Source: Tetraselmis striata
Lineage: Eukaryota > Chlorophyta > Chlorodendrophyceae > Chlorodendrales > Chlorodendraceae
Direction: 5' to 3'
Length of the DNA stretch: 64,000 nt
NCBI GenBank assembly: GCA_006384855.1
Contig: VCJN01002031.1
Span: forward strand, 18,442 to 82,441
Under the pieces are notes generated by a model, which saw only the letters and a list, made by a program, of their open reading frames with translations, made no database searches and had not been told where the DNA came from. The position numbers and the translations under genes are program-made. Shown here in pieces: positions 1 through 64,000 of the stretch. Position 1 is the stretch's first letter, and every line of letters starts with the position of its first letter.

Positions 1-870
1 GGCGGTGGTGGAAAGGTATACCAGTAGCGACTAGTAGTACTGCGCAGCCCCCCCTCCACTCGAGTGGGCGGGATAAAGGATGGCGGCGGCGGCGACGGCG
101 AGTATACAGTACTTTGCGCTGTATACATTTATATATGTATGTAGTACATTGTTTGGCGCGCGAGCTAGTAAATTGTCCCATTTTTAGTGAGTCAAAAGTG
201 AAGTATAGTGGCCTGCACCGTTTAATATTGCCCTTTTCCCGACAACAACGACTCACCTTCATGATCGGGATATCCATATCAAAGTGCAGCAAGTCGTGGA
301 TGAATCATGAGGGATGTGTTGGTGTACTAGTAAATGTCGTCCGGGCGGTAGCCGTCGCACTTTGCACATGTGATGTGAGGTGATACTTGCGCATGTACAT
401 GGTGGCAGCGTCATTCTGAACCTGCAGGATTGGCAAATGCATGCACGCACGAATTTCTCTGCCACCTGCTCAACATGTTGTGATTGAGATACATGGTGAT
501 ACATGGTGATACATGTGATACATGGTCTTCGCGGAGTCCATGCTGTTAACTTCGAAGAAGAAGCTTCCAGCGCCAAGACGCGACTGGAAGACGGCGCTGT
601 TCAGATCCCTTTGTTCTTGGCGCACTCTCTTGAGGTGGACCATCGGCTCGGCTCTGACTTTATGCCTCTGTCGATATTGACGGTGCACTTGACGTTCCTC
701 TGGCGTCATGTCCTTTATTATGCAAATCTCACGAGCTTGATCTCTAAGCGCTGTGCCCACCGCGCAAATGGGACAATGGTTGAATCGCTTCACCTTTGGC
801 GTGGTGAAATTATGGCACTCTTCCTTCCAAGTCCGGCGGGAAGTGTCTAATTTCGCTCTCGACAATCAAA
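1..870. other. Non-coding leader; possible transposon ORF scrap on - strand
   Basis: I see no complete gene here. A minus-strand frame at about 520-865 contains a CPIC pair followed by a basic Arg/Gln-rich stretch and the string VNSMDSAKTM. That layout is reminiscent of N-terminal parts of transposon-encoded proteins in protists, but it is too short to assign. Short ACATGGTGAT repeats occupy about 490-525. The sequence CCAGTAGCGACTAG at 22-35 contains an octamer that recurs across the window. Confidence 0.3.
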
Positions 871-879
871 TCTACAAAG

Positions 880-1690
880 TGGCAGGGACAGAGTAGCTCG
901 GTCTACAAAGGGGACAGAGTAGGTCTCATAATCGGCGAGACAAAAAAGTTCGGCATACAACGGGACAAAATACCTATGTCATCAGCGGGAGAAAGTAGTA
1001 GTTTGGTCTGCGGCGAGACATGATACGTGTGACATCAACGGGTCAAAAAGTTCGGTCCAACTAGACAAAATAGTTATATCATCAACGAGACGAAGTTGTT
1101 CAAACAACAGCTAGCCGGACCAAACTAATTCTATCGACAATGGAATGAAATAGTTCCACCATTAGCGGCACACAATCGTTATGTCATCAACGGGACTAAT
1201 ATATGTGTGCGCTGTGCGATGTGTAAATAGTTATGCCATCAGCGCGACGAAAAAATTGTCATCGGCGGGGCGAGCTCGCTCTGTCATGAGCGGGACGAAA
1301 TATGTCCATAATCAGCGAGATAAAATAGTTATGTCATCAGCGGGATGAACTAGTTATGTCATCAGCGGGACAAAGTCGTTCTGTTATCAACGGGACGAAA
1401 TAATTTTGCTTGGCATGACGGAATAGTTCCGTAATCAGCGAGACGAAATAGGTCTATTAACAGCGGGGCGAATAAATAATTCTGTCATCAGCGAGACAAA
1501 ATCGGCATGCCGCCATCATCGAAACAAAATCGTTATGTCATCGCCAGCTGGACAAAATCGGTCTGTGATCAGCGAAACAAAATCTTTCTCTCATCAACGG
1601 GACAAAACCTGTCCTGTCATCATCATCGGAATAAAATCGGTATGTCATGAGCGGGACAAAACGGGCCTGATCACGGAGAATAATCGCGTT
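880..1690. repeat. Degenerate minisatellite, about 25-bp unit
   Basis: This 0.8-kb block consists of diverged copies of a unit close to GTCATCAGCGGGACAAAAT followed by AGTTAT or CGGTCT. Clear copies can be read at about 1330-1400, 1480-1600 and 1610-1670. Copies differ by point changes and small indels, so this is an old array. No coding frame crosses it convincingly. Confidence 0.75.
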
Positions 1691-1780
1691 GTCGTCCTCA
1701 GCCCACGACTTGTAATTGTAGTGGTAGACGCAAATCTTGGTCATCTAGGGAGGCATGTGCTTCTTGAATGTCTCGTTTTT

Positions 1781-1836
1781 TCCGTCATTCAAGAAGCAAA
1801 TATGACGGAAAAAACATTTGCTTCTTGAATGACGGA
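1781..1836. repeat. Perfect 20-bp inverted repeat (hairpin)
   Basis: TCCGTCATTCAAGAAGCAAA at 1781-1800 is exactly complementary to TTTGCTTCTTGAATGACGGA at 1817-1836, with a 16-nt loop. A third partial copy, GCTTCTTGAATG, lies at 1759-1770. The block sits at the edge of the preceding minisatellite. It could be a terminal hairpin of a small element; no protein is nearby. Confidence 0.8.
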
Positions 1837-1949
1837 TGTTTTACGTCGTGGGAAGGCACGATCTCGATATGACCGAGGCCATCGGAAAAGAAGTGCTCGA
1901 AGAAACGCACGTGCTACCTCCTTTGGTCCGGAATGTCTGCTCTCTTACT

Positions 1950-2390
1950 AGCGCCGCCAAATGTACTTGGGTTTGTTATCTACCACCGAATGCTGGAGCA
2001 CGAGACATCTGCGTTTCGAGACGTGACCACTCGAGCGTTCTCGTAACCATACTCCGCTCGTTGCATTAGTTCTGGCACCGCGAGGTAATCGTCCTCGTCA
2101 CTCGCGGATTTTGCTCCGATACGGCCGCTTTGGGCTAGCTCTAGCACGTCGGGGCGCATTTCGGCTCCCCCGCTGCCTGTCGGCTGTCCCGGAACGCGCT
2201 CCGGCGCGCTGTCCGGAACCAGAGCCATGTGCCCCGTCTCCATCAACAACACGATCACGACTCGTCAATAATTGGGCCAACGTCGATGTGAGCTCGCGAA
2301 GCGATGTAGGTTGGGCATGCATGTCTGCTTGTAGCAACTCGAGCGTCGGCTCAGCGACGGGTTCTTCTTCATCTGGCATGGTGAGTCACG
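1950..2390 (-). pseudogene. Possible Gag-like or transposon protein fragment
   Basis: Two overlapping minus-strand frames look protein-like. One starts near 2379 with MPDEEEPVAEPTLELLQADM. The other, at about 2000-2250, reads through MRPDVLELAQSGRIGAKSAS and an acidic SDEDDY segment. Acidic, Leu- and Gln-rich N-termini of this kind occur in Gag-like proteins, but no zinc knuckle or protease motif follows. No function is assigned. It may be a broken retroelement start or chance coding potential in a GC-rich patch. Confidence 0.25.
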
Positions 2391-2669
2391 GACGAACGGA
2401 TGAGAATTCCACCACACGCGGATGGTGAGCAGGGTGTGGTCTTGAAACAATATGTGACCTTGCTCGCAACATATGTTACGAGACAGATAATCGTTGAGTG
2501 TAACACCGCGAAACTGGAAGATGGCACGCTCAACTATTGTGGCTGCTTTTATGTATGTCTACTTGTGGTGCACCCAAAAGGGCGCAACGATGGGTGGGCA
2601 AGTAACCCGTACTACTTAGCAGCAACGGTAGCCAGAAAAGCGGTAAGGAAAGGAGGAAACCCTCCACCT

Positions 2670-3320
2670 TAAACTAGTTTAGATCAAATCTGAGACAATT
2701 GGTAGCTAATCTGTGACGTCATTCGGACCCGTCCGGTATGTTTCCATGCCCGACCGCGCCCGCCCCGCCCATCGCGCCAACCGCACCGCCCGCCGACCGT
2801 CGCGCAGCAACGACCTCCCCGCCGCGCCCGCTAGCTCCCCACCCGCCGCAACACTCCCGCCAACCCTTCGCCCGCCGCCGCACCCATCCGGCGACATAGT
2901 GGCGCGTTCTCAGCTATCTCACGCCCTGCAGCGCCATGTAGTCCCGGGCGGGCCGTTGATCTGTGGTGTAGGCGGAGATTACGACCGAGGCGGCTGATAC
3001 TGATACGGGCCCTTAGTACCGGCTGACCTACCCACTCGCAAACGACATGTTGTGCAGCGCGGTATTGCTGCGGGGGGGGTGGCGGGTGGCGCCGGGGTGG
3101 GAAATCCTGGTGGTGGTGGTGGCGGCGGCGGCGCCCCATTTGGCGGTGCGCCGCAGTGGCGAGCAGTACAGGTAGCGGTATCTGTGATATGAGGTCTGTG
3201 TTCTAAGCGAATAGAGCATGTCTGCAGAATAAATATCGCTTGTCACAGATAAGCCGTACGGGGAATTATGTCACAGATAAGCCGTACGGGGAATTATCTG
3301 TGACGCTCGATCTGTGACGC
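2670..3320. other. GC-rich non-coding block with a duplicated 28-bp unit
   Basis: A GC-rich island (about 2730-3160) is bracketed by the motif TCTGTGACG at about 2708 and again twice near 3297-3320. The unit GTCACAGATAAGCCGTACGG plus GGAATTAT occurs twice in tandem at 3242-3297. Open frames through the island are Arg/Pro or His repeats and do not resemble proteins. It could be a small non-autonomous element, but no clear inverted ends were found. Confidence 0.4.
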
Positions 3321-6147
3321 GCAATCTGAAAGCTATTTATTGAATGGCCTTCAGATAAATAGGAGCGGCTTTTGTTACCTGCATGCGACTATATATATGT
3401 TAGAATCACATGTGAATGTGCGATGACTGAAACAAGTGCTTGCAAATTACACAATCTGCACAATTCATACCTGCATGGAGGGCATGTCATGCACAAAGTT
3501 AACATCCCGCCACAAGATGGTTTTGTTGTTCTAATCACGGAGTAAGGACTTTCCCACTTTGCGGACGCCTGCATGGGAATGAGAATAACATGCGTCGTGT
3601 TTTGCGTTTGGGAAGTCTTGCCCAAACGAATAGGAGCTTCATGCCATCACAACTTGATTTGTCGTTATTGATGCTCCCCTTGTTTTGAGCGCCTTGTTTT
3701 TTCTCATGCATCCACGAGTACTACAAAGTATTGTCAAAAGCACTCCAAAAGATGCAATTAAGCGGTTTCGTCATTGCTGGTGATATGTCATGCAAGCACA
3801 CATTGACCGGCAAGCTATTGTCTCAGCCATTACATGCAAAAGAGGGGACAATTGTGAAGAAAAAACACATTATTACAGTATGGAAATGTTAGCCCCTTGC
3901 CCTCCCGGCCGAGGCCTACCATACTATATCCTATGGTTGTGTAATAATGGATGCATCCTGCCCGCCTCACTCTCGCAAATGCGCTCGGGCACTACGCATG
4001 GATGTGTTGCGCCTGGCGGGCGCACTCGTGCGCCTCCTCGCCTCCTCGCATGATGGGTGTTGTTTTTGAGTTATTGTTGACTATTGCTGAGATGCTGCCC
4101 TCTCCGTGCGCATGGCCTCCTTGCTTTGCTTCGCCCGCCTGGCTCTCTGCTCCGACATTGTCGCGCACCCGCACGAGCGGCTTGGCTCCCCTGCATGTGC
4201 ACAATATGCAGACATATGCGACAAGGCTTCGTCTATAATGCCGGGCTGCTTATGATCTGTGCCGGCACAACAAGAAGCACACATAGAGGCATCAAACCAT
4301 GCCATTACCTTAGCATGTATGGCGAGTATTATTCTCAAATTCAACAGGCGTGCTGCTACATTCCATGTTATGAAGTAACTTGACAGTTGAATCAGCGATG
4401 CATCGATTTCTCAGAAAATTTTAAAAGAACATGTTCTATATCACTGGCCTACAGTTCCATGAAATGCATTTATTGCCATCGCTTTGAAGTACCAGCAGCG
4501 AGCGTTTGAATTGCCAGCGCTTTGAAGTACCAGAGTTTTTTCCAGTACCAGCAGCGAGTAGCGAGTACCAATACCAGCAACGAGCGTTCGCATTGCCAGC
4601 GCTTTGAAGTATGTAGTCGCTACTAGTTTTTTTTTTCCATCACCAGCAGCGAGTAGCGAGTACCAGTATCAGAACCTCCCAACCGTGAGATCGTAATCGG
4701 ACGGCTGTGTAATTAAGGACCGTGGGTGGGCGGCGGGCGGCGGCGGGCGGGTGGATTATAGTACTTAAGAGTACATGCCAGTAGATAAGCGCTTTAGTCA
4801 TGCACCTATAGGCCCGATCCACTGCACTATACGGGTACCCGTACGGCAATAAAGCTCACCGCCGAAAAATCGACGCTTCGCTGGATTAGCCCTAGCGACT
4901 AAGACGGCATAGACATTACGGTCTTCATCGAATGGTTGCATGCCATGCATGAGGTTGTAGTCGTTCTCCGAGGCCTCCAAGGCCTCCGCCGGTAGTACTG
5001 CTAGATAGCGTACTCCCCATACAACTATACAATATATATGCAATCAGTCAGGCAGCACACATGTGCCAAACTATTATGCTCAGTAATACAAACAGCACAG
5101 TCAACGACTAACATGTAAGTCTGCTTCTAAGTCCACGGCCCATCGACAAGCTTGCCGTTTGAATTCCGCACTTAGGGAGGCTTCATTTTCTACCTGGCGT
5201 GGATGGAATACAAGCAACGGAACTTCATGCGGCCCATGCATGGTACAACACCTCGGACAAACTTGCCGGTCAGAGTCTTTTTAGTCAGCTCAGGCACAGT
5301 CTCTCCCCGGGCTATTGAGCCGGACTATGTTGCTTGCTGCGATCTTTGCGTTGCACCGACGGGATGGAAGCATCTGTGAATGGCTGCTTGCATGCCTCTT
5401 CGAAAGACATGTAGTGCAACTACTCGCCGGATGCGGTTGGCTGCGGAATCGGGGCTGCAATCTTAATCAGGTGTCATCTCCTTGCATGTTGCCTCCGGAA
5501 TAATCAAATGTGACCACAAGTCTTGCGCGCACAACACACCGTCACAGTTATCCACCAACGCTCTCTTGAAGATGAATTGGCGCATGTATTAGATCGTCCC
5601 TCTGGAGTGATTATTGATGACCTTCATAGCAGCTCCATGTGCGACTACCAGAAGGGTAACCGTAAAGTAGTGTAGCAAAGCCACCTCAAGCGTTTCAAGC
5701 GCATCGGACCGAATACGCATCGCAATCTTGCGCGGTGTCGGCGGTGTCCTTTGGGACGCTCATGGCGACAAACGCGGCCTCGTGAAGCGGTAGGGAGGCG
5801 GGGGCAAGACAACGCATGATTGTCAACATATAACCTCGCAGCATCTCGCCATCCGGCCGAACTCCTTCGCCTTCGTCCACGGCGGCTTGAACTCTTGCCC
5901 GTTGTCGATGTTGACGCTCACGCATATTACCGACAGAACGCCACCAATCAATGTAAGGGGCATGGTTTAGGTGGCTGCTGTGAGATTAGGTGTTGTGATC
6001 CCCAATGGCGGCATGCGGCCAGGGGTCTATAGCGGGTGTGTCGAATGGAGCCTCTAAAACCGACATGGCGCCGCCAAGGATAGCGCGCACGCAAACATGG
6101 GGCCATAACGCGGCCGGACGCGTCGCTACGGCTTATCTAGTTCAATA
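3321..6147. other. Intergenic, no gene recognised; short repeats at 4440-4680
   Basis: No exon or domain could be recognised. Between about 4440 and 4680 the phrases AGTACCAGCAGCGAG and GCCAGCGCTTTGAAGTA alternate several times, forming a degenerate tandem repeat. A minus-strand frame near 4080-4150 (MSEQRARRAKQSKEAMRTER) has the Arg/Lys/Glu-rich look of transposon N-termini but is isolated. Another minus-strand frame at 5695-5925 is unassigned. Confidence 0.4.
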
Positions 6148-9100
6148 TTAAGTACCGTTTGGGATTCGACATCTTGTTTTTGCCGATATCCGATTTCACC
6201 CTTTTTTTGAGGGAGAAAAAGGCAGCTAAAACAATACAAGACAGCTGTCCACGTACTCGTCTAGCACGCGCGTACTAAATTTAGTACGCGCGTACTACTT
6301 ACGGTTGGAGTATCCCCAGGGCGTCCAGACGTGACAATGGCTTGTGTCCACCCGTTTGGGGGTCCTTTGGGGCCTAAAGTACGGCATAAGTATCGGGGGG
6401 GATGGGCAAGTGTCGTATATGACGGCGGTGCGATGCCGCGCAATGGGCATTCCACATCTCCACCCGCCGATCTCCACCATGAGGTACCATGCTGGCGACG
6501 ACGTCACCACCACGGTGAGCTGCCTAGGCGACCGTTACGTGGCGAAATGGAAGAAGTCTAACCCTGAGGGTGACCCTGCGGCGGCCAGCTTGCGGGGTAC
6601 GGTCATAGGCACGAATGTCGGGTGGGTGACAGTGGCGTTCCCTGACGCGCACCCGCCGCTGTCAGTTCCGGCTAGGCTGCGCCCCACTGCCCTGACCCTC
6701 ACCGGCGACAGAACCTCCCCAAACCCGGTAGAGGGGAAGGCAGGAGGGTCCTCTACCCCTGCGCCAAGGCACGAGGTGGCTAACAAACGGACGCTGATGG
6801 AAGCGGCGATGAGCGATCCGGCGGATGCTGGCGAGGACGACCCGCCAGAGACCGCGTACGGCCCGCCCCCAGACCCGCCCAAGACTGCATGGACGCCTGT
6901 CGGCGTCCAGCCCGGCGAGCGAGCGTGGAGCTGCCCTCGTGCCCAGTCTGCGCACAAGTTCAACGTGCGGAAGACTGGCCTGATGAAGCTGGGCTGTCCT
7001 CCTGGGGACGTCGACGCTATCGGCTATTTCCACGCATTCTTCCCCATGCGCGACATGGAGGACGCCATCGCCCTCATGAACGAGCGCGCGACTGCTGGCG
7101 AGCAGTACTTCCCCACCCCTTCACCACTGCTGAGTTTCACGTCTTCCTGGGCGTTAACTTTGCGATGTGCAAGTATCAGACCGTGTCTCAGGACGAGCTG
7201 TGGGCCCAGCCGGATCCACAGAACCTGATGTCTGTGGATTATGGCTTCCGGAAGCACATGTCCCTCCGCCGCTTCAAGCTCTGGAAGAAGTACCTGTGCA
7301 TGCCACTGAACACGGAGAGTGGCGGTGAGACCATCATTGTCAAGGACTGGCTGAAGCGCATCAACGCTCACTGGAACAATAACTACACCCCCGGCAGTGT
7401 TATTTATTGTGATGAGACCATGTTTGCATGGGTGGGCTTGTGCGGTGACCTGAACCTCACTTTCCTGCCCCGCAAGCCCCACCCTATTGGTTGGATGCTC
7501 AAGAGCGCCGCATGTGTGAATGGCATGATCTACATCCGTCTTGAGCTTGCAGAATGCAAGGAGGACATGAAGCTAAAGAAGTACGTGCAAGAGCACAATG
7601 CCACCACGGCGTGCACATTGCGGCTGGTGGAGCCGTGGTTCAAGTCCGGCCGCATCGTGGTGGCGGACTCCTGGTTTGGCTCTGTCCGCTGCGCATTACA
7701 GCTCTCCGCACGTGACATGTTCTCTGTTCTGGCTGTGAAGGGTGGCAAGGCAAGATACCCCAAGGAGGAGCTGCTGGCGGCCACAGAGGAAGTCCGCTTC
7801 TCGACATGCTTCCGCACAGCCACCTTTCCCGTGAAGAAGCCCGGGGATCATGCGGGTGTGCCCCCTCTGGAAGTCCCACTGCTTGCTGGTGCATGGCAAG
7901 ATAAGCAGTGCATGCTCGTGGTTGCCACATGCACTGATCACGAGGCGGCAGATGAGGACATCCGTATCCGCAGCAAGTATGAGGGCGGTAAGATTGTGAA
8001 GCACCGCTATCCAATCTCGCAGCCCAACTGTCATGCCTTTTACCGGCATCACTTCAATGCCATTGACATCCTGAACAAGCTCTCTGTTGGCCCGAACAGC
8101 GTGTCTACTGTGTGGCAGACAAGGGAGCACATGAAGAAGTTTTTCATGTGCACCCTGGCAGTGTGTGAGACCAATGCTTACAATGCCTACCGACAGTTCA
8201 CTAACCGGACTGACATGACCAGAGCTGAGTGGAAGCATCATCTTGCAGAGGAGCTCATCCAGTATGGCACCGCCAGGATGAAGAAGCGGCCCGCCTCGGG
8301 CCCAGTGATGGCTCCCCTGTTACCCCTGGTGCAGCTACCCGCAGGAGGTCTAAAACTCTAACTGTGGCATCCAGCAATGATGGCCCTAGTGTTGCGTCTC
8401 ACGGCGGCACCAACACTGGCACATGTGTGCTCCCCCCAGCCATCACCCCTGGGCGTTGGATGAAGCATGGCCAGTCACACATTCCCAACATTTTCTCAGT
8501 CAGCAGCAACGTTGCAGTGATGATTGGTAAGGCAACGGCTTCCCCTGCAGCCCGGAAGGCAGACAACAAGAAGCATCAAGGGCCCCGTGGCACATGTGAG
8601 GTGTGCAGAACCCAGATCCGCTCTGTCTGCAACATCTGCATGGAGCCGGTGTGCAACACGACGGTGCCCCGCAAGTGCTTTGCCGTTCACTTAGTAAGGC
8701 ATTTGAAAGCGCTGGGGTGGACTGCACCCAAGTAGTGTGGCTATTTAAACTGTAGCACAGCTCCCACTGGCACTGGTGTGATATGTAAATGTTTGAAGAT
8801 TTCACGCTGGCAGAAAATACCCAAAAACACCCAAAAATGCACCCCACATGATGCGACCCCGGGAAAATTAACTGCACGAGCAGATTTGGGGTATCAAAGT
8901 ACACATATGGACACATGTTTTCACCGGGTTTGGTCAGGTATGGCATAGGTGGCTGTCCGGTAGGTGTATCTGAAAATGCAACTGCTGAAAATGCCAAAAA
9001 AAATAAAAATGGGTTTTTTCAGTATGCCGATATCGGAGCGGTGCGGGTACCCACGGACCCGTACCACTGCCCAGAAAACTTCATTTAGGAGTCCTCTAAC

Positions 9101-9308
9101 ATATATTCAGAGCTGATAGGATGGGGTTACCTTTCGGGTGCCCCTTTGGTCCATGCGCGGAAAGTACCTTTTTTAGTACGCGCGTACTAGCGCCCTCCGC
9201 TCCTGGGATAGATAAGTCAAGTTGTGATGGCCTTTGGCACGAGCAGGTCGTCGTAGGTCTGGATGACGACGCCCGTGAAACCTACCCAGGGCCGGTACCA
9301 GTACTTAA
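6148..9308 (+). mobile_element. PiggyBac-type DNA transposon
   Basis: The element is bounded by TTAA at 6148-6151 and 9305-9308, the target sequence duplicated by PiggyBac transposases. Both ends read TTAAGTAC inward. Subterminal palindromes TAGTACGCGCGTACTA lie at 6282-6297 (with a near copy at 6262-6277) and at 9174-9189, mirroring each other across the element. The interior is occupied by the PiggyBac transposase. The inward similarity beyond GTAC is weak, so the exact ends are likely but not certain. It lies just upstream of MED14. Confidence 0.7.
6479..8735 (+). pseudogene. PiggyBac transposase with two frameshifts
   Basis: The DDE_Tnp_1_7 (PiggyBac) core is read from about 7112 to 8361. 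The three catalytic aspartates are present: CDETMFAW at 7408-7431 (Asp at 7411), VADSWFGS (Asp at 7666) and NAIDILNK (Asp at 8065). The C-terminal cysteine-rich domain is read at about 8596-8690, starting CEVCRTQIRSVCNIC. Upstream, 6479-7110 encodes an N-terminal region beginning MRYHAGDD, with an SH3/Tudor-like stretch near residues 8-60. These pieces lie in three frames: a shift is needed at about 7110-7135 and another at about 8290-8345. No GT-AG intron of the right phase explains either. The copy looks recent but probably cannot make full-length enzyme. The start ATG at 6479 was chosen because the conserved-looking sequence begins there; an in-frame ATG also exists at 6344. Confidence 0.85.
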
Positions 9309-9501
9309 GATCTTGCGATTGGTAATCCGCCTCAGGGACGATTAGTTTAAATCCTTACTAAAATGTAATGTCGAGTGCGCAGCAGGGTGCGCGGCAGGCA
9401 GCCGCAACCAATACAGCGTGCACGTAGCCGGAGGCTCCGCGCACTTCTGTTTGGCGCAGCGCAGCCTTCCGCCTGATCGCAGCGGCGGCGATCACACGGC
9501 G

Positions 9502-12093
9502 ATGGCTGCCGCCGGGAGGGAGGGCGGCCCGGTTGGGCCCGGGGAACTGTGCAGCCTGGGCAACCTGCTGGAGGTGGCGCTCGAGCGGGCGCACCAGAAA
9601 CTGGCTGGGTTTATTACCAGCGCGGGCGAGAAGTCGGAGGAGTGCAGGCGAGTGGCCACCCAAAGCGCGCACCCGGGCGGTGATATGTATGCGTTGATAT
9701 CGTGGTAACGGAACGCGGCAGCCCCCCTGCGCTCTTCCGCCGGCAAGCAATCCTTTTTATTTTACTTCGTACTGGTACCAGTACAAGCATCGTCATCAGG
9801 ACGATAATGATGGATTCGACGGTACTCGTACCGCAGCAGTACACAGTCGATACTATCGGCACTGCACTCATACCGGTGCTTGCACCGGTCCATGATGTAT
9901 CCGGCGGCGGCGCGTGTGCGAGTGCAGGTAAAATAAGATAATCAGGATAAAATAAAAACTTACCGGGGAATCTCACGGTCCTTCCGAATGATGTATCGTC
10001 CAAGATGTTGATAGCATATCCTTAGTGCTACCGTGGTAACGGAGCGCAGCCCAACATCGCCGGCAGCCTGGCGGCCACTTCGATGCCGGCCGCTGAGGGC
10101 CAGAGGCTGCCACCGCTGCCCCGACAGGCGCGAGGAGCTACTGCACCATCTGCACCGCTACCGGCAACAGCTGCTGCGCCTCGTGACGCTCGTGAGCTGG
10201 CTGCGCCGGCGGCCTGAGAGCGCCAATGCGCTGGGCCAGGCGCGGCTGCTGCTGGACCGCACGGGCCGGCACCAGGCGCTGCTCCAGGAGACCGCGGACA
10301 AGCTGTTCTTCCTGTGGCGGGATGAGCTCGAGGTGCGCGTGCGCCCCGCTACATCAACGGGGAGGGCGGCGGCAGATGGCCTAGTTGACTAGCGTGACTA
10401 AGGACTACCCCCCCCCCCCCCCCCACTATTTGCAACTCCTTCAGTGTGTTATTTCCCGTCACTGACCCCTTCCCCTTCCCCCTCCCCCCCCCCCACTTCT
10501 TCTTCCTCCTCTTCCCTCATTGTCTCCCCTCTCCTGGCGCATCCCCGTGGCACAGGTCTTCCGCGCCCCAGTGTATGATGTGCCCACTGCACTTGAGGTG
10601 CTCACTACAGGTACACAGTACATCGCCGCCTGCCATCTGCAACCCCCCCCCCCCCCCCCCCCCCCCCCCCGCGCCGCCTTTGGTAGAGGGGTGCCTTCGC
10701 CATGCCCCTGTCTTACTTTTATCTACCATTAGCATCAACATTCATTCAGCATGTAGATTCATCATCAATCATGCGCATGTCAATCACCATGCTCCTCGTG
10801 GAGGAAGCGGGATCCTCTGTCTCTGCCCCCCCCCCCCCCCCCCCACCTCTGCCAATAGTACAGCTCGTTCCCTGGTGACAGATGGGCCTGAGGATTGCCC
10901 CCCCTCGCGCCCTACCGGCCCTTCAGGCCACTACAGCCAGCTCCCAAGCTGCATCGAGGAGCTGCGCGGCGTGGGGGAGGTGGGGCCCGCCGAGAAGGCC
11001 GCCGCCGTGCGGCGCATGGACATGCTGCTGCGCTGCTGCCTGCTGGACGCGGCGCTGCCCGCCGGCCTGCAGGTGCTGAGCACCCGAGGTGCGCGCCGCG
11101 CCAAAGCGTGCGAGCAGGGAGGCGGCTGGGAAACCCGGCCACATCAGCGCACAGCACGGGGCGCGACGCGGCTGGGCTGCGCACAGGAAGCGGCCGGGGA
11201 GGCGCCCTCGATTCCATGGACCCATTACTTTGGGCGTATCGGGTTTTAGAGTTTAGGGTTTTAAAACCCTACATGGGCGGTGGATCGTTCTGGGGGAGTT
11301 GATATGAGGCGACATACGGTCAGCTGTCCAAGTCTTTAGGGTTAGGGGATGCATAAAACCCTAAATTTCTAGGGTCTGGTGAGGCATTCCCTTTGCGGAT
11401 TACTTTTTCTAATAAATGGCGAGCACGCATCATGTTATAACCATGAAATGACACATATGGTATTCATCCAAATAAACAATCATTATCGCAAGTCAAACGT
11501 TAACATTTCGGGAGCCGGCCCGCGCGCCTGTGAGAACCCTATCTCACGCCTAGAATGGCAGCCCACGGGCGCCGACGCAACAATAAGAACACTGCAAACA
11601 AGGCCCTGCCCAGCTTGCCACCGGGCAAAACGTAGATGTAAACAACTGAAGCGGGACTATGGCGAATGTTCCCATCGGTTGCATGCAATCCCAATTACAG
11701 GTTTATGATACGGCTTCTTCGCATGTAGGCGTCCGTGTGAAGAACTGTGGCATGTATAAGTTTTGCCCATCGAAGGCTGCCGCCCTGCTGACCCCCCCCT
11801 CCCGCCCCTTCCGCCTGTTGGCGTGTACCACCCGGCGCGCACGGCACAGACGGGCAGAGCAACCTGCGCGCAGCGGGGCGGTACGAGGTGGCGCTCACGC
11901 TGGTGCCGGCCCCGGAGACCCCGGCGGAGGAGAGCCCCGCAGGACGCCAAGACGGGCCGGACGCTAAGCCCGCAGCCGCGCCGGAAGATGGCGCTGCGGC
12001 AAAGACAGCGCAGGCAGCGGTGAGGCTGCGCCTGCTGGTTGCGCTGGGATGGCTTGCCTGGCCAGGACCTGTTTCCCGGAAAAAGTGGGGGGT

Positions 12094-12127
<34 letters not shown>

Positions 12128-13275
12128 AGGGGTGGCATACAGGTAGGGCAAAGCCTCATGATGAACCGCCGTCAACGCAAAAGGACAATGAGTGTTGCAG
12201 GTGGATACCAAAGAAGCTTCCTAGGCCGCAACTCGCATTAATCCTCGCGAATGGGCCGACGCCCAGACAAGTAGGGCGGACCTTTCGTGGCCAGTGCCGG
12301 GTATTTTGATGGCAGTGGTTTAGACGGTGTTGGAAGTTCCGTCACTGGCCTCCAATTAGTCTTGCAGAATGCTTCGGCCATTTGCTTGCTGACTATAACG
12401 GAGCGTCGCCTACCCAGTAGGGCCCTTTCGGTAAGTGCATCGCTGCCTAAAAGGCTGTTGTAGAGACGCTGCAATAAGGGTTTCACCGTTGCCAGTCCTG
12501 AGCAAGGTGTTTGTTTCGGAGATTGTTTCGATGCCAGTCACCTCCCGGCAGTCAACTCCAGCTGCCTCATAGGCCGTGTTCCTCGAGTACACGGGTGTCC
12601 ACAGCGGACTTCCATGCACCTGAATGTGCCTGCAGATATTGCTTTTCTCCTCTAGCGTAACAATCGAGGCGACACCCGCCTCAAAGCACACCGCTTAACC
12701 AAACGGCAGCGTGATATCGCATGCACACAGGCACTCGTCGGAATCTCAGGCACACATCGTGAACACGTACCCGTACCGTCGGGTATAGACAGTGTAACTG
12801 TTACGGCAGTGCCATGCATGAACCGGTCTGCATCATTTACCGTTCCTACGCGCATCAGCTACAATGACAATACCGCACAGGCCGGTGTTGGCATGAGCTC
12901 AAACGTACGGCATCCCCGCGGCACAAGCATAGGTGTTATCGGCGCCGGGGGTTAACGGCGCATACGTACACGTACAGGGAGCGTGTAGTTGGGTCTGTTG
13001 CGTATCACAGACTCATGAGCATGAGCCCTTGTCACCCGTTGGCTGAGGTGTCTGGGCCAGTGCGGTCGACGGAGACGGCCGGGTGCGGGTGGGAAATGTG
13101 CTGATCGGCCTCGCGGCGAGCAGGGGCCGCAGGAGCAGCGGTGGCGCTGGTGCGTGGTGTCCGTCAAGATGCTGCCGGGGAGCCGCCTGAAGCAGCAGCT
13201 CACATCACGGCAGAGCGCCCAGCTGCGGGTGCGCGCCCCCCCCCCCCCCCCCCTCTCACCATCCTTTCACCCTCC

Positions 13276-13309
<34 letters not shown>

Positions 13310-16300
13310 TCTCACCATCCTTTCACCCTCCAGCCCCCCCCCCCCCCCCCCCCCCGCCCTGCCCCGTCACCTCCAACTCCATTCCCGACACAGGCTCTTT
13401 CAGATTCAGAAAGCGGATGGCGATGTCGGAATACTTTACGCAGGCAAAAGAGGGCTTGCATAGCAAGACCGGGCATCGACCTGGTGTTTGGTTACTTACC
13501 TATCAGCTTTGATCAGGGATCTCTCTGGGTTACAGCGCCGCCCTTCTCCCCTGACCCCCCTCCCCTGCGCTCCCCGTCAGTCCCAACCTCTCCAATGGCC
13601 AAAGGGTGCTTGCAGCTGCAGGCCCCATGCGCCCGACCGAGAAGCATGCCCCAATTTTGAGTTTATTGAGACCGTTGGTGAGGTGATACCGCAAGTGGTT
13701 CACACGCGAATGGTCATCACTTCTGGTCTGACGCAATCCCTGCATGAGCACAGCTCCCGCTGATTTGAACTATTTCGCTTTTCCGTTTCCGTTACTCGTT
13801 TCAAAAACCGAAAGACGAAGACATAAGCAAGGGCATCATTTTCACACAAGAAGCGCAACACGGACGTCGACGCGGTGATAAGGACACGGCGAATGCCAAC
13901 TTGCCCAACTCTGCCGGAGGTGAAACGTCGGCGAAACTATAGCGGAACTATGGCGAATGCTCTTGTGGGTTGCATGCAAGCTCGCTTTGAGGCTTATGAT
14001 AAGGGTTGTTAGCATGAGTTCTTATGGGTGCGTCGGCACCCGTAGTCAAGCTAGATACTTGCAGGCAACGATCCACCGTCGCAGCACCGCCACGGCTGGG
14101 GCGATAAGACGCCAACGCGGATATGACGCAATACCCTGGCTGGGCGCGGGTGGGCAGGGACACGGCTGGCTGATCTCGCTGGTCTTCCCCCTTTAAGCCC
14201 CCCCTCCCCCCCCCCCCCCCCCTTTCAACCCCCCTCCCACCCTCACACACATCCCGTGTGGCCGCAGGAGCTCATCCAGGCGCAAATGTGGGCGGCGGCG
14301 GAGAAGGCCGAGAAGGCCACGCCGGAGGATCGCACCAAGCCGGCGCTGTCCGACCCGCTGCAGAGGATGCACCAGCTGCTGGGCGACATCGCGGCGCGCC
14401 TGCTGGTGGACAACTTGGTGCGCCGCGCTGCGCCGCCCGGTTCGTGGGACGCCTCTTCGGCGGGCTCGGGGCTCAAGGACTCCCCCCCCCCCCCCCCTTC
14501 TTCCCTTCGCCCTTTTGGGGCCTGGAGACTCACCATGTCCAACGTTTAGACTGGGGATAACATAATTGAGACTAGCAGGTTGCTGCTGCACACGTCTAGA
14601 CCTAGCTTCACGCCACTGGCAGGTGGGTATTACTGAGGAGGGTATTCCTGAGACCACAGTTCAGGCACCCGGTGGTCCACCGGAGTGGGTGGGTATGCCG
14701 TGGGGTTTGGGCAGCGCTCCGACGACACTCCGGCGTACGGTGAATGGTATTTGGCGTCCATTCCAACGCAGAATGTGGTCGTGTTCTTTGGCGGTATCCA
14801 TATGCACTGCTCCTAGACCGCCGCCTTGTGTTGGGTTTGCGGTGGGTTGTCGTGTGTGACCCCCGCTGATGCGGGAAACGCTGCATTTATCTTGAAATGT
14901 GTCAGAATACACCACGAATATCACACGGATATTTGACTCGTTGCTGCAAGACAATTCACTATTGTTTGGACCCGTATAACCCAATTAAATGTTTCGGGAA
15001 TCTTGGGGAACATGCTGTGCATCATTTGTTTACGATATTCGTTACAAACTGGCGCGTAGGCAGCAAACAATGTTAAATGGTGGTGCCTGGCAGTGTTTTG
15101 CCACCCTTGTAGCGTTTTTTTATTGTACATTCTATTATGTTCTATTCTGCTACTATCCTGTTGATCTATTATCCTGTTGGTCACTATTATTGCTGAAATT
15201 CCATTGTAATACCCTGCTTTACACGACACGGTCAGGATTGCATAATCCTTCATGCCCAGTACAATTGATGAAACGGCATGTGTAATCCTTACAAAACACG
15301 CTGTGTAATCCTTGCCAGTACATACATGCACATTTTCCGCGTCAAGTTATACCATAGAATAAGGAGTACCTGACAAGTAAAGTTAACGCGTAATTGTTGC
15401 CAGCATGATTAATATTGTCTTATCTTTGTTCACCCGTCCGCATTCCTGTCGCTATCTAATTCGAACAATGCGCGTACACACTTCCTGAATGAATATGGGT
15501 AATACAAAGTCCAACAATGTCGTTATTGCTCGATAAAAACGAATCGCAATAGGACTGCGATGAAGCTGTCTGGTTTCTTTCAAAATGATCCAAACTATCA
15601 ACACATTCTCTAATCGATTCTATCTTAATTCTATTATATTTATAATTGCTGAACTTCCATCCCCGTAGACTGCCCAGTCCCCCCCCCCCCCACCCCCCCG
15701 CTCCCCTCCTCCTTGGCGGTGTGGTCTGTCCCCTCTGGTGTCAGCGCTGAGCCGATACCCCGCTGCTCCCGCGATCGTTCAGGTCACCACTGCGCGGGCG
15801 CTGTCGGCCCCCGGCGCCAACTGGGAGGCGCTCATCAAGGTCGAGCCGCTCCCGGCGCCGCAGGCCGGCGTTGCCCTGGCGTACTGGCCGGACTCGTGCT
15901 CGCTGCTGCCCCCCGCAGCTGCAGGTGATGGCCCCTGCACACCATCCACCTGCTGCACTCTGCGCACTCCATATGCGTCCTCCTGCTTGCCGCGTCTGTG
16001 CCTGTCAAATGTAGTGGAGTACGCGACACCACCGGGTACTATGTAAAGCAAATGCGTATCCAGGCAGCGGCGCGTACCAAAAAAACCATTGCGACGAATC
16101 TGCCCCTGCCTGCCAGAGGGCTAACATAGACGAGACTACAGCAGAGCTATAGCGAATGCTCTCAAGCGTTACGTGCAAGCCCAATTTGAGGATTACGATG
16201 AGGGCTCTTATGGGTGCATCGGCACCCGCACATATATTACGAATAGGTAGTTCGGTCTGGGAGGTCGGGATGTGGGTGTGTGGCGTATGTAGCTGCTAGT

Positions 16301-17517
16301 TTGGCCGTGCATGTAAAAAGAGGGTCCTGGCGTCCATATCACGCCCCCGGGACACAAGGTGGCGGTGTAGCTCCCCGCTCCCTGAACGCCATCGCTGCAA
16401 TGCCCGACCACAGGCGCGGAAAAGCCGACGCTGCATGTGCAGATTCAGGACGGGGAGGTGGCGGTGTCGCACGTCCCGCAGCTGCTGGACCCCTCGACCG
16501 GGCAGCCCGCGGCGGTGGCCGTCGACCCGCTCTACGCGGATTCGGAGCGCCTGCTGCTCGCGGCGGCGGTCGCCAACGCGCGCTCGCAGCTGCGCCTGCT
16601 GGACGCCGCGTTCCAGACGCCCGACACGCTGGCGCAGCTCAAGCCGGGGGGCATCGGCCTGCGCCTGCTGGAGCAGCCGGCGCTCGGCCCCGACGCGCCC
16701 GCCAGCCAGCAGGGCGCCGACTCGCCCGCCGGTCAGTGCGCCGATTCGCCCGACCCGGGCGCCGACCCCATGAGCGGTCTATCCCTGCCGTCCATCCAGA
16801 TGACCGTCGCCGGCATCCCCATGCTGAGCGTCCACTTCAACCTCAAGACCGGCAAGGTGGGCCCTCTCCTCTGTACCTACCCTTATGCGGCAGCGCGACT
16901 GGCTGAACGGGAAGATCACAAAAAAGGGCCGCCGTTTTCCACGCGAGCGCACTGACGATTGAAAGCCGTTACCAAGCCGTGCCTTTGCTACTATCCGCGG
17001 GTTCTGTCCGCGGTGAGTGTTGAGGGTTCACGGTGAGGGTTTAGGAGTTTCACCTACCCTATAACCCTAAACTCGTGATACACAACAGCTCAGTGGTTTC
17101 GCGACCCGAAGTGTATTTGCAGACCCGAAGTGAATGTTGCGGTGTGTGGTCGCTGTTGCGAGCTTGGCATGTACGTGCCCCATTGGATAAGTGATGCCCC
17201 CACCCCCTCCCCCTCCCCCCCTGCGCCGTGCCTCACCCTTCCAATGCCCTTCGTTGTTGTTCCGGTCCCCAGCTGTCTCTGCGCACGGGGCCGGGTCTGG
17301 GCGGGGAGGGCGGCATGGATGTCGCCAACGTCCTCAAGCAGGAGGAGGCCCGCATGCACGCCATCCAGGTACGCCCCCCCCCCCCCCCCAACCTAATCGC
17401 AGCCTGTTAGCAGTGCCAGGCGCAGTTGCGTACTGATGCGCCGAAAGCGTTGCTCGTGTCACACGTCGCTCTGTCACACGTGGCATGCTGATCACATGCT
17501 GCGCTAATCCTGCTGAT

Positions 17518-17584
<67 letters not shown>

Positions 17585-17736
17585 CTGTCTATTTATTGCA
17601 TGCTTTCTCTGTTTATATAAATGTATACACACATCTAAATACATATATATGTGTGTGTATATATGTGTATATACACACATATATATACATATATATATAT
17701 ACATATTGGAATATATATACATGTATATATATGTAA

Positions 17737-17787
<51 letters not shown>

Positions 17788-20700
17788 GAGGTAAATAGAG
17801 GTACACAGCTGATGGCGCGGTACAAGTACCTCTGCTCAGAAGAACAGCCTGCCAGTACCTGTCTGCGGTCAACTATAGACGCAACCATAGCAGAACAGTA
17901 CTGAACGTTCTTAGAGGTAGCATGCAACCACTATTTGAGGTGTAAACCCCTATTGTGGGTAATATATTAGGCGCATCAGCACCTGTGTGTGTTGTGTGTT
18001 GAATACATATATTTATGCATATATTTATACCTACACCTGTACGTACCTATACCCATGTATTGTACCCATACATAGATATTGATTATAAATAGGTATGTAT
18101 GTGTAGGTACCCATAACATCACATGTGCATGTATGTAGGTATACGCTTATTATTATGTAGTAATTGTAGTTGTATATGTAATTGTAGTTGTATATCTGCA
18201 AGTGCATACCTGCATGTGTGTTACACGTACTGTTTTGCGCTTGATACATCGGGGCACATGACGACTGCTGTTGGTCAATCGGTGGCCGGAGAGGCAATGG
18301 CGATGCTGAGGGCTGAGCGCTGAGGGCCTGCGCCCTTGATGCGCAGGCCAACCCAGCCGAGGCGCAGCGATCCATTGCGCAAATGCGGCGCGCGGAGCCG
18401 GGTATGCCGCCCTCGGGCGCCGCGCCGCCAGTGCCCGTGGTGGAGATCATCGCGGCGCGTCTGCTCAACTTTTTCAAGCGCATCGCGTACCGCGACATCC
18501 TGACGCAGCTCATGGTGGCCAGCCGCCCGCTGCTGCTGCAGTACATGCCCGGCGTGCCGCGCCACCTCAACAACGCCTGCAAGGCGGCCGCGGGCGGCAT
18601 GCCCAGCTACTACCTCGCCTTCCCGCCCATCCCGTTGCCGCCCGGCTTTCCCCTGCAGCGGGTGTGCTCCCCCCCAACCATCACTACCCCCCACCACCAC
18701 CAAAACCCCTCCCTGCGCTAGGTTTCCACCCCTGAACCCTCTCCCCAGGCGATTCCCCGCCTACAGATTTCAGAGTTTCAGAGGTTTCTAGGGTTCCAAG
18801 GTTGAACGCTGCTACCTCCCTGACCGACCCAGGAACCCTACCAGACATGACCCTGCATAGCTTATCGTGGCATATGTGATTTGCGTTTCGAAACCCTAGA
18901 ATCGGGTTCAGCTCCCCCCCCCCCCCCCCCCCCCCCCCCCCCGCCCGCCTTCCCCTCCCCAAGCACTGGAAGCGGAGCCGATCACGGCATGGCAACCCTA
19001 ATACCCTAAATTGTCATACGGACAAACCCTGCGTCTTGAAACCTACGACCCTGCTCCTCAATTCCTTGATACTTCTTGATCTTTATTGAGATCATGCTAC
19101 AAGTGTATGAAGCCCTAGGTATGCATTCCCCCGAAATGAAAAGTATTAAACCCTAAGAAAGCCCTGATGCCGGATTCGAGCTGACCATCCTGACGCCTCC
19201 GCTGCTGTGCCGCAGCTGGCGGGCGCCTCCTCGCCAACTGACCCCGCAGCCGTGGCGCTCCAGGCGGGGGACACGGTCGCAGGCGCGGACGGCGCGAAGC
19301 CCGCGTCGCTGCGCTTCCACCTGGGCGTCGAGGCGCCGCGCGTGCATGAGGCGCCGGGGCAGGACGCCTCGCGCTTCTCCCTCTTTGTGTCCTCCGCCAA
19401 CCTGCCCGGCATGTCCATCGAGGTGACGACCCGCAGCACCGCAGACCCCATCGGCAACTCGCCCTACCGGGCTGCCCTGTGGTGAACACGGTACATGGAA
19501 ACACAGTCCCAGTATGGCCCATAACTGCGCTTTCACCATCACCACACACACACACACACATCTTATATTATATGTATTTGTATTTATGCAGTATACAATA
19601 AGATACATGCAAACATACATGTTGCAGTATACATATTATTGTTAACATGTACATATCATTATATTGCATGCATGTATATAGGCATAACATATACACGTCA
19701 TACATATATATCTATGTGTATGGATGTAATGTTTGTCTGTTTGTATGGGTTTTTGTTTGTGTGTTTGTAATGGTGTATATCAAATGCTATGCACGTATAT
19801 ATACCATGGGGAGGCCCGCGTGGGGGTACCAACCCTGGGAATAGGAACCCGCCCGACCTGCCAGAAGTCAAACATGGACAAACCTAGCAGAGCAAGCGCA
19901 CCGCGAACGGCCCAACACGGAGAGTGCACACAACATGCATGCACGCATACATGCCGGTCACATTATTTATCGCCGCTAACGCTATGCATGCGCGTCTGTG
20001 AGCAGCAACGCACGGCGGGATGAGCTCATTGGAACAAGCATGCTTTGGCATCCACACACATTTTGACCGTATACGACACGCAATCAATGCCTACTGCACC
20101 GTCACCCCCCCCCCCCCCCCCCCCCTCCTCCTCCCTGTCTGGCTGCCGTGCGGGCCGCAGTGGCCGGTCTAAAGTAGTGCCCACCTGCAATGCAGTGATT
20201 CCCACGCTCTTGTTCATATTCATCAACATGCTGTACTGCGCCGCTGTATGGGTATGTATGTGTATACATGTACTCCGATCCGGAGACTAGGTGCCTGCCT
20301 TTATTTGAGGCTGTTCCTTATTTGAGATCTGCGACCCGGCTCGGGCGCCTTCTGGCTGCGTCTCGTTGCTGTCAAAGATAACCACTTCTTCAGAGGACGT
20401 CCCGGTAACTTCAGTGCTCTTGCAGCGGCAGCCGCCTGCGCAGCCATGCGGTCAGCGCGGAATCATACCCCCCCCCCCCCCCCCCCCCACCACCACCCAC
20501 AGTTGCCGATGTAGCTACAAGAACCATTATTTTTTAACCAGGACCTAGGCTTGCATGCAGGACCTATATAAATGCCAACCTTCACTACAGCTCCGCTTTG
20601 GTTTCGTCTGCATTTGACCTGTGACAGGGAAGGTTCATGCTTGCAGTGTTCTTATGACCGCGCCGGCATCCGTAGACGTGGCTCGACATAGTACTGCTTG

Positions 20701-23700
20701 CATAGACGTTTGACAAAGTCCGGCTGAAGCCCCCCTTCCCCGCGCGCAACCCCCTGCGCCATGTTCCGGGCAGGCCTTGAGGCGCGTGACGGTGCCGCCC
20801 TCCAACGCGCGCACGCTGCAAGAGGCGGCGGCCTCCGTGCAGCTCGGAAAGCGCAAGCGCCTGGAGGAGGTCGCGGAGAGGGGCGGCGCGGACAGCGGGG
20901 ACGCGGCGGCCGCGCTCAGCTGGGGGCGAGACTCGATGGAGGAGCTGGCGGGGGTGGTGGAGTGGTGCCAGCAGCAGATCGTGTGGGAGCAGCTGCGCGC
21001 GCAGCTGGACGCCCTCCAGGTCCCCCCCCCCCCCCCCCCCCCAAAAAAATACAAATAGTATTGGACGCATACAAATGTATCCCGATGAGTGCGGGCGGAT
21101 TCATGAAACGACCCAGAGGTGCCGACCCGTTCGAAAGTGCGACACCGGGTCGTCATTACTCGTAGCCATATTGTGCCGGGCGTCTATGTGCCGGGCGAGG
21201 GTGCTACGTAGCGAAAGCCTGCCTGCGAGTGCAGGGTAGCGCCGGTTGGCCATAGACACGCCATAGACCGGCGCGCTCCTGCTCCAGCGCCCGGTTCGGA
21301 TGGTGCGCCCGATACGTACACGGTTAGGGGGCAGTCGCTAGGAAGGCGCGCTGCTTGCGGTGAACTTGGAATCCTTCGGGGTGAACCCCCCCCCCCCCCC
21401 CCCCCCCCCCCAAACTGTATTGGGCGCTGATCGGGGGTGCTATTGGGTCGGCAGGTGAACTACACGGAGGAGGTCGTGCTGGGATCGCCGAGCGAGGGCA
21501 GCGCGGCCGGCGCCCCGACGCGGCGCATCAACCTTTTGGGGTCCGCCGAGTCGGCCGCCTGGCCGGAGGGCGAGCGCGCTGTGCTGGAGGTACCCCCGCA
21601 CAGCAGCGTCGCGTGCGGGCGCTGGCGCGTCGCGCTGGTGAGCGCCCAGCTGGCGGGCCTGCCGGCCTCGCTCGGCGCCGGCCCCGAGGTGGAGCTCCTG
21701 CCGGCGGGCGCGGGCGAGAGGCATCAGGAACAGCGGACTGCTCCCGGGGCGGACGCTGGCTTCGTGCTGTCGTATAGCCTGGCGGACGGGCACACCCTCG
21801 TGGAGACGTTGATGGACGTGGAGCGCGCGATGCACACGGCGACTGTGACGCGCAGCATCGCGCGCCAGCTCTGCCCGCCCGCGGCAACACCACCGTCGGT
21901 GCGGCCCCGAATAAACCCTGCTGCTGCCCCTACGTACCCCGCCTACGGGTAGTAAATGCGCACATGTATATGGCCATATATACTTTTCAGGCAGCCGTGA
22001 TAAGAGCCCTTAGAGTCAGCCTCTAATTGGGTGTGCATCCAACCGCTATGAAGAGTATTTGCTATAGTTCAGCTGTAGTGCTATCTGATTTCGTACACAT
22101 CTGCATATGGCAGGCAGGGCAGGCTCTCATCGGCAGTATTCGTCGACACCCGTATAAATATGAGTACCCATATGTATATTTATACGTGTATGGGTATTGG
22201 TTCTTGTGTTACTGTGTTAAGAAATCCCTGCACTGGCTTGCAATTGATCGGAAACCACCCCTGGTTGCCATCATTCGCTTGTTTATCACAGCATTTAAAA
22301 ACCTACTTACCCGCCAGCTGTGAAATGTGCTCGGAAAGAAATGTATATTTAGATTTACACATGTAATATTATACATGACAATATAAAACGTAATATTATA
22401 CATATATAAACATGCAAATAGGTACACATCTAAATACACATATTTGTATATGTATATTCATGTGCGTGCGTGTGCCTCCCCCCTCACGACGGATCACCTT
22501 GCGGCAGCCGGGGGACCGGTCACGACCCGCCTTTGGCTGCGTTCCCGCAGGTGTCCTCTGCGGCGGCGCTCACCCGGGCGGCCACGATGCCCACGGGCGC
22601 CCTCGGCAACGGCGACCTCCCCGCGGACGGCGCCCTCAAGGCGGAGGACGGCGGCGGCGCGGAGGTCGCCAAGGCCGCAGCGGCGGAGCTGTGGGAGGCG
22701 CACGGGCAGCTGCGCCTGCGCGGCGTCGGCCTGATGGCGTTTGCGCTCGAGTGGCGGCCGCCGCCGCTGCCGGCAGGGCTGCACGCCGTGGCGTACGCGC
22801 CGCCAAGCGCCTTGCGGGTGTGCTTCCGCCTGACGTCCGCCGAGGCGGGCGACGCCGCGCGGCCGGTGAGCGACCCCCCGCCGCACCCACCGCCTCAGCC
22901 GCGAGCAAGCGCCTCCTCGTGTAGCAGGTCTTCGTTCCATCGTCGCCGCGCCATCCTAATGATGTGCCAGCGCCGCTACTTTTTTCCACAAATATTTCCG
23001 TATATTGTACTGACATTTATAAAATGCGGAAATCGCGTTGTATTGTTTTTAGTCTACATGAGACTTTTATCAGCGGGTCCCATCAGAAATCATCAAACAG
23101 TTGATACTACAGTAGCAGTACCAGCAGAATACTCAGCAGGTGGTGCAATACACTTATCCACAAACAAACATTATAAGGAAGTCACGCTGATCCGCAGCGC
23201 TGGGGACTGCCGGGTTGACGTTGGGGCCGTGCAATGGAGGTTTGGGTGTGGATCGAGGTTTGGTGTTTAAGGGTTTTGTTAGGGTTTATGGGGATTAACG
23301 TCCAGGGCGGGATTGCGCTGACCCGTCCCTAATATTGTCCGCTTTAAAGTGTTATAGCAATGGCTAGGGTTCCCAATACACTTTTCCTCAAAATGCGGCT
23401 CTGCGCCTGAGACGCGGAGGCCTCCCGTGCGCCCCGGCGCAGGCGCCCAAGAGCCCGGAGGCCTACGCGCTGCCGGCGCTGGTGTGCCGCGTGCGGTCGG
23501 AGCCGCCGCTGGTGCGCAGCGTGCTGGACACGCTGGGCGAGATGGTGGCGGCGGGCGAGGAGGGGCTGGCGCTGGACGCGCTGCGCTGCGTGGCGGCGCC
23601 GCTCACCGCGCTCGCGGGCGCGCTGGCCCCGCCGGCGCTCGCGGCGGCCGGGCTGGCGCCCAGCCAGGTGGTGGCCCACTCGACGGGGTCGCCGTACGAC

Positions 23701-24010
23701 GTGCTGCTGCTGGTGCAGCCGCAGCCGGGGGCGGCGCACTTCCGGCTGCAGCTGCGCATGTACGCCACGGGCCTCGTGTGGCTGGGCCTCGGCTCCGGCG
23801 CCGCCGCGCCGCTGCCCAACCTGCCAGGGCCTCCTGGCGGGCAGCCTGGCCGCCATCAACCAGGCCGTCGGTGCGCTGGGGCTGCCACACCTCGCAATCG
23901 ACCTAAGCAAGGACGAACGCCGCCCGGCGCTCTGGATCAAGGCGCCTCTGCTGGGCGCCGCGCTGCGGGCCGTCTTTGCCCACCTCGTCGCTCACCCCGC
24001 TAAGGGTTGA
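9502..24010 (+). CDS. MED14: Mediator complex subunit 14 (about 17 exons)
   Basis: MED14 is the scaffold that joins the head, middle and tail of the Mediator coactivator of RNA polymerase II in the nucleus. My exon model is 9502-9651, 10135-10332, 10556-10610, 10927-11088, 11850-12019, 13133-13228, 14268-14417, 15783-15924, 16414-16856, 17273-17368, 18347-18661, 19216-19422, 20774-21019, 21455-21898, 22551-22865, 23443-23775 and 23828-24010. Phases are consistent throughout and give about 1,234 residues. Family signatures include LRLVTLVSWL and QETADKLFFL (exon 2), APVYDVPTALEVL (exon 3), IEELRGVGEV (exon 4), GRYEVALTLV (exon 5), NWEALIKVEP and YWPDSCSLLP (exon 8), VAVDPLYADSERLLL and LSVHFNLKTGK (exon 9), and the C-terminal LQLRMYATGLVWLG block. 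The first junction could instead be a GC-AG intron. The last 52-nt intron could instead be a frameshift. Introns hold poly-C tracts and several repeats. Confidence 0.85.
11524..11762 (+). repeat. MITE-like repeat, family A (MED14 intron 4)
   Basis: This is one of at least seven related copies in the window. Shared landmarks are AATAAGAACACTGC, a pyrimidine-rich CCTGCC block, GGACTATGGCGAATG, and GGTTGCATGCAA followed by CCCAATT. The family consensus begins GGGTGCCGRCGC and ends GCGTCGGCACCC, giving 12-bp inverted ends. This copy is degenerate at its 3' end. Confidence 0.65.
12087..12126. repeat. Poly-G tract (about 40 nt), MED14 intron 5
   Basis: A nearly pure G run on the + strand lies inside a plus-strand intron. 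It is one of the few tracts in the host genes that break the local rule of poly-C on the coding strand. Confidence 0.9.
12238..12490 (-). mobile_element. LINE-type reverse transcriptase scrap (MED14 intron 5)
   Basis: The minus frame reads VKPLLQRLYNSLL, then RRRSVIVSKQMAEAF and TNWRPVTELPT. This resembles the N-terminal RT block of non-LTR elements (a pK…NxRPIxLLPT pattern). The same sequence occurs in the opposite orientation at about 36800-37030, diverged by many point changes and small indels. Only this fragment is visible; it is not functional. Confidence 0.5.
13237..13356. repeat. Three poly-C tracts after a 5' splice site, MED14 intron 6
   Basis: Directly after the donor (CTGCGG|GTGCGCG) come three long C runs separated by two similar copies of a CTCACCATCCTTTCACCCTC spacer. 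The C-run plus spacer block seems to have duplicated as a unit. Confidence 0.85.
13870..14050 (+). repeat. MITE-like repeat, family A (MED14 intron 6)
   Basis: A well-preserved copy with GCGGAACTATGGCGAATGCT, GGTTGCATGCAAGC and TTGAGGCTTATGATAAGGG, ending GGGTGCGTCGGCACCCGTAG. The terminal GCGTCGGCACCC is the inverted form of the family's 5' end. Confidence 0.75.
14575..14860 (+). mobile_element. Ty3/Gypsy reverse transcriptase remnant (MED14 intron 7)
   Basis: The frame reads RLDLASRHWQVGITEEGIPE, then TTVQAPGG, EWVGMPWGLGSAPTTLRR and VNGIWRPF. This matches the Ty3/Gypsy RT order DLxSGYHQ, EEDIPKTAF, EWxVMPFGLTNAPATF. After a frame change, the position of the catalytic YLDD motif reads VVVFFGGIHM, so the active site is destroyed. 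The fragment is nested in an intron and has no neighbouring LTR that I can see. Confidence 0.75.
14880..15670. repeat. Dispersed intronic repeat, family B (MED14 intron 7)
   Basis: AT-rich sequence sharing ordered landmarks with the intron at 40060-40720: GGTGGTGCCTGGC, CCGCATTCCTGT followed by GCTATCT, CAACAATG, TTTCTTT and CACTTCCATCC or CTTCCATCCCC. A partial third copy is at 43430-43600. No coding potential is visible. It is probably a non-autonomous transposon. Confidence 0.55.
16080..16235 (+). repeat. MITE-like repeat, family A (MED14 intron 8)
   Basis: Contains GCCTGCCAGAGGGC, AGCTATAGCGAATGCTCT and GCAAGCCCAATTTGAGG, and ends GGGTGCATCGGCACCCGC. It lies in a MED14 intron in the same orientation as the copies at 11.5 and 13.9 kb. 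Confidence 0.75.
17519..17783. repeat. (AC)n and (AG)n microsatellites (MED14 intron 10)
   Basis: A pure AC run spans 17519-17580, followed by AT-rich TATATACA repeats, then a pure AG run at about 17740-17783. Long open frames here are artefacts of the dinucleotides. Confidence 0.95.
17860..17990 (+). repeat. MITE-like repeat, family A (MED14 intron 10)
   Basis: A more diverged copy carrying AACTATAGACGCAACC, GTAGCATGCAACCACTATTT and GGCGCATCAGCACCTGTG, in the same order as the better copies. Confidence 0.55.
22000..22150 (-). repeat. MITE-like repeat, family A (MED14 intron 14)
   Basis: The reverse complement reads ACGGGTGTCGACGAATACTG, then CCTGCCCTGCCTGCCA, CTGAACTATAGCAAATACTC and TAAGGGCTCTTATCAC. 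It is antisense to MED14, unlike most other copies. A further partial copy (5' end only, minus strand) lies at about 20600-20690. Confidence 0.65.
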
Positions 24011-26777
24011 AGCCAGCAGGGAGCTGCTAACTCCCCCCCTCCCCCACCTCCGTAAGTCCATCGCAGGCGCCGTAGCCATCTCGGCTGTAACACCCGCGCC
24101 TCCAAGGGGGGAAGGGCACAGCGCCTCTGCATCACCCGAGGCACGTAGACGTTTCCAGTATCGTACGTACTGTAGCAGTCGTACAGCCGGGGTTGTTGTT
24201 TTAGGTCGCGGGCTCAGAGGCACCGTGCCCTGTGGAAAGTAGCAGGAGCGTTGCACAAACCAAAAGGCATAGCGGTCCATCCAAGTGAACCGGCAAGTGT
24301 TTGACATGCAATTTTATTAATATCCTCCTCTTCTACAACTACATACAAACATCCAGAGGCAAATCAAGGTGGGTACCTGTATTGCATGGAGCCTTCATCA
24401 AGAGATTCGTCAATACACGCCGATGGACGCGCATCCTTCCGAGTACCATCGTTGAGACCACGAAAGTCCACACATAACCGAAGTGATCCATCGGCCTTTC
24501 TAACAACAAGAATAGGCGATCATGCGCGCAAACAGCGCCGGTTGAAGGCATCACGTTCCGTGGCAGGTGTAGTCTGTGTCAGCTGAGCTGCGACGGCATG
24601 CCGTGATTGAGCTTACAGCCCACAAGACGTCGCGACCCACTGTCGGGTGCCTCGTGGCATTTAGGTAATCTACCCGAAGAGTAAGAATGAGTACAACCAA
24701 ATAGATATTGGACAATAACCCGCAGAACTCGTAGTCTCCGCCGGGAGGCCCTCATTGTCAGTGCCACCGGCGATCACTGCCCCAGTAGTACAAAAAACAA
24801 CACGCGCCCTTCCGCCAAACGACTGATGTATATGTGAGACAATGACGCGATGTTATATCTATTTATAAGACTCGCAGGTGGCGAGCCTTTGGCCCGGGGG
24901 GGGGGCGGGAGGGGGGGGGGGGGGGGGGGGAGGCAATTGAGAAAGGTAGCGAAAGAAACACGAGCTGACAACATACATATTATCACTGATTGTTTCACCC
25001 GCTTCGCATGCGCCCACCCCTGCGGGCCTCCGGCTCGCTCAGTGTATCCCGTACTCATCCCATCTTTGCTGCGCCACTACTCGGGCCCGTGCTCCTCCCC
25101 CCCCCCTTTTCCCGCTTCACACCCAAGATCACAGTCGCTCGTGTGCCTCACCCTCGCCGATGCGCGCCGACCGGATCTGCCATCGTCGTCCAATGGAACC
25201 CGAATACGAATCTGTACCCAAGTGACTGCATACCTGCAGGGCCACCCGGGCGCACGTCTGCCTTTTGTTTTCGTATCTCTGGGCGGTCACAGACAGACGG
25301 ACACATTGTTGTAAGACGACATATGAGCATCATGTCGTCTGGTGTCTTCTGATTGACGAGCAGCATACTGATTGGCTTTTTTGTTGTGGCGGCAATCATC
25401 CGCACATCGAGTGGTTGGCAGATTATTGGCAACCTTCTGCCGGCCCGCAAAGTAAGGTGCGAATCACCGCCTATCGTCTGTAATCTGCACATCTGAGCAT
25501 CGCAAGATGCTGGCATGAGGAGGACCGCGGGGGGGGGGGGGGGGGGGGGGGGGGGGGTCCCATGGCTTATATGTGCACTTATGAATGGTGCGAATATGTG
25601 GTTTCGGAGCAATAATAGCGCCTCACTGAGTTATGCCGAATTAAATGACAGTGGTGATGGCAACGGCTACCACGTGGCAATAGCCGCGCCTAACCCGCCA
25701 TCACAGCATTTCTCTCAAGGCGCGTTATCCGTAGTTAGCAACATGCATGCACGCGTGCACGCCTCGATGCAGCCACCTATGGGCATGCCGATTGAAGTTC
25801 GCAAACCAAGGACTTCTGTGGAGGGGCGCAGATAATGGCTATAGTAGTCGCTATAATACACCCCGTATACAATACTGGTAGAAAGAAAGAGGCAGAGCGG
25901 GAACTTCATCACCAGCAATAACATGTTCGATGGTCTATCAGATTCGCCAGATTTGTCGTCCCCAGATTCACCGTACCGGACCGGACCGCCATGTAATTGT
26001 GTATGCCTACTCCGAAAGTCATAACCCCTCCCCGAAGGTTGTGCGATCCGAACCTGTACTCTGGTGTAAAAATAAAAAATATAACACGCACTGCGGTACA
26101 GGTACCGGTACTGCCAACCGATCCGTACCGTAATACCCGTACTGTACAATAATCGCGCACCAGGCCAGCATCATCCCCTGCCTGGCTTGCTACTGTAGGA
26201 GCGCTCCGCGCCCGCAATCGGATAGAAAAATTATGGGAAACGCCGCCCGTATATATTGGCGTGTCCTTGGCGCCCGTTCTCGAGGCCATGTCGCGGACTG
26301 ACGGGGCGCGCGTATTTTTTTAACTTTGTTTTCCTATCTTTATCTACCGGTATCTGCCTTGCTGACGGCACGCGTCTTGGCGCGGAGGTTCGGCGCGCGT
26401 ACGTACCACGGGACGTGGTGACGTGTACCTAGTAGGCGGAGTAGCGTAGGGGTTCGTACCGGTATCGACAAACGACGCGATGCTAGCTGGTATATGTTAA
26501 GGAATCGTCCCGAAAACCCTAACCTCACCGGTGCCCGCATCGACGACAATACCCTATGTGGGATATGATGATGATATGATGGTGTGGGAGCCCGACGACA
26601 GCATGGTTCGTCAGCGAGCGCAGTCCATACGTATTATCCAGCCTCTCCTGATCCAGCGCAGCAGGGCCAAGATGAGGGCGTCACTACCGTTCGAGACGAT
26701 AGCCGCACCCGTAGCTACAAACGGCGCCGTCTTCCTCCCCCGATTTCTCGTTACCCCCTCCCCCTACCCGCAAGAGC
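24011..26777. other. Intergenic region between MED14 and TMEM65
   Basis: No host exon is recognised. It holds the Gypsy RT remnant described separately, poly-G tracts at about 24898-24931 and 25530-25558, and a lone plus-strand string NIHIITDCFTRFA at about 24980-25020 that recalls integrase sequence but has no support around it. The TMEM65 promoter presumably lies in the last few hundred bases. No TATA box stands out. Confidence 0.4.
24225..24525 (-). mobile_element. Ty3/Gypsy reverse transcriptase remnant
   Basis: Read from 24514 downward, the minus strand encodes [20 protein letters not shown] followed by [11 protein letters not shown]. After a stop-containing gap it gives EEDINKIACQTLAGSLGW and TAMPFGLCNAPATFHRA. 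These are the fingers and palm blocks of a Ty3/Gypsy RT in correct order. The YLDD block and the integrase are missing, so this is a truncated relic. Confidence 0.8.
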
Positions 26778-29700
26778 ATGTCTCCCATCGCGGCAGCATT
26801 CGGCCGCGGCGGGCGGCGGACGACAGAGGCGGCAGTGGCGACCGCCGCAGCGCTGCGAAATGCGCTGGGCGCGGGGCGAGGCTACCAGGGCGCGCCCCCC
26901 GGCGTGCGCTTCCTGCCGCAGTCCACGGCGGTCACCTCCGCGCCACCCAGCCAGCTAGCGGAGGCGGTCGCGAGACGGCTGGACGGCAGCGACAGGGAGC
27001 GGAAGCTGACGGCGGCAGCGCTGGCGCGGACGCTCAAGCCGGAGGACCGCATCTTCCTCGCGCATGCCCTGGCCGAGGTGAATGCCCGCGTACGGGGTAA
27101 ATGATTCAGCATAATAATTCGGAGAATTGCGCTCCAATTAACTTTCACATCATAATATGCTTATACGGGCGACCAGATGTGTGTCAATCAACGAAAGATT
27201 CCGGGGCTGGTCGTAATGATACTCTGTATATTTATTAGACAGGGGGCTATGTATACATATATATATCACGACAAAATATCTGTGAGGTACCGGTTACACC
27301 GAAGCAACCCGCTTTGTTATATTACTGCGTGTGCGCATACTCGTGTTGCCGGCAAGCGAGGCGGAAGGGGACACGAGCGCGAGTAAAGGTACCAGTAGAC
27401 ACCGCCCCAGGCAAGCCGCGCGAGGATAGTCTTTTGGGGGCGAGGCCGCAGCAGGGGCAGTCGACAGAGTCGACAGAGTCTACACGACCGGCCGGGTCGG
27501 GCGGCGCTCTGACCGGGTTAGCTCCTGGGAAACTACCCAGCCGTCCGGCAGTGCACTGTGAGAGTGTGGGGCCACTTGTGAAGCGGTAGCCCGCGAGGAG
27601 GGCGCGAAATTTGGGGACAGGGGGCTGAGGGGCGTCAGGGCGCTGCCACGACAACCGCCTGCCGGGCAGCCCGGCTGGTCATGGTAAGCGATTGCGGGAA
27701 GGGAATTCACATGGTCACATAGTTGGTAGTTAGGTAGTACCCCGGTAATAAATAAATAAAGAGTTAAAAGCCGCTACCTAGTGCTGGATGGGCAAGTAGG
27801 GTAAGTAGGCGAGGTGCGTACCCTGGGGAGTAGGCACGCAGGCTATGGACTCAGTTAGCGCACCTGATACCGCGTCCTCGCAGATGGTACTGACTCCCCA
27901 CGCGGTGGGCACCAGGGGCTGGTGGTGCCGGGGGCGGCAGGCCGCAGCGGCGAGGATGGGGCGGCGGAGGAGGCGGCGGCGTCCACTTCCGCAGCCGGGG
28001 GCGGGGAGGGCGAGGGGGAGGGTGGGGAGGTGCCGGTGCCCAGCAACCGCGCGCTCATTATGCTGGCTGTCAGCCATGGTATCCCTTTCGTGGGGTTTGG
28101 CTTCCTTGACAACTTCATCATGGCAAGCCACCCGCCCCCCCTTTAACACGCACCGATATCCCATTCACTCGCCTTCTCCCCCACCGTTATAGCGCAACTG
28201 ATGCTTCTGAGATCCCGCCCTGCTGCCCCTCCTCGGTGCTCAGATCATGGCGGGGGAGAGCATAGAGGCATCCTTCGGCGCCCTCTTCACGATGTCATCG
28301 ATGTGCGCTGCGGGCTGGGGCAATCTCGTGAGCCCCCCCCCCCCCCCCCCCTCCACCCTTTGCCTGCTCCCCTCCGCATGAGGACCCTACCTGGGGGGGC
28401 TGGAGCACAGACGGGAGGGATGATGTACGGTGTGTTGGGGCGCAGATTTCGGACATCGCAGGGCTGTCGTTGCAGGAGGTCATCGCGGTATGCCACTGCC
28501 CTCCGTCCCCCTACCTTCCTCCTCCCCCCTTCTTCAGCCCCACTCCGTTCTCCCCCCTACTTGCGCCGTGCCGACATGCTGCCACTGGCCAGCGCTTCAC
28601 CAGCCGCGGTGCTGAGAGCCCATCCCTTCTCGCCGCCCTCCCCCCCCCTACCCCCTCCCCTCTCCGGCTTGTGCGCCATCTCCCACCAGAAACACTCGTA
28701 CCACATTGCCAAGGAGCCGGAGCTGACAGCGGAGCAAGAGGCGCTGCCCATCACGCAGCGTGAGGCCCTCCGTCTGCAAGCCCCCCCCCCCCCCGCCCCC
28801 CCTTCCCTACCACATCAAGAGACAGCCGCATTAGGCCACCTAGGGGAGGGCCACCTAAGTATCCAACATCAGCCATCTGCTGGTGTTGCAGGTATGCAAT
28901 ACCTGGGTACATAGGCCATCCTGAGGCGCTGCCGTACGCTTGAAGCAAGGGCACCTAGTTCCGCTGCCCTTTGGGGGATACTGTCCCTGGTTATTTGATC
29001 GTCTCCGTGTGTGCGCGGTGGTCTGTTATTCCCCGCGAGCTGGCGGGTGTTTGACATCGGATTTGTGTGCTGATCCAGCGTACCCGGTGGATGGTATCGC
29101 CAGGCTGCGCATGCCATTGCCTTTCGCCCTAAGACATTGACAAAGAGCGGTAGACAACGTACCCTTATTCAGATAGTAACCTGCCATTGGGGGTCGATCC
29201 GAAGCAATGATATATTTGCCGCCATCCGGCCGCTGCACATGCTGCATTCGGGTGGATACACTCCTTCCACTGGGCATATGTTCCGCCGGGCGCAATGAAT
29301 TAACCGCAAGCAAAGCAGGAAGCAGTGCCGCGGCAGGGCCATCGGGAAACCGTCGAATATGTGTTACTTACGGCGCATGCGCGTGGCGCGCCAAAGCAAC
29401 ACTTGTCAGGTTGCCACGGTCTTCAAAGATCGTACGCGCATCGCACTGTCAGGGACGATTCAGGGCCGCCGTTCTCGCGCCTCACGGCGGGCGGGGTGAG
29501 GAGCGCCACGCGACGCGGTCTGGCGGTAGTTCCCGCCGCGACTGCTCCGAAACCAGCGACCGCTCCTTCCAGCTAGGGTTCGAAATGCCCACCCCGTGCC
29601 GGCGCCCGCGTTCTCCGCGCGACGCGGCCTGTAAGGAGTAGCGACTACTACATAGTCGCTAATGCCGCGATATTCGGGATTTTGCGTGCTTGTGCGACCC

Positions 29701-30116
29701 AGCACATCAGCACGCGGCCAACATCTTCACGCAATAATCATAATATTCCCTGCGAAAAGGATCGCAGTACTTTACGCTCGGAAACTAACTGCCAGTAATC
29801 CTCGCCGCGGGTCCCGCGATCTAGTTGGATTGAATTATTTATGAACGTGCCGACTTTCTGCGTACGGGTACGTACACGCCCAAGCCGAGTTGTCCGCCTA
29901 ATACGGACCGCTGTGCTTTCAGGCTGCGCTGTGACCGCTGCGTGAAACGCCGCCCCTCTCTTCGTGCCGCATCTCCCTCTGTCTGACGGATGGGTGGCTG
30001 GTGTGCCGCCGTGCTGTTGTGCAGGGGCTCGGCAGGCGGGCGCCATGGCAGGCATCTCTATAGGTTGCATCCTCGGCATGGTCCCGCTGCTGTTCCTGCC
30101 TGACGCGTCCCCTTAG
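26778..30116 (+). CDS. TMEM65: TMEM65-family mitochondrial membrane protein (6 exons)
   Basis: TMEM65 is a mitochondrial inner-membrane protein linked in animals to mitochondrial calcium efflux. Exons: 26778-27077, 27916-28122, 28244-28327, 28446-28487, 28690-28771 and 30025-30116. All phases agree, giving 268 residues. The N-terminus (MSPIAAAFGRGGRR…) is Arg- and Ala-rich without acidic residues, as in a mitochondrial presequence. The family core follows: LKPEDRIFLAHALAE, then HGIPFVGFGFLDNFIMIM joining AGESIEASFG across exons 2 and 3, AAGWGNL joining ISDIAGLSL across exons 3 and 4, KEPELTAEQEALPITQREAL, and the C-terminal AGISIGCILGMVPLLFL. The exon 2 donor is ATG|GCAAGC, a GC-AG intron, and only this junction restores the family sequence. 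Introns 3 and 5 begin with poly-C soon after the donor. A Gly/Glu-rich insert (about residues 105-145) is lineage-specific. Confidence 0.9.
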
Positions 30117-31689
30117 CTCCCGCCTCCCGAACAGTTGAGGAAAAGAATTAACTACTACTCTTACGAACGCAAACCCTTAGAAAACCCTAATCACTGATTG
30201 TAAAATAAAGCATGTCTATCTTCGAAGTAACAGAGGTGTCCCAAACCCTAATTAACCTGCGATTTGTGCCGTCGTGATTCGGCCGGACTCGGCTGGTTTT
30301 CAGCAAGCTTCCATTTCGGCCGAAAACCTCTGATATTGCCCAAAGTGGAATTACGCTAAAGTCAGCCAGTCCAGCAGCATTCTGACCGAACTATTCCCGG
30401 CGACATCACCACTGAATCACGTATGCCCCACACACAGCATGTACCTATATCTGCAGTGCGGATGAATGGCTAAATATTGGGGTCTGGAATCCAGACATTT
30501 TCCGGCTGGAGTCATATGAATTCCAGATGAATTCATACGCATTCTGAAAATTTGAATTCAGGACGTTTGTTCCAAATCTTCCGGCTGAAACCGCTGAAGT
30601 GGAAGCATCACGCCAACCCCCAAACCCTCAAAGCGGTCATACTTGGAGCGCCCGCTGGGCAGAGGGTTACAAACCCTAACATCCTAAACAGCGGGACGCG
30701 GGGTGCCCTTTCCCCACACCGCCAGCTGCCCTCCTTTGATTGCTGGAAGCTCATCGCGCGCCATCTCCTCGGGCTGAGGTTTCAGGCGCGCAAGTCATGC
30801 TGAGAGGGGCGGCTGGCGGGGCGGGGGGGGGGGGGGGGGGGGGGGGGAGTCTCTAACGCTGCCGCAGCTCACGCCAAGCGGCCGCCATCTTGATGTGGAT
30901 GTCAGTGGCCCAGAGCATGCCTGCCGGAACGGGTACACCACAGGGATTGCAAGGGGGGTTAGTACCAGTTTGTTTTTAAAGGGGGGGGGGGGGGGGGGGG
31001 GGCAATGTGACACATCCCAGGGGTCGGGGGGTTCACGTGGTCCAATCAACCAGGGGCGAACGCCATGGAGGCTGGGGAGGGCGTGTGATAAACATGGCAT
31101 ACATATTTACATATGTATACACACATAAACATGTCTATACATATACACATATGCACATATAAATGTATATAAATATGTAAATGTGGATATGATGGTGATG
31201 GCCAGAGGGCCGCATGCCACGGGCTACTGCCAACCCTATGCGAGTTAGTGCAGCAGGCCCATAAGGCAGCTGGCCTGTGTAGAATGGAAGCCTGTGCAGG
31301 CTGGCAGGAAAACATTCACAAAATTTTCAAATAGATGAGGATGGGCATGGCATACATGTGTATGCGAGTGCTGCCCCGAATATACGAACAACCACATCAA
31401 AGAAGGCGCTATGCCCTTATTGGTCCGATTTCAAACAAATGCCTCACGATGTCATTACGATAATCAAGAGCATTCGCTAGCACCCCATTTCTGAGAGCAA
31501 TGAATCGGGTTCTTTACTAGTGGGGCCAGGCCTGTGTACATGTGTGTGTGCGATTGACATGGCATGTGACCCAGCACGGCAGCATTATCAGCTCATTAGA
31601 GAATGACAGGGTGTTGCGCGCAAACAATGTACAGACAGGTGCGCGTGGAGTGCTTTGATGAAGGCACATCTGAAAAAGGGATGGGGGGG

Positions 31690-31724
<35 letters not shown>

Positions 31725-31735
31725 CGGGGGCGCAC
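30117..31735. other. Intergenic; unplaced 3' end of the minus-strand membrane gene
   Basis: Contains CCCTAAA-type motifs at 30175-30250 and 30620-30690, poly-G runs at about 30823-30847 and 30980-31000, and AT-rich TATACA repeats at 31100-31180. The last exon of the convergent minus-strand gene should lie here, because its open exon ends with a donor at 31735, but I could not recognise it. Confidence 0.45.
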
Positions 31736-32848
31736 CCCAGATGAGGAGGCCGAAGCCTAAGTAGGTGCAGAAGATGGTGAAAAACCAGCCGACGGCGGAG
31801 AGGCAGCGCAGGCCGCTAATGCCGTGCGTGGAGTAGGGGCAGTCGGCGCGGTACATGTCGCTGCCGGGCGAGGGCCACACGCCAGAGTCTGCCGACGCAT
31901 GGGGGCGTTGTGTCAACGGCGCGTGCGTCAGACTGCAGCAACACGATGAAGCCATCGGAAGCGGGATGACAGAACGGAATATGCGTGCACAGACACACAC
32001 AGACACACACACTCCCACAGACCTGACATAAAGCTGTAGATGGTTGGAGGGTTTCATGGCATCCCAGTTAGATTCACAGCTCAGCCGTTGCACATGTGTA
32101 TGTAGACAAAGATAATAACATTCAGGGAAATGGCGCAGGGAGGGGTGTACCCTGCAGGACATGGCGCGTGAGGTCCGCCATGATGAGGGGCACGCCGAGG
32201 AAGCAGAGATAGGCTGGGCCAAAGCGGGACCAGTGCGTGCCGCGGCGCTTGAGGCACTTGTGCAGCGTGTACTGCGCCATGTTGGTGATGAGCGCGAGCG
32301 TGACGCCGAAAGAGATGGTGTGGGCGAGCTCCTTGGCTGCTGCGGTGGCGGCGATTCCCATGAATCCTGCGCGCGGGGCGGCGGTGGCGGCGTCAGGGGA
32401 CAGCGACGAGGGATCCAGTAGCTAGCGAGCTGGTGCACACGCGCGTTGGGGGGAGGGGGGCATTTACCCGCCAGCAGCAGCGGCCAACATCAGCTTCCCA
32501 CTGCGAACGGCAACCGCGGATGGGGAGAAAGGGTTGGGGGGCAAAGGGATCAGCACACAACGGCTCTATCGACAGAGGCACAGAAACGCCGTCGAGCAGA
32601 CAGGCGAGGCAGAGAAGTGGAGGAAGGGGGAGAAGGCTTCGCGCACCTAGCGCGGGCAGCGAGAACAGCAGCGTGACGGCGGAGGCCGCCAGGCTGGTGT
32701 TGTCCTCGCCGCTCGCGGGAGCGGATTCCCCGGGCGGGGGAGGCGCCGGATCGCGCCTCTGCCCGGGGACGAAGCCTCAGACGCCGCCGGGGCCGCACTC
32801 CTCGTCCGCGAGGAGCGGCTCCGACGCAGCGGCATCGCCGCCCGCCAT
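31736..32848 (-). CDS. Conserved four-helix membrane protein, unknown function (3'-incomplete)
   Basis: Exons read 32848-32783, 32758-32647, 32366-32151 and 31888-31736, with a donor (TGGG|GTGCGCCCCC) leading to an unrecognised last exon. The visible part is about 182 residues. After a charged N-terminus come four hydrophobic segments: near SLAASAVTLLFSLPALGF, HTISFGVTLALITNM, PAYLCFLGVPLIMADLTRHV and SAVGWFFTIFCTYLGFGLLI. The loops carry RRGTHWSRFGP and a Cys-containing MYRADCPYSTHG. I recall similar small membrane proteins in other protists and algae but know no function. The first junction needs removal of only 24 nt (32782-32759, GTCTGAGG…GGGCAG), which contains an in-frame TGA. Poly-C lies upstream of the ATG and after the last donor. 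Confidence 0.7.
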
Positions 32849-32867
32849 AGCTGTGACGCGCAGGTCC

Positions 32868-32904
<37 letters not shown>

Positions 32905-33862
32905 GGACGGGTGTGAGCCGCCGAGGCGGAAATAATACGAACACAAAATAAAGGCACGAAAATAAGGGGTCAAAAAAGGTCGCCGTGCCAGGATCGGTGT
33001 GCTGACGTCGGAGGCAAAGAAAACGGGTTGCACGCAGCGCCTCCACGGGTTGCACGAGGGCGCGAAGTTTGCGTGGAGCGCTGCGGGGCGCGAGTTCGCT
33101 GTCACACCGCCACTCCGGCGGAGCAGCGCAGCGACGCCTCGGTGGTCTAATAAATATTCTGAAATTAATAATAATTTAATAATACACGCCGCCGACCTTG
33201 AGCAGAGGACGTACTTCAGTCCGACGCGTAGCGGCTACTTCGTGCGCGCTGGTGGACGTGCTCGCAGCGGCTTGCACACGGTTTAGAGTGCGAAGGCGGC
33301 ACCTTGCGCTTGCTGCTGAAGTGTTTGGCTGCGCCGGCTAAGGTTCGCTGTTAGTCGGGGAATAGCGGAGGCAGTGGCTGGCGGGGCGGGTCGTGGCGGG
33401 GCAGGGGTCGCGAGCGAAGTGCGTCGTTTGCAGCAGCAGCAGTGTATCTCATAGCGACTAGTTGTACTCGTAACGTAGCTCATAAAAAGTAAAGTAAAGT
33501 TCGCCCCGGGACATCGGCCGAAGCCGCCCCAGCACTTGACCTCGTGCGCCAACTGCAGTCGTAGGTCTGGCATAGCCCATAGACCATTGCCTCATTCGAA
33601 CCCCGAAGGGCTAATGCATCAACCGAGGAAACCCGGGACACGCCGTAACGTAGGAAACTCGTAACGTAGCTCATACATACAGGCATGCTGTGATTCATCT
33701 GCGCTTCCGTGCTTCCGTGTTTGCGGCGTGCCTGATGACGGTGCGAAGTTTGGAACTTGCTTGGAATCGAGTATAATACTGCCAAACATGGTGCGAATGC
33801 TTGTTACATATAAAAAGCGCCATTTCATGTATTTATATGGCTAAGAAGGCACTACAGCGAAA

Positions 33863-33894
<32 letters not shown>

Positions 33895-36780
33895 GGGGGG
33901 GGGGGGGGGGGGCGGCGGAGCCTACAAAGACGAGGAAACGGAAAACGAAAGCGAGCTGGAAGATGGCAGGCGAGCCGGTGGTGGCTGTCCTAAGTACCTC
34001 TCCGGCTGGAAATGCAGGGCTCACGGCGGCGGGCGATGGGGCAACCCGTACCGAAACCAAGTCAGTGGTATCGGTAACTTAACCGGTTGAAGCCACCAGC
34101 AAACCGTACGGGTTGCACTATGACAGTTAATATTATTGATGGGAAACCCCATAAGCAGGTTAAAAACATTTCAAACTTGCAATCGAGTGTGGTTTTGGAG
34201 TTTTGCAGTTTTTGCGGTTTGTTTACGACTGCGCGCGTGGGTTGTCGGCAGGCGGGCCAACTAGACGAAGGCGGAAGAAGTCTTGGTTTGCAGGGGGTAT
34301 CGCGCCGAGAGAAGGTGCAGAAATGTCGATTGAGGCGCAGGCGTAGAGCAAATGCGGAAGGGGGGTTTCGGCGTCTGCGGATATCGGAGCGACATAAGGC
34401 CTTTCAGCTCCGGTTGCACAATAACATGTAATACCTTGTGCCAAATCATATATTCGCAGTCCACTGTATAGGCTTTTAGCTAGCCAACACCGACCCCACA
34501 CTGCCATGCTAGGGATCATGACGATTATTGGTGATCCATGTATATATGTAATGCGCGGCAGACATACATACAGCGGCGGGGAAAGCTTTCCCCCCACTAC
34601 ACGATATACCAGTAACATCATATATAATGCTGAGTGGCCGTAGCAGTGTATGTTGATGTTTCGCCATCATGCGCTCAAATGATAACCAGCCGGCACGGCG
34701 CTGTTTATTGCAGCCCATGCATGGTGCGTGTTGATTAATATACATGACTGTGTGTTGATGGCATATATAGCAGCAGGAGCACAACCTTGCTCCATGCATA
34801 TCGTTCACATTTTGCCTAATATAGCGCATCATGATATGACCATCCTTATTCACAATGATCATCATTCGTCGCTATGGTTGCAAGGGAGTGGCATGTATAC
34901 GATGCGTCGGCAACTCACCGACTACGAACATCTCAATCGACATTAGACGAACCTGTCAGGAAAAACACGCGCAACGGCTTGATTTCTTTGGGTTGCTCTG
35001 ATAGCAATATATAATCTAAACGGGGGCGTCCCGCCGCCAGGCGGCGGCCCACCATGAGTGGTGGATCCCGGGTGCGGGGGATCAGGCGGCACCACCCCCA
35101 CCTCTAGGGGACGGGCGCTGTTAACCCCTAAGACCCGTTCCCGGTTGGGTGCGGCCGGGGGCTGAGCGGGTTGGCCGCCGGGTGTGGGGGATCCTCGGAT
35201 AATGCGACGACCGGGGAGCCCTACGGGGTTTATTTTACGTAATACTCGCAGTCCCGGTAGCGCCTGCTGGCGCCGCCGGGCAGCAACCATGTACGATGGG
35301 CTGCAAAAAATAATTTATGTATGACCTCGGCCTTGCGTCGGCCTCTCCGAGATCCGCCTACGGGTGAGGAGGGGGGTGTGTACGACTCGGTCGGGGGCAG
35401 CCTACTACTCGCGGGGCTTTCGATACAAAATCGTGTGTCGTACTTCGATGCAATACATGCCCGGTACCGGGGGCGTTACAATACTATGCACAGCCGCCTT
35501 GCACGGTGGCGGCTGAAATAAATCAAACTCTGCACGGGGCCCAGGAAATAAGCCGCCCTCGGGCGGTGACCTCGATCAGAAGCGTGGGCAGATAGCTGCC
35601 GCGCGTCGGGCGATCCGGCACTGGGGCACATGTGATGCACAAGATCAACGAGCATACGGTCAGCGGTGTAGGGGGTGTTTTCCCCGCCTTCACCTCCGAA
35701 CTCCGAGGACACCGCTGGCCGTAGCTCAAGGCGGGCCAGCAGCTCAACGCTGGTCCGATCGCCGTCATTCCGTCGCGTTTCGCCGCCACTACTGTTCCGT
35801 CCGATTGCGACTCGATCCCTGCAAGTGATGTGCTCGACAACTTGGCAACTTGACAACTTGGCAAACGCCCCGGCAACGACAATGCCAATAAGTCCGCCCG
35901 CTACACTTCTATGTGCCGTGTTGGCGACAAGTAAGGCGGAATGGATCTCCTATAATTTCCCGGAGTGTGACACTTATATGTGTACCCCGAGCAAGAGGCG
36001 CAGCAAGGGCGTCGCGTGATGGAGCCGCCACCGCCACATGACCGCCCAGGAGCTCGCGGCGTACTAGGCCGCAGCCGGTCGACCCTCCCGTTCCCAAACC
36101 CGAAACCTCAAGACCTTCCTTCCCCGGTCGGTTTTCTGCTGTTGGTTGCTCCTCCGCAGTGCCCCGGCCGGACCCGGTGGTATGATGTGGGTGCAGCGGG
36201 CTGCAGCGTCGTAAGGAGTGGCGCGACTCTTAGTCGCGCGGCACATGTAGTATTCGTAGTATGTAAGAAATATCCATGAATGAAATATGCTCGTGTTTTA
36301 TATATATATGTCATACAACATATCCGGACGAGGCATTGGGTAATCTGCCGGTGCTAGGGTATCGGGCAGATTCCAACAAGCAACGCCGTATTTAGCTTAT
36401 TATGGTCATGTTGAGCATTATAGAAGCTTGAATTACACGGGGCTAAGTACGACGGGTGTTCTGCCCGACGTTGCAAATTCCGCCGTACGCGGCTAGTACG
36501 CTACAGCCGGCGTGGGCCTAAGTCCGTCCCTCACCCCCTATATGATGCCCCGCGACGCGGAGGTGTCTACTTTCTGCCTTTGCGCCAGCTTCCAGCTAGC
36601 GCCACCCACCCTTCCCAACCCTTTCTCACGAACTATGGGGCCTGAGCGGCGGGGCCCCTGTGCCAAACATTGTAAGAGTTCTGACACCTTCTTGGCAAAA
36701 CTGCTTTGAGGCCCCTGCTTTGCTAACCCCCCGATGTATCAAGCAGTAGTTCGCGGTTGAGTGTGCAGTAGGCATTTGTT
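32849..36780. other. Intergenic, repeat-rich; no host gene recognised
   Basis: A poly-G tract at 32870-32903 abuts the 5' end of the membrane gene, and two more runs lie at 33866-33912. The SINE at 33485-33656 is listed separately. A plus frame at 33838-34082 is dominated by poly-G-encoded Gly and basic residues and is not convincing. Minus frames at about 34943-35290 and 35476-35888 (with DRTSVELLARLEL) may be retroelement scraps. Confidence 0.4.
33485..33656 (-). mobile_element. SINE (family S) with 19-bp target-site duplication
   Basis: The 172-bp insert is flanked by identical 19-mers ACTCGTAACGTAGCTCATA at 33466-33484 and 33657-33675. On the minus strand it reads CGGCGTGTCCCGGGTTT, GGTTGATGCAT, CGGGGTTCGAATGAGGCAAT, GGTCTATGGGCTATGCCAGA and GGCCGATGTCCCGGGGCGAA, ending in an ACTTTACTTTACTTTT tail. 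The same body occurs at 59430-59680 and, truncated, at 60292-60364. A variable simple tail plus a long target duplication is diagnostic of LINE-mobilised SINEs. Confidence 0.88.
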
Positions 36781-36789
36781 TTTTCGTCC

Positions 36790-37060
36790 CCGGGAAAGGA
36801 CTGGCACCGGTGAAACCCTTGCAGCATCTCTACGACGGCCGTTTAGGCAGCAATCCAGTTACGGAAGCCCTGGGTGCGTGGGGGACGCTCCGTTATAGTC
36901 ATCAAGCAAATTACCGAAGCATTCTGCACGACTAATTGGAGGCCAGTGACGGAATTTCCAACACTGTTGGATCACCGTCTAAAACACTGCCATGAAAATA
37001 CCTGGCACTGGCCACGAAAGGTCCGCCCTAGCTACCCCGTTTGGGCGTCGGCCCATTCGA
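36790..37060 (+). mobile_element. LINE-type reverse transcriptase scrap, second copy
   Basis: Reads GGRSVIVIKQITEAFCTTN, then WRPVTEFPTLLDHRLKHC, the inverted relative of the fragment at 12238-12490. The two copies differ by scattered substitutions and indels, so they are independent old insertions. This one faces the larger minus-strand RT remnant that follows. Confidence 0.5.
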
Positions 37061-37179
37061 GTAATGCGAGTTGGGGCAAGCCCCAACCCCCGGAGCAAAG
37101 CATTTCGGGAGTGTGTTAGATGTGCAGCAAATAAGGCAATGTGAGGGAGGGCCCGACGCCATAGCTGGAACATTTTCTC

Positions 37180-38130
37180 ATTCCCATTCAAATCCAGGGC
37201 GCCGTGAAGGGGGGGGGGGGGGGGACCCGCCCAAGATAAAGGCACTTAAGTGCTTGGGGGTTGACGCAATAACCTGACTACTAATAAAATCCCTGAATTC
37301 CGGAACTAACAACCCAAAATTATGACGGTGATACCCCCACCGCAGGCACTCCACCAAGATATGTTCGATAGTCTCATATTCACCTCCGCCACATGCAGGG
37401 CAGTGTTCCAGGAACCGCTTAGGCATGGCATGAATCCGGGCCAATCGGCGGGCAGCGGGAAATACTCGGGTGCATAATTGTATCCTAATGTGCAGCCAGG
37501 CCACAACCCCCGCGGGGACACCCACGCCGTACTGTGGCAACGGGATTGACGCATAAGACGCCTAGACATATACACCCCATGTTTTATTGCGTGCTAACGA
37601 TGCCGACGATTTGTAACGCGCCCACACCGATGCCTTTACTAATTTAGCGGCATCGCGCGCGGCTAGCGACCTCCACTCAAGTGGAAGGTGCGCCCCCTCA
37701 GCTAGCCCTACGTTCGCCCTAGCTAGTCGATATAACCACCGCACAGTCCCCGACGTCCACGTTTTAGGGGCGCGCCCGACTTGGCTGATCTACTAAATGG
37801 GTTATACGTGTATTCAAGTCGGATGCTTTAAGGAACGCCCGAGCCCGTGCCGTGGGCGCAATATCCAATTCCCGCATCGTCGGTGCAGTGGCCCAATGAG
37901 GCACCGCAAGCACTGATTGAGTACGGTTTGTAATTTATTCGCGCCGCTAGTTCTATCTATGCCCCGTACTTCACACCCGTAAGTTAAAACCGGCAGTACA
38001 CAGGCTGTAAAGACAGACACACGCACATTAATAGGAATTATGTCCCGTCCACCGACTAATACCGAATCGAGCGCCTCATTGCCGCGGTTACCCTTCTTAA
38101 CCCGGTCGTCTACTATGTATTGCACACCTA
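37180..38130 (-). pseudogene. Non-LTR reverse transcriptase C-terminal remnant
   Basis: From 38125 downward the minus strand reads the RT thumb, PINVRVSVFTACVLPVLTYG followed by CEVRGI, then LQTVLNQCLRCLIGP. Next come LPLEWRSLAARDAAKLVKAS and LARNKTWGVYV. After a stop and frame change it ends with RLARIHAMPKRFLEHCPACG and YETIEHILVEC. That last CPxC…ETIEHxxxxC module is the zinc-binding tail typical of LINE RTs. Upstream palm and endonuclease domains are not seen, so the copy is truncated and broken. Confidence 0.8.
37211..37224. repeat. Poly-G run inside the LINE remnant
   Basis: A short G run interrupts the extreme 3' end of the minus-strand RT remnant and appears in its translation as a proline string. 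Confidence 0.7.
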
Positions 38131-38907
38131 AATCCGATTTAATTCATGCTGCAGTAGGCATGTGTCTGTGTAGTAGTATGCAGTAATAGTATGCAGTAGT
38201 AGCAGTACGGGTGCCGACCCGACTAAAATAAGAACGGAAAAAAAAGAACGCGCCATGTCGTTACTGGCATGATTAAAGACGAATATATCACGATATCATA
38301 ACGGGAATTAAGAAAATTAGCCCCCATTTTTTGAGAGCAAACCAAGGGGTCTTTTATAGTTTTGTGTAGTCAAGTCGGCACCCATAGTGCGGGAATGGTA
38401 TGCAGGTGCGGTTTTTACAGGTTGCCGGCAGGGCAGAGTGTTGGTGTTTAACACATGGACGACAGGGCACATATGTGCATACTCTTGTTATTTGTTACGC
38501 TTCAAATGTATACATGTGCTCTCGCTCGTAGCGTCACATCACGCACAGCATGTTGGCAGCACATGCGGCCTGTAGGTAGCAGCAACCACTCGTTGCAGAT
38601 TACATGACGCGGCAGCAGAACTGACTGACAGCCCATTCCCGGGCACGGCAAAAGGGCGCATGCATTGGCTACCACTGGTTCATCTGCCTGCAACGACCGC
38701 TCCCTCTTCTGCGCCTTGGGGCTTTGGCGATGACACTGCTCGGGCCTTCAGAGGGCTGCACGCTACGCACTTCAATCAGTGGACTTGTGCGGGTTCGTGC
38801 CCCCGGGCCGTAAGACAGCGGGCCTGTTTGAGGCCTGTTTAGCATCAAAGGCTAAGTAAGCAGGAGAAATTTCAAATTTCAAATCGCTCGCCCCCCCGCC
38901 GCTTTCC
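38131..38907. other. Intergenic spacer, nothing recognised
   Basis: This is the 3' flank of NOC1. It contains short TAGTAGTATGCAG repeats near 38170-38200 and family-A-like GTCGGCACCCATAG at about 38373. I see no gene or RNA here. Confidence 0.4.
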
Positions 38908-41900
38908 TCACTTCCTCTTCCGCTTGCCGCCCGGCGCCCCCTTGCCCTTGCCTTTCCCATTCCCCTTGACCGGCGGCGCCTGGGCGGCCTTCCTCGCCGC
39001 CGCCGGAGGCCCCCGCCGGGCCGGGCCCTTGGACTTGCCGGCGGCCCGCGGCTGCTCCGGGCGCGCCGGCCGCCGCTTCCTCCGCGCCGGGTCCGCGCCC
39101 GCCAGCGCCATCGCGACCTCATCGGCGCCGGTGAAGTCCTCGTCGATCTGCGTCATGAAGTCATCCGCCGAGGCAAACACCCCGCCGCCGTCCTCCCCGT
39201 CGTCCGCCGCCCCCAGCACCTCCTTCCGGGCCTTCTTGCGGCGCTTCCTCTCCGCTTTGCGGGGATCCTCCTCCGCCTCCGCCTCCTCCTCCTCCGCCGC
39301 CTCGTCCCCGTCCTCCGCCCCATCGTCGCTGTCCCCGCCCAGCAGGGCCTCCATGTCTAAGTCGTCATCGTCGTCATTCCTCCTCTCCCTCCAATCATCA
39401 CCATCTCCCCCTCAGACGAGTCGCTGCCTCCCTCCTCCTCCCCCTCCTCCTCCTCCAGCGCCTCGCCCTCGCTGTCGCTGGGGCTCGGCAGTGCCATCAC
39501 GTTGCCGTCAAACCCATCCTCCTCAATGCTGCCGTCGTCGCTGAAGGCGTCTGCGTCCTGGTTGCCCGCCTCCTCGTCGCTGTCCACCTCGCCGCGCCGC
39601 ATCGCCGCCATGAGGCCCGCGTACGGGTCGCTCCCGTCCAGGCCAGGCGCCTCCGCCACAACGCCCGCCTCCTCCGCCTCCAGGAACGCCTCCTCGGCGT
39701 CGCTGTCGCTGCCGTCGCCCTTCGCCTTCTTCTGCTTGGGGGCGGCCTTGCTCTTTGCGAGCGCAAAGTACTTGTGGAAGAAGGCGTCCGCCTGTCTCCG
39801 GCAGGCACACGCCACCACCGTGCAGTGGCGAAGGGGTTCAGGAGCAAAGCAAGGCACACGCCGCACCCAACCGGCCACGCCCCGGTGGGTGGTGATGATG
39901 ATGGTGATGATGATTTCTTCATCATCGAGCAGCCAAATACCCGGCGCTCTACTCTATCTATTGTTACATTTAGGAACAGACAGCTATTATGTGTGTCATC
40001 TTCTCCATTTAACAGCAGATACATTGGTACTTATAGGGGCACTTAATCAATATATCCACAGGTGCCTGAATCACACCACTGAATACATTGAGTGTACCTT
40101 TCAGTCCGTCTTCATCGCCGTCAATGTATATACGGAAACATTTAATTGGGTCAGATTGAAATATCTAATTATTTTGCCTCTGCGATTCGGAAGATTTGGG
40201 TTGCATTACCATATATTATTTCAAGACAACTATAAAGCTGTTCCACAATAAGGACTAGCGCGTAGATGGAAATTAATTTAAAACGGTGGTGCCTGGCTGT
40301 GTTTACATTTGCCGCCCTAGCGTTGCAATAAACCCTTAAATCGCTTGCAATAAACCTGGTTATTCAAGTTCTTGTACTGCCAGGGCGACTTAGTATACGC
40401 GCATGGCACACATCGTACTAATAATGCACGTGAACTGTAGGAATCGTCGACGTAATCTCATCGGCGTACACCAGCCCGCATTCCTGTGTTGCTATCTGTT
40501 AATTTCAAACAATGCACGTTGACTTTTCCTGAATAAATGGGTAATATACAATCAAACAATGTACTTAATCCTTTCCAAAATCAATTCGCAGTAGTACTAC
40601 TTCTTAAATGCGTCAGTCAGATTTCTTTGAAGAAACGCAAATCATCAAGACATTTCCCTTCTCATTATTATTTCCATATTTCTAAATGCCGCACTTCCAT
40701 CCTGGACTGGGGAGTCAGATAGACTGGATGGTGAGTTTCGCGGCAGTGGAGCTGTCATCATATGTTAGTTTTGTATATACCGGGAGAAAAAAATGTACGA
40801 GTACGGGCCAGCCTTACCGTATGATTATATTATTGTGTTAAATTTTTTATTATTCACGGGTGGCGAGTACGAAAATGCCGGTCGCTACCAGTTGCTGCCA
40901 CCGCAGATACTGGGTAGCGGGTATCAGTACCAGGTACCCATGCCGGTACGTTTTACGGGCTGCTCGTAGTATATATAGACACCACTTCAAGAAATCTTTA
41001 TATGGCTGCGGACAGAACTCATCGTCGATCAGCCTCCATCAGGTTTGATCAGCCTGACGGCAGCCTCGACCAGCCTCCATCAGGCAGAGCACCGTGACCG
41101 GACATTCAGTGCAACTGAGAAGGGCGACCGATTGATGACGTCGTTTGCTTGGCATCGGTAAAGGCGCGATGCCTCTTGGACCTGGTTGAGCAGTTCACTC
41201 ACCGGCACAACGTCGCCCTTGGCGAGCTCCGCAAAGGCGGCTGACGACACGGTGCCGGCGGACACCTTCCCGCCTGTGGCGGTGATGGGCTGCATGAGGG
41301 AGGTGCCCCGCATGTGGGCCTGCGTGACACAACAACACAAGTCAGTGGGGAAATGGACGCCCGCGCACTGCCGGAGTCATGACCGTTTCCCCGATTGTTA
41401 CAATAAATAGCATCATCATAATCAGGGCAGAGGGATCATTAATAGCAATATAACCTATTCATACCCAAGTCCATCATTCATACTCCTACGGACTACAGGA
41501 TACATGTATTATTATTGTATCATATTATGGTGTATAGCAGGTGGTGTTTCAATGGGCTTATACACTGTTCCATAAAGACGGGACTCGTCAGAAACTGATA
41601 GTAATCAAGCCCGTAAATAAAAGCGATGTACTGGGAAATGCGCGGCTATCGATTGCACGAAGTGCCGCCAGTGACTGCTGCGCAGCGTATCTTGCCCCAC
41701 TACCTTGGCTTTCTTCTGGATGAACTTGTCGAGGAAGGCCGTGAGCGCCATGTCTTGCAGCGGGTTGCCGGCGTACACAATGGGCGTCCCGCTGAGCAGC
41801 GTGCGCGCCATGGCCGCCACGCTCGGGTGGATGTGCCCCGCCAGCACGCTGAGCTCCCACCACGCGGAGCGCTCGGCGTGCGCGTACTCGGGCTCGCGCT

Positions 41901-42964
41901 TGCGCATGTCGTACGCCGCGCCCGCTCTCACCGGCGTCGGTGGAGCTTGGCCGGCGCGCGCTTCGCGCGCAGACGACCGATCGGCGTGATTGTCGGCGCC
42001 CTCGTCCGATCCGCTGTCGCTATCCTCCACTGCCTCGTCGTCGTCGGCCGCGTCGTCAGCAGACTGGCCCAGCCCGGCGAGGTCCATGCCCAGTTTATCG
42101 AGCGCCTTGCGTCGCTCCTCCTTCAGGGACCCCTTGGCCCCCGCGTCCGGCGTACCCTGGCGCACGCCTTCCTCCGCCCCCGCCGCCTCCCCGCCGCCCT
42201 CGTCGTCGTCCTCCGGGGCGTCGCGGAACGTCTCGAGCCCGTCCGTGCTGTCCTCCGGCTGCAGGATGGCCTCCCACAGGCTCGAGCGCACCTACCCAAG
42301 CAAAAACGACGCCCGCAACAGCACGCGTCAGTCTCGACACCGTACTTCCCGAGCACCTGCCCCCACCGCGATCCCCGCCTCCCTGATCTTACACCTCGAC
42401 ATGCCGGCAGCAGCAGCATTTCTTGGCAGGTTGCGGCCCCGTTATGGTGCTGGGCTGGGGCAGGTTAAACTCCGCAAAGTACCACTACCGGTACCTTGGG
42501 CCCACCGAGGGACGATTAAGCGAGGGTATGCCGAATATGTCTCAAAACCGCAATTCCGCTCCCCAAAAATGACATTTACTTCACGAAGTTATCGGAAATG
42601 GAGCTTCAACCATCGTCTCACACGTTCCGAGGCAAATAGCAGTCGCACCAAATGCAGCGGAGCCGGCGTCCTTGGTTTCAGGGTGTTGATGTTCAGCGCA
42701 GCGCAGCGCTTCGGCAAATCTGGTGCCCGCGGCGGTACCGCTAATACCTGATATTTGCTGGGGGGGGGGGGGGGGGGGGGGGGGGTCCCGCTGCACCTTG
42801 AGCACTTCGCTGAGGATGAGCAGCACACCGCACGTGAAGTTGGCCGGCTGCTCGGCCGCCACCTGCAGCATGCGCTTGGCAAAAGCGGCGATGCGCTTCA
42901 CGCTCACGTCCTGCTTCATCGCGCGCAGCACCAGCGACATCAGCATCGGCGCCTGCGGGGCGGC

Positions 42965-43019
<55 letters not shown>

Positions 43020-44544
43020 GCCCATAAACACAACAGGCGGCCGTGCAGGCCCTGCTTCTTCCCGCAGCCCGAGCAGCAGAGACCCGAGGTCCACCAGTAG
43101 CCGCGCAAGGGAAAGGGGGAGGGGCAGGGGAAGACGTCACGTGGAGCGCCATCGCAGCCCACTGATAATAGCGACTGGGCGGCAGTTGCCTGAAACTCAG
43201 CAGGAATCCAGATTGATTATTCAGCCGAATTCTGGTCATTGAACTCAGATGAATCGTGCATGCTGCACCTACACGCCCTCGATTCACGCGTGACAAACGC
43301 ACCCATCATGTCACATGCAGCCTTAACTCCACGAACCCCGTGTCATCTTACATCCACATGGTAATGGTCAAGCGAAGGCAATGCCGCCAAACCAAAAAAC
43401 GACTGAACAGCTCACTGAAGTCAGCTGAGTTCAAATTTATTTGAGTTTGAGTTGTTTGAGTTTGCATTTGCTGAATAAATGGGCCATACTCAAACTCAAA
43501 CAATGTCTATAGCGCTTTCGGAAATCAATTCGGGATACGGCTGGGATGTGTCCGTCAGTTTTCGTCCTTCCAAATCATCCAAACTTATTAATAATATATA
43601 ATAGCACATTCCATTGAGGATGTCCCGTTGGGCCGGAGAGAACGCAAGGGCCCAACCGGGCGGGGTGGTGTGTGTCACCTTGGTGCAGCGGGCGAGGCCG
43701 GGGTTGAGCAGCACGGCGTAGAGGGCGCGGTAGAAGCGGTCCGAGATGGAGTTGCGCGAGGCCATGAGCTGGAAGAGCAGCATGAGCGCCTGCACCGCGA
43801 TGTTGAGGCTGGCCGAGTGCACGATGCGGAAGAGGTCCGGCGCGTGGCGGTCCACCAGCCCCTCCACCTCCTCCGCCTCCACGTACGGAAACGCGCGCCG
43901 CACGCCCGCCAGCAGCCCGCCCAGCAGCCGCGCGTCCATCTCCAGAAACTTGGCCAGCCGGGCGCCGCTGCCGCGCGCGCCGGCCTCCGGCGGGGCGCCC
44001 CGGCCCGCGCCCGCCACCACGCCCACCGCGCCCGCCCCTCCCGCCGTGGCCGCCCCTCCCGCCGCCCCTCCCGCCGCGGCCGCCGCCTCGCCCGCCGCCG
44101 CGCCCCGCCTTGCCGCCCTTGCCGGCGCCGGGCCCCTCCTTCGCCACGCGTGCCTCCTCGCGCGCGGCCGCCTCCGCCTGCGCGCCCGCCGAGCCCGCCA
44201 GCAGCATGCGGAACAGCGTGAAGTAGATGTCCAGCAGCTGGCGCGCGAGCTCGGGGCCGCCGCCCGCCTTGGCGCCGTGCCCCAGCACGATCTGGTTCAG
44301 GAAGACAACGGCGTAGTAGCGCGCACGATCCTGCAGGCGAGGCGCCACCCAGGCAGCGGCAGCGGCAGCGGCTCACGGGTCAGACACAATCGGGGAGTGG
44401 GGGGAACAGTGAGCCGCTTGCGGGCACAGCGGCTCCCGGCTGTAAGCGCGGTGGCGCTTCATCGCAGAGGCTCTACAGCCATTGAGATTTGATTGTATTG
44501 TAATTTTAGAACATATTTTGTCGTATTTTGCAATTACTCGTATA

Positions 44545-44575
<31 letters not shown>

Positions 44576-47376
44576 ATATATATTATATATATTATATATA
44601 TATATATATATATATTTGTTTATATAATATTGTATGATGTATGTGAATAGGATGTATAATGTATCCTGTATATATACATATACATATACATATATATATA
44701 TATATGGAAATACATACAGAAATATGTATAGAAATTTTACATATGTGTAAGTTATTTTTACATATGTATATATATATGACCGCGGTAGGGGTAATCTAGC
44801 AAAAGGATCGCGCCGGCGTAACAACATGGTACGTTCCAGTCAGACCCAGAGGAGGTTTGCGAGTACTCCGCCGGTGGTTCCGGGGCATCCCCAATAATTA
44901 AAATGCGTGTTGCGGTGGTACGTCACTGGTTGGACATTTCGTCCAACTCGTACAGCTCTGCGAATAATGGGCACTTTTTGTTGTAATATTACAACAAAAT
45001 GTCGATGGGCACTGCGGGTGCCGGCGCAGATGCAAGAGCCCTAAACACAAAGCCCCAGACTGGGCTTGCGTGCAACCCACACCGCTCGTGTTAGTCCCGC
45101 TACAGTTTCGTGTACGTTTGACCTCTGGCAGGCAGAGCAGGCTCATATTCGCGGTGCTCTTACTACCGCGCCGGTGCCCAAACGGGTGCCGACTCACTTT
45201 ATAGGACGCGTGGTTGTAAGCACCCGCCCTGCCCAGTTAGGCTAAAAGTTAGACGAATTTATCACAAATATAATTCGGATAGATTCACAAATTCTGAACA
45301 AAGATGCACAAGTGAACTGATAGACAGGAATTGCTACAGCCATTACGAATGTAAAAAACGCTATGCCGGCCGCCCCGATTAATTCATCAACCATTCACGT
45401 TCTTCAGAGTGCGTCGGCACCCGTACACTACACACTATCTTGGCAACATGTCCACACTTTGGTCAGGTCGAGCTCCGCCCAACCGCTGTGAAGAAGGAGG
45501 GGGTGGGTGGAAAGAGGGGGGGGGGGGGGGGGGGGGGGGTGGGAGACTGGCCGGAGTTGTTGCGATGTGCAGGAGGGACTGCACAGGGGGCGGGGAGGAA
45601 TGGGTGGAGGGGGGGGGGGGGGGGGGGCACCTGCAGGTTGGGGCGGAACACAAAGCGCTCCACCTCGCGCACCACGACGCGCTTCATGCCGGGGTGCTCG
45701 TCCAGCAGGCAGAGCAGCAGGTAGCCGGCCTTGGAAGCGAGCTTGCGGCTGGGGTCGCCCAGCTTGTTGACGACGAGGCTGAGCAGGCGCGCCTCCGCCT
45801 CGGGCTTGCTGCGCAGCAGCTCGTAGCCCGCCTTGAGCGCCTTCTCCTTGACGTACTCCAGGTTGTCGCGGCTGCACTCCTCCAGCGCCTCCACAAACAG
45901 CGCGTAGCGCCGCTTCACGCAGTCCTCCACGTGCCAGTACAGCAGGTGCGCGTTGCCCAGCCGGTTGGGCGGCAGCGACGCCAGCCCCGGCTGCTCCACC
46001 AGCAGCGCCAGCTTGCGGTCCGGCAGCAGGCTGCGCACAAACAGCTCCCGCAGCGCGTCGATCGTCTTGGCCACCACGTCGCGGCCACCCTTCTTCTTGG
46101 ACACCCACTTGAGCAGCGTGTCCAGGCTGCGCATGTTGGCGGCTGCGCTCTCCTGCACCAGCAGCGTCATCGCCGCGACCTGCCGACCGGGACAGGCAAA
46201 GGAGGGGGGGTTAGGAACCACACAAACACAAGATATCACATTTAAACATTCACACGTGCATGCACCATCTGAACAGGTACATGGAGGGGATGTGGACTGC
46301 GGACATCCGCAGCACCCGCACCTTGTCAGCGGTGGTGCCGCTCGCGCGCGACAGCTGCAGCCAGCGGGCCTCCGCCGAGTTGCGCTTCTCCAGGCGCTCC
46401 GTGAAGCGCGCCGCGACGCCCTCCTCCAGCTTCTCCGCGCGCGCCATGAGCGCGTCCATCTCGCCGTCGCTCAGCTCAACCAGGTTACCCTTGGCGGCCG
46501 GCAGCGGCTCCAGGCTGGCGGCTGCCAGGTGCCAGCAGCCCTCCTCGTCCAGGTTGCCCACCCCCATCGTCAGCGCGTTGGCCACCGACGCTGCGTGCAT
46601 AATAACGGCAAGTAACGGCCCCGGACGTCAGTCCCTCGACTGCACAGCCGAATGCACAGCCGCCATCCCCCCCCCCCCCCCCCCCCCCTCAACGAAATTT
46701 GTCTCCCTTCTATCCTTGCGAATGAACACTCATTCACAAGCTAGGTCGCCTATCATCAAACTCATGTTTTCCACAGTTTTCCGTACAGGGAAAAGCTCTT
46801 GGGTGCACGAACCTGGGGATCCTGTTCCCCTTTCCCCACTTTGCTCGATGCCATGGTTCACCGACGGGCTGTACACCACCACAGAGATACTGCCACGGTA
46901 CCGCCACAGCCGCACCACCCAGGAAGGCACCACCCACCTGGCCGCGGCCCGGCGCCAACGTTCCAGTCCCGACCGGTGCCGCCGCCCTTGGCATCCTTGC
47001 TCTTCCCCGCGGCCGGCCGCCCCGGCGGCCCCTCCTCCTCCTCCTCCTCCTCGCCCTCATCAAACGCGCCGTCGACGCCGTCGTCGCCGGCGCCGTCCCG
47101 CTTCCCCTTCTTCCCCTTGCGCTTCCCCTCCACCTTGCCGCCTTTGCGGCTTTTGTCGCCAGCGAGCCGCTTGCCGGCCACTTCGGGCGCGAAGTCATCG
47201 AAATCGGAGGCGGGCGCGGCTCCGCCGCCGGCGAGGCCAAGGCTTGCGGCGTACTTGGCGACGTCCTGGGCGAGGTCGGTCGCCTCGCCGCCGCCGGCGC
47301 CGCCAGCGCCGCAGACGTCAGCCGGCGCAGCGCCGTCGCTGGCGCCGCTGTGGAACTTGTTCGGCCGCTTGCCCAT
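38908..47376 (-). CDS. NOC1: NOC1/MAK21/CEBPZ ribosome biogenesis factor (8 exons)
   Basis: NOC1 (Mak21, CEBPZ) pairs with NOC2 in the nucleolus to mature and export pre-60S ribosomes. Exons on the minus strand: 47376-46938, 46590-46322, 46179-45631, 44330-43679, 42952-42797, 42291-41704, 41319-41203 and 39791-38908. The CBF domain is unmistakable: VAAMTLLVQESAAANMRSLD and LPDRKLALL (exon 3), FRPNLQ joined to DRARYYAVVFLNQ (exons 3 and 4), GVRRAFPYVEAEEVEGLVD and NIAVQALMLLFQL (exon 4), YDMRKREPEYAHAERSAWWE and GNPLQDMALTAFLDKF (exon 6), then ADAFFHKYFALAK (exon 8). The N- and C-termini are acidic and Lys-rich. Exon 4 is 652 nt and needs a frame change inside a Gly/Arg repeat (about 43990-44110). 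Exon 8 is 884 nt and needs one near 39405-39415 in a G run. Introns 3 and 5 start with poly-C on the coding strand. Confidence 0.95.
40060..40720. repeat. Dispersed intronic repeat, family B (NOC1 intron 7)
   Basis: Shares ordered landmarks with MED14 intron 7 at 14.9-15.7 kb (GGTGGTGCCTGGC, CCGCATTCCTGT, CACTTCCATCC). It lies antisense to NOC1. A shorter relative with CTGAATAAATGGG and CAAATCATCCAAACTTAT is in NOC1 intron 4 at 43430-43600. Confidence 0.55.
42759..42785. repeat. Poly-G tract (poly-C in NOC1 transcript), start of intron 5
   Basis: On the NOC1 strand the donor AAG|GTGCAGCGGGA is followed at once by about 27 C residues. This is one of the clearest examples of the donor-proximal poly-C pattern. 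Confidence 0.9.
42966..43015. repeat. (CA)n microsatellite next to NOC1 exon 5 acceptor
   Basis: A pure CA run, GT on the NOC1 strand, lies a few bases upstream of the exon 5 acceptor (GCCCCGCAG|GCG), where a pyrimidine tract would normally sit. Confidence 0.95.
44540..44780. repeat. (AT)n-rich satellite (NOC1 intron 3)
   Basis: Uninterrupted and near-uninterrupted TA runs followed by TATACATA repeats. The strands can fold back on themselves. No coding content. Confidence 0.95.
45005..45192 (-). repeat. MITE-like repeat, family A (NOC1 intron 3)
   Basis: The best-bounded family member. GGGTGCCGGCGCAG at about 45018 and GCGCCGGTGCCC at about 45162-45173 form inverted ends. Between them lie GCTTGCGTGCAACCC and CGCTACAGTTTCGTGTACG in the reverse of the order seen in the MED14 introns. 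Confidence 0.7.
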
Positions 47377-47860
47377 TTTCCTGCTGTTGCTGTCGGGATA
47401 GGGGCGTTCAGGGCTGGCTTGCCCTCTCGGGTTGAGGGGTTCGCCGTGGATGCAGCCGGCAGTGATCGAAGTGGCGGCGGTCGGTGTCGCCGGGACGCCG
47501 ACGAAAGTAGGAAATCGGCGGCGGGGCGAGTAGTCGCTAGTGCGCGGTGGTGGCGGGCTACCTATTCCTGATATACCGGTACTGGTGTGGATTACAAAAA
47601 GGCCAGTAACAAATCCACCTACAGCCAAAAGCAGTACCAAAAGATCAACCTACACAGCAAGCCGCCTAAAAGCGGCCCGCATCCCGCACGAGGCGGAATG
47701 AATGAGTGATGCTCGCGCGGTTTAGTCCGGGCCACGCGTGCACGTGTGTGCGATGGTGGTCCCCGGACGTGCTGTGCAGCTTCGGCAACGGGATGGCGGG
47801 CGAATCTGCGCCGTTTGATGAGGCAGTGAGCACGCTCTCGAGCGAGCGGCCACCAAGCTC
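47377..47860. promoter_or_regulatory. NOC1 upstream region, promoter inferred
   Basis: The roughly 480 bp between the NOC1 start and the RT pseudogene should hold the NOC1 promoter. The only notable motif is GAGTAGTCGCTAGTG near 47527-47541, about 150 bp upstream of the ATG, an instance of the octamer AGTCGCTA that recurs in the window. No TATA box is obvious. Confidence 0.3.
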
Positions 47861-49739
47861 ATGACCCCGAGGAAATCTCGTCTTGCGAATATAAGGCCTC
47901 ATGGTGAGCCCGGTGGTTCACCGAGTGCCATGCGATGAGAGGGCACCCCGATCCGCGGCCAAGCATGCGACACCGCACACAGTGCGGCGCCTTGCTCACC
48001 TCACCCACTGTGCCAAAGACAATGCCCGTGTACTCCGACATATCCATGATGTCTCGAAGAGAGAGGTTCTGTCCCGGCTCCGAGTTGTGCCACGCCGCAT
48101 CCCGCACTGCCATCCCCGTTGTATGTCGCCCAACATGGAGCGCTCAAACCGATCCACAGCCGTGGCCCAGGGCACCGCAGTGTACTTGACCCCGTACCGC
48201 ATAGTCTCCGGCATTGTGGACTTCAAGCTCCGGAGATCATAGCTCCCGGTCACGACTTTGAACGCCGGGAGGGAGAGCTCTGCGTCCGGCACAAGGTCCT
48301 TGAGTTCATCTCTGGGTACGGTGGTGCCGAGAGGCCCAGCCTGCTGGAACAAGTCGTCCACCTCCCGGCGTGCAACGGCACCCAGATCGTGAACACAATG
48401 ATCGCGGAAGGCGTCTGCGATAGCGTCGTGATGTACACATCAGTGCGCGTCTCCATGTGCCGGGAGGTTCATGAGCGCGTCGCCATAGGGGTCGACGGTG
48501 ACAGGGTTTTGCTATGTCGAGAGCGGAATGATATGGCTCCCGACCACTGGGGGCCAAGCATGGGCTAGGCATGAAGAAGAACCCGGAAGCGACCCCCCGC
48601 AGCTCATGCGGAGTCATGACCGTCCGCGCGGTGGGGATGGCCACCGTCCACATGCCCGACGCTGCGTCGAGCTGGTGGCTTAAGATCCGTTCCCTACATG
48701 TGACATGGAGAGCGCACACCTCATTTTGAAGCCGAGAGTTGTTGGCATGGTCTAGAATAAATGCCGTTGGCTCCTTTTGCGAGCCGGACACAGCCTCCGC
48801 CTCCCGCTCCATCACGCGGGCATCTGCGTCGCTAAGATGGCCAGCAGTAGCCGCATGGAGGCGGCCCCACGCCTCGCAAACCGCCCCGGTGTAGATGGCC
48901 GACCCACGAGCATCGTTCAGGAAGTGGTCATACCGGCGGACGGAAGAAGTTGCGTTGAAGATGCCTCGGCCAAGTCACACTCAAGCCGTGGGTCAAAGAA
49001 ACCATGGGTGGGGGTGTTGGTGTCGGAGTTCCTAGTGAGAAACCTCGGCAGGATGTCATTCATGCAGCCGATAAAGGCGTCATCACGAACGGTAGCCATG
49101 CGGCGGATGCTAGCGCCCTTCAACCGAGTGGGGAGGTGAAGCATGCTGCGCGCCCTGGCCAATGCATCCTCGCTCAAAGTAGCCGCCTCTGCAACCATGG
49201 GGTCAGGGTCATGCAAAAGCTCCGCCAGGGTATCGGCGACCACCGGATTGGTGTCGGTGATGTACGTGGAGGGATCAAAAGAGACCCCTAGCACCCGCTC
49301 GACCGCCGTGAGGACGGCGGCATCCACCGCCTCCACGAAGGCCTCCACCTCGGACGGGAGGCAGTTGCGGAGCCAACACCCCGCCTTGTGCTGCATGCAA
49401 TGCTTGAGCACGGCGCATGCATGGTGGTGCAGGGCGTGGGTGTACCGACGGATGGGCTTGGCAGATAGGAGCTTGCTTAGGCTGGCGTCCACCTCCTCTC
49501 GTAGCTCCTCCGCCTTGCCGCGCATGCATGTAAGCATGCACATATCTTGGCGATCCAAACGGCATGTTGAGGACCGGGATGCTGTGGTGGCCATCCAGCT
49601 TGGGCCACTCGATCTCGGCCGGAGCTCCACGCCGCGCGGCCTTCATGTCCGCGTTGCACGCGTGCTTCTAGTCGAAGCGCACCTCAAGCCGAACGGACGC
49701 CTGGGTGGACGTATGGATGGCGTGAAGGGCCGGCCAAAC
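47860..49739 (-). pseudogene. Non-LTR-type retroelement pseudogene (RT C-terminal half)
   Basis: Reading down from 49660, the minus strand gives HHSIPVLNMPFGSPRYVHAY, then after a frame change SLSKLLSAKPIRRYTHALHH, CWLRNCLPSEVEAFVEAVDA, and ARSMLHLPTRLKGASIRRMA with AFIGCMNDILPRF. This is the RT thumb and following domain of a LINE-like element. Further on come TVAIPTARTVMTPHELRGVA, RHDAIADAFRDH-like sequence in another frame, VPRDELKDLVPDAELSLPAF and DIMDMSEYTGIVFGTVGEVS. At least three frame changes break it. Its upstream end stops where the TIR element begins at 49740, so the element probably inserted into it. Confidence 0.65.
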
Positions 49740-49984
49740 CACTGTGAGATTCAGATGTGACGTAAATGTGCCCTACTGGTGACGAACGACGACATACGGG
49801 GACGATACGGGACGGACGAGGGACGTGGATTTCATACCCAGTAGCGACGACTATCGCGCGCGACCTGTAAAGTACTATATGAATTTCTCGTTTCCATAAT
49901 TTCATCAAATTGATATGCGCACGCGGGCTCGCGTGTCGCCCGCCGACGCGGAGCACCCGGGCTAAGTACAGGCGGATGTACGCA

Positions 49985-50080
49985 CTCATTGCACATCGCC
50001 GCACATCGCTGACCGCACATCGCTGACCGCTGACCCCGCGGTGTGCCGCGATGTGCGGCACGACGGGCGGAGGTGTGGGC
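49985..50080. repeat. Short tandem and inverted repeats near the element's left end
   Basis: ATCGCTGACCGCAC-type repeats and GCCGCACATCGC are followed by the inverse GCGATGTGCGGC, then GGTAGGTGGTAGGCGGTAGG. They may be subterminal transposase-binding repeats. Confidence 0.45.
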
Positions 50081-50350
50081 GGATGTAGGTGGTACGGTAG
50101 GTGGTAGGCGGTAGGTGGTGTTCGTAGGTGCGCGTTTTAATGCAGCCGCCCTAACTGCTGATGATTGTGTAACGCCCCAGCACGCGCATGAAGTATGGGG
50201 TCGCCTCACGGTCACCGCCGCTCACCGTTGAATCAAGCGCGGACAGCCGCGCACTCGCATCTGTGTTGCCTGCCGGTGGTGGGTTACATCCACCCCAACT
50301 CTCAACCCCCCCCCCCCCCCCCCCCCCGCCCCCCGCGCGCGGCAGCAGGC

Positions 50351-51760
50351 ATGCCGGCAAAGGGATGGATAGCGAGTGTGTCGAAGGATGGCGTGTACTC
50401 ATGCAAGCACTGCCGGGGCAACGTGACGGGCACTTGTGATAAGATGGCGCGAGAGCGGCACTTCCTAAAATTCCCGAACTGTAGCCACTCGTTGAAGCGT
50501 GCGGCTAAGTTGCGCCGCAAGGCCGCCTTATCACAAGCAGCAGCAGCAGGGGCGGCAGCAGCAGCAGCAACAACAACAGGGGCGGCAGCAGGAGTAGCTG
50601 CAGCCGTCGGAAACGGCCCGCCGGCGCCGGTCTCGGACGACGGCGGCTCGAAGGTGGACGATGTGATGGGCGTGGGGGAGGACCCCGTTGGCGAAGACGG
50701 TATGGACATCGACGCGCCTGCGTGGCCGCCGGCGGGCGTGGAACCCGCGATGAGGGCGTGATATGGAAAGGCGATTCCGGCGACTTCTACATGAAGGTCA
50801 TCGCCAAGAAGTTCCGGGGGGTATGGCACTACGGCGTGATAACCGGCGTCGTTACCGAGTGGGTGTTGGAGGACTACGGCGGGGCGACCCAGTGGCGCGC
50901 TGTTTTCGAGGACGGGGGCATTGTGGGCCTTCTGCGTTCAGAGGTGAGTGGGCCCGGCCTGCGTGCTGGTGGCACCACTCAACTGCGGTTGTATGGAATC
51001 ACACGCACCCGCCCGGTCGGCGTGGCAGGTTGTGGAGGCTATGGCGGCTGCCCAGGAGCACCCCCCTGTGGATGCGGACGGGGAGGCTCGCTTGGTAACC
51101 GTCCATGAAGGCGATGACTTGTCCAGTGAATCACGCACCTTGCCCGGCGTGCGGTCAACACAACCCGGCTGGCGGAGGCCAAGCAGAACACTGGCTGCCA
51201 TGGCGTGTGCCATGTGCATGTGGTCCGGGGCTATGTCAGCATGGTCAACCTCTTCCCCCTCGCGCCGTTCCACCTGTTTTTTTTGGCTTGGGAAGGGACT
51301 TCTGGAGGAAATTTGTCACCGTGCAGGGCCACATTGGATTCCGAGCTATGAAGCAGGAAGACCGGCGCCAGGCTTTAGTCCCGATACCCAGCAACTTTGA
51401 ACGCGGGTTGCGCCCTTCGTTTGCAGTGTCCAAGAATCGAAAGGTAAACCCCTCCCCCCCCCCCCCCCCCCCCGGGCGTGGGCGTGGGCGTGGGCGTGAC
51501 GGCATTCCCCTCCATGACTGCAGGGTCAGGCAAGGTGACGGTGCAGCCCGGCTGGGTCATGGAGGACTGCTTGCACCACATGGAAACGTTTTCCATTCTT
51601 AACGCCGGTCCGCTCCTCGAGGAGGCCCGGGTGAAGGCGATCATGACCGAGAAGGAGCTTCGCGTCCCCAGGCGGTGCTTGGGCACATGTACAAGCGCAT
51701 GCAAGGAGCTGCGTGGTTCGTCACGCGGTGGGGGTTGCAGAATGTGGTGACGGAGGAGGA
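50351..51760 (+). CDS. Element-encoded zinc-finger and SH3/Tudor-like protein, spliced
   Basis: Not a recognised family. Proposed exons: 50351-50699, 50771-50943, 51029-51094, 51327-51443, and 51535 onward. Exon 1 (MPAKGWIASVSKDGVYSCKH…) holds a BED-like pattern: C-x2-C, then H, C and H within KHCRGNV, RERHFLKFPNCSH, followed by Ala/Gln repeats and an acidic stretch. Exon 2 gives DFYMKVIAKKFRGVWHYGVI and WRAVFEDGGIVGLLRSE, the beta-barrel pattern of chromatin-reader SH3/Tudor-like domains. Exon 4 reads PIPSNFERGLRPSFAVSKNR and its donor AAG|GTAAACCCC runs into poly-C like host introns. Exon 5 (VTVQPGWVMEDCLHHMETF) shifts frame near 51670 into GHMYKRMQGAAWFVTRW and then the minisatellite. DNA or chromatin targeting is inferred only. 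Confidence 0.5.
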
Positions 51761-51828
51761 CGGCCCCGAGCGCAAGGCGCAGGTGGACGCGCTCACTAGG
51801 GAGGGGAGGACTCGATACCCAGCGCGGC

Positions 51829-52590
51829 GCCAAGGCGCGGCGGCCGGGGCAGCGCGGCGCCAAGGCGCGGCGGCCGGGGCAGCGCGGCGCCAAGGCGCGG
51901 CGGCCGGGGCAGCGCGGCGCCAAGGCGCGGCGGCCGGGGCAGCGCGGCGCCAAGGCGCGGCGGCCGGGGCAGCGCGGCGCCAAGGCGCGGCGGCCGGGGC
52001 AGCGCGGCGCCAAGGCGCGGCGGCCGGGGCAGCGCGGCGCCAAGGCGCGGCGGCCGGGGCAGCGCGGCGCCAAGGCGCGGCGGCCGGGGCAGCGCGGCGC
52101 CAAGGCGCGGCGGCCGGGGCAGCGCGGCGCCAAGGCGCGGCGGCCGGGGCAGCGCGGCGCCAAGGCGCGGCGGCCGGGGCAGCGCGGCGCCAAGGCGCGG
52201 CGGCCGGGGCAGCGCGGCGCCAAGGCGCGGCGGCCGGGGCAGCGCGGCGCCAAGGCGCGGCGGCCGGGGCAGCGCGGCGCCAAGGCGCGGCGGCCGGGGC
52301 AGCGCGGCGCCAAGGCGCGGCGGCCGGGGCAGCGCGGCGCCAAGGCGCGGCGGCCGGGGCAGCGCGGCGCCAAGGCGCGGCGGCCGGGGCAGCGCGGCGC
52401 CAACGCGAGTGGGATGGGCGGGGCAGCGCGGCGCCAAGGCGCGGCGGACGGGGCAGCGCGGCGCCAAGGCGCGGCGGCCGGGGCAGCGCGGCGCCAAGGC
52501 GCGGCGGCCGGGGCAGCGCGGCGCCAAGGCGCGGCGGCCGGGGCAGCGCGGCGCCAAGGCGCGGCGGCCGGGGCAGCGCGGCGCCAAGAC
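51829..52590. repeat. 30-bp GC-rich minisatellite, about 25 copies
   Basis: The unit starts GCGCGGCGCCAAGGCGCGGC and is 30 bp long. About 19 consecutive copies (to about 52399) are identical, followed by a 25-bp spacer with GAGTGGGATGGGCGG and five to six more near-identical copies. The unit length is a multiple of three and lacks stops in several frames on both strands, so it makes long artificial ORFs, including 456 codons on the minus strand. In the frame of the upstream gene it encodes ARRQGAAAGA repeats. Confidence 0.95.
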
Positions 52591-53179
52591 AGCGCATACA
52601 GCGGAATCGGCGGAAAGGGATGCATTACAAGTTGTGGACGGCAGGCGCTGAAAACTATGCGGTCATGCCGCAACAACCCCAGCACTGGCTTCTGGATACC
52701 TCTGATCTGGCTGACGGCGGCGGGCTGCGGGATGCAGGGCCGCATGACTGAGGTGGCGGTGCTGGTGAGCCCGGAGAGTCTGCATGCGGCGGAGGCGGCA
52801 GAGCCGCATAGGCACTAGACAATGCTCTGAAGCGAGCCCCAATTGTCTGCCCAGCGCCTGCCCCAATGTAACGCACCAGCTTGGCAGCAATTGGCAGCTC
52901 TTTTGCCCCCCCTCCACCCCACAGACACACTACCAATACCAGTTTCTCATCCCGGCGGGCAGTTGATGCGTATACCCAGGCTTGTGCGTCCGCGGTGCGG
53001 GGGGGGGGGGGGGGGGGGGGGAATCACTATAGCTAAGCTAGTGATGTGAGATATGAGTGCAGCAACAGATATTGTGCAAGATATAATACGATGGCATGCA
53101 AGCGGGTCCCCGCTCTTCCACAATCATTGGCCCTGCTCCCTCTTGCCCCGCCCCCGGTGCCCTTTAGCTGCTCTCAGCA

Positions 53180-53500
53180 TCCCGAGTGGGATGGGCGGGG
53201 CAGCGGTTGCTACCGAGTGAGGCGTAGCATCGTTTGCAGTAGCAACGCAGCCTTTCCGGTGTGACGCCGCCTGGATGTAACCCAGCAGTACGCGCAAAGT
53301 GCAAGTGCAAGCTGCTGATGGCGGGGATCCCGCGCGGGGGGGGGGGGGGGGGGGGGCAGCGGCTGTGGGATAGGCGGGGCAGCGGTTGCTACCGAGTGAG
53401 GCGTAGCATCGTTTGCAGTAGCAACGCAGCCTTTCCGGTTGCATAGTGTGACACCGCTTGGATGTAACCCAGCAGTACGCGCAAAGTGCAAGTGTTACAC
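53180..53500. repeat. Direct duplication of a ~125-bp segment
   Basis: GGGCGGGGCAGCGGTTGCTA through CGCAGCCTTTCCGG and CCAGCAGTACGCGCAAAGTG occurs at about 53190-53312 and again at 53373-53493, separated by a poly-G run at 53337-53356. The leading phrase GAGTGGGATGGGCGGGGCAG also interrupts the 30-bp minisatellite at 52406. Confidence 0.85.
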
Positions 53501-53536
53501 GTCCGTGTGCCCCACCCAATGACATTGCGCCCGACC

Positions 53537-54655
53537 TCACTGACGGCATGTCTCGCTCTCCTTCAGCTCCTGGGCCGTCCGCCGCCTCACCCTGCGCACC
53601 CTACCAGCCGCGCGTGCCTTCTCGGAAGCCTCACACACGGCGGCGCGAGTCGCGTCGTGGAACGCGTCCCTGACATGGCGGAACTCCGCCCTCACCGTGG
53701 CCGTGGTCGGGCAGAGGACTGCCCGCTGATGGGTCGCCATGCATGGGTACTTGGGGCCGCACAAAGCCGGGGTGCCGTCGCAGCAACACTCCCAGTCCGT
53801 CCGTTGGCCGCAGTCCACGCATGACGGGCGTCCGGCCAGGACACGCACATGATAGTGCATGTGGCCGCCTCCCGCCACTGCTCGTAGTGCTCCGGTCAAC
53901 ATGGCGACGAGCAAGTCGGCATGTCCCGCAGGTGGCTGCGGGGCGGGTGGCGCGAGCGCAGCCTCGCTCGCCTCGACAACCCCCTCAGCCCGATCAGTCG
54001 CCTCGACCACGACCTCCTCCGCCTCCTGACGCGGCGCACCAGGCGCATCATCGTCGCCTGGCAGGGCGTCCCCCCCCGCAACGGCGCCGTCGGCGGTGGC
54101 CGACGCCGTCGTGGCGGGGTGTTGTGAGGAGGTGGCCCTAGACATAGGTGGGGCCGGCACCGCCATGTGTTGCTCCACATGCGGTGCGGTTCCTGACGCG
54201 ACAGCTCCGTCGCACCAGTACCGGCGCCGGCACCCCACGCCTGTTGGGATTACCACCAACCGGCATGTTTCCTTTGGGAGGCGGTTCATCCGCGTCGGAG
54301 GTGAGCGGCGGTGCCTGTGTGGGTGTGAATACTGCCCGGCCATAAGGCTCCCGCCGCCTGCCGCTCCGCCGACCCAAGCCGCGGCGTGTGCTGCGCCCCG
54401 CATAGTCGCCTCGAATATAATATACATGACGCGGGGACGGGGGGGGGGGGGGGGGGGGGGGGGATTCGTGCGTTTCGTATGTCGGCGGAAAGGCGTGCGA
54501 AGCTGCGGCTGGCGAAGGTGGTGGAAATAAGCGTGGCGGCGTCGGCGGCGTATTACCGTGCGTGCATGCGTGCGCAACCCCGCGGCAGCAAGCGCCGGAC
54601 TCGGCGTGTGCCGGCGGCAGAGCTGCGAAGCCATGGACACGGTACGGGATGCCAA
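53537..54655 (-). CDS. Element ORF with transposase-like Cys-rich tail
   Basis: A 372-codon minus-strand ORF. The first 75 or so residues include a poly-Pro run from a poly-G tract (about 54440-54463), so the true start is uncertain; an internal Met begins MRGAAHAAAWVGGAAGG. The middle is Ala-, Pro- and acid-rich. The distal part reads RPSCVDCGQRTDWECC, then CGPKYPCMATHQRAVLC, a C-x2-C … C … C … H arrangement much like the C-terminal cysteine-rich domain of PiggyBac and related transposases. A basic tail (GRVRRVRRRTAQELKE) follows. No DDE catalytic core is visible upstream, so it may be a DNA-binding accessory protein or a degraded transposase end. Confidence 0.45.
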   Translation of the reverse strand: MASRTVSMASQLCRRHTPSPALAAAGLRTHARTVIRRRRRHAYFHHLRQPQLRTPFRRHTKRTNPPPPPPPPRPRVMYIIFEATMRGAAHAAAWVGGAAGGGSLMAGQYSHPHRHRRSPPTRMNRLPKETCRLVVIPTGVGCRRRYWCDGAVASGTAPHVEQHMAVPAPPMSRATSSQHPATTASATADGAVAGGDALPGDDDAPGAPRQEAEEVVVEATDRAEGVVEASEAALAPPAPQPPAGHADLLVAMLTGALRAVAGGGHMHYHVRVLAGRPSCVDCGQRTDWECCCDGTPALCGPKYPCMATHQRAVLCPTTATVRAEFRHVRDAFHDATRAAVCEASEKARAAGRVRRVRRRTAQELKESETCRQ

Positions 54656-55150
54656 GTTTGGCTAAGCAACTGCCGAGGCTGGCGGCTTAACCCCCATGTC
54701 CGGCGGTTAAGGGACGGAAAGTGCGTAGAAGTTGATCGGCAAAGCGGGCATATAAGCCTGGCTGTGCTAGGTTCCTATTAAGTAATGGCGGTTTGTGCTA
54801 AGTAATTCGTAGGGGTGGAACATGCAGCGCAGGTAGGGGGCGGTATAAATGAGGCCGGGCACATATACTGCTCCACGAAACGACACTGTCGCACGTGTAG
54901 TTGAATAGACGCCCCCCCCCCCCCCCCCCCCCCGCCGGGTCGGCCCGCCGACCCGCCACGGCATGTAATATCTGTCATGCATCGCCGGGGTATGTGTGAG
55001 TGGATGCCCCGCCGCCACACACCCCCCCCCCCAAGCCCCCCCCCCCCCCCCCCCCCCATTTACACTTGTGCACTCATTAAGTTTGGGCTGGTTTCGGAGC
55101 AGTACATGTACGTATGTATATACATACAATGGAACGTAGGACCTGCGCGG

Positions 55151-56310
55151 AAAGAGGCGGGGCTGGCGGAGTGCGTTGGGGGTGCGTAGAGTAGCGTGTT
55201 GGTGAGATTCGGGGTGCATCGGACGCCGGATGCCCATCCACCCAGCGTAAAAGACGCGTACGTAATATTCACACTATATATATTCACACGCAAATGTGTG
55301 AAAACCGGACATACCGTGCCGGATGGGTGGGAATACGGCGTCCGATGCAGCCAAAACCCCAGGGACACGCTATTCTATGCACCGCCAATGCACTCCGCCA
55401 GCACCGCCTCATTCTCTGTCGATTTCGAAAACGCCTTCACATTATCCACCGCTAATTGCAATTGCCACCGTGTAATATGTTGTCACGATGTGCGCACACA
55501 ACAACACTTACTACCGGTTCCGACGCGGATGGAGGCGAGGCTTGCGGAGTGCGTTGGGGGTGCGTAGAGTAGCGTGCTGCAAATAATTGGGGTGCATCGG
55601 ACGCCGGATGCCCATCCACCCGGCGTAAAAGACGCGTAATATTCACACTTTATTAACACACAAATGTGTAAAAACCGGACATTCCGTGCCGGATGGGTGG
55701 GAATACGGCGTCCGATGCAGCCAAAACCCCAGGGACACGCTATTCTATGCACCGCCAATGCACTCCGCCAGCACCGCCTCATTCTCTGTCGATTTCGAAA
55801 ACGCCTTCACATTATCCACCGCTAATTGCAATTGCCACCGTGTAATATGTTGTCACGATGTGCGCACACAACAACACTTACTACCGGTTCCGACGCGGAT
55901 GGAGGCGAGGCTTGCGGAGTGCGTTGGGGGTGCGTAGAGTAGCGTGCTGCAAATAATTGGGGTGCATCGGACGCCGGATGCCCATCCACCCGGCGTAAAA
56001 GACGCGTAATATTCACACTTTATTAACACACAAATGTGTAAAAACCGGACATTCCGTGCCGGATGGGTGGGAATACGGCGTCCGATGCAGCCAAAACCCC
56101 AGGGACACGCTATTCTATGCACCGCCAATGCACTCCGCCAGCACCGCCTCATTCTTTGTCGATTTCGAAAACGCCTTCACATTATCCACCGCTAATAATT
56201 GCAATTGCCACCGTGTAATGTTGTCACGATGTGCGCACACAACAACACTTACTACCGGTTCCGACGCGGATGGAGGCGAGGCTTGCGGAGTGCACTGGCG
56301 GTGCACAGAC
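55151..56310. repeat. 370-bp satellite, three units (copy 1)
   Basis: Three near-identical units start near 55165, 55544 and 55914 with a period of 370 bp (the phrase CTACCGGTTCCGACGCGGAT recurs at 55511, 55881 and 56256). Each unit contains GCATCGGACGCCG and, about 110 bp later, its inverse CGGCGTCCGATGC. The inverted copy of the element carries one unit fewer. Each unit is partly open in several frames, but the frames are repeats of one another and resemble no protein. Confidence 0.92.
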
Positions 56311-56409
56311 TAGCGGGAGACTAGATCCATTGTCGCTTATTTACAAGCACGGGCGGTGCTGGCCAGACCTGATCGTCTACGGCCGATATAATATTCACAC
56401 TAAATTAAC

Positions 56410-56465
56410 ATCGGTGCACACCGCCGCACACCGCCGCACACCGCCGCACACCGCTGCGCGCGCAC
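56410..56465. repeat. Short CACCGCCGCA tandem repeat
   Basis: CACACCGCCG repeated about four times, mirrored at 63060-63110 in the inverted copy. Confidence 0.8.
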
Positions 56466-56744
56466 ATTCGTCGCACACATTATCCCGGATTCACTCGCCG
56501 TATCCATTACGCCGTGCTACTTCAACAATAAACATTGCGAAATTACACCGACACAATGCCGCACCGACTAGCTCTTGACAATACGTGCATATAAATAGTA
56601 GTGGCGCGCTGCTCCTCGCCTCCGATGTGTCGTTGACTGCTGCGGAAGGCGGTCGTCGACTGGGTGTTAGTTTCTCCACCTCGGCCGCCCCCCCGCCCCC
56701 CCCCCCCCCCGCCCCCCCCCCCCCCCCTTCACCGCTCACAGCGC

Positions 56745-57335
56745 CATGGCCGACCTCGCCCCCCCGGGCAAACGTGGGCGGCGAGCCTTGTTGTCTCGCG
56801 TGTCCGCGCCGCCGGCATCGAGGAGGACGAGAAAGACATGAGGAAACGCGTGACAAGGTGGGCGCGCAACAAAACACTCCATCCTCCACATTAGCACGCA
56901 CCCACTCGTGGCTAACTTGTGCCGCACGCAGGTTCGTCCGGGAGCGCCGTTAAGGCCCACCTCAACGCCAAGGCTTCCACAGTGCCAGCGGCGCAACTCG
57001 TGGTGGCCGAGGAGGCCGCATCCTCAGCCGCTTAAAGGCGAAACGATTGTGGCTTGTTGTGGGTGTCTGGGCACAGGGGGCGTCCCGACGCGAAGGTAAG
57101 GAAGCTCATGGCGGCGTCGTCGACGGCACAGCCTCCCGGGGTGGTGAAGACACTGACGGATGACAAGAAGCGGAAGAGGCCAGTGAAGAAACGCCGAGGT
57201 AAGAAACTGACGGTCGCGGAGTCGGAGGCGGAGTCGGAGGCGCAGGCGGAGGCGGAGGCGGAGGCGGAGGCGGAGGCAGCGAGATCGTCGAAGCGGAGGG
57301 TCCCGCGGGCACGCAAGAACAAGAACAAGCAGTAG
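56745..57335 (+). CDS. Small basic nuclear-type protein(s) of the element, copy 1
   Basis: The clearest ORF is 57108-57335 (75 residues, starting MAASSTAQPPGVV). It has a bipartite-style basic run DDKKRKRPVKKRRGKK, an EAEAEAEA repeat, and a basic tail ending RVPRARKNKNKQ. The basic runs would suit nuclear import or DNA binding. Upstream, 56937-57034 encodes SSGSAVKAHLNAKASTVPAA in a frame ending at a stop, and 56822-56880 reads GIEEDEKDMRKRVTR, possibly earlier exons joined over GGTGGGCGCG…CACGCAG. The model upstream of 57108 is unsure. An equivalent ORF is in the inverted copy with one visible change (Asp to Gly in the basic run). Confidence 0.45.
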
Positions 57336-58349
57336 CCCCCGCCCCCTTACCCCCCCCCCCCCCCCCCCCCCAGGCGGGAGCGGCTGGCGGCGAGGGGGGG
57401 CGGGGGTGGGCGGGGCGGGCGTGGTCCCCCCCGCCCCCGCACACCCCCCCCCCCCCCCCCCCCCGCCGGGCCACATCCCCCGATGGCAGCTGTCGCGAAT
57501 ATTGTAATTCAATCATTCTTCGGCAAACCGCTGCCTGCCCCCGCCCTCCCCCTCGCGAATATTTATGTAACGTGAGCACTCTTTGGCAAAACATGGCAGC
57601 CAAACCGCCCATCTGATGACCTTTGATCGGACGGCTGGCAGGCCCGATCAGCAGTACTAGTACTGCAAATTCCCCAGTGTTACCAAATACGTGCGTACGG
57701 CTGCGATTTGCGCTCCCATGAACTAATAGTCGTAGTTATCCACAGGACGACTAGGGTTCGTACTAGATACCCGGTACCGGCGTAATAAATATATCGCGTA
57801 CTACCCGGTACTACACGGACAACCTTGTACCTTGTACGTCAGTGCCATGTACGCTTCACCGGGCTGGTACGACTACCAGAATGATGACAAAAAGGATTTA
57901 TCGCCCGCCGGCAATAACGCCGGATGTACTCGCACGTAACTGGATGGACGTGCCGCCACCAGCAGCAGCCTTCACGGATAAATAATAGTCGCTAGTAGTA
58001 GTGCTTCGTCACCTGTATGTCACATCTGAATCTCACAGTGCGCATGGGCTGGACGCCGCCCCTTCAAGCGGAGTGTCACTGGAATCACAGCGTGCACGAG
58101 GACGATCAAGCCGCCCGCGGTCAAACCTCCAGCACGTCGACTACATAGACCGAGTCAGCAGCTCGAGCAGGTGGACAAGCCATGGTCGCTATCAACCATG
58201 CTTGCTGGCGGTTTGTTCCCACACATAGCTATCTGTAGCGACTAGTCGCTATGCGTGGAAGATATTGCACAGGTCCCGGTATTGAATCATGGCCGATGTA
58301 TCGTTTACTTTAACTGGTAGCGAGTGCGGTGTCCTGGCAAATACTACAC

Positions 58350-59345
58350 CATCCCCCGTTTGTATGAGTTCCCGGGTCGGTCCGACCGTCAGACCCGGGA
58401 ACTTATGCCGACTAGGGCGCTCAGTGGTAGAGCGAGTGACTACGAGTATGTATGTTGGCGGCTCGAGACCGGCCGGGCCGTGAGAGCTTAGTCGTCACTG
58501 CATATTCGTACCCGGTACTGTCTCATCTCGTAACAAAGACGCAGTGATTCAGTACCGGGGTACGTCGCGAATTGAATGAGGACCTGAAAAATGGGCCAAC
58601 GTGCGGATAGGCGGGCTGGTCCCAGCTCGCCTAGGCCGTCTGTCCGGATTGCGAGTACATGTACCCGCAATACCGGCAAAACCCCATCCCCGTTTGTATG
58701 AGTTCCCTGGTCGGTCCAGCCATAAGACCCGGGAACTTATGCTGACTAGGGCGCTCATTGTAGAGCGAGTGACTACGAGTATGTAAGTCGGCGGCCCGAG
58801 ACCGGCCGGGCCGTGAGAGCTTAGTCGTCACTGCATACTCGTACCAGTAATGTCTCATCTCGTAACAAAGACGCAGTGATTCAGTACCGGGGTACGTCGC
58901 GGCTTGAATGAGGACCTGAAAAATGGGCCAACGTGCGGATAGGCGGGCTGGTCCCAGCTCGCCTAGGCCGTCTGTCCGGATTGCGAGTACATGTACCCGC
59001 AATACCGGCAAAACCCCATCCCCGTTTGTATGAGTTCCCTGGTCGGTCCAGCCATAAGACCCGGGAACTTATGCTGACTAGGGCGCTCATTGTAGAGCGA
59101 GTGACTACGAGTATGTAAGTCGGCGGCCCGAGACCGGCCGGGCCGTGAGAGCTTAGTCGTCACTGCATACTCGTACCAGTAATGTCTCATCTCGTAACAA
59201 AGACGCAGTGATTCAGTACCGGGGTACGTCGCGGCTTGAATGAGGACCTGAAAAATGGGCCAACGTGCGGATAGGCGGGCTGGTCCCAGCTCGCCTAGGC
59301 CGTCTGTCCGGATTGCGAGTACATGTACCCGCAATACCGGCAAAA
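58350..59345. repeat. Tandem array of three ~332-bp tRNA-like units
   Basis: Units start near 58361, 58695 and 59027. Each contains a hairpin (AGTTCCCGGGTC at 58367-58378 pairing with GACCCGGGAACT at 58392-58403 in unit 1) followed by GGCGCTCAGTGGTAGAGCG, a tRNA D-arm/A-box sequence, and about 30 nt later GGCTCGAGACC, a B-box-like sequence. Units 2 and 3 are nearly identical to each other and have decayed boxes (GCTCATTGTAGAGCG, GGCCCGAGACC). This suggests an amplified tRNA-derived element. Confidence 0.75.
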
Positions 59346-59359
59346 AACCTACAAGGTAC

Positions 59360-59690
59360 ACCCTTGTCCGCTCGGTAGAGCGGTCGTCTCGTAAGCGAAA
59401 GACCCGGGTTCGATTCATGGCCGATGTATTTCGGCAATATCGGCCGGCGTGTCCCGGGTTTACCCGGTTGATGCATTTGCCCTTCGGGGTTCGAATGAGG
59501 CAATGGTCTACGGGCTATGCTAGACCTACGACTGCAGTTGGCGCACGAGGTCAAGTGCTGGGGCGGCTTCGGCCGAGGCAATGGTCTACGGGCTATGCTA
59601 GACCTACGACTGCAGTTGGCGCACGAGGTCAAGTGCTAGGGCGGCTTCGGCCGATGTCCCGGGGCGAACTTTTATTACACTTCGTAATTA
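59360..59690 (+). mobile_element. SINE (family S) with tRNA-Thr-like head
   Basis: 59365-59417 folds as most of a tRNA: D-arm CCGCTCGGTAGAGCGG, anticodon loop CTCGTAA (anticodon CGT, Thr) and T-arm GGGTTCGATTC. The 3' acceptor half is replaced by the SINE body. The body then matches the 33.5-kb copy, but a 78-bp segment (AGGCAATGGTCTACGGGCTA…GGCTTCGGCCG) is tandemly duplicated at 59498-59653. It ends GGGGCGAACTTTTATTACAC. It is not a functional tRNA gene. Confidence 0.65.
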
Positions 59691-60038
59691 TTGACAAAAA
59701 TATGGAATTGCAGTTTACGTAAATTATTACCGGTACCGGTACCATCCCCGTAAATATTGCCTCGTAAATATTGATTGTCGAGAATATACCGTAATATTTC
59801 TCGCATGCGCATGTTGGTAATCATGCGCGCGTTCCCGACGCGGTTTCGTCTTGCGGCTCGTCGTGCGAGTGCACCAATCAATGACCGCGCGCGCAACAGA
59901 ACGATAAATACATAGTATGTATGATACATTTCACGAATACGACGGGTACCATAGCAGTACATCCGGCTCGTGCGGGATGCGAGCCGCCTTGAAGTGGCGG
60001 TTTTTGTTGATCCTTAGTACTTCTTTTAGCGGTGGATT

Positions 60039-60731
60039 TGTTGGGACAGTACCTCGTACATTCATGTGGTGTGGTCCTCGGCCCGGTTCAGACGGGTATT
60101 CAAGCTCTACAATATCGGATGATGACATCCAAGTCCGATCGGCACCCTTTTCGAGCTTGATATCTCAACATGGATTTGAATGGATTCTCAACATTCTGTG
60201 TGGATTTCTTGAATGTTGCGTCTAGCTCATGTAATCATATCTCAACATGGTTTCGGAGCTTAGGTGGCGAGCATGTATGACAACAGACCCGTGCAGTTGG
60301 CGCACGAGGTCAAGTGCTGGTGCGGCTTCGGCCGATGTCCCGGGGCGAACTTTACTTTTACTTTAACAGACCCGGGTTCGACTCCCGCTTGAAGCATTTC
60401 AAGATTTCATGGGTTCTCCTTCTTCCGCTATATCCGGTGTAAGACCGATTCGCAGCTTCCGGTGACGCGATCATCAATTCCCAGAAATTCTCCTACATCA
60501 AGGCTCAAGCGCGGATGATTCCGGCTTCTATGGCTCAGGTCCTAGGATCTCTACCCAGACTTTCCTGTCCTCCCTCTCCTCGGAACCAGGAGGGATGTTG
60601 GGACAGTACCTCGTACAGTTCTGTGGTGTGGTCGTCGGCCCGGTTCAGACGGGTATTCAAGCTCTACAATATCGGATGATGACATACATCCAAGTCCGAT
60701 CGACACCCTTTTCGGGCTTCATATCTCAACA
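60039..60731. mobile_element. TRIM-type miniature LTR retrotransposon
   Basis: Two direct repeats, 60039-60170 and 60596-60731, each begin TGTTGGGACAGTACCTCGTA and end ATATCTCAACA (TG…CA termini within TGTTG…CAACA). The flanking 5-mers are identical, GGATT at 60034-60038 and 60732-60736, as expected for an integrase-generated duplication. A purine tract (AGGAGGGA) sits directly before the second LTR. The internal part is only 425 bp with no coding capacity, includes a tRNA-like segment (GGAGCTTAGGTGGCGAGC … GGTTCGACTCCCGC), and is split by a SINE insertion. Confidence 0.88.
60292..60364 (+). mobile_element. 5'-truncated SINE (family S) nested in the TRIM
   Basis: The insert starts TGCAGTTGGCGCACGAGG and ends GGGGCGAACTTTACTTTTAC plus TTT. 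It is flanked by the perfect 10-bp duplication AACAGACCCG at 60282-60291 and 60365-60374. Removing it restores the TRIM's tRNA-like segment. The TRIM therefore predates this SINE insertion. Confidence 0.88.
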
Positions 60732-61060
60732 GGATTTATTAATGGCCTTTTTGTATATTCAAACCAGCATCGTTACGGGTACCCGCCCCGTGTTTATGTG
60801 TACTCGTATAGTATTCGTGGTATGCCGCGGGTACGAGTCTACCAGTTCATACCGTACATCCCACCACCCACCAAGCGGTACAGTTCACACCAGAGACATC
60901 CCACCACCCACCCAGCGGGCCCGGAGGCGCTGCGGGGCCGTGTGTCGCCATGCCTCACCCGCCGCCCAGATCGCGTAGCTGCCCTCAACCCCCTCCCACG
61001 CGACGTCACCGTTATGCCCGGGCTGTGGCGGGTCGCTTGTATCCGGCGGGGTGCCGCGCG

Positions 61061-61506
61061 ATGTCTGCGCCATCCGCCGATGGTGCGGCAGAACGCGCCG
61101 TTGACCCCGGGTCGCCGCATCCCCCCAGTACATCGTCCAGTATATCAAGCAGCCCCGGCGCATCGCGTGCGGCGGGAGCGTCGCCCGCGGCAACACCGTC
61201 CAGCGGCAGTGCACCCGACGCCACCCAGCCAAGGCCGAGCCCGCCCGCGGCTGCCGCCCCGCCGGCTCCCACGTACGCCCAGGCGGTGAGCCGGTCGTCG
61301 AGTCCCGAGTCCGCGACGGGCGCGGCAGGTACGACCGGCGCGCGCGCTGCCTCGCCTGTGTCGCCGCCTCGCCGCCAGTACTTTCAGCAGTATTTCGGGG
61401 CCCGGCGCGTCGCAGCGCGATCACGATGGCGCTCCGACCGGCCAGGAAGTCTCCGAGCGGCCCCTGCCGCGGCCGCGCGGCGGCAACCGCGGCCTAGCGC
61501 TCACCG
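61061..61506 (+). pseudogene. Ala/Pro/Ser-rich ORF cut by the second TIR element
   Basis: From the ATG at 61061 the frame reads MSAPSADGAAERAVDPGSPH, a long Ser/Pro/Ala region, then APTYAQAVSRSSSPES and RRQYFQQYFGARR. PTYAQAVSR-like sequence is common before the RNA-binding part of retroelement ORF1/Gag proteins, so it may be a retroelement 5' ORF. The frame runs straight into the element terminus at 61507 and is evidently interrupted there. Confidence 0.35.
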
Positions 61507-62205
61507 CACTGTGAGATTCAGATGTGACATACAGGTGACGAAGCACTACTACTAGCGACTATTATTTATCCGTGAAGGCTGCTGCTGGTGGCGGCACGTC
61601 CATCCAGTTACGTGCGAGTACATCCGGCGTTATTGCCGGCGGGCGATAAATCCTTTTTGTCATCATTCTGGTAGTCGTACCAGCCCGGTGAAGCGTACAT
61701 GGCACTGACGTACAAGGTACAAGGTTGTCCGTGTAGTACCGGGTAGTACGCGATATATTTATTACGCCGGTACCGGGTATCTAGTACGAACCCTAGTCGT
61801 CCTGTGGATAACTACGACTATTAGTTCATGGGAGCGCAAATCGCAGCCGTACGCACGTATTTGGTAACACTGGGGAATTTGCAGTACTAGTACTGCTGAT
61901 CGGGCCTGCCAGCCGTCCGATCAAAGGTCATCAGATGGGCGGTTTGGCTGCCATGTTTTGCCAAAGAGTGCTCACGTTACATAAATATTCGCGAGGGGGA
62001 GGGCGGGGGCAGGCAGCGGTTTGCCGAAGAATGATTGAATTACAATATTCGCGACAGCTGCCATCGGGGGATGTGGCCCGGCGGGGGGGGGGGGGGGGGG
62101 GGGGTGTGCGGGGGCGGGGGGGACCACGCCCGCCCCGCCCACCCCCGCCCCCCCTCGCCGCCAGCCGCTCCCGCCTGGGGGGGGGGGGGGGTAAGGGGGC
62201 GGGGG

Positions 62206-62433
62206 CTACTGCTTGTTCTTGTTCTTGCGTGCCCGCGGGACCCTCCGCTTCGACGATCTCGCTGCCTCCGCCTCCGCCTCCGCCTCCGCCTCCGCCTGCG
62301 CCTCCGACTCCGCCTCCGACTCCGCGACCGTCAGTTTCTTACCTCGGCGTTTCTTCACTGGCCTCTTCCGCTTCTTGCCATCCGTCAGTGTCTTCACCAC
62401 CCCGGGAGGCTGTGCCGTCGACGACGCCGCCAT
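62206..62433 (-). CDS. Small basic protein of the element, copy 2
   Basis: Equivalent to the ORF at 57108-57335 in copy 1: 75 residues starting MAASSTAQPPGVV, with the same NLS-like KKRKRPVKKRRGKK run and Glu-Ala repeat. The one amino-acid difference I see is Gly for Asp just before the basic run. Conservation of the open frame in both copies, while the flanking homopolymers have changed length, hints that it is real, but the copies may simply be young. Confidence 0.45.
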   Translation of the reverse strand: MAASSTAQPPGVVKTLTDGKKRKRPVKKRRGKKLTVAESEAESEAQAEAEAEAEAEAARSSKRRVPRARKNKNKQ

Positions 62434-63209
62434 GAGCTTCCTTACCTTCGCGTCGGGACGCCCCCTGTGCCCAGACACCCACAACAAGCCACAATCGTTT
62501 CGCCTTTAAGCGGCTGAGGATGCGGCCTCCTCGGCCACCACGAGTTGCGCCGCTGGCACTGTGGAAGCCTTGGCGTTGAGGTGGGCCTTAACGGCGCTCC
62601 CGGACGAACCTGCGCGCGGCACAAGTTAGCCACGAGTGGGTGCGTGCTAATGTGGAGGATGGAGTGTTTTGTTGCGCGCCCACCTTGTCACGCGTTTCCT
62701 CATGTCTTTCTCGTCCTCCTCGATGCCGGCGGCGCGGACACGCGAGACAACAAGGCTCGCCGCCCACGTTTGCCCGGGGGGGCGAGGTCGGCCATGGCGC
62801 TGTGAGCGGTGAAGGGGGGGGGGGGGGGGGGCGGCCGAGGTGGAGAAACTAACACCCAGTCGACGACCGCCTTCCGCAGCAGTCAACGACACATCGGAGG
62901 CGAGGAGCAGCGCGCCACTACTATTTATATGCACGTATTGTCAAGAGCTAGTCGGTGCGGCATTGTGTCGGTGTAATTTCGCAATGTTTATTGTTGAAGT
63001 AGCACGGCGTAATGGATACGGCGAGTGAATCCGGGATAATGTGTGCGACGAATGTGCGCGCGCAGCGGTGTGCGGCGGTGTGCGGCGGTGTGCGGCGGTG
63101 TGCACCGATGTTAATTTAGTGTGAATATTATATCGGCCGTAGACGATCAGGTCTGGCAGCACCGCCCGTGCTTGTAAATAAGCGACAATGGATCTAGTCT
63201 CCCGCTAGT

Positions 63210-64000
63210 CTGTGCACCGCCAGTGCACTCCGCAAGCCTCGCATCCATCCGCGTCGGAACCGGTAGTAAGTGTTGTTGTGTGCGCACATCGTGACAACAT
63301 TACACGGTGGCAATTGCAATTATTAGCGGTGGATAATGTGAAGGCGTTTTCGAAATCGACAAAGAATGAGGCGGTGCTGGCGGAGTGCATTGGCGGTGCA
63401 TAGAATAGCGTGTCCCTGGGGTTTTGGCTGCATCGGACGCCGTATTCCCACCCATCCGGCACGGAATGTCCGGTTTTCACACATTTGTGTGTTAATAAAG
63501 TGTGAATATTACGCGTCTTTTACGCCGGGTGGATGGGCATCCGGCGTCCGATGCACCCCAATTATTTGCAGCACGCTACTCTACGCACCCCCAACGCACT
63601 CCGCAAGCCTCGCCTCCATCCGCGTCGGAACCGGTAGTAAGTGTTGTTGTGTGCGCACATCGTGACAACATATTACACGGTGGCAATTGCAATTAGCGGT
63701 GGATAATGTGAAGGCGTTTTCGAAATCGACAGAGAATGAGGCGGTGCTGGCGGAGTGCATTGGCGGTGCATAGAATAGCGTGTCCCTGGGGTTTTGGCTG
63801 CATCGGACGCCGTATTCCCACCCATCCGGCACGGTATGTCCGGTTTTCACACATTTGCGGCGTGTGAATATATATAGTGTGAATATTACGTACGCGTCTT
63901 TTACGCTGGGTGGATGGGCATCCGGCGTCCGATGCACCCCGAATCTCACCAACACGCTACTCTACGCACCCCCAACGCACTCCGCCAGCCCCGCCTCTTT
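63210..64000. repeat. 370-bp satellite, about two units (copy 2)
   Basis: Inverted counterpart of 55151-56310. One complete unit fewer is present before the window ends at the position matching 55151. The 13-bp internal inverted repeat (GCATCGGACGCCG / CGGCGTCCGATGC) is retained in each unit. Confidence 0.9.

Follow-up and report, generated by a model that had tools for sequence, protein, structure and literature searches.

The near-palindrome at the right end of the window (the whole 64,000-nucleotide stretch of Tetraselmis striata contig VCJN01002031.1 analysed here) consists of two independent, oppositely oriented insertions of one element, an ordinary kind of repeat arrangement. We consider it probable that both belong to a recently amplified, non-autonomous cut-and-paste family of the EnSpm/CACTA type in this green alga, and that one of them, copy 1, is either a recombinant or an assembly join. 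The family would comprise ~800–1000 copies of ~8 kb with CACTG...CAGTG ends, inserted at a 3-bp staggered target cut; movement would be by cut and paste, the transposase presumably being supplied in trans from a gene elsewhere. Copy 2 would be a separate insertion into another dispersed repeat, 3.5 kb from copy 1 and in opposite orientation, and copy 1 would combine a left flank from one insertion with a right flank from a second. For the palindrome as such, no role is demonstrated. If most of the ~800–1000 near-identical 8-kb copies are full length, they make up an estimated ~3% of the assembly, and such a family offers ample opportunity for ectopic recombination and for breaks in the assembly.

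Table 1. Features of the two element copies and their surroundings (window coordinates).
Feature	Position	Strand	Remarks
Left flank of copy 1, a dispersed repeat	48740..49739	-	88–89% to other copies
Copy 1, complete element, its 20-bp termini inverted	49740..58040	+	flanks chimeric; no target duplication (AAC / CGC)
Left terminal inverted repeat, copy 1	49740..49764	+	20 bp exact; ~25 bp with one mismatch
Putative degenerate gene: Cys/His-rich part and short all-beta part, frame break between them in copy 1	50351..50942	+	
Short all-beta segment, frame used	50761-50940		
30-bp minisatellite, 25.5 units, within element	51820..52588		
374-aa stop-to-stop frame, cysteine-rich C-terminus	53537..54661	-	without family match
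370-bp tandem array, 3.1 units, within element	55146..56315		copy 2 reaches same array at contig end
Right terminal inverted repeat, copy 1	58016..58040	-	20 bp exact; ~25 bp with one mismatch
Spacer between copies	58041..61506		mixed single-copy and repeats
Right terminal inverted repeat, copy 2	61507..61531	+	entered after ...CTCACCG of another repeat
Copy 2, right-hand 2.5 kb of inverted copy	61507..64000	-	cut by contig end

Ends, copy number and classification of the family

The element is bounded by CACTGTGAGATTCAGATGTG, inverted at both ends, and is ~8 kb long. The preliminary description had proposed a genome-wide search for this 20-bp terminus, which yielded 999 + 880 exact occurrences (1879) in 224 Mb; the reversed terminus, as a control, gave 0. 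Lengthening the left end to 29 bases left 440 + 362 = 802 exact occurrences in the genome. Among the first 100 listed terminus places there were 30 plus/minus pairs within 16 kb (median 8069 bases), 28 of them spanning 6–9 kb and the other two 13–14 kb; 40 of the 100 places were not in such a pair. The 1879 termini and the 28 of 30 pairs at 6–9 kb identify a high-copy 8-kb element with terminal inverted repeats, and from the count of termini we infer ~800–1000 copies. Viral contigs held 0 occurrences of the 20-mer.

We retrieved 21 of the 30 pairs (19, then two long ones, leaving nine). These were chosen for having both exact termini, so their shared ends reflect selection. Retained blocks of the 19 copies were mostly 93–99% identical to the window copy, with a few at 84–91%. 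An exact 3-bp target duplication flanked 12 of 22 copies (the 21 retrieved and the window copy), while exact 2-, 4-, 5- or 6-bp flank matches were found in 0 of 22; as a control, left flanks set against right flanks from other copies gave 3-bp matches in 9 of 462 combinations. Since the 3-bp duplications adjoin them, the exact termini are the true ends. The 12 exact target triplets were of 11 kinds. In the subterminal stretch one 8-mer is repeated up to 4 times, a count seen in none of 200 mononucleotide-shuffled versions, but the same stretch contains a 14-bp tandem repeat.

The ends and the 3-bp target duplication of the family fit EnSpm/CACTA. The accessible text of PMC12730594 calls CAC..GTG ends with a 3-bp duplication consistent with EnSpm, and that of PMC7139988 describes most CACTA elements in sunflower as non-autonomous. 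Going by these portions of the two papers, the family resembles non-autonomous EnSpm/CACTA elements such as Tetu1 of sunflower in its CAC..GTG ends, short terminal inverted repeats and 3-bp duplication, and likewise in having many copies without a recognised transposase. It differs in ending with CACTG rather than CACTA, in its 8-kb length and internal minisatellites, and in that no transposase of that superfamily is tied to it. Profiles PF02992, PF18758 and PF18759 had 0 matches in the genome, in searches that work exon by exon and were also blank in 14 control genomes, and which therefore speak neither for nor against such a transposase being there. The CACTA kinship first suggested by the CACTG end is strengthened by the full CAC...GTG ends and by the duplication (12/22 against 9/462), and the earlier label of apparently unclassified is answered in part, by ends and target sites that fit this superfamily, the lack of a recognised transposase still standing.

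Two other groups come near. Plavaka and other CMCT lineages belong to a clade with mostly CA..TG ends and 2–5 bp duplications, but the Plavaka termini given in the accessible part of PMC12730594 are TGT..ACA or CATCA..TGATG, unlike CACTG...CAGTG here, and PF18759, the profile for this comparison, matched nothing in the genome in what is an insensitive search. Canonical PIF/Harbinger members also make 3-bp duplications (same part of PMC12730594), whereas the 12 triplets of the present family are of 11 kinds and CAC..GTG ends are those named for EnSpm. A literature search made without the letters of the terminus found, in the accessible portions of the papers, no name for the family.

Two facing arms and the spacer between them

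The exact 20-mer terminus occurs in the window at 49740 (+), 58021–58040 (−) and 61507 (+) and at no further site, confirming the inverted symmetry and the common terminus reported at the outset. BLAST aligned 55532–58042 with 63997–61505 in inverted orientation at 97.6%, and gave an additional block (55151–55944 against 64000–63203) because the arm holds a 370-bp tandem array. The co-linear partner of 64000 is ~55532, and 55151 lies one array unit farther out; the inversion of 55151–58040 relative to 61507–64000 therefore stands, with its start moved to ~55532. In a global alignment the arms had 12 mismatches over 2474 aligned columns, 10 of them within the tandem array, and their further differences were indels in the array and in homopolymers; the final 1690 bases contained 2 mismatches and 4 gaps. 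Length and identity exclude chance as the source of this symmetry. A fold-back artefact at the contig end was also considered and is unlikely, as the symmetry begins at the terminus and the flanks differ. The contig (82441 bases in all) stops at window base 64000, inside copy 2, which is thus incomplete, with its outer terminus beyond the contig.

Comparison with relatives of the surrounding repeat indicates that copy 2 inserted cleanly, on its own, into another dispersed repeat. The ~603 bases preceding 61507 recur at 24 other places with 97–99% identity (among 40 scored of 4766 candidates), and in all eight relatives retrieved the site is uninterrupted: the repeat, reading ...CACCG before the entry point in seven and ...CACCA in one, continues to GCCTCG without the element. 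Because eight of eight relatives run through in this way, 61507 is read as the exact insertion point.

The spacer is a patchwork. Its first part, 58041–58345, is nearly single-copy; it also contains a 332-bp tandem repeat and other, unrelated dispersed repeats, and ~60904–61506 is the repeat entered by copy 2. With 40 of 4766 candidates scored, the complete spacer turned up at a single place, and no allelic copy of it was seen among 40 scored of 2640 candidates.

The pair had been proposed to act as a composite unit, and a composite transposon or inversion hot spot mobilising the 3.5-kb spacer would suit several of these observations: the right ends point at one another over a distance of 3.5 kb, the arms are closely similar and mutually nearest over their last 1.7 kb (among the 19 retrieved copies), and no facing pair within 3.5 kb was present among the first 100 terminus places, where the two facing gaps of less than 20 kb measured 12 and 16 kb. 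We nevertheless regard such a unit as very improbable, given that the whole spacer occurs at one scored place, that its pieces include unrelated dispersed repeats, and that copy 2 has its own target site. Chance also accounts for close spacing. A hand estimate from the observed density (0.029/2 × ~940) predicts about a dozen such close pairs of elements across the genome, a few of them with right ends facing (the computed values of 27 and 54 include either side and either kind of end), and inverted pairs as near to each other as these should arise a few times. Nor are the arms unique in their likeness: copy 2 and a copy on C2500 both match the final 561 bases of copy 1 without a difference, and a copy on C2006 very nearly does so (among 40 scored of 1319 candidates). 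Because this third copy, on C2500, matches just as fully over the 561 bp compared, the arms may owe their closeness to membership of a young subgroup and not to their pairing, and gene conversion is not needed to explain a special identity between them.

Chimeric flanks of copy 1

To its left, copy 1 is bordered by a more distant repeat copy, 88–89% like 39 other listed places, which represents another stretch of the larger repeat that copy 2 entered; the two stretches lie 1.7–1.85 kb apart in the same relative orientation on C158, C382, C383, C1267, C1890 and C2146. Pfam recognised nothing in this large repeat, which looks retrotransposon-like by eye. In all six relatives retrieved, the left repeat continues past the breakpoint, and none of the six had a significant match to the window from 58041 onward. 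The right flank has a match of 94% on C2471, where one and the same sequence is present twice; the match begins at most two bases from the junction, and the sequence leftward of that point was not found in the window. The flanking triplets, AAC and CGC, form no target duplication. Since the two flanks derive from different target sites and no duplication joins them, copy 1 is, on this comparison of flanks, chimeric, uniting halves of two insertions. The picture of an 8.3-kb element with an inverted second copy thus survives as a discrete ~8-kb element with terminal inverted repeats and as the entry of copy 2, but 49740–58040 is not one intact insertion.

Two side points concern these flanks. 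Short stretches farther along in two of the left-flank relatives match other parts of the window. We also considered whether the chimeric flanks came from an inversion involving copies 1 and 2, and rejected this by reasoning: exchanging the inner flanks would bring back neither the interrupted repeat nor a duplication.

Copy 1 could have come from recombination between two members of the family, or from an assembly join inside the 8-kb repeat. That reads of two insertions were merged within this near-identical repeat is a live prospect, falling a little short of an even chance; in that case no single molecule would have 49740–58040 between these two flanks. Both half-sites of copy 1 are orphaned, the contig itself ends within copy 2, aligned blocks of the copies are mostly 93–99% alike, and copy 1 is one of 10 copies among 22 without an exact target duplication, a proportion that makes the family a good test for real flank exchange. 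An assembly join at copy 1 would, however, leave the palindrome proper intact: it is made up of the spacer, copy 2 and the right part of copy 1 and does not depend on that copy's left part, and eight of eight uninterrupted relatives confirm where copy 2 entered.

Mosaic structure bears on the same choice. Among copies that keep their duplication, pairs of informative sites with all four combinations (four-gamete pairs) numbered 145 of 946 in the left part and 1545 of 3160 in the right. The left-part count used 11 of the 12 copies, C142b being omitted, and the right-part count used 10, C142a being omitted as well; the right-part figures are less safe, as homopolymers are present. The ten copies without duplication gave 254 of 990 and 410 of 2211 such pairs. 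That duplication-keeping copies are mosaic too supports real exchange between copies, although mixing of reads into a consensus by the assembler could imitate it. For copy 1 we infer recombination rather than misassembly.

Coding content and longer relatives

A six-frame Pfam search of the element with E up to 0.5 recognised no family and no transposase, which agrees with the earlier remark that its proteins do not look like CACTA transposases. Unique substitutions in the 19 copies showed no third-position excess in the larger putative exons, and the 374-aa frame showed no clear purifying selection among copies. Changes leaned synonymous in the short all-beta segment (7 of 15) and in two others (5 of 11 and 10 of 26), with too few in each to judge. 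The first gene was out of frame in all 18 rows found by pattern; the pattern missed two of the 20 full copies, and one of these, L045, reads through the frame break. The element is probably non-autonomous, because no transposase was recognised, most of the frames examined give no sign of purifying selection, and in the majority of copies one frame is broken.

An autonomous element, its unrecognised transposase split by introns, is unlikely in view of the blank Pfam search, the larger frames without third-position excess and the first gene out of frame in 18 of 18 rows. In its favour, 28 of the 30 end pairs span an element of full length (though 40 of 100 places are unpaired), the first gene is open in L045, several frames have borders that look splice-like by eye, and the genome search works exon by exon.

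Within the first gene, the Cys/His-rich part appears zinc-finger-like by eye. The all-beta segment was folded from two sequences (mean pLDDT 66.8), and Foldseek found no match to it at E ≤0.001, with SETDB1 Tudor entries appearing from E 1.4 upward; a Tudor likeness of the predicted fold is a guess. In the long relative, one frame of L053 also showed a Tudor profile, with an E of 0.25 that falls short of the cut-off.

The longer relative on C142 is 13.9 kb long and has an exact CCG duplication. Its extra 2.2-kb segment, absent from the window copy, encodes a protein with an HxD...H-R pattern, which we take to be like that of 2-oxoglutarate dioxygenases. Pfam assigned this protein no family, and among solved structures its single match was a ribosomal protein at E 1.3. 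In the genome the protein segment had 150 scored matches of 241 candidates, 74–100% alike and mostly open. This conserved segment may point to a coding role for part of the family. TET/JBP genes are carried by fungal transposons. It is conceivable, though improbable, that the family is a CMC-like green-algal lineage with an unrecognised transposase, whose longer members carry a dioxygenase-like protein comparable to TET/JBP and in which exchange is so frequent that many copies have flanks from different sites.

As for the host, a chlorophyll a/b alga, light-harvesting genes are present in the genome, and one retrieved frame matches chlorophyll a/b-binding proteins (top match 9vfj_2, with two domains of ~211 + 204 bits; best single-domain matches 311 bits).

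Long relatives of the element

Two long relatives of the transposon were found on one contig of the host genome, C142. The shorter, a 13.0-kb copy (L050-L051), is flanked by an exact target duplication, ATA; a 4.4-kb insert within it consists of roughly three tandem units of 1.52 kb each. The other, of 13.9 kb, carries an additional gene segment of 2.2 kb (L052:1873-4078). A 99-aa exon of this segment scored at least 150 matches in the genome and contains a THIDGQ...THRGP pattern reminiscent of 2-oxoglutarate dioxygenases; we found no database support for dioxygenase likeness of the exon.

Other repeats of the window

Further places in the genome match the 332-bp spacer tandem repeat, at 88–94%.

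Repeats in the window, including the spacer between the two inverted element copies
Feature	Position	Detail
Self-complementary short stretch	44535-44641	inverted BLAST self-match, 84-94%
Inverted repeat pair	12225-12499 and 36797-37077	25 kb apart; 82% identical
Tandem repeat	58349-59345	three 332-bp units; within spacer
Dispersed repeat, inverted between far window part and spacer	33486-33645 vs 59445-59672, 60292-60364	96-97% alike

Light-harvesting gene contigs

Scores of light-harvesting genes were equal or nearly equal within several contig pairs of the genome assembly (e.g. C48/C2047 and C476/C1576). This points either to recent duplicates or to the presence of two haplotypes in the assembly.
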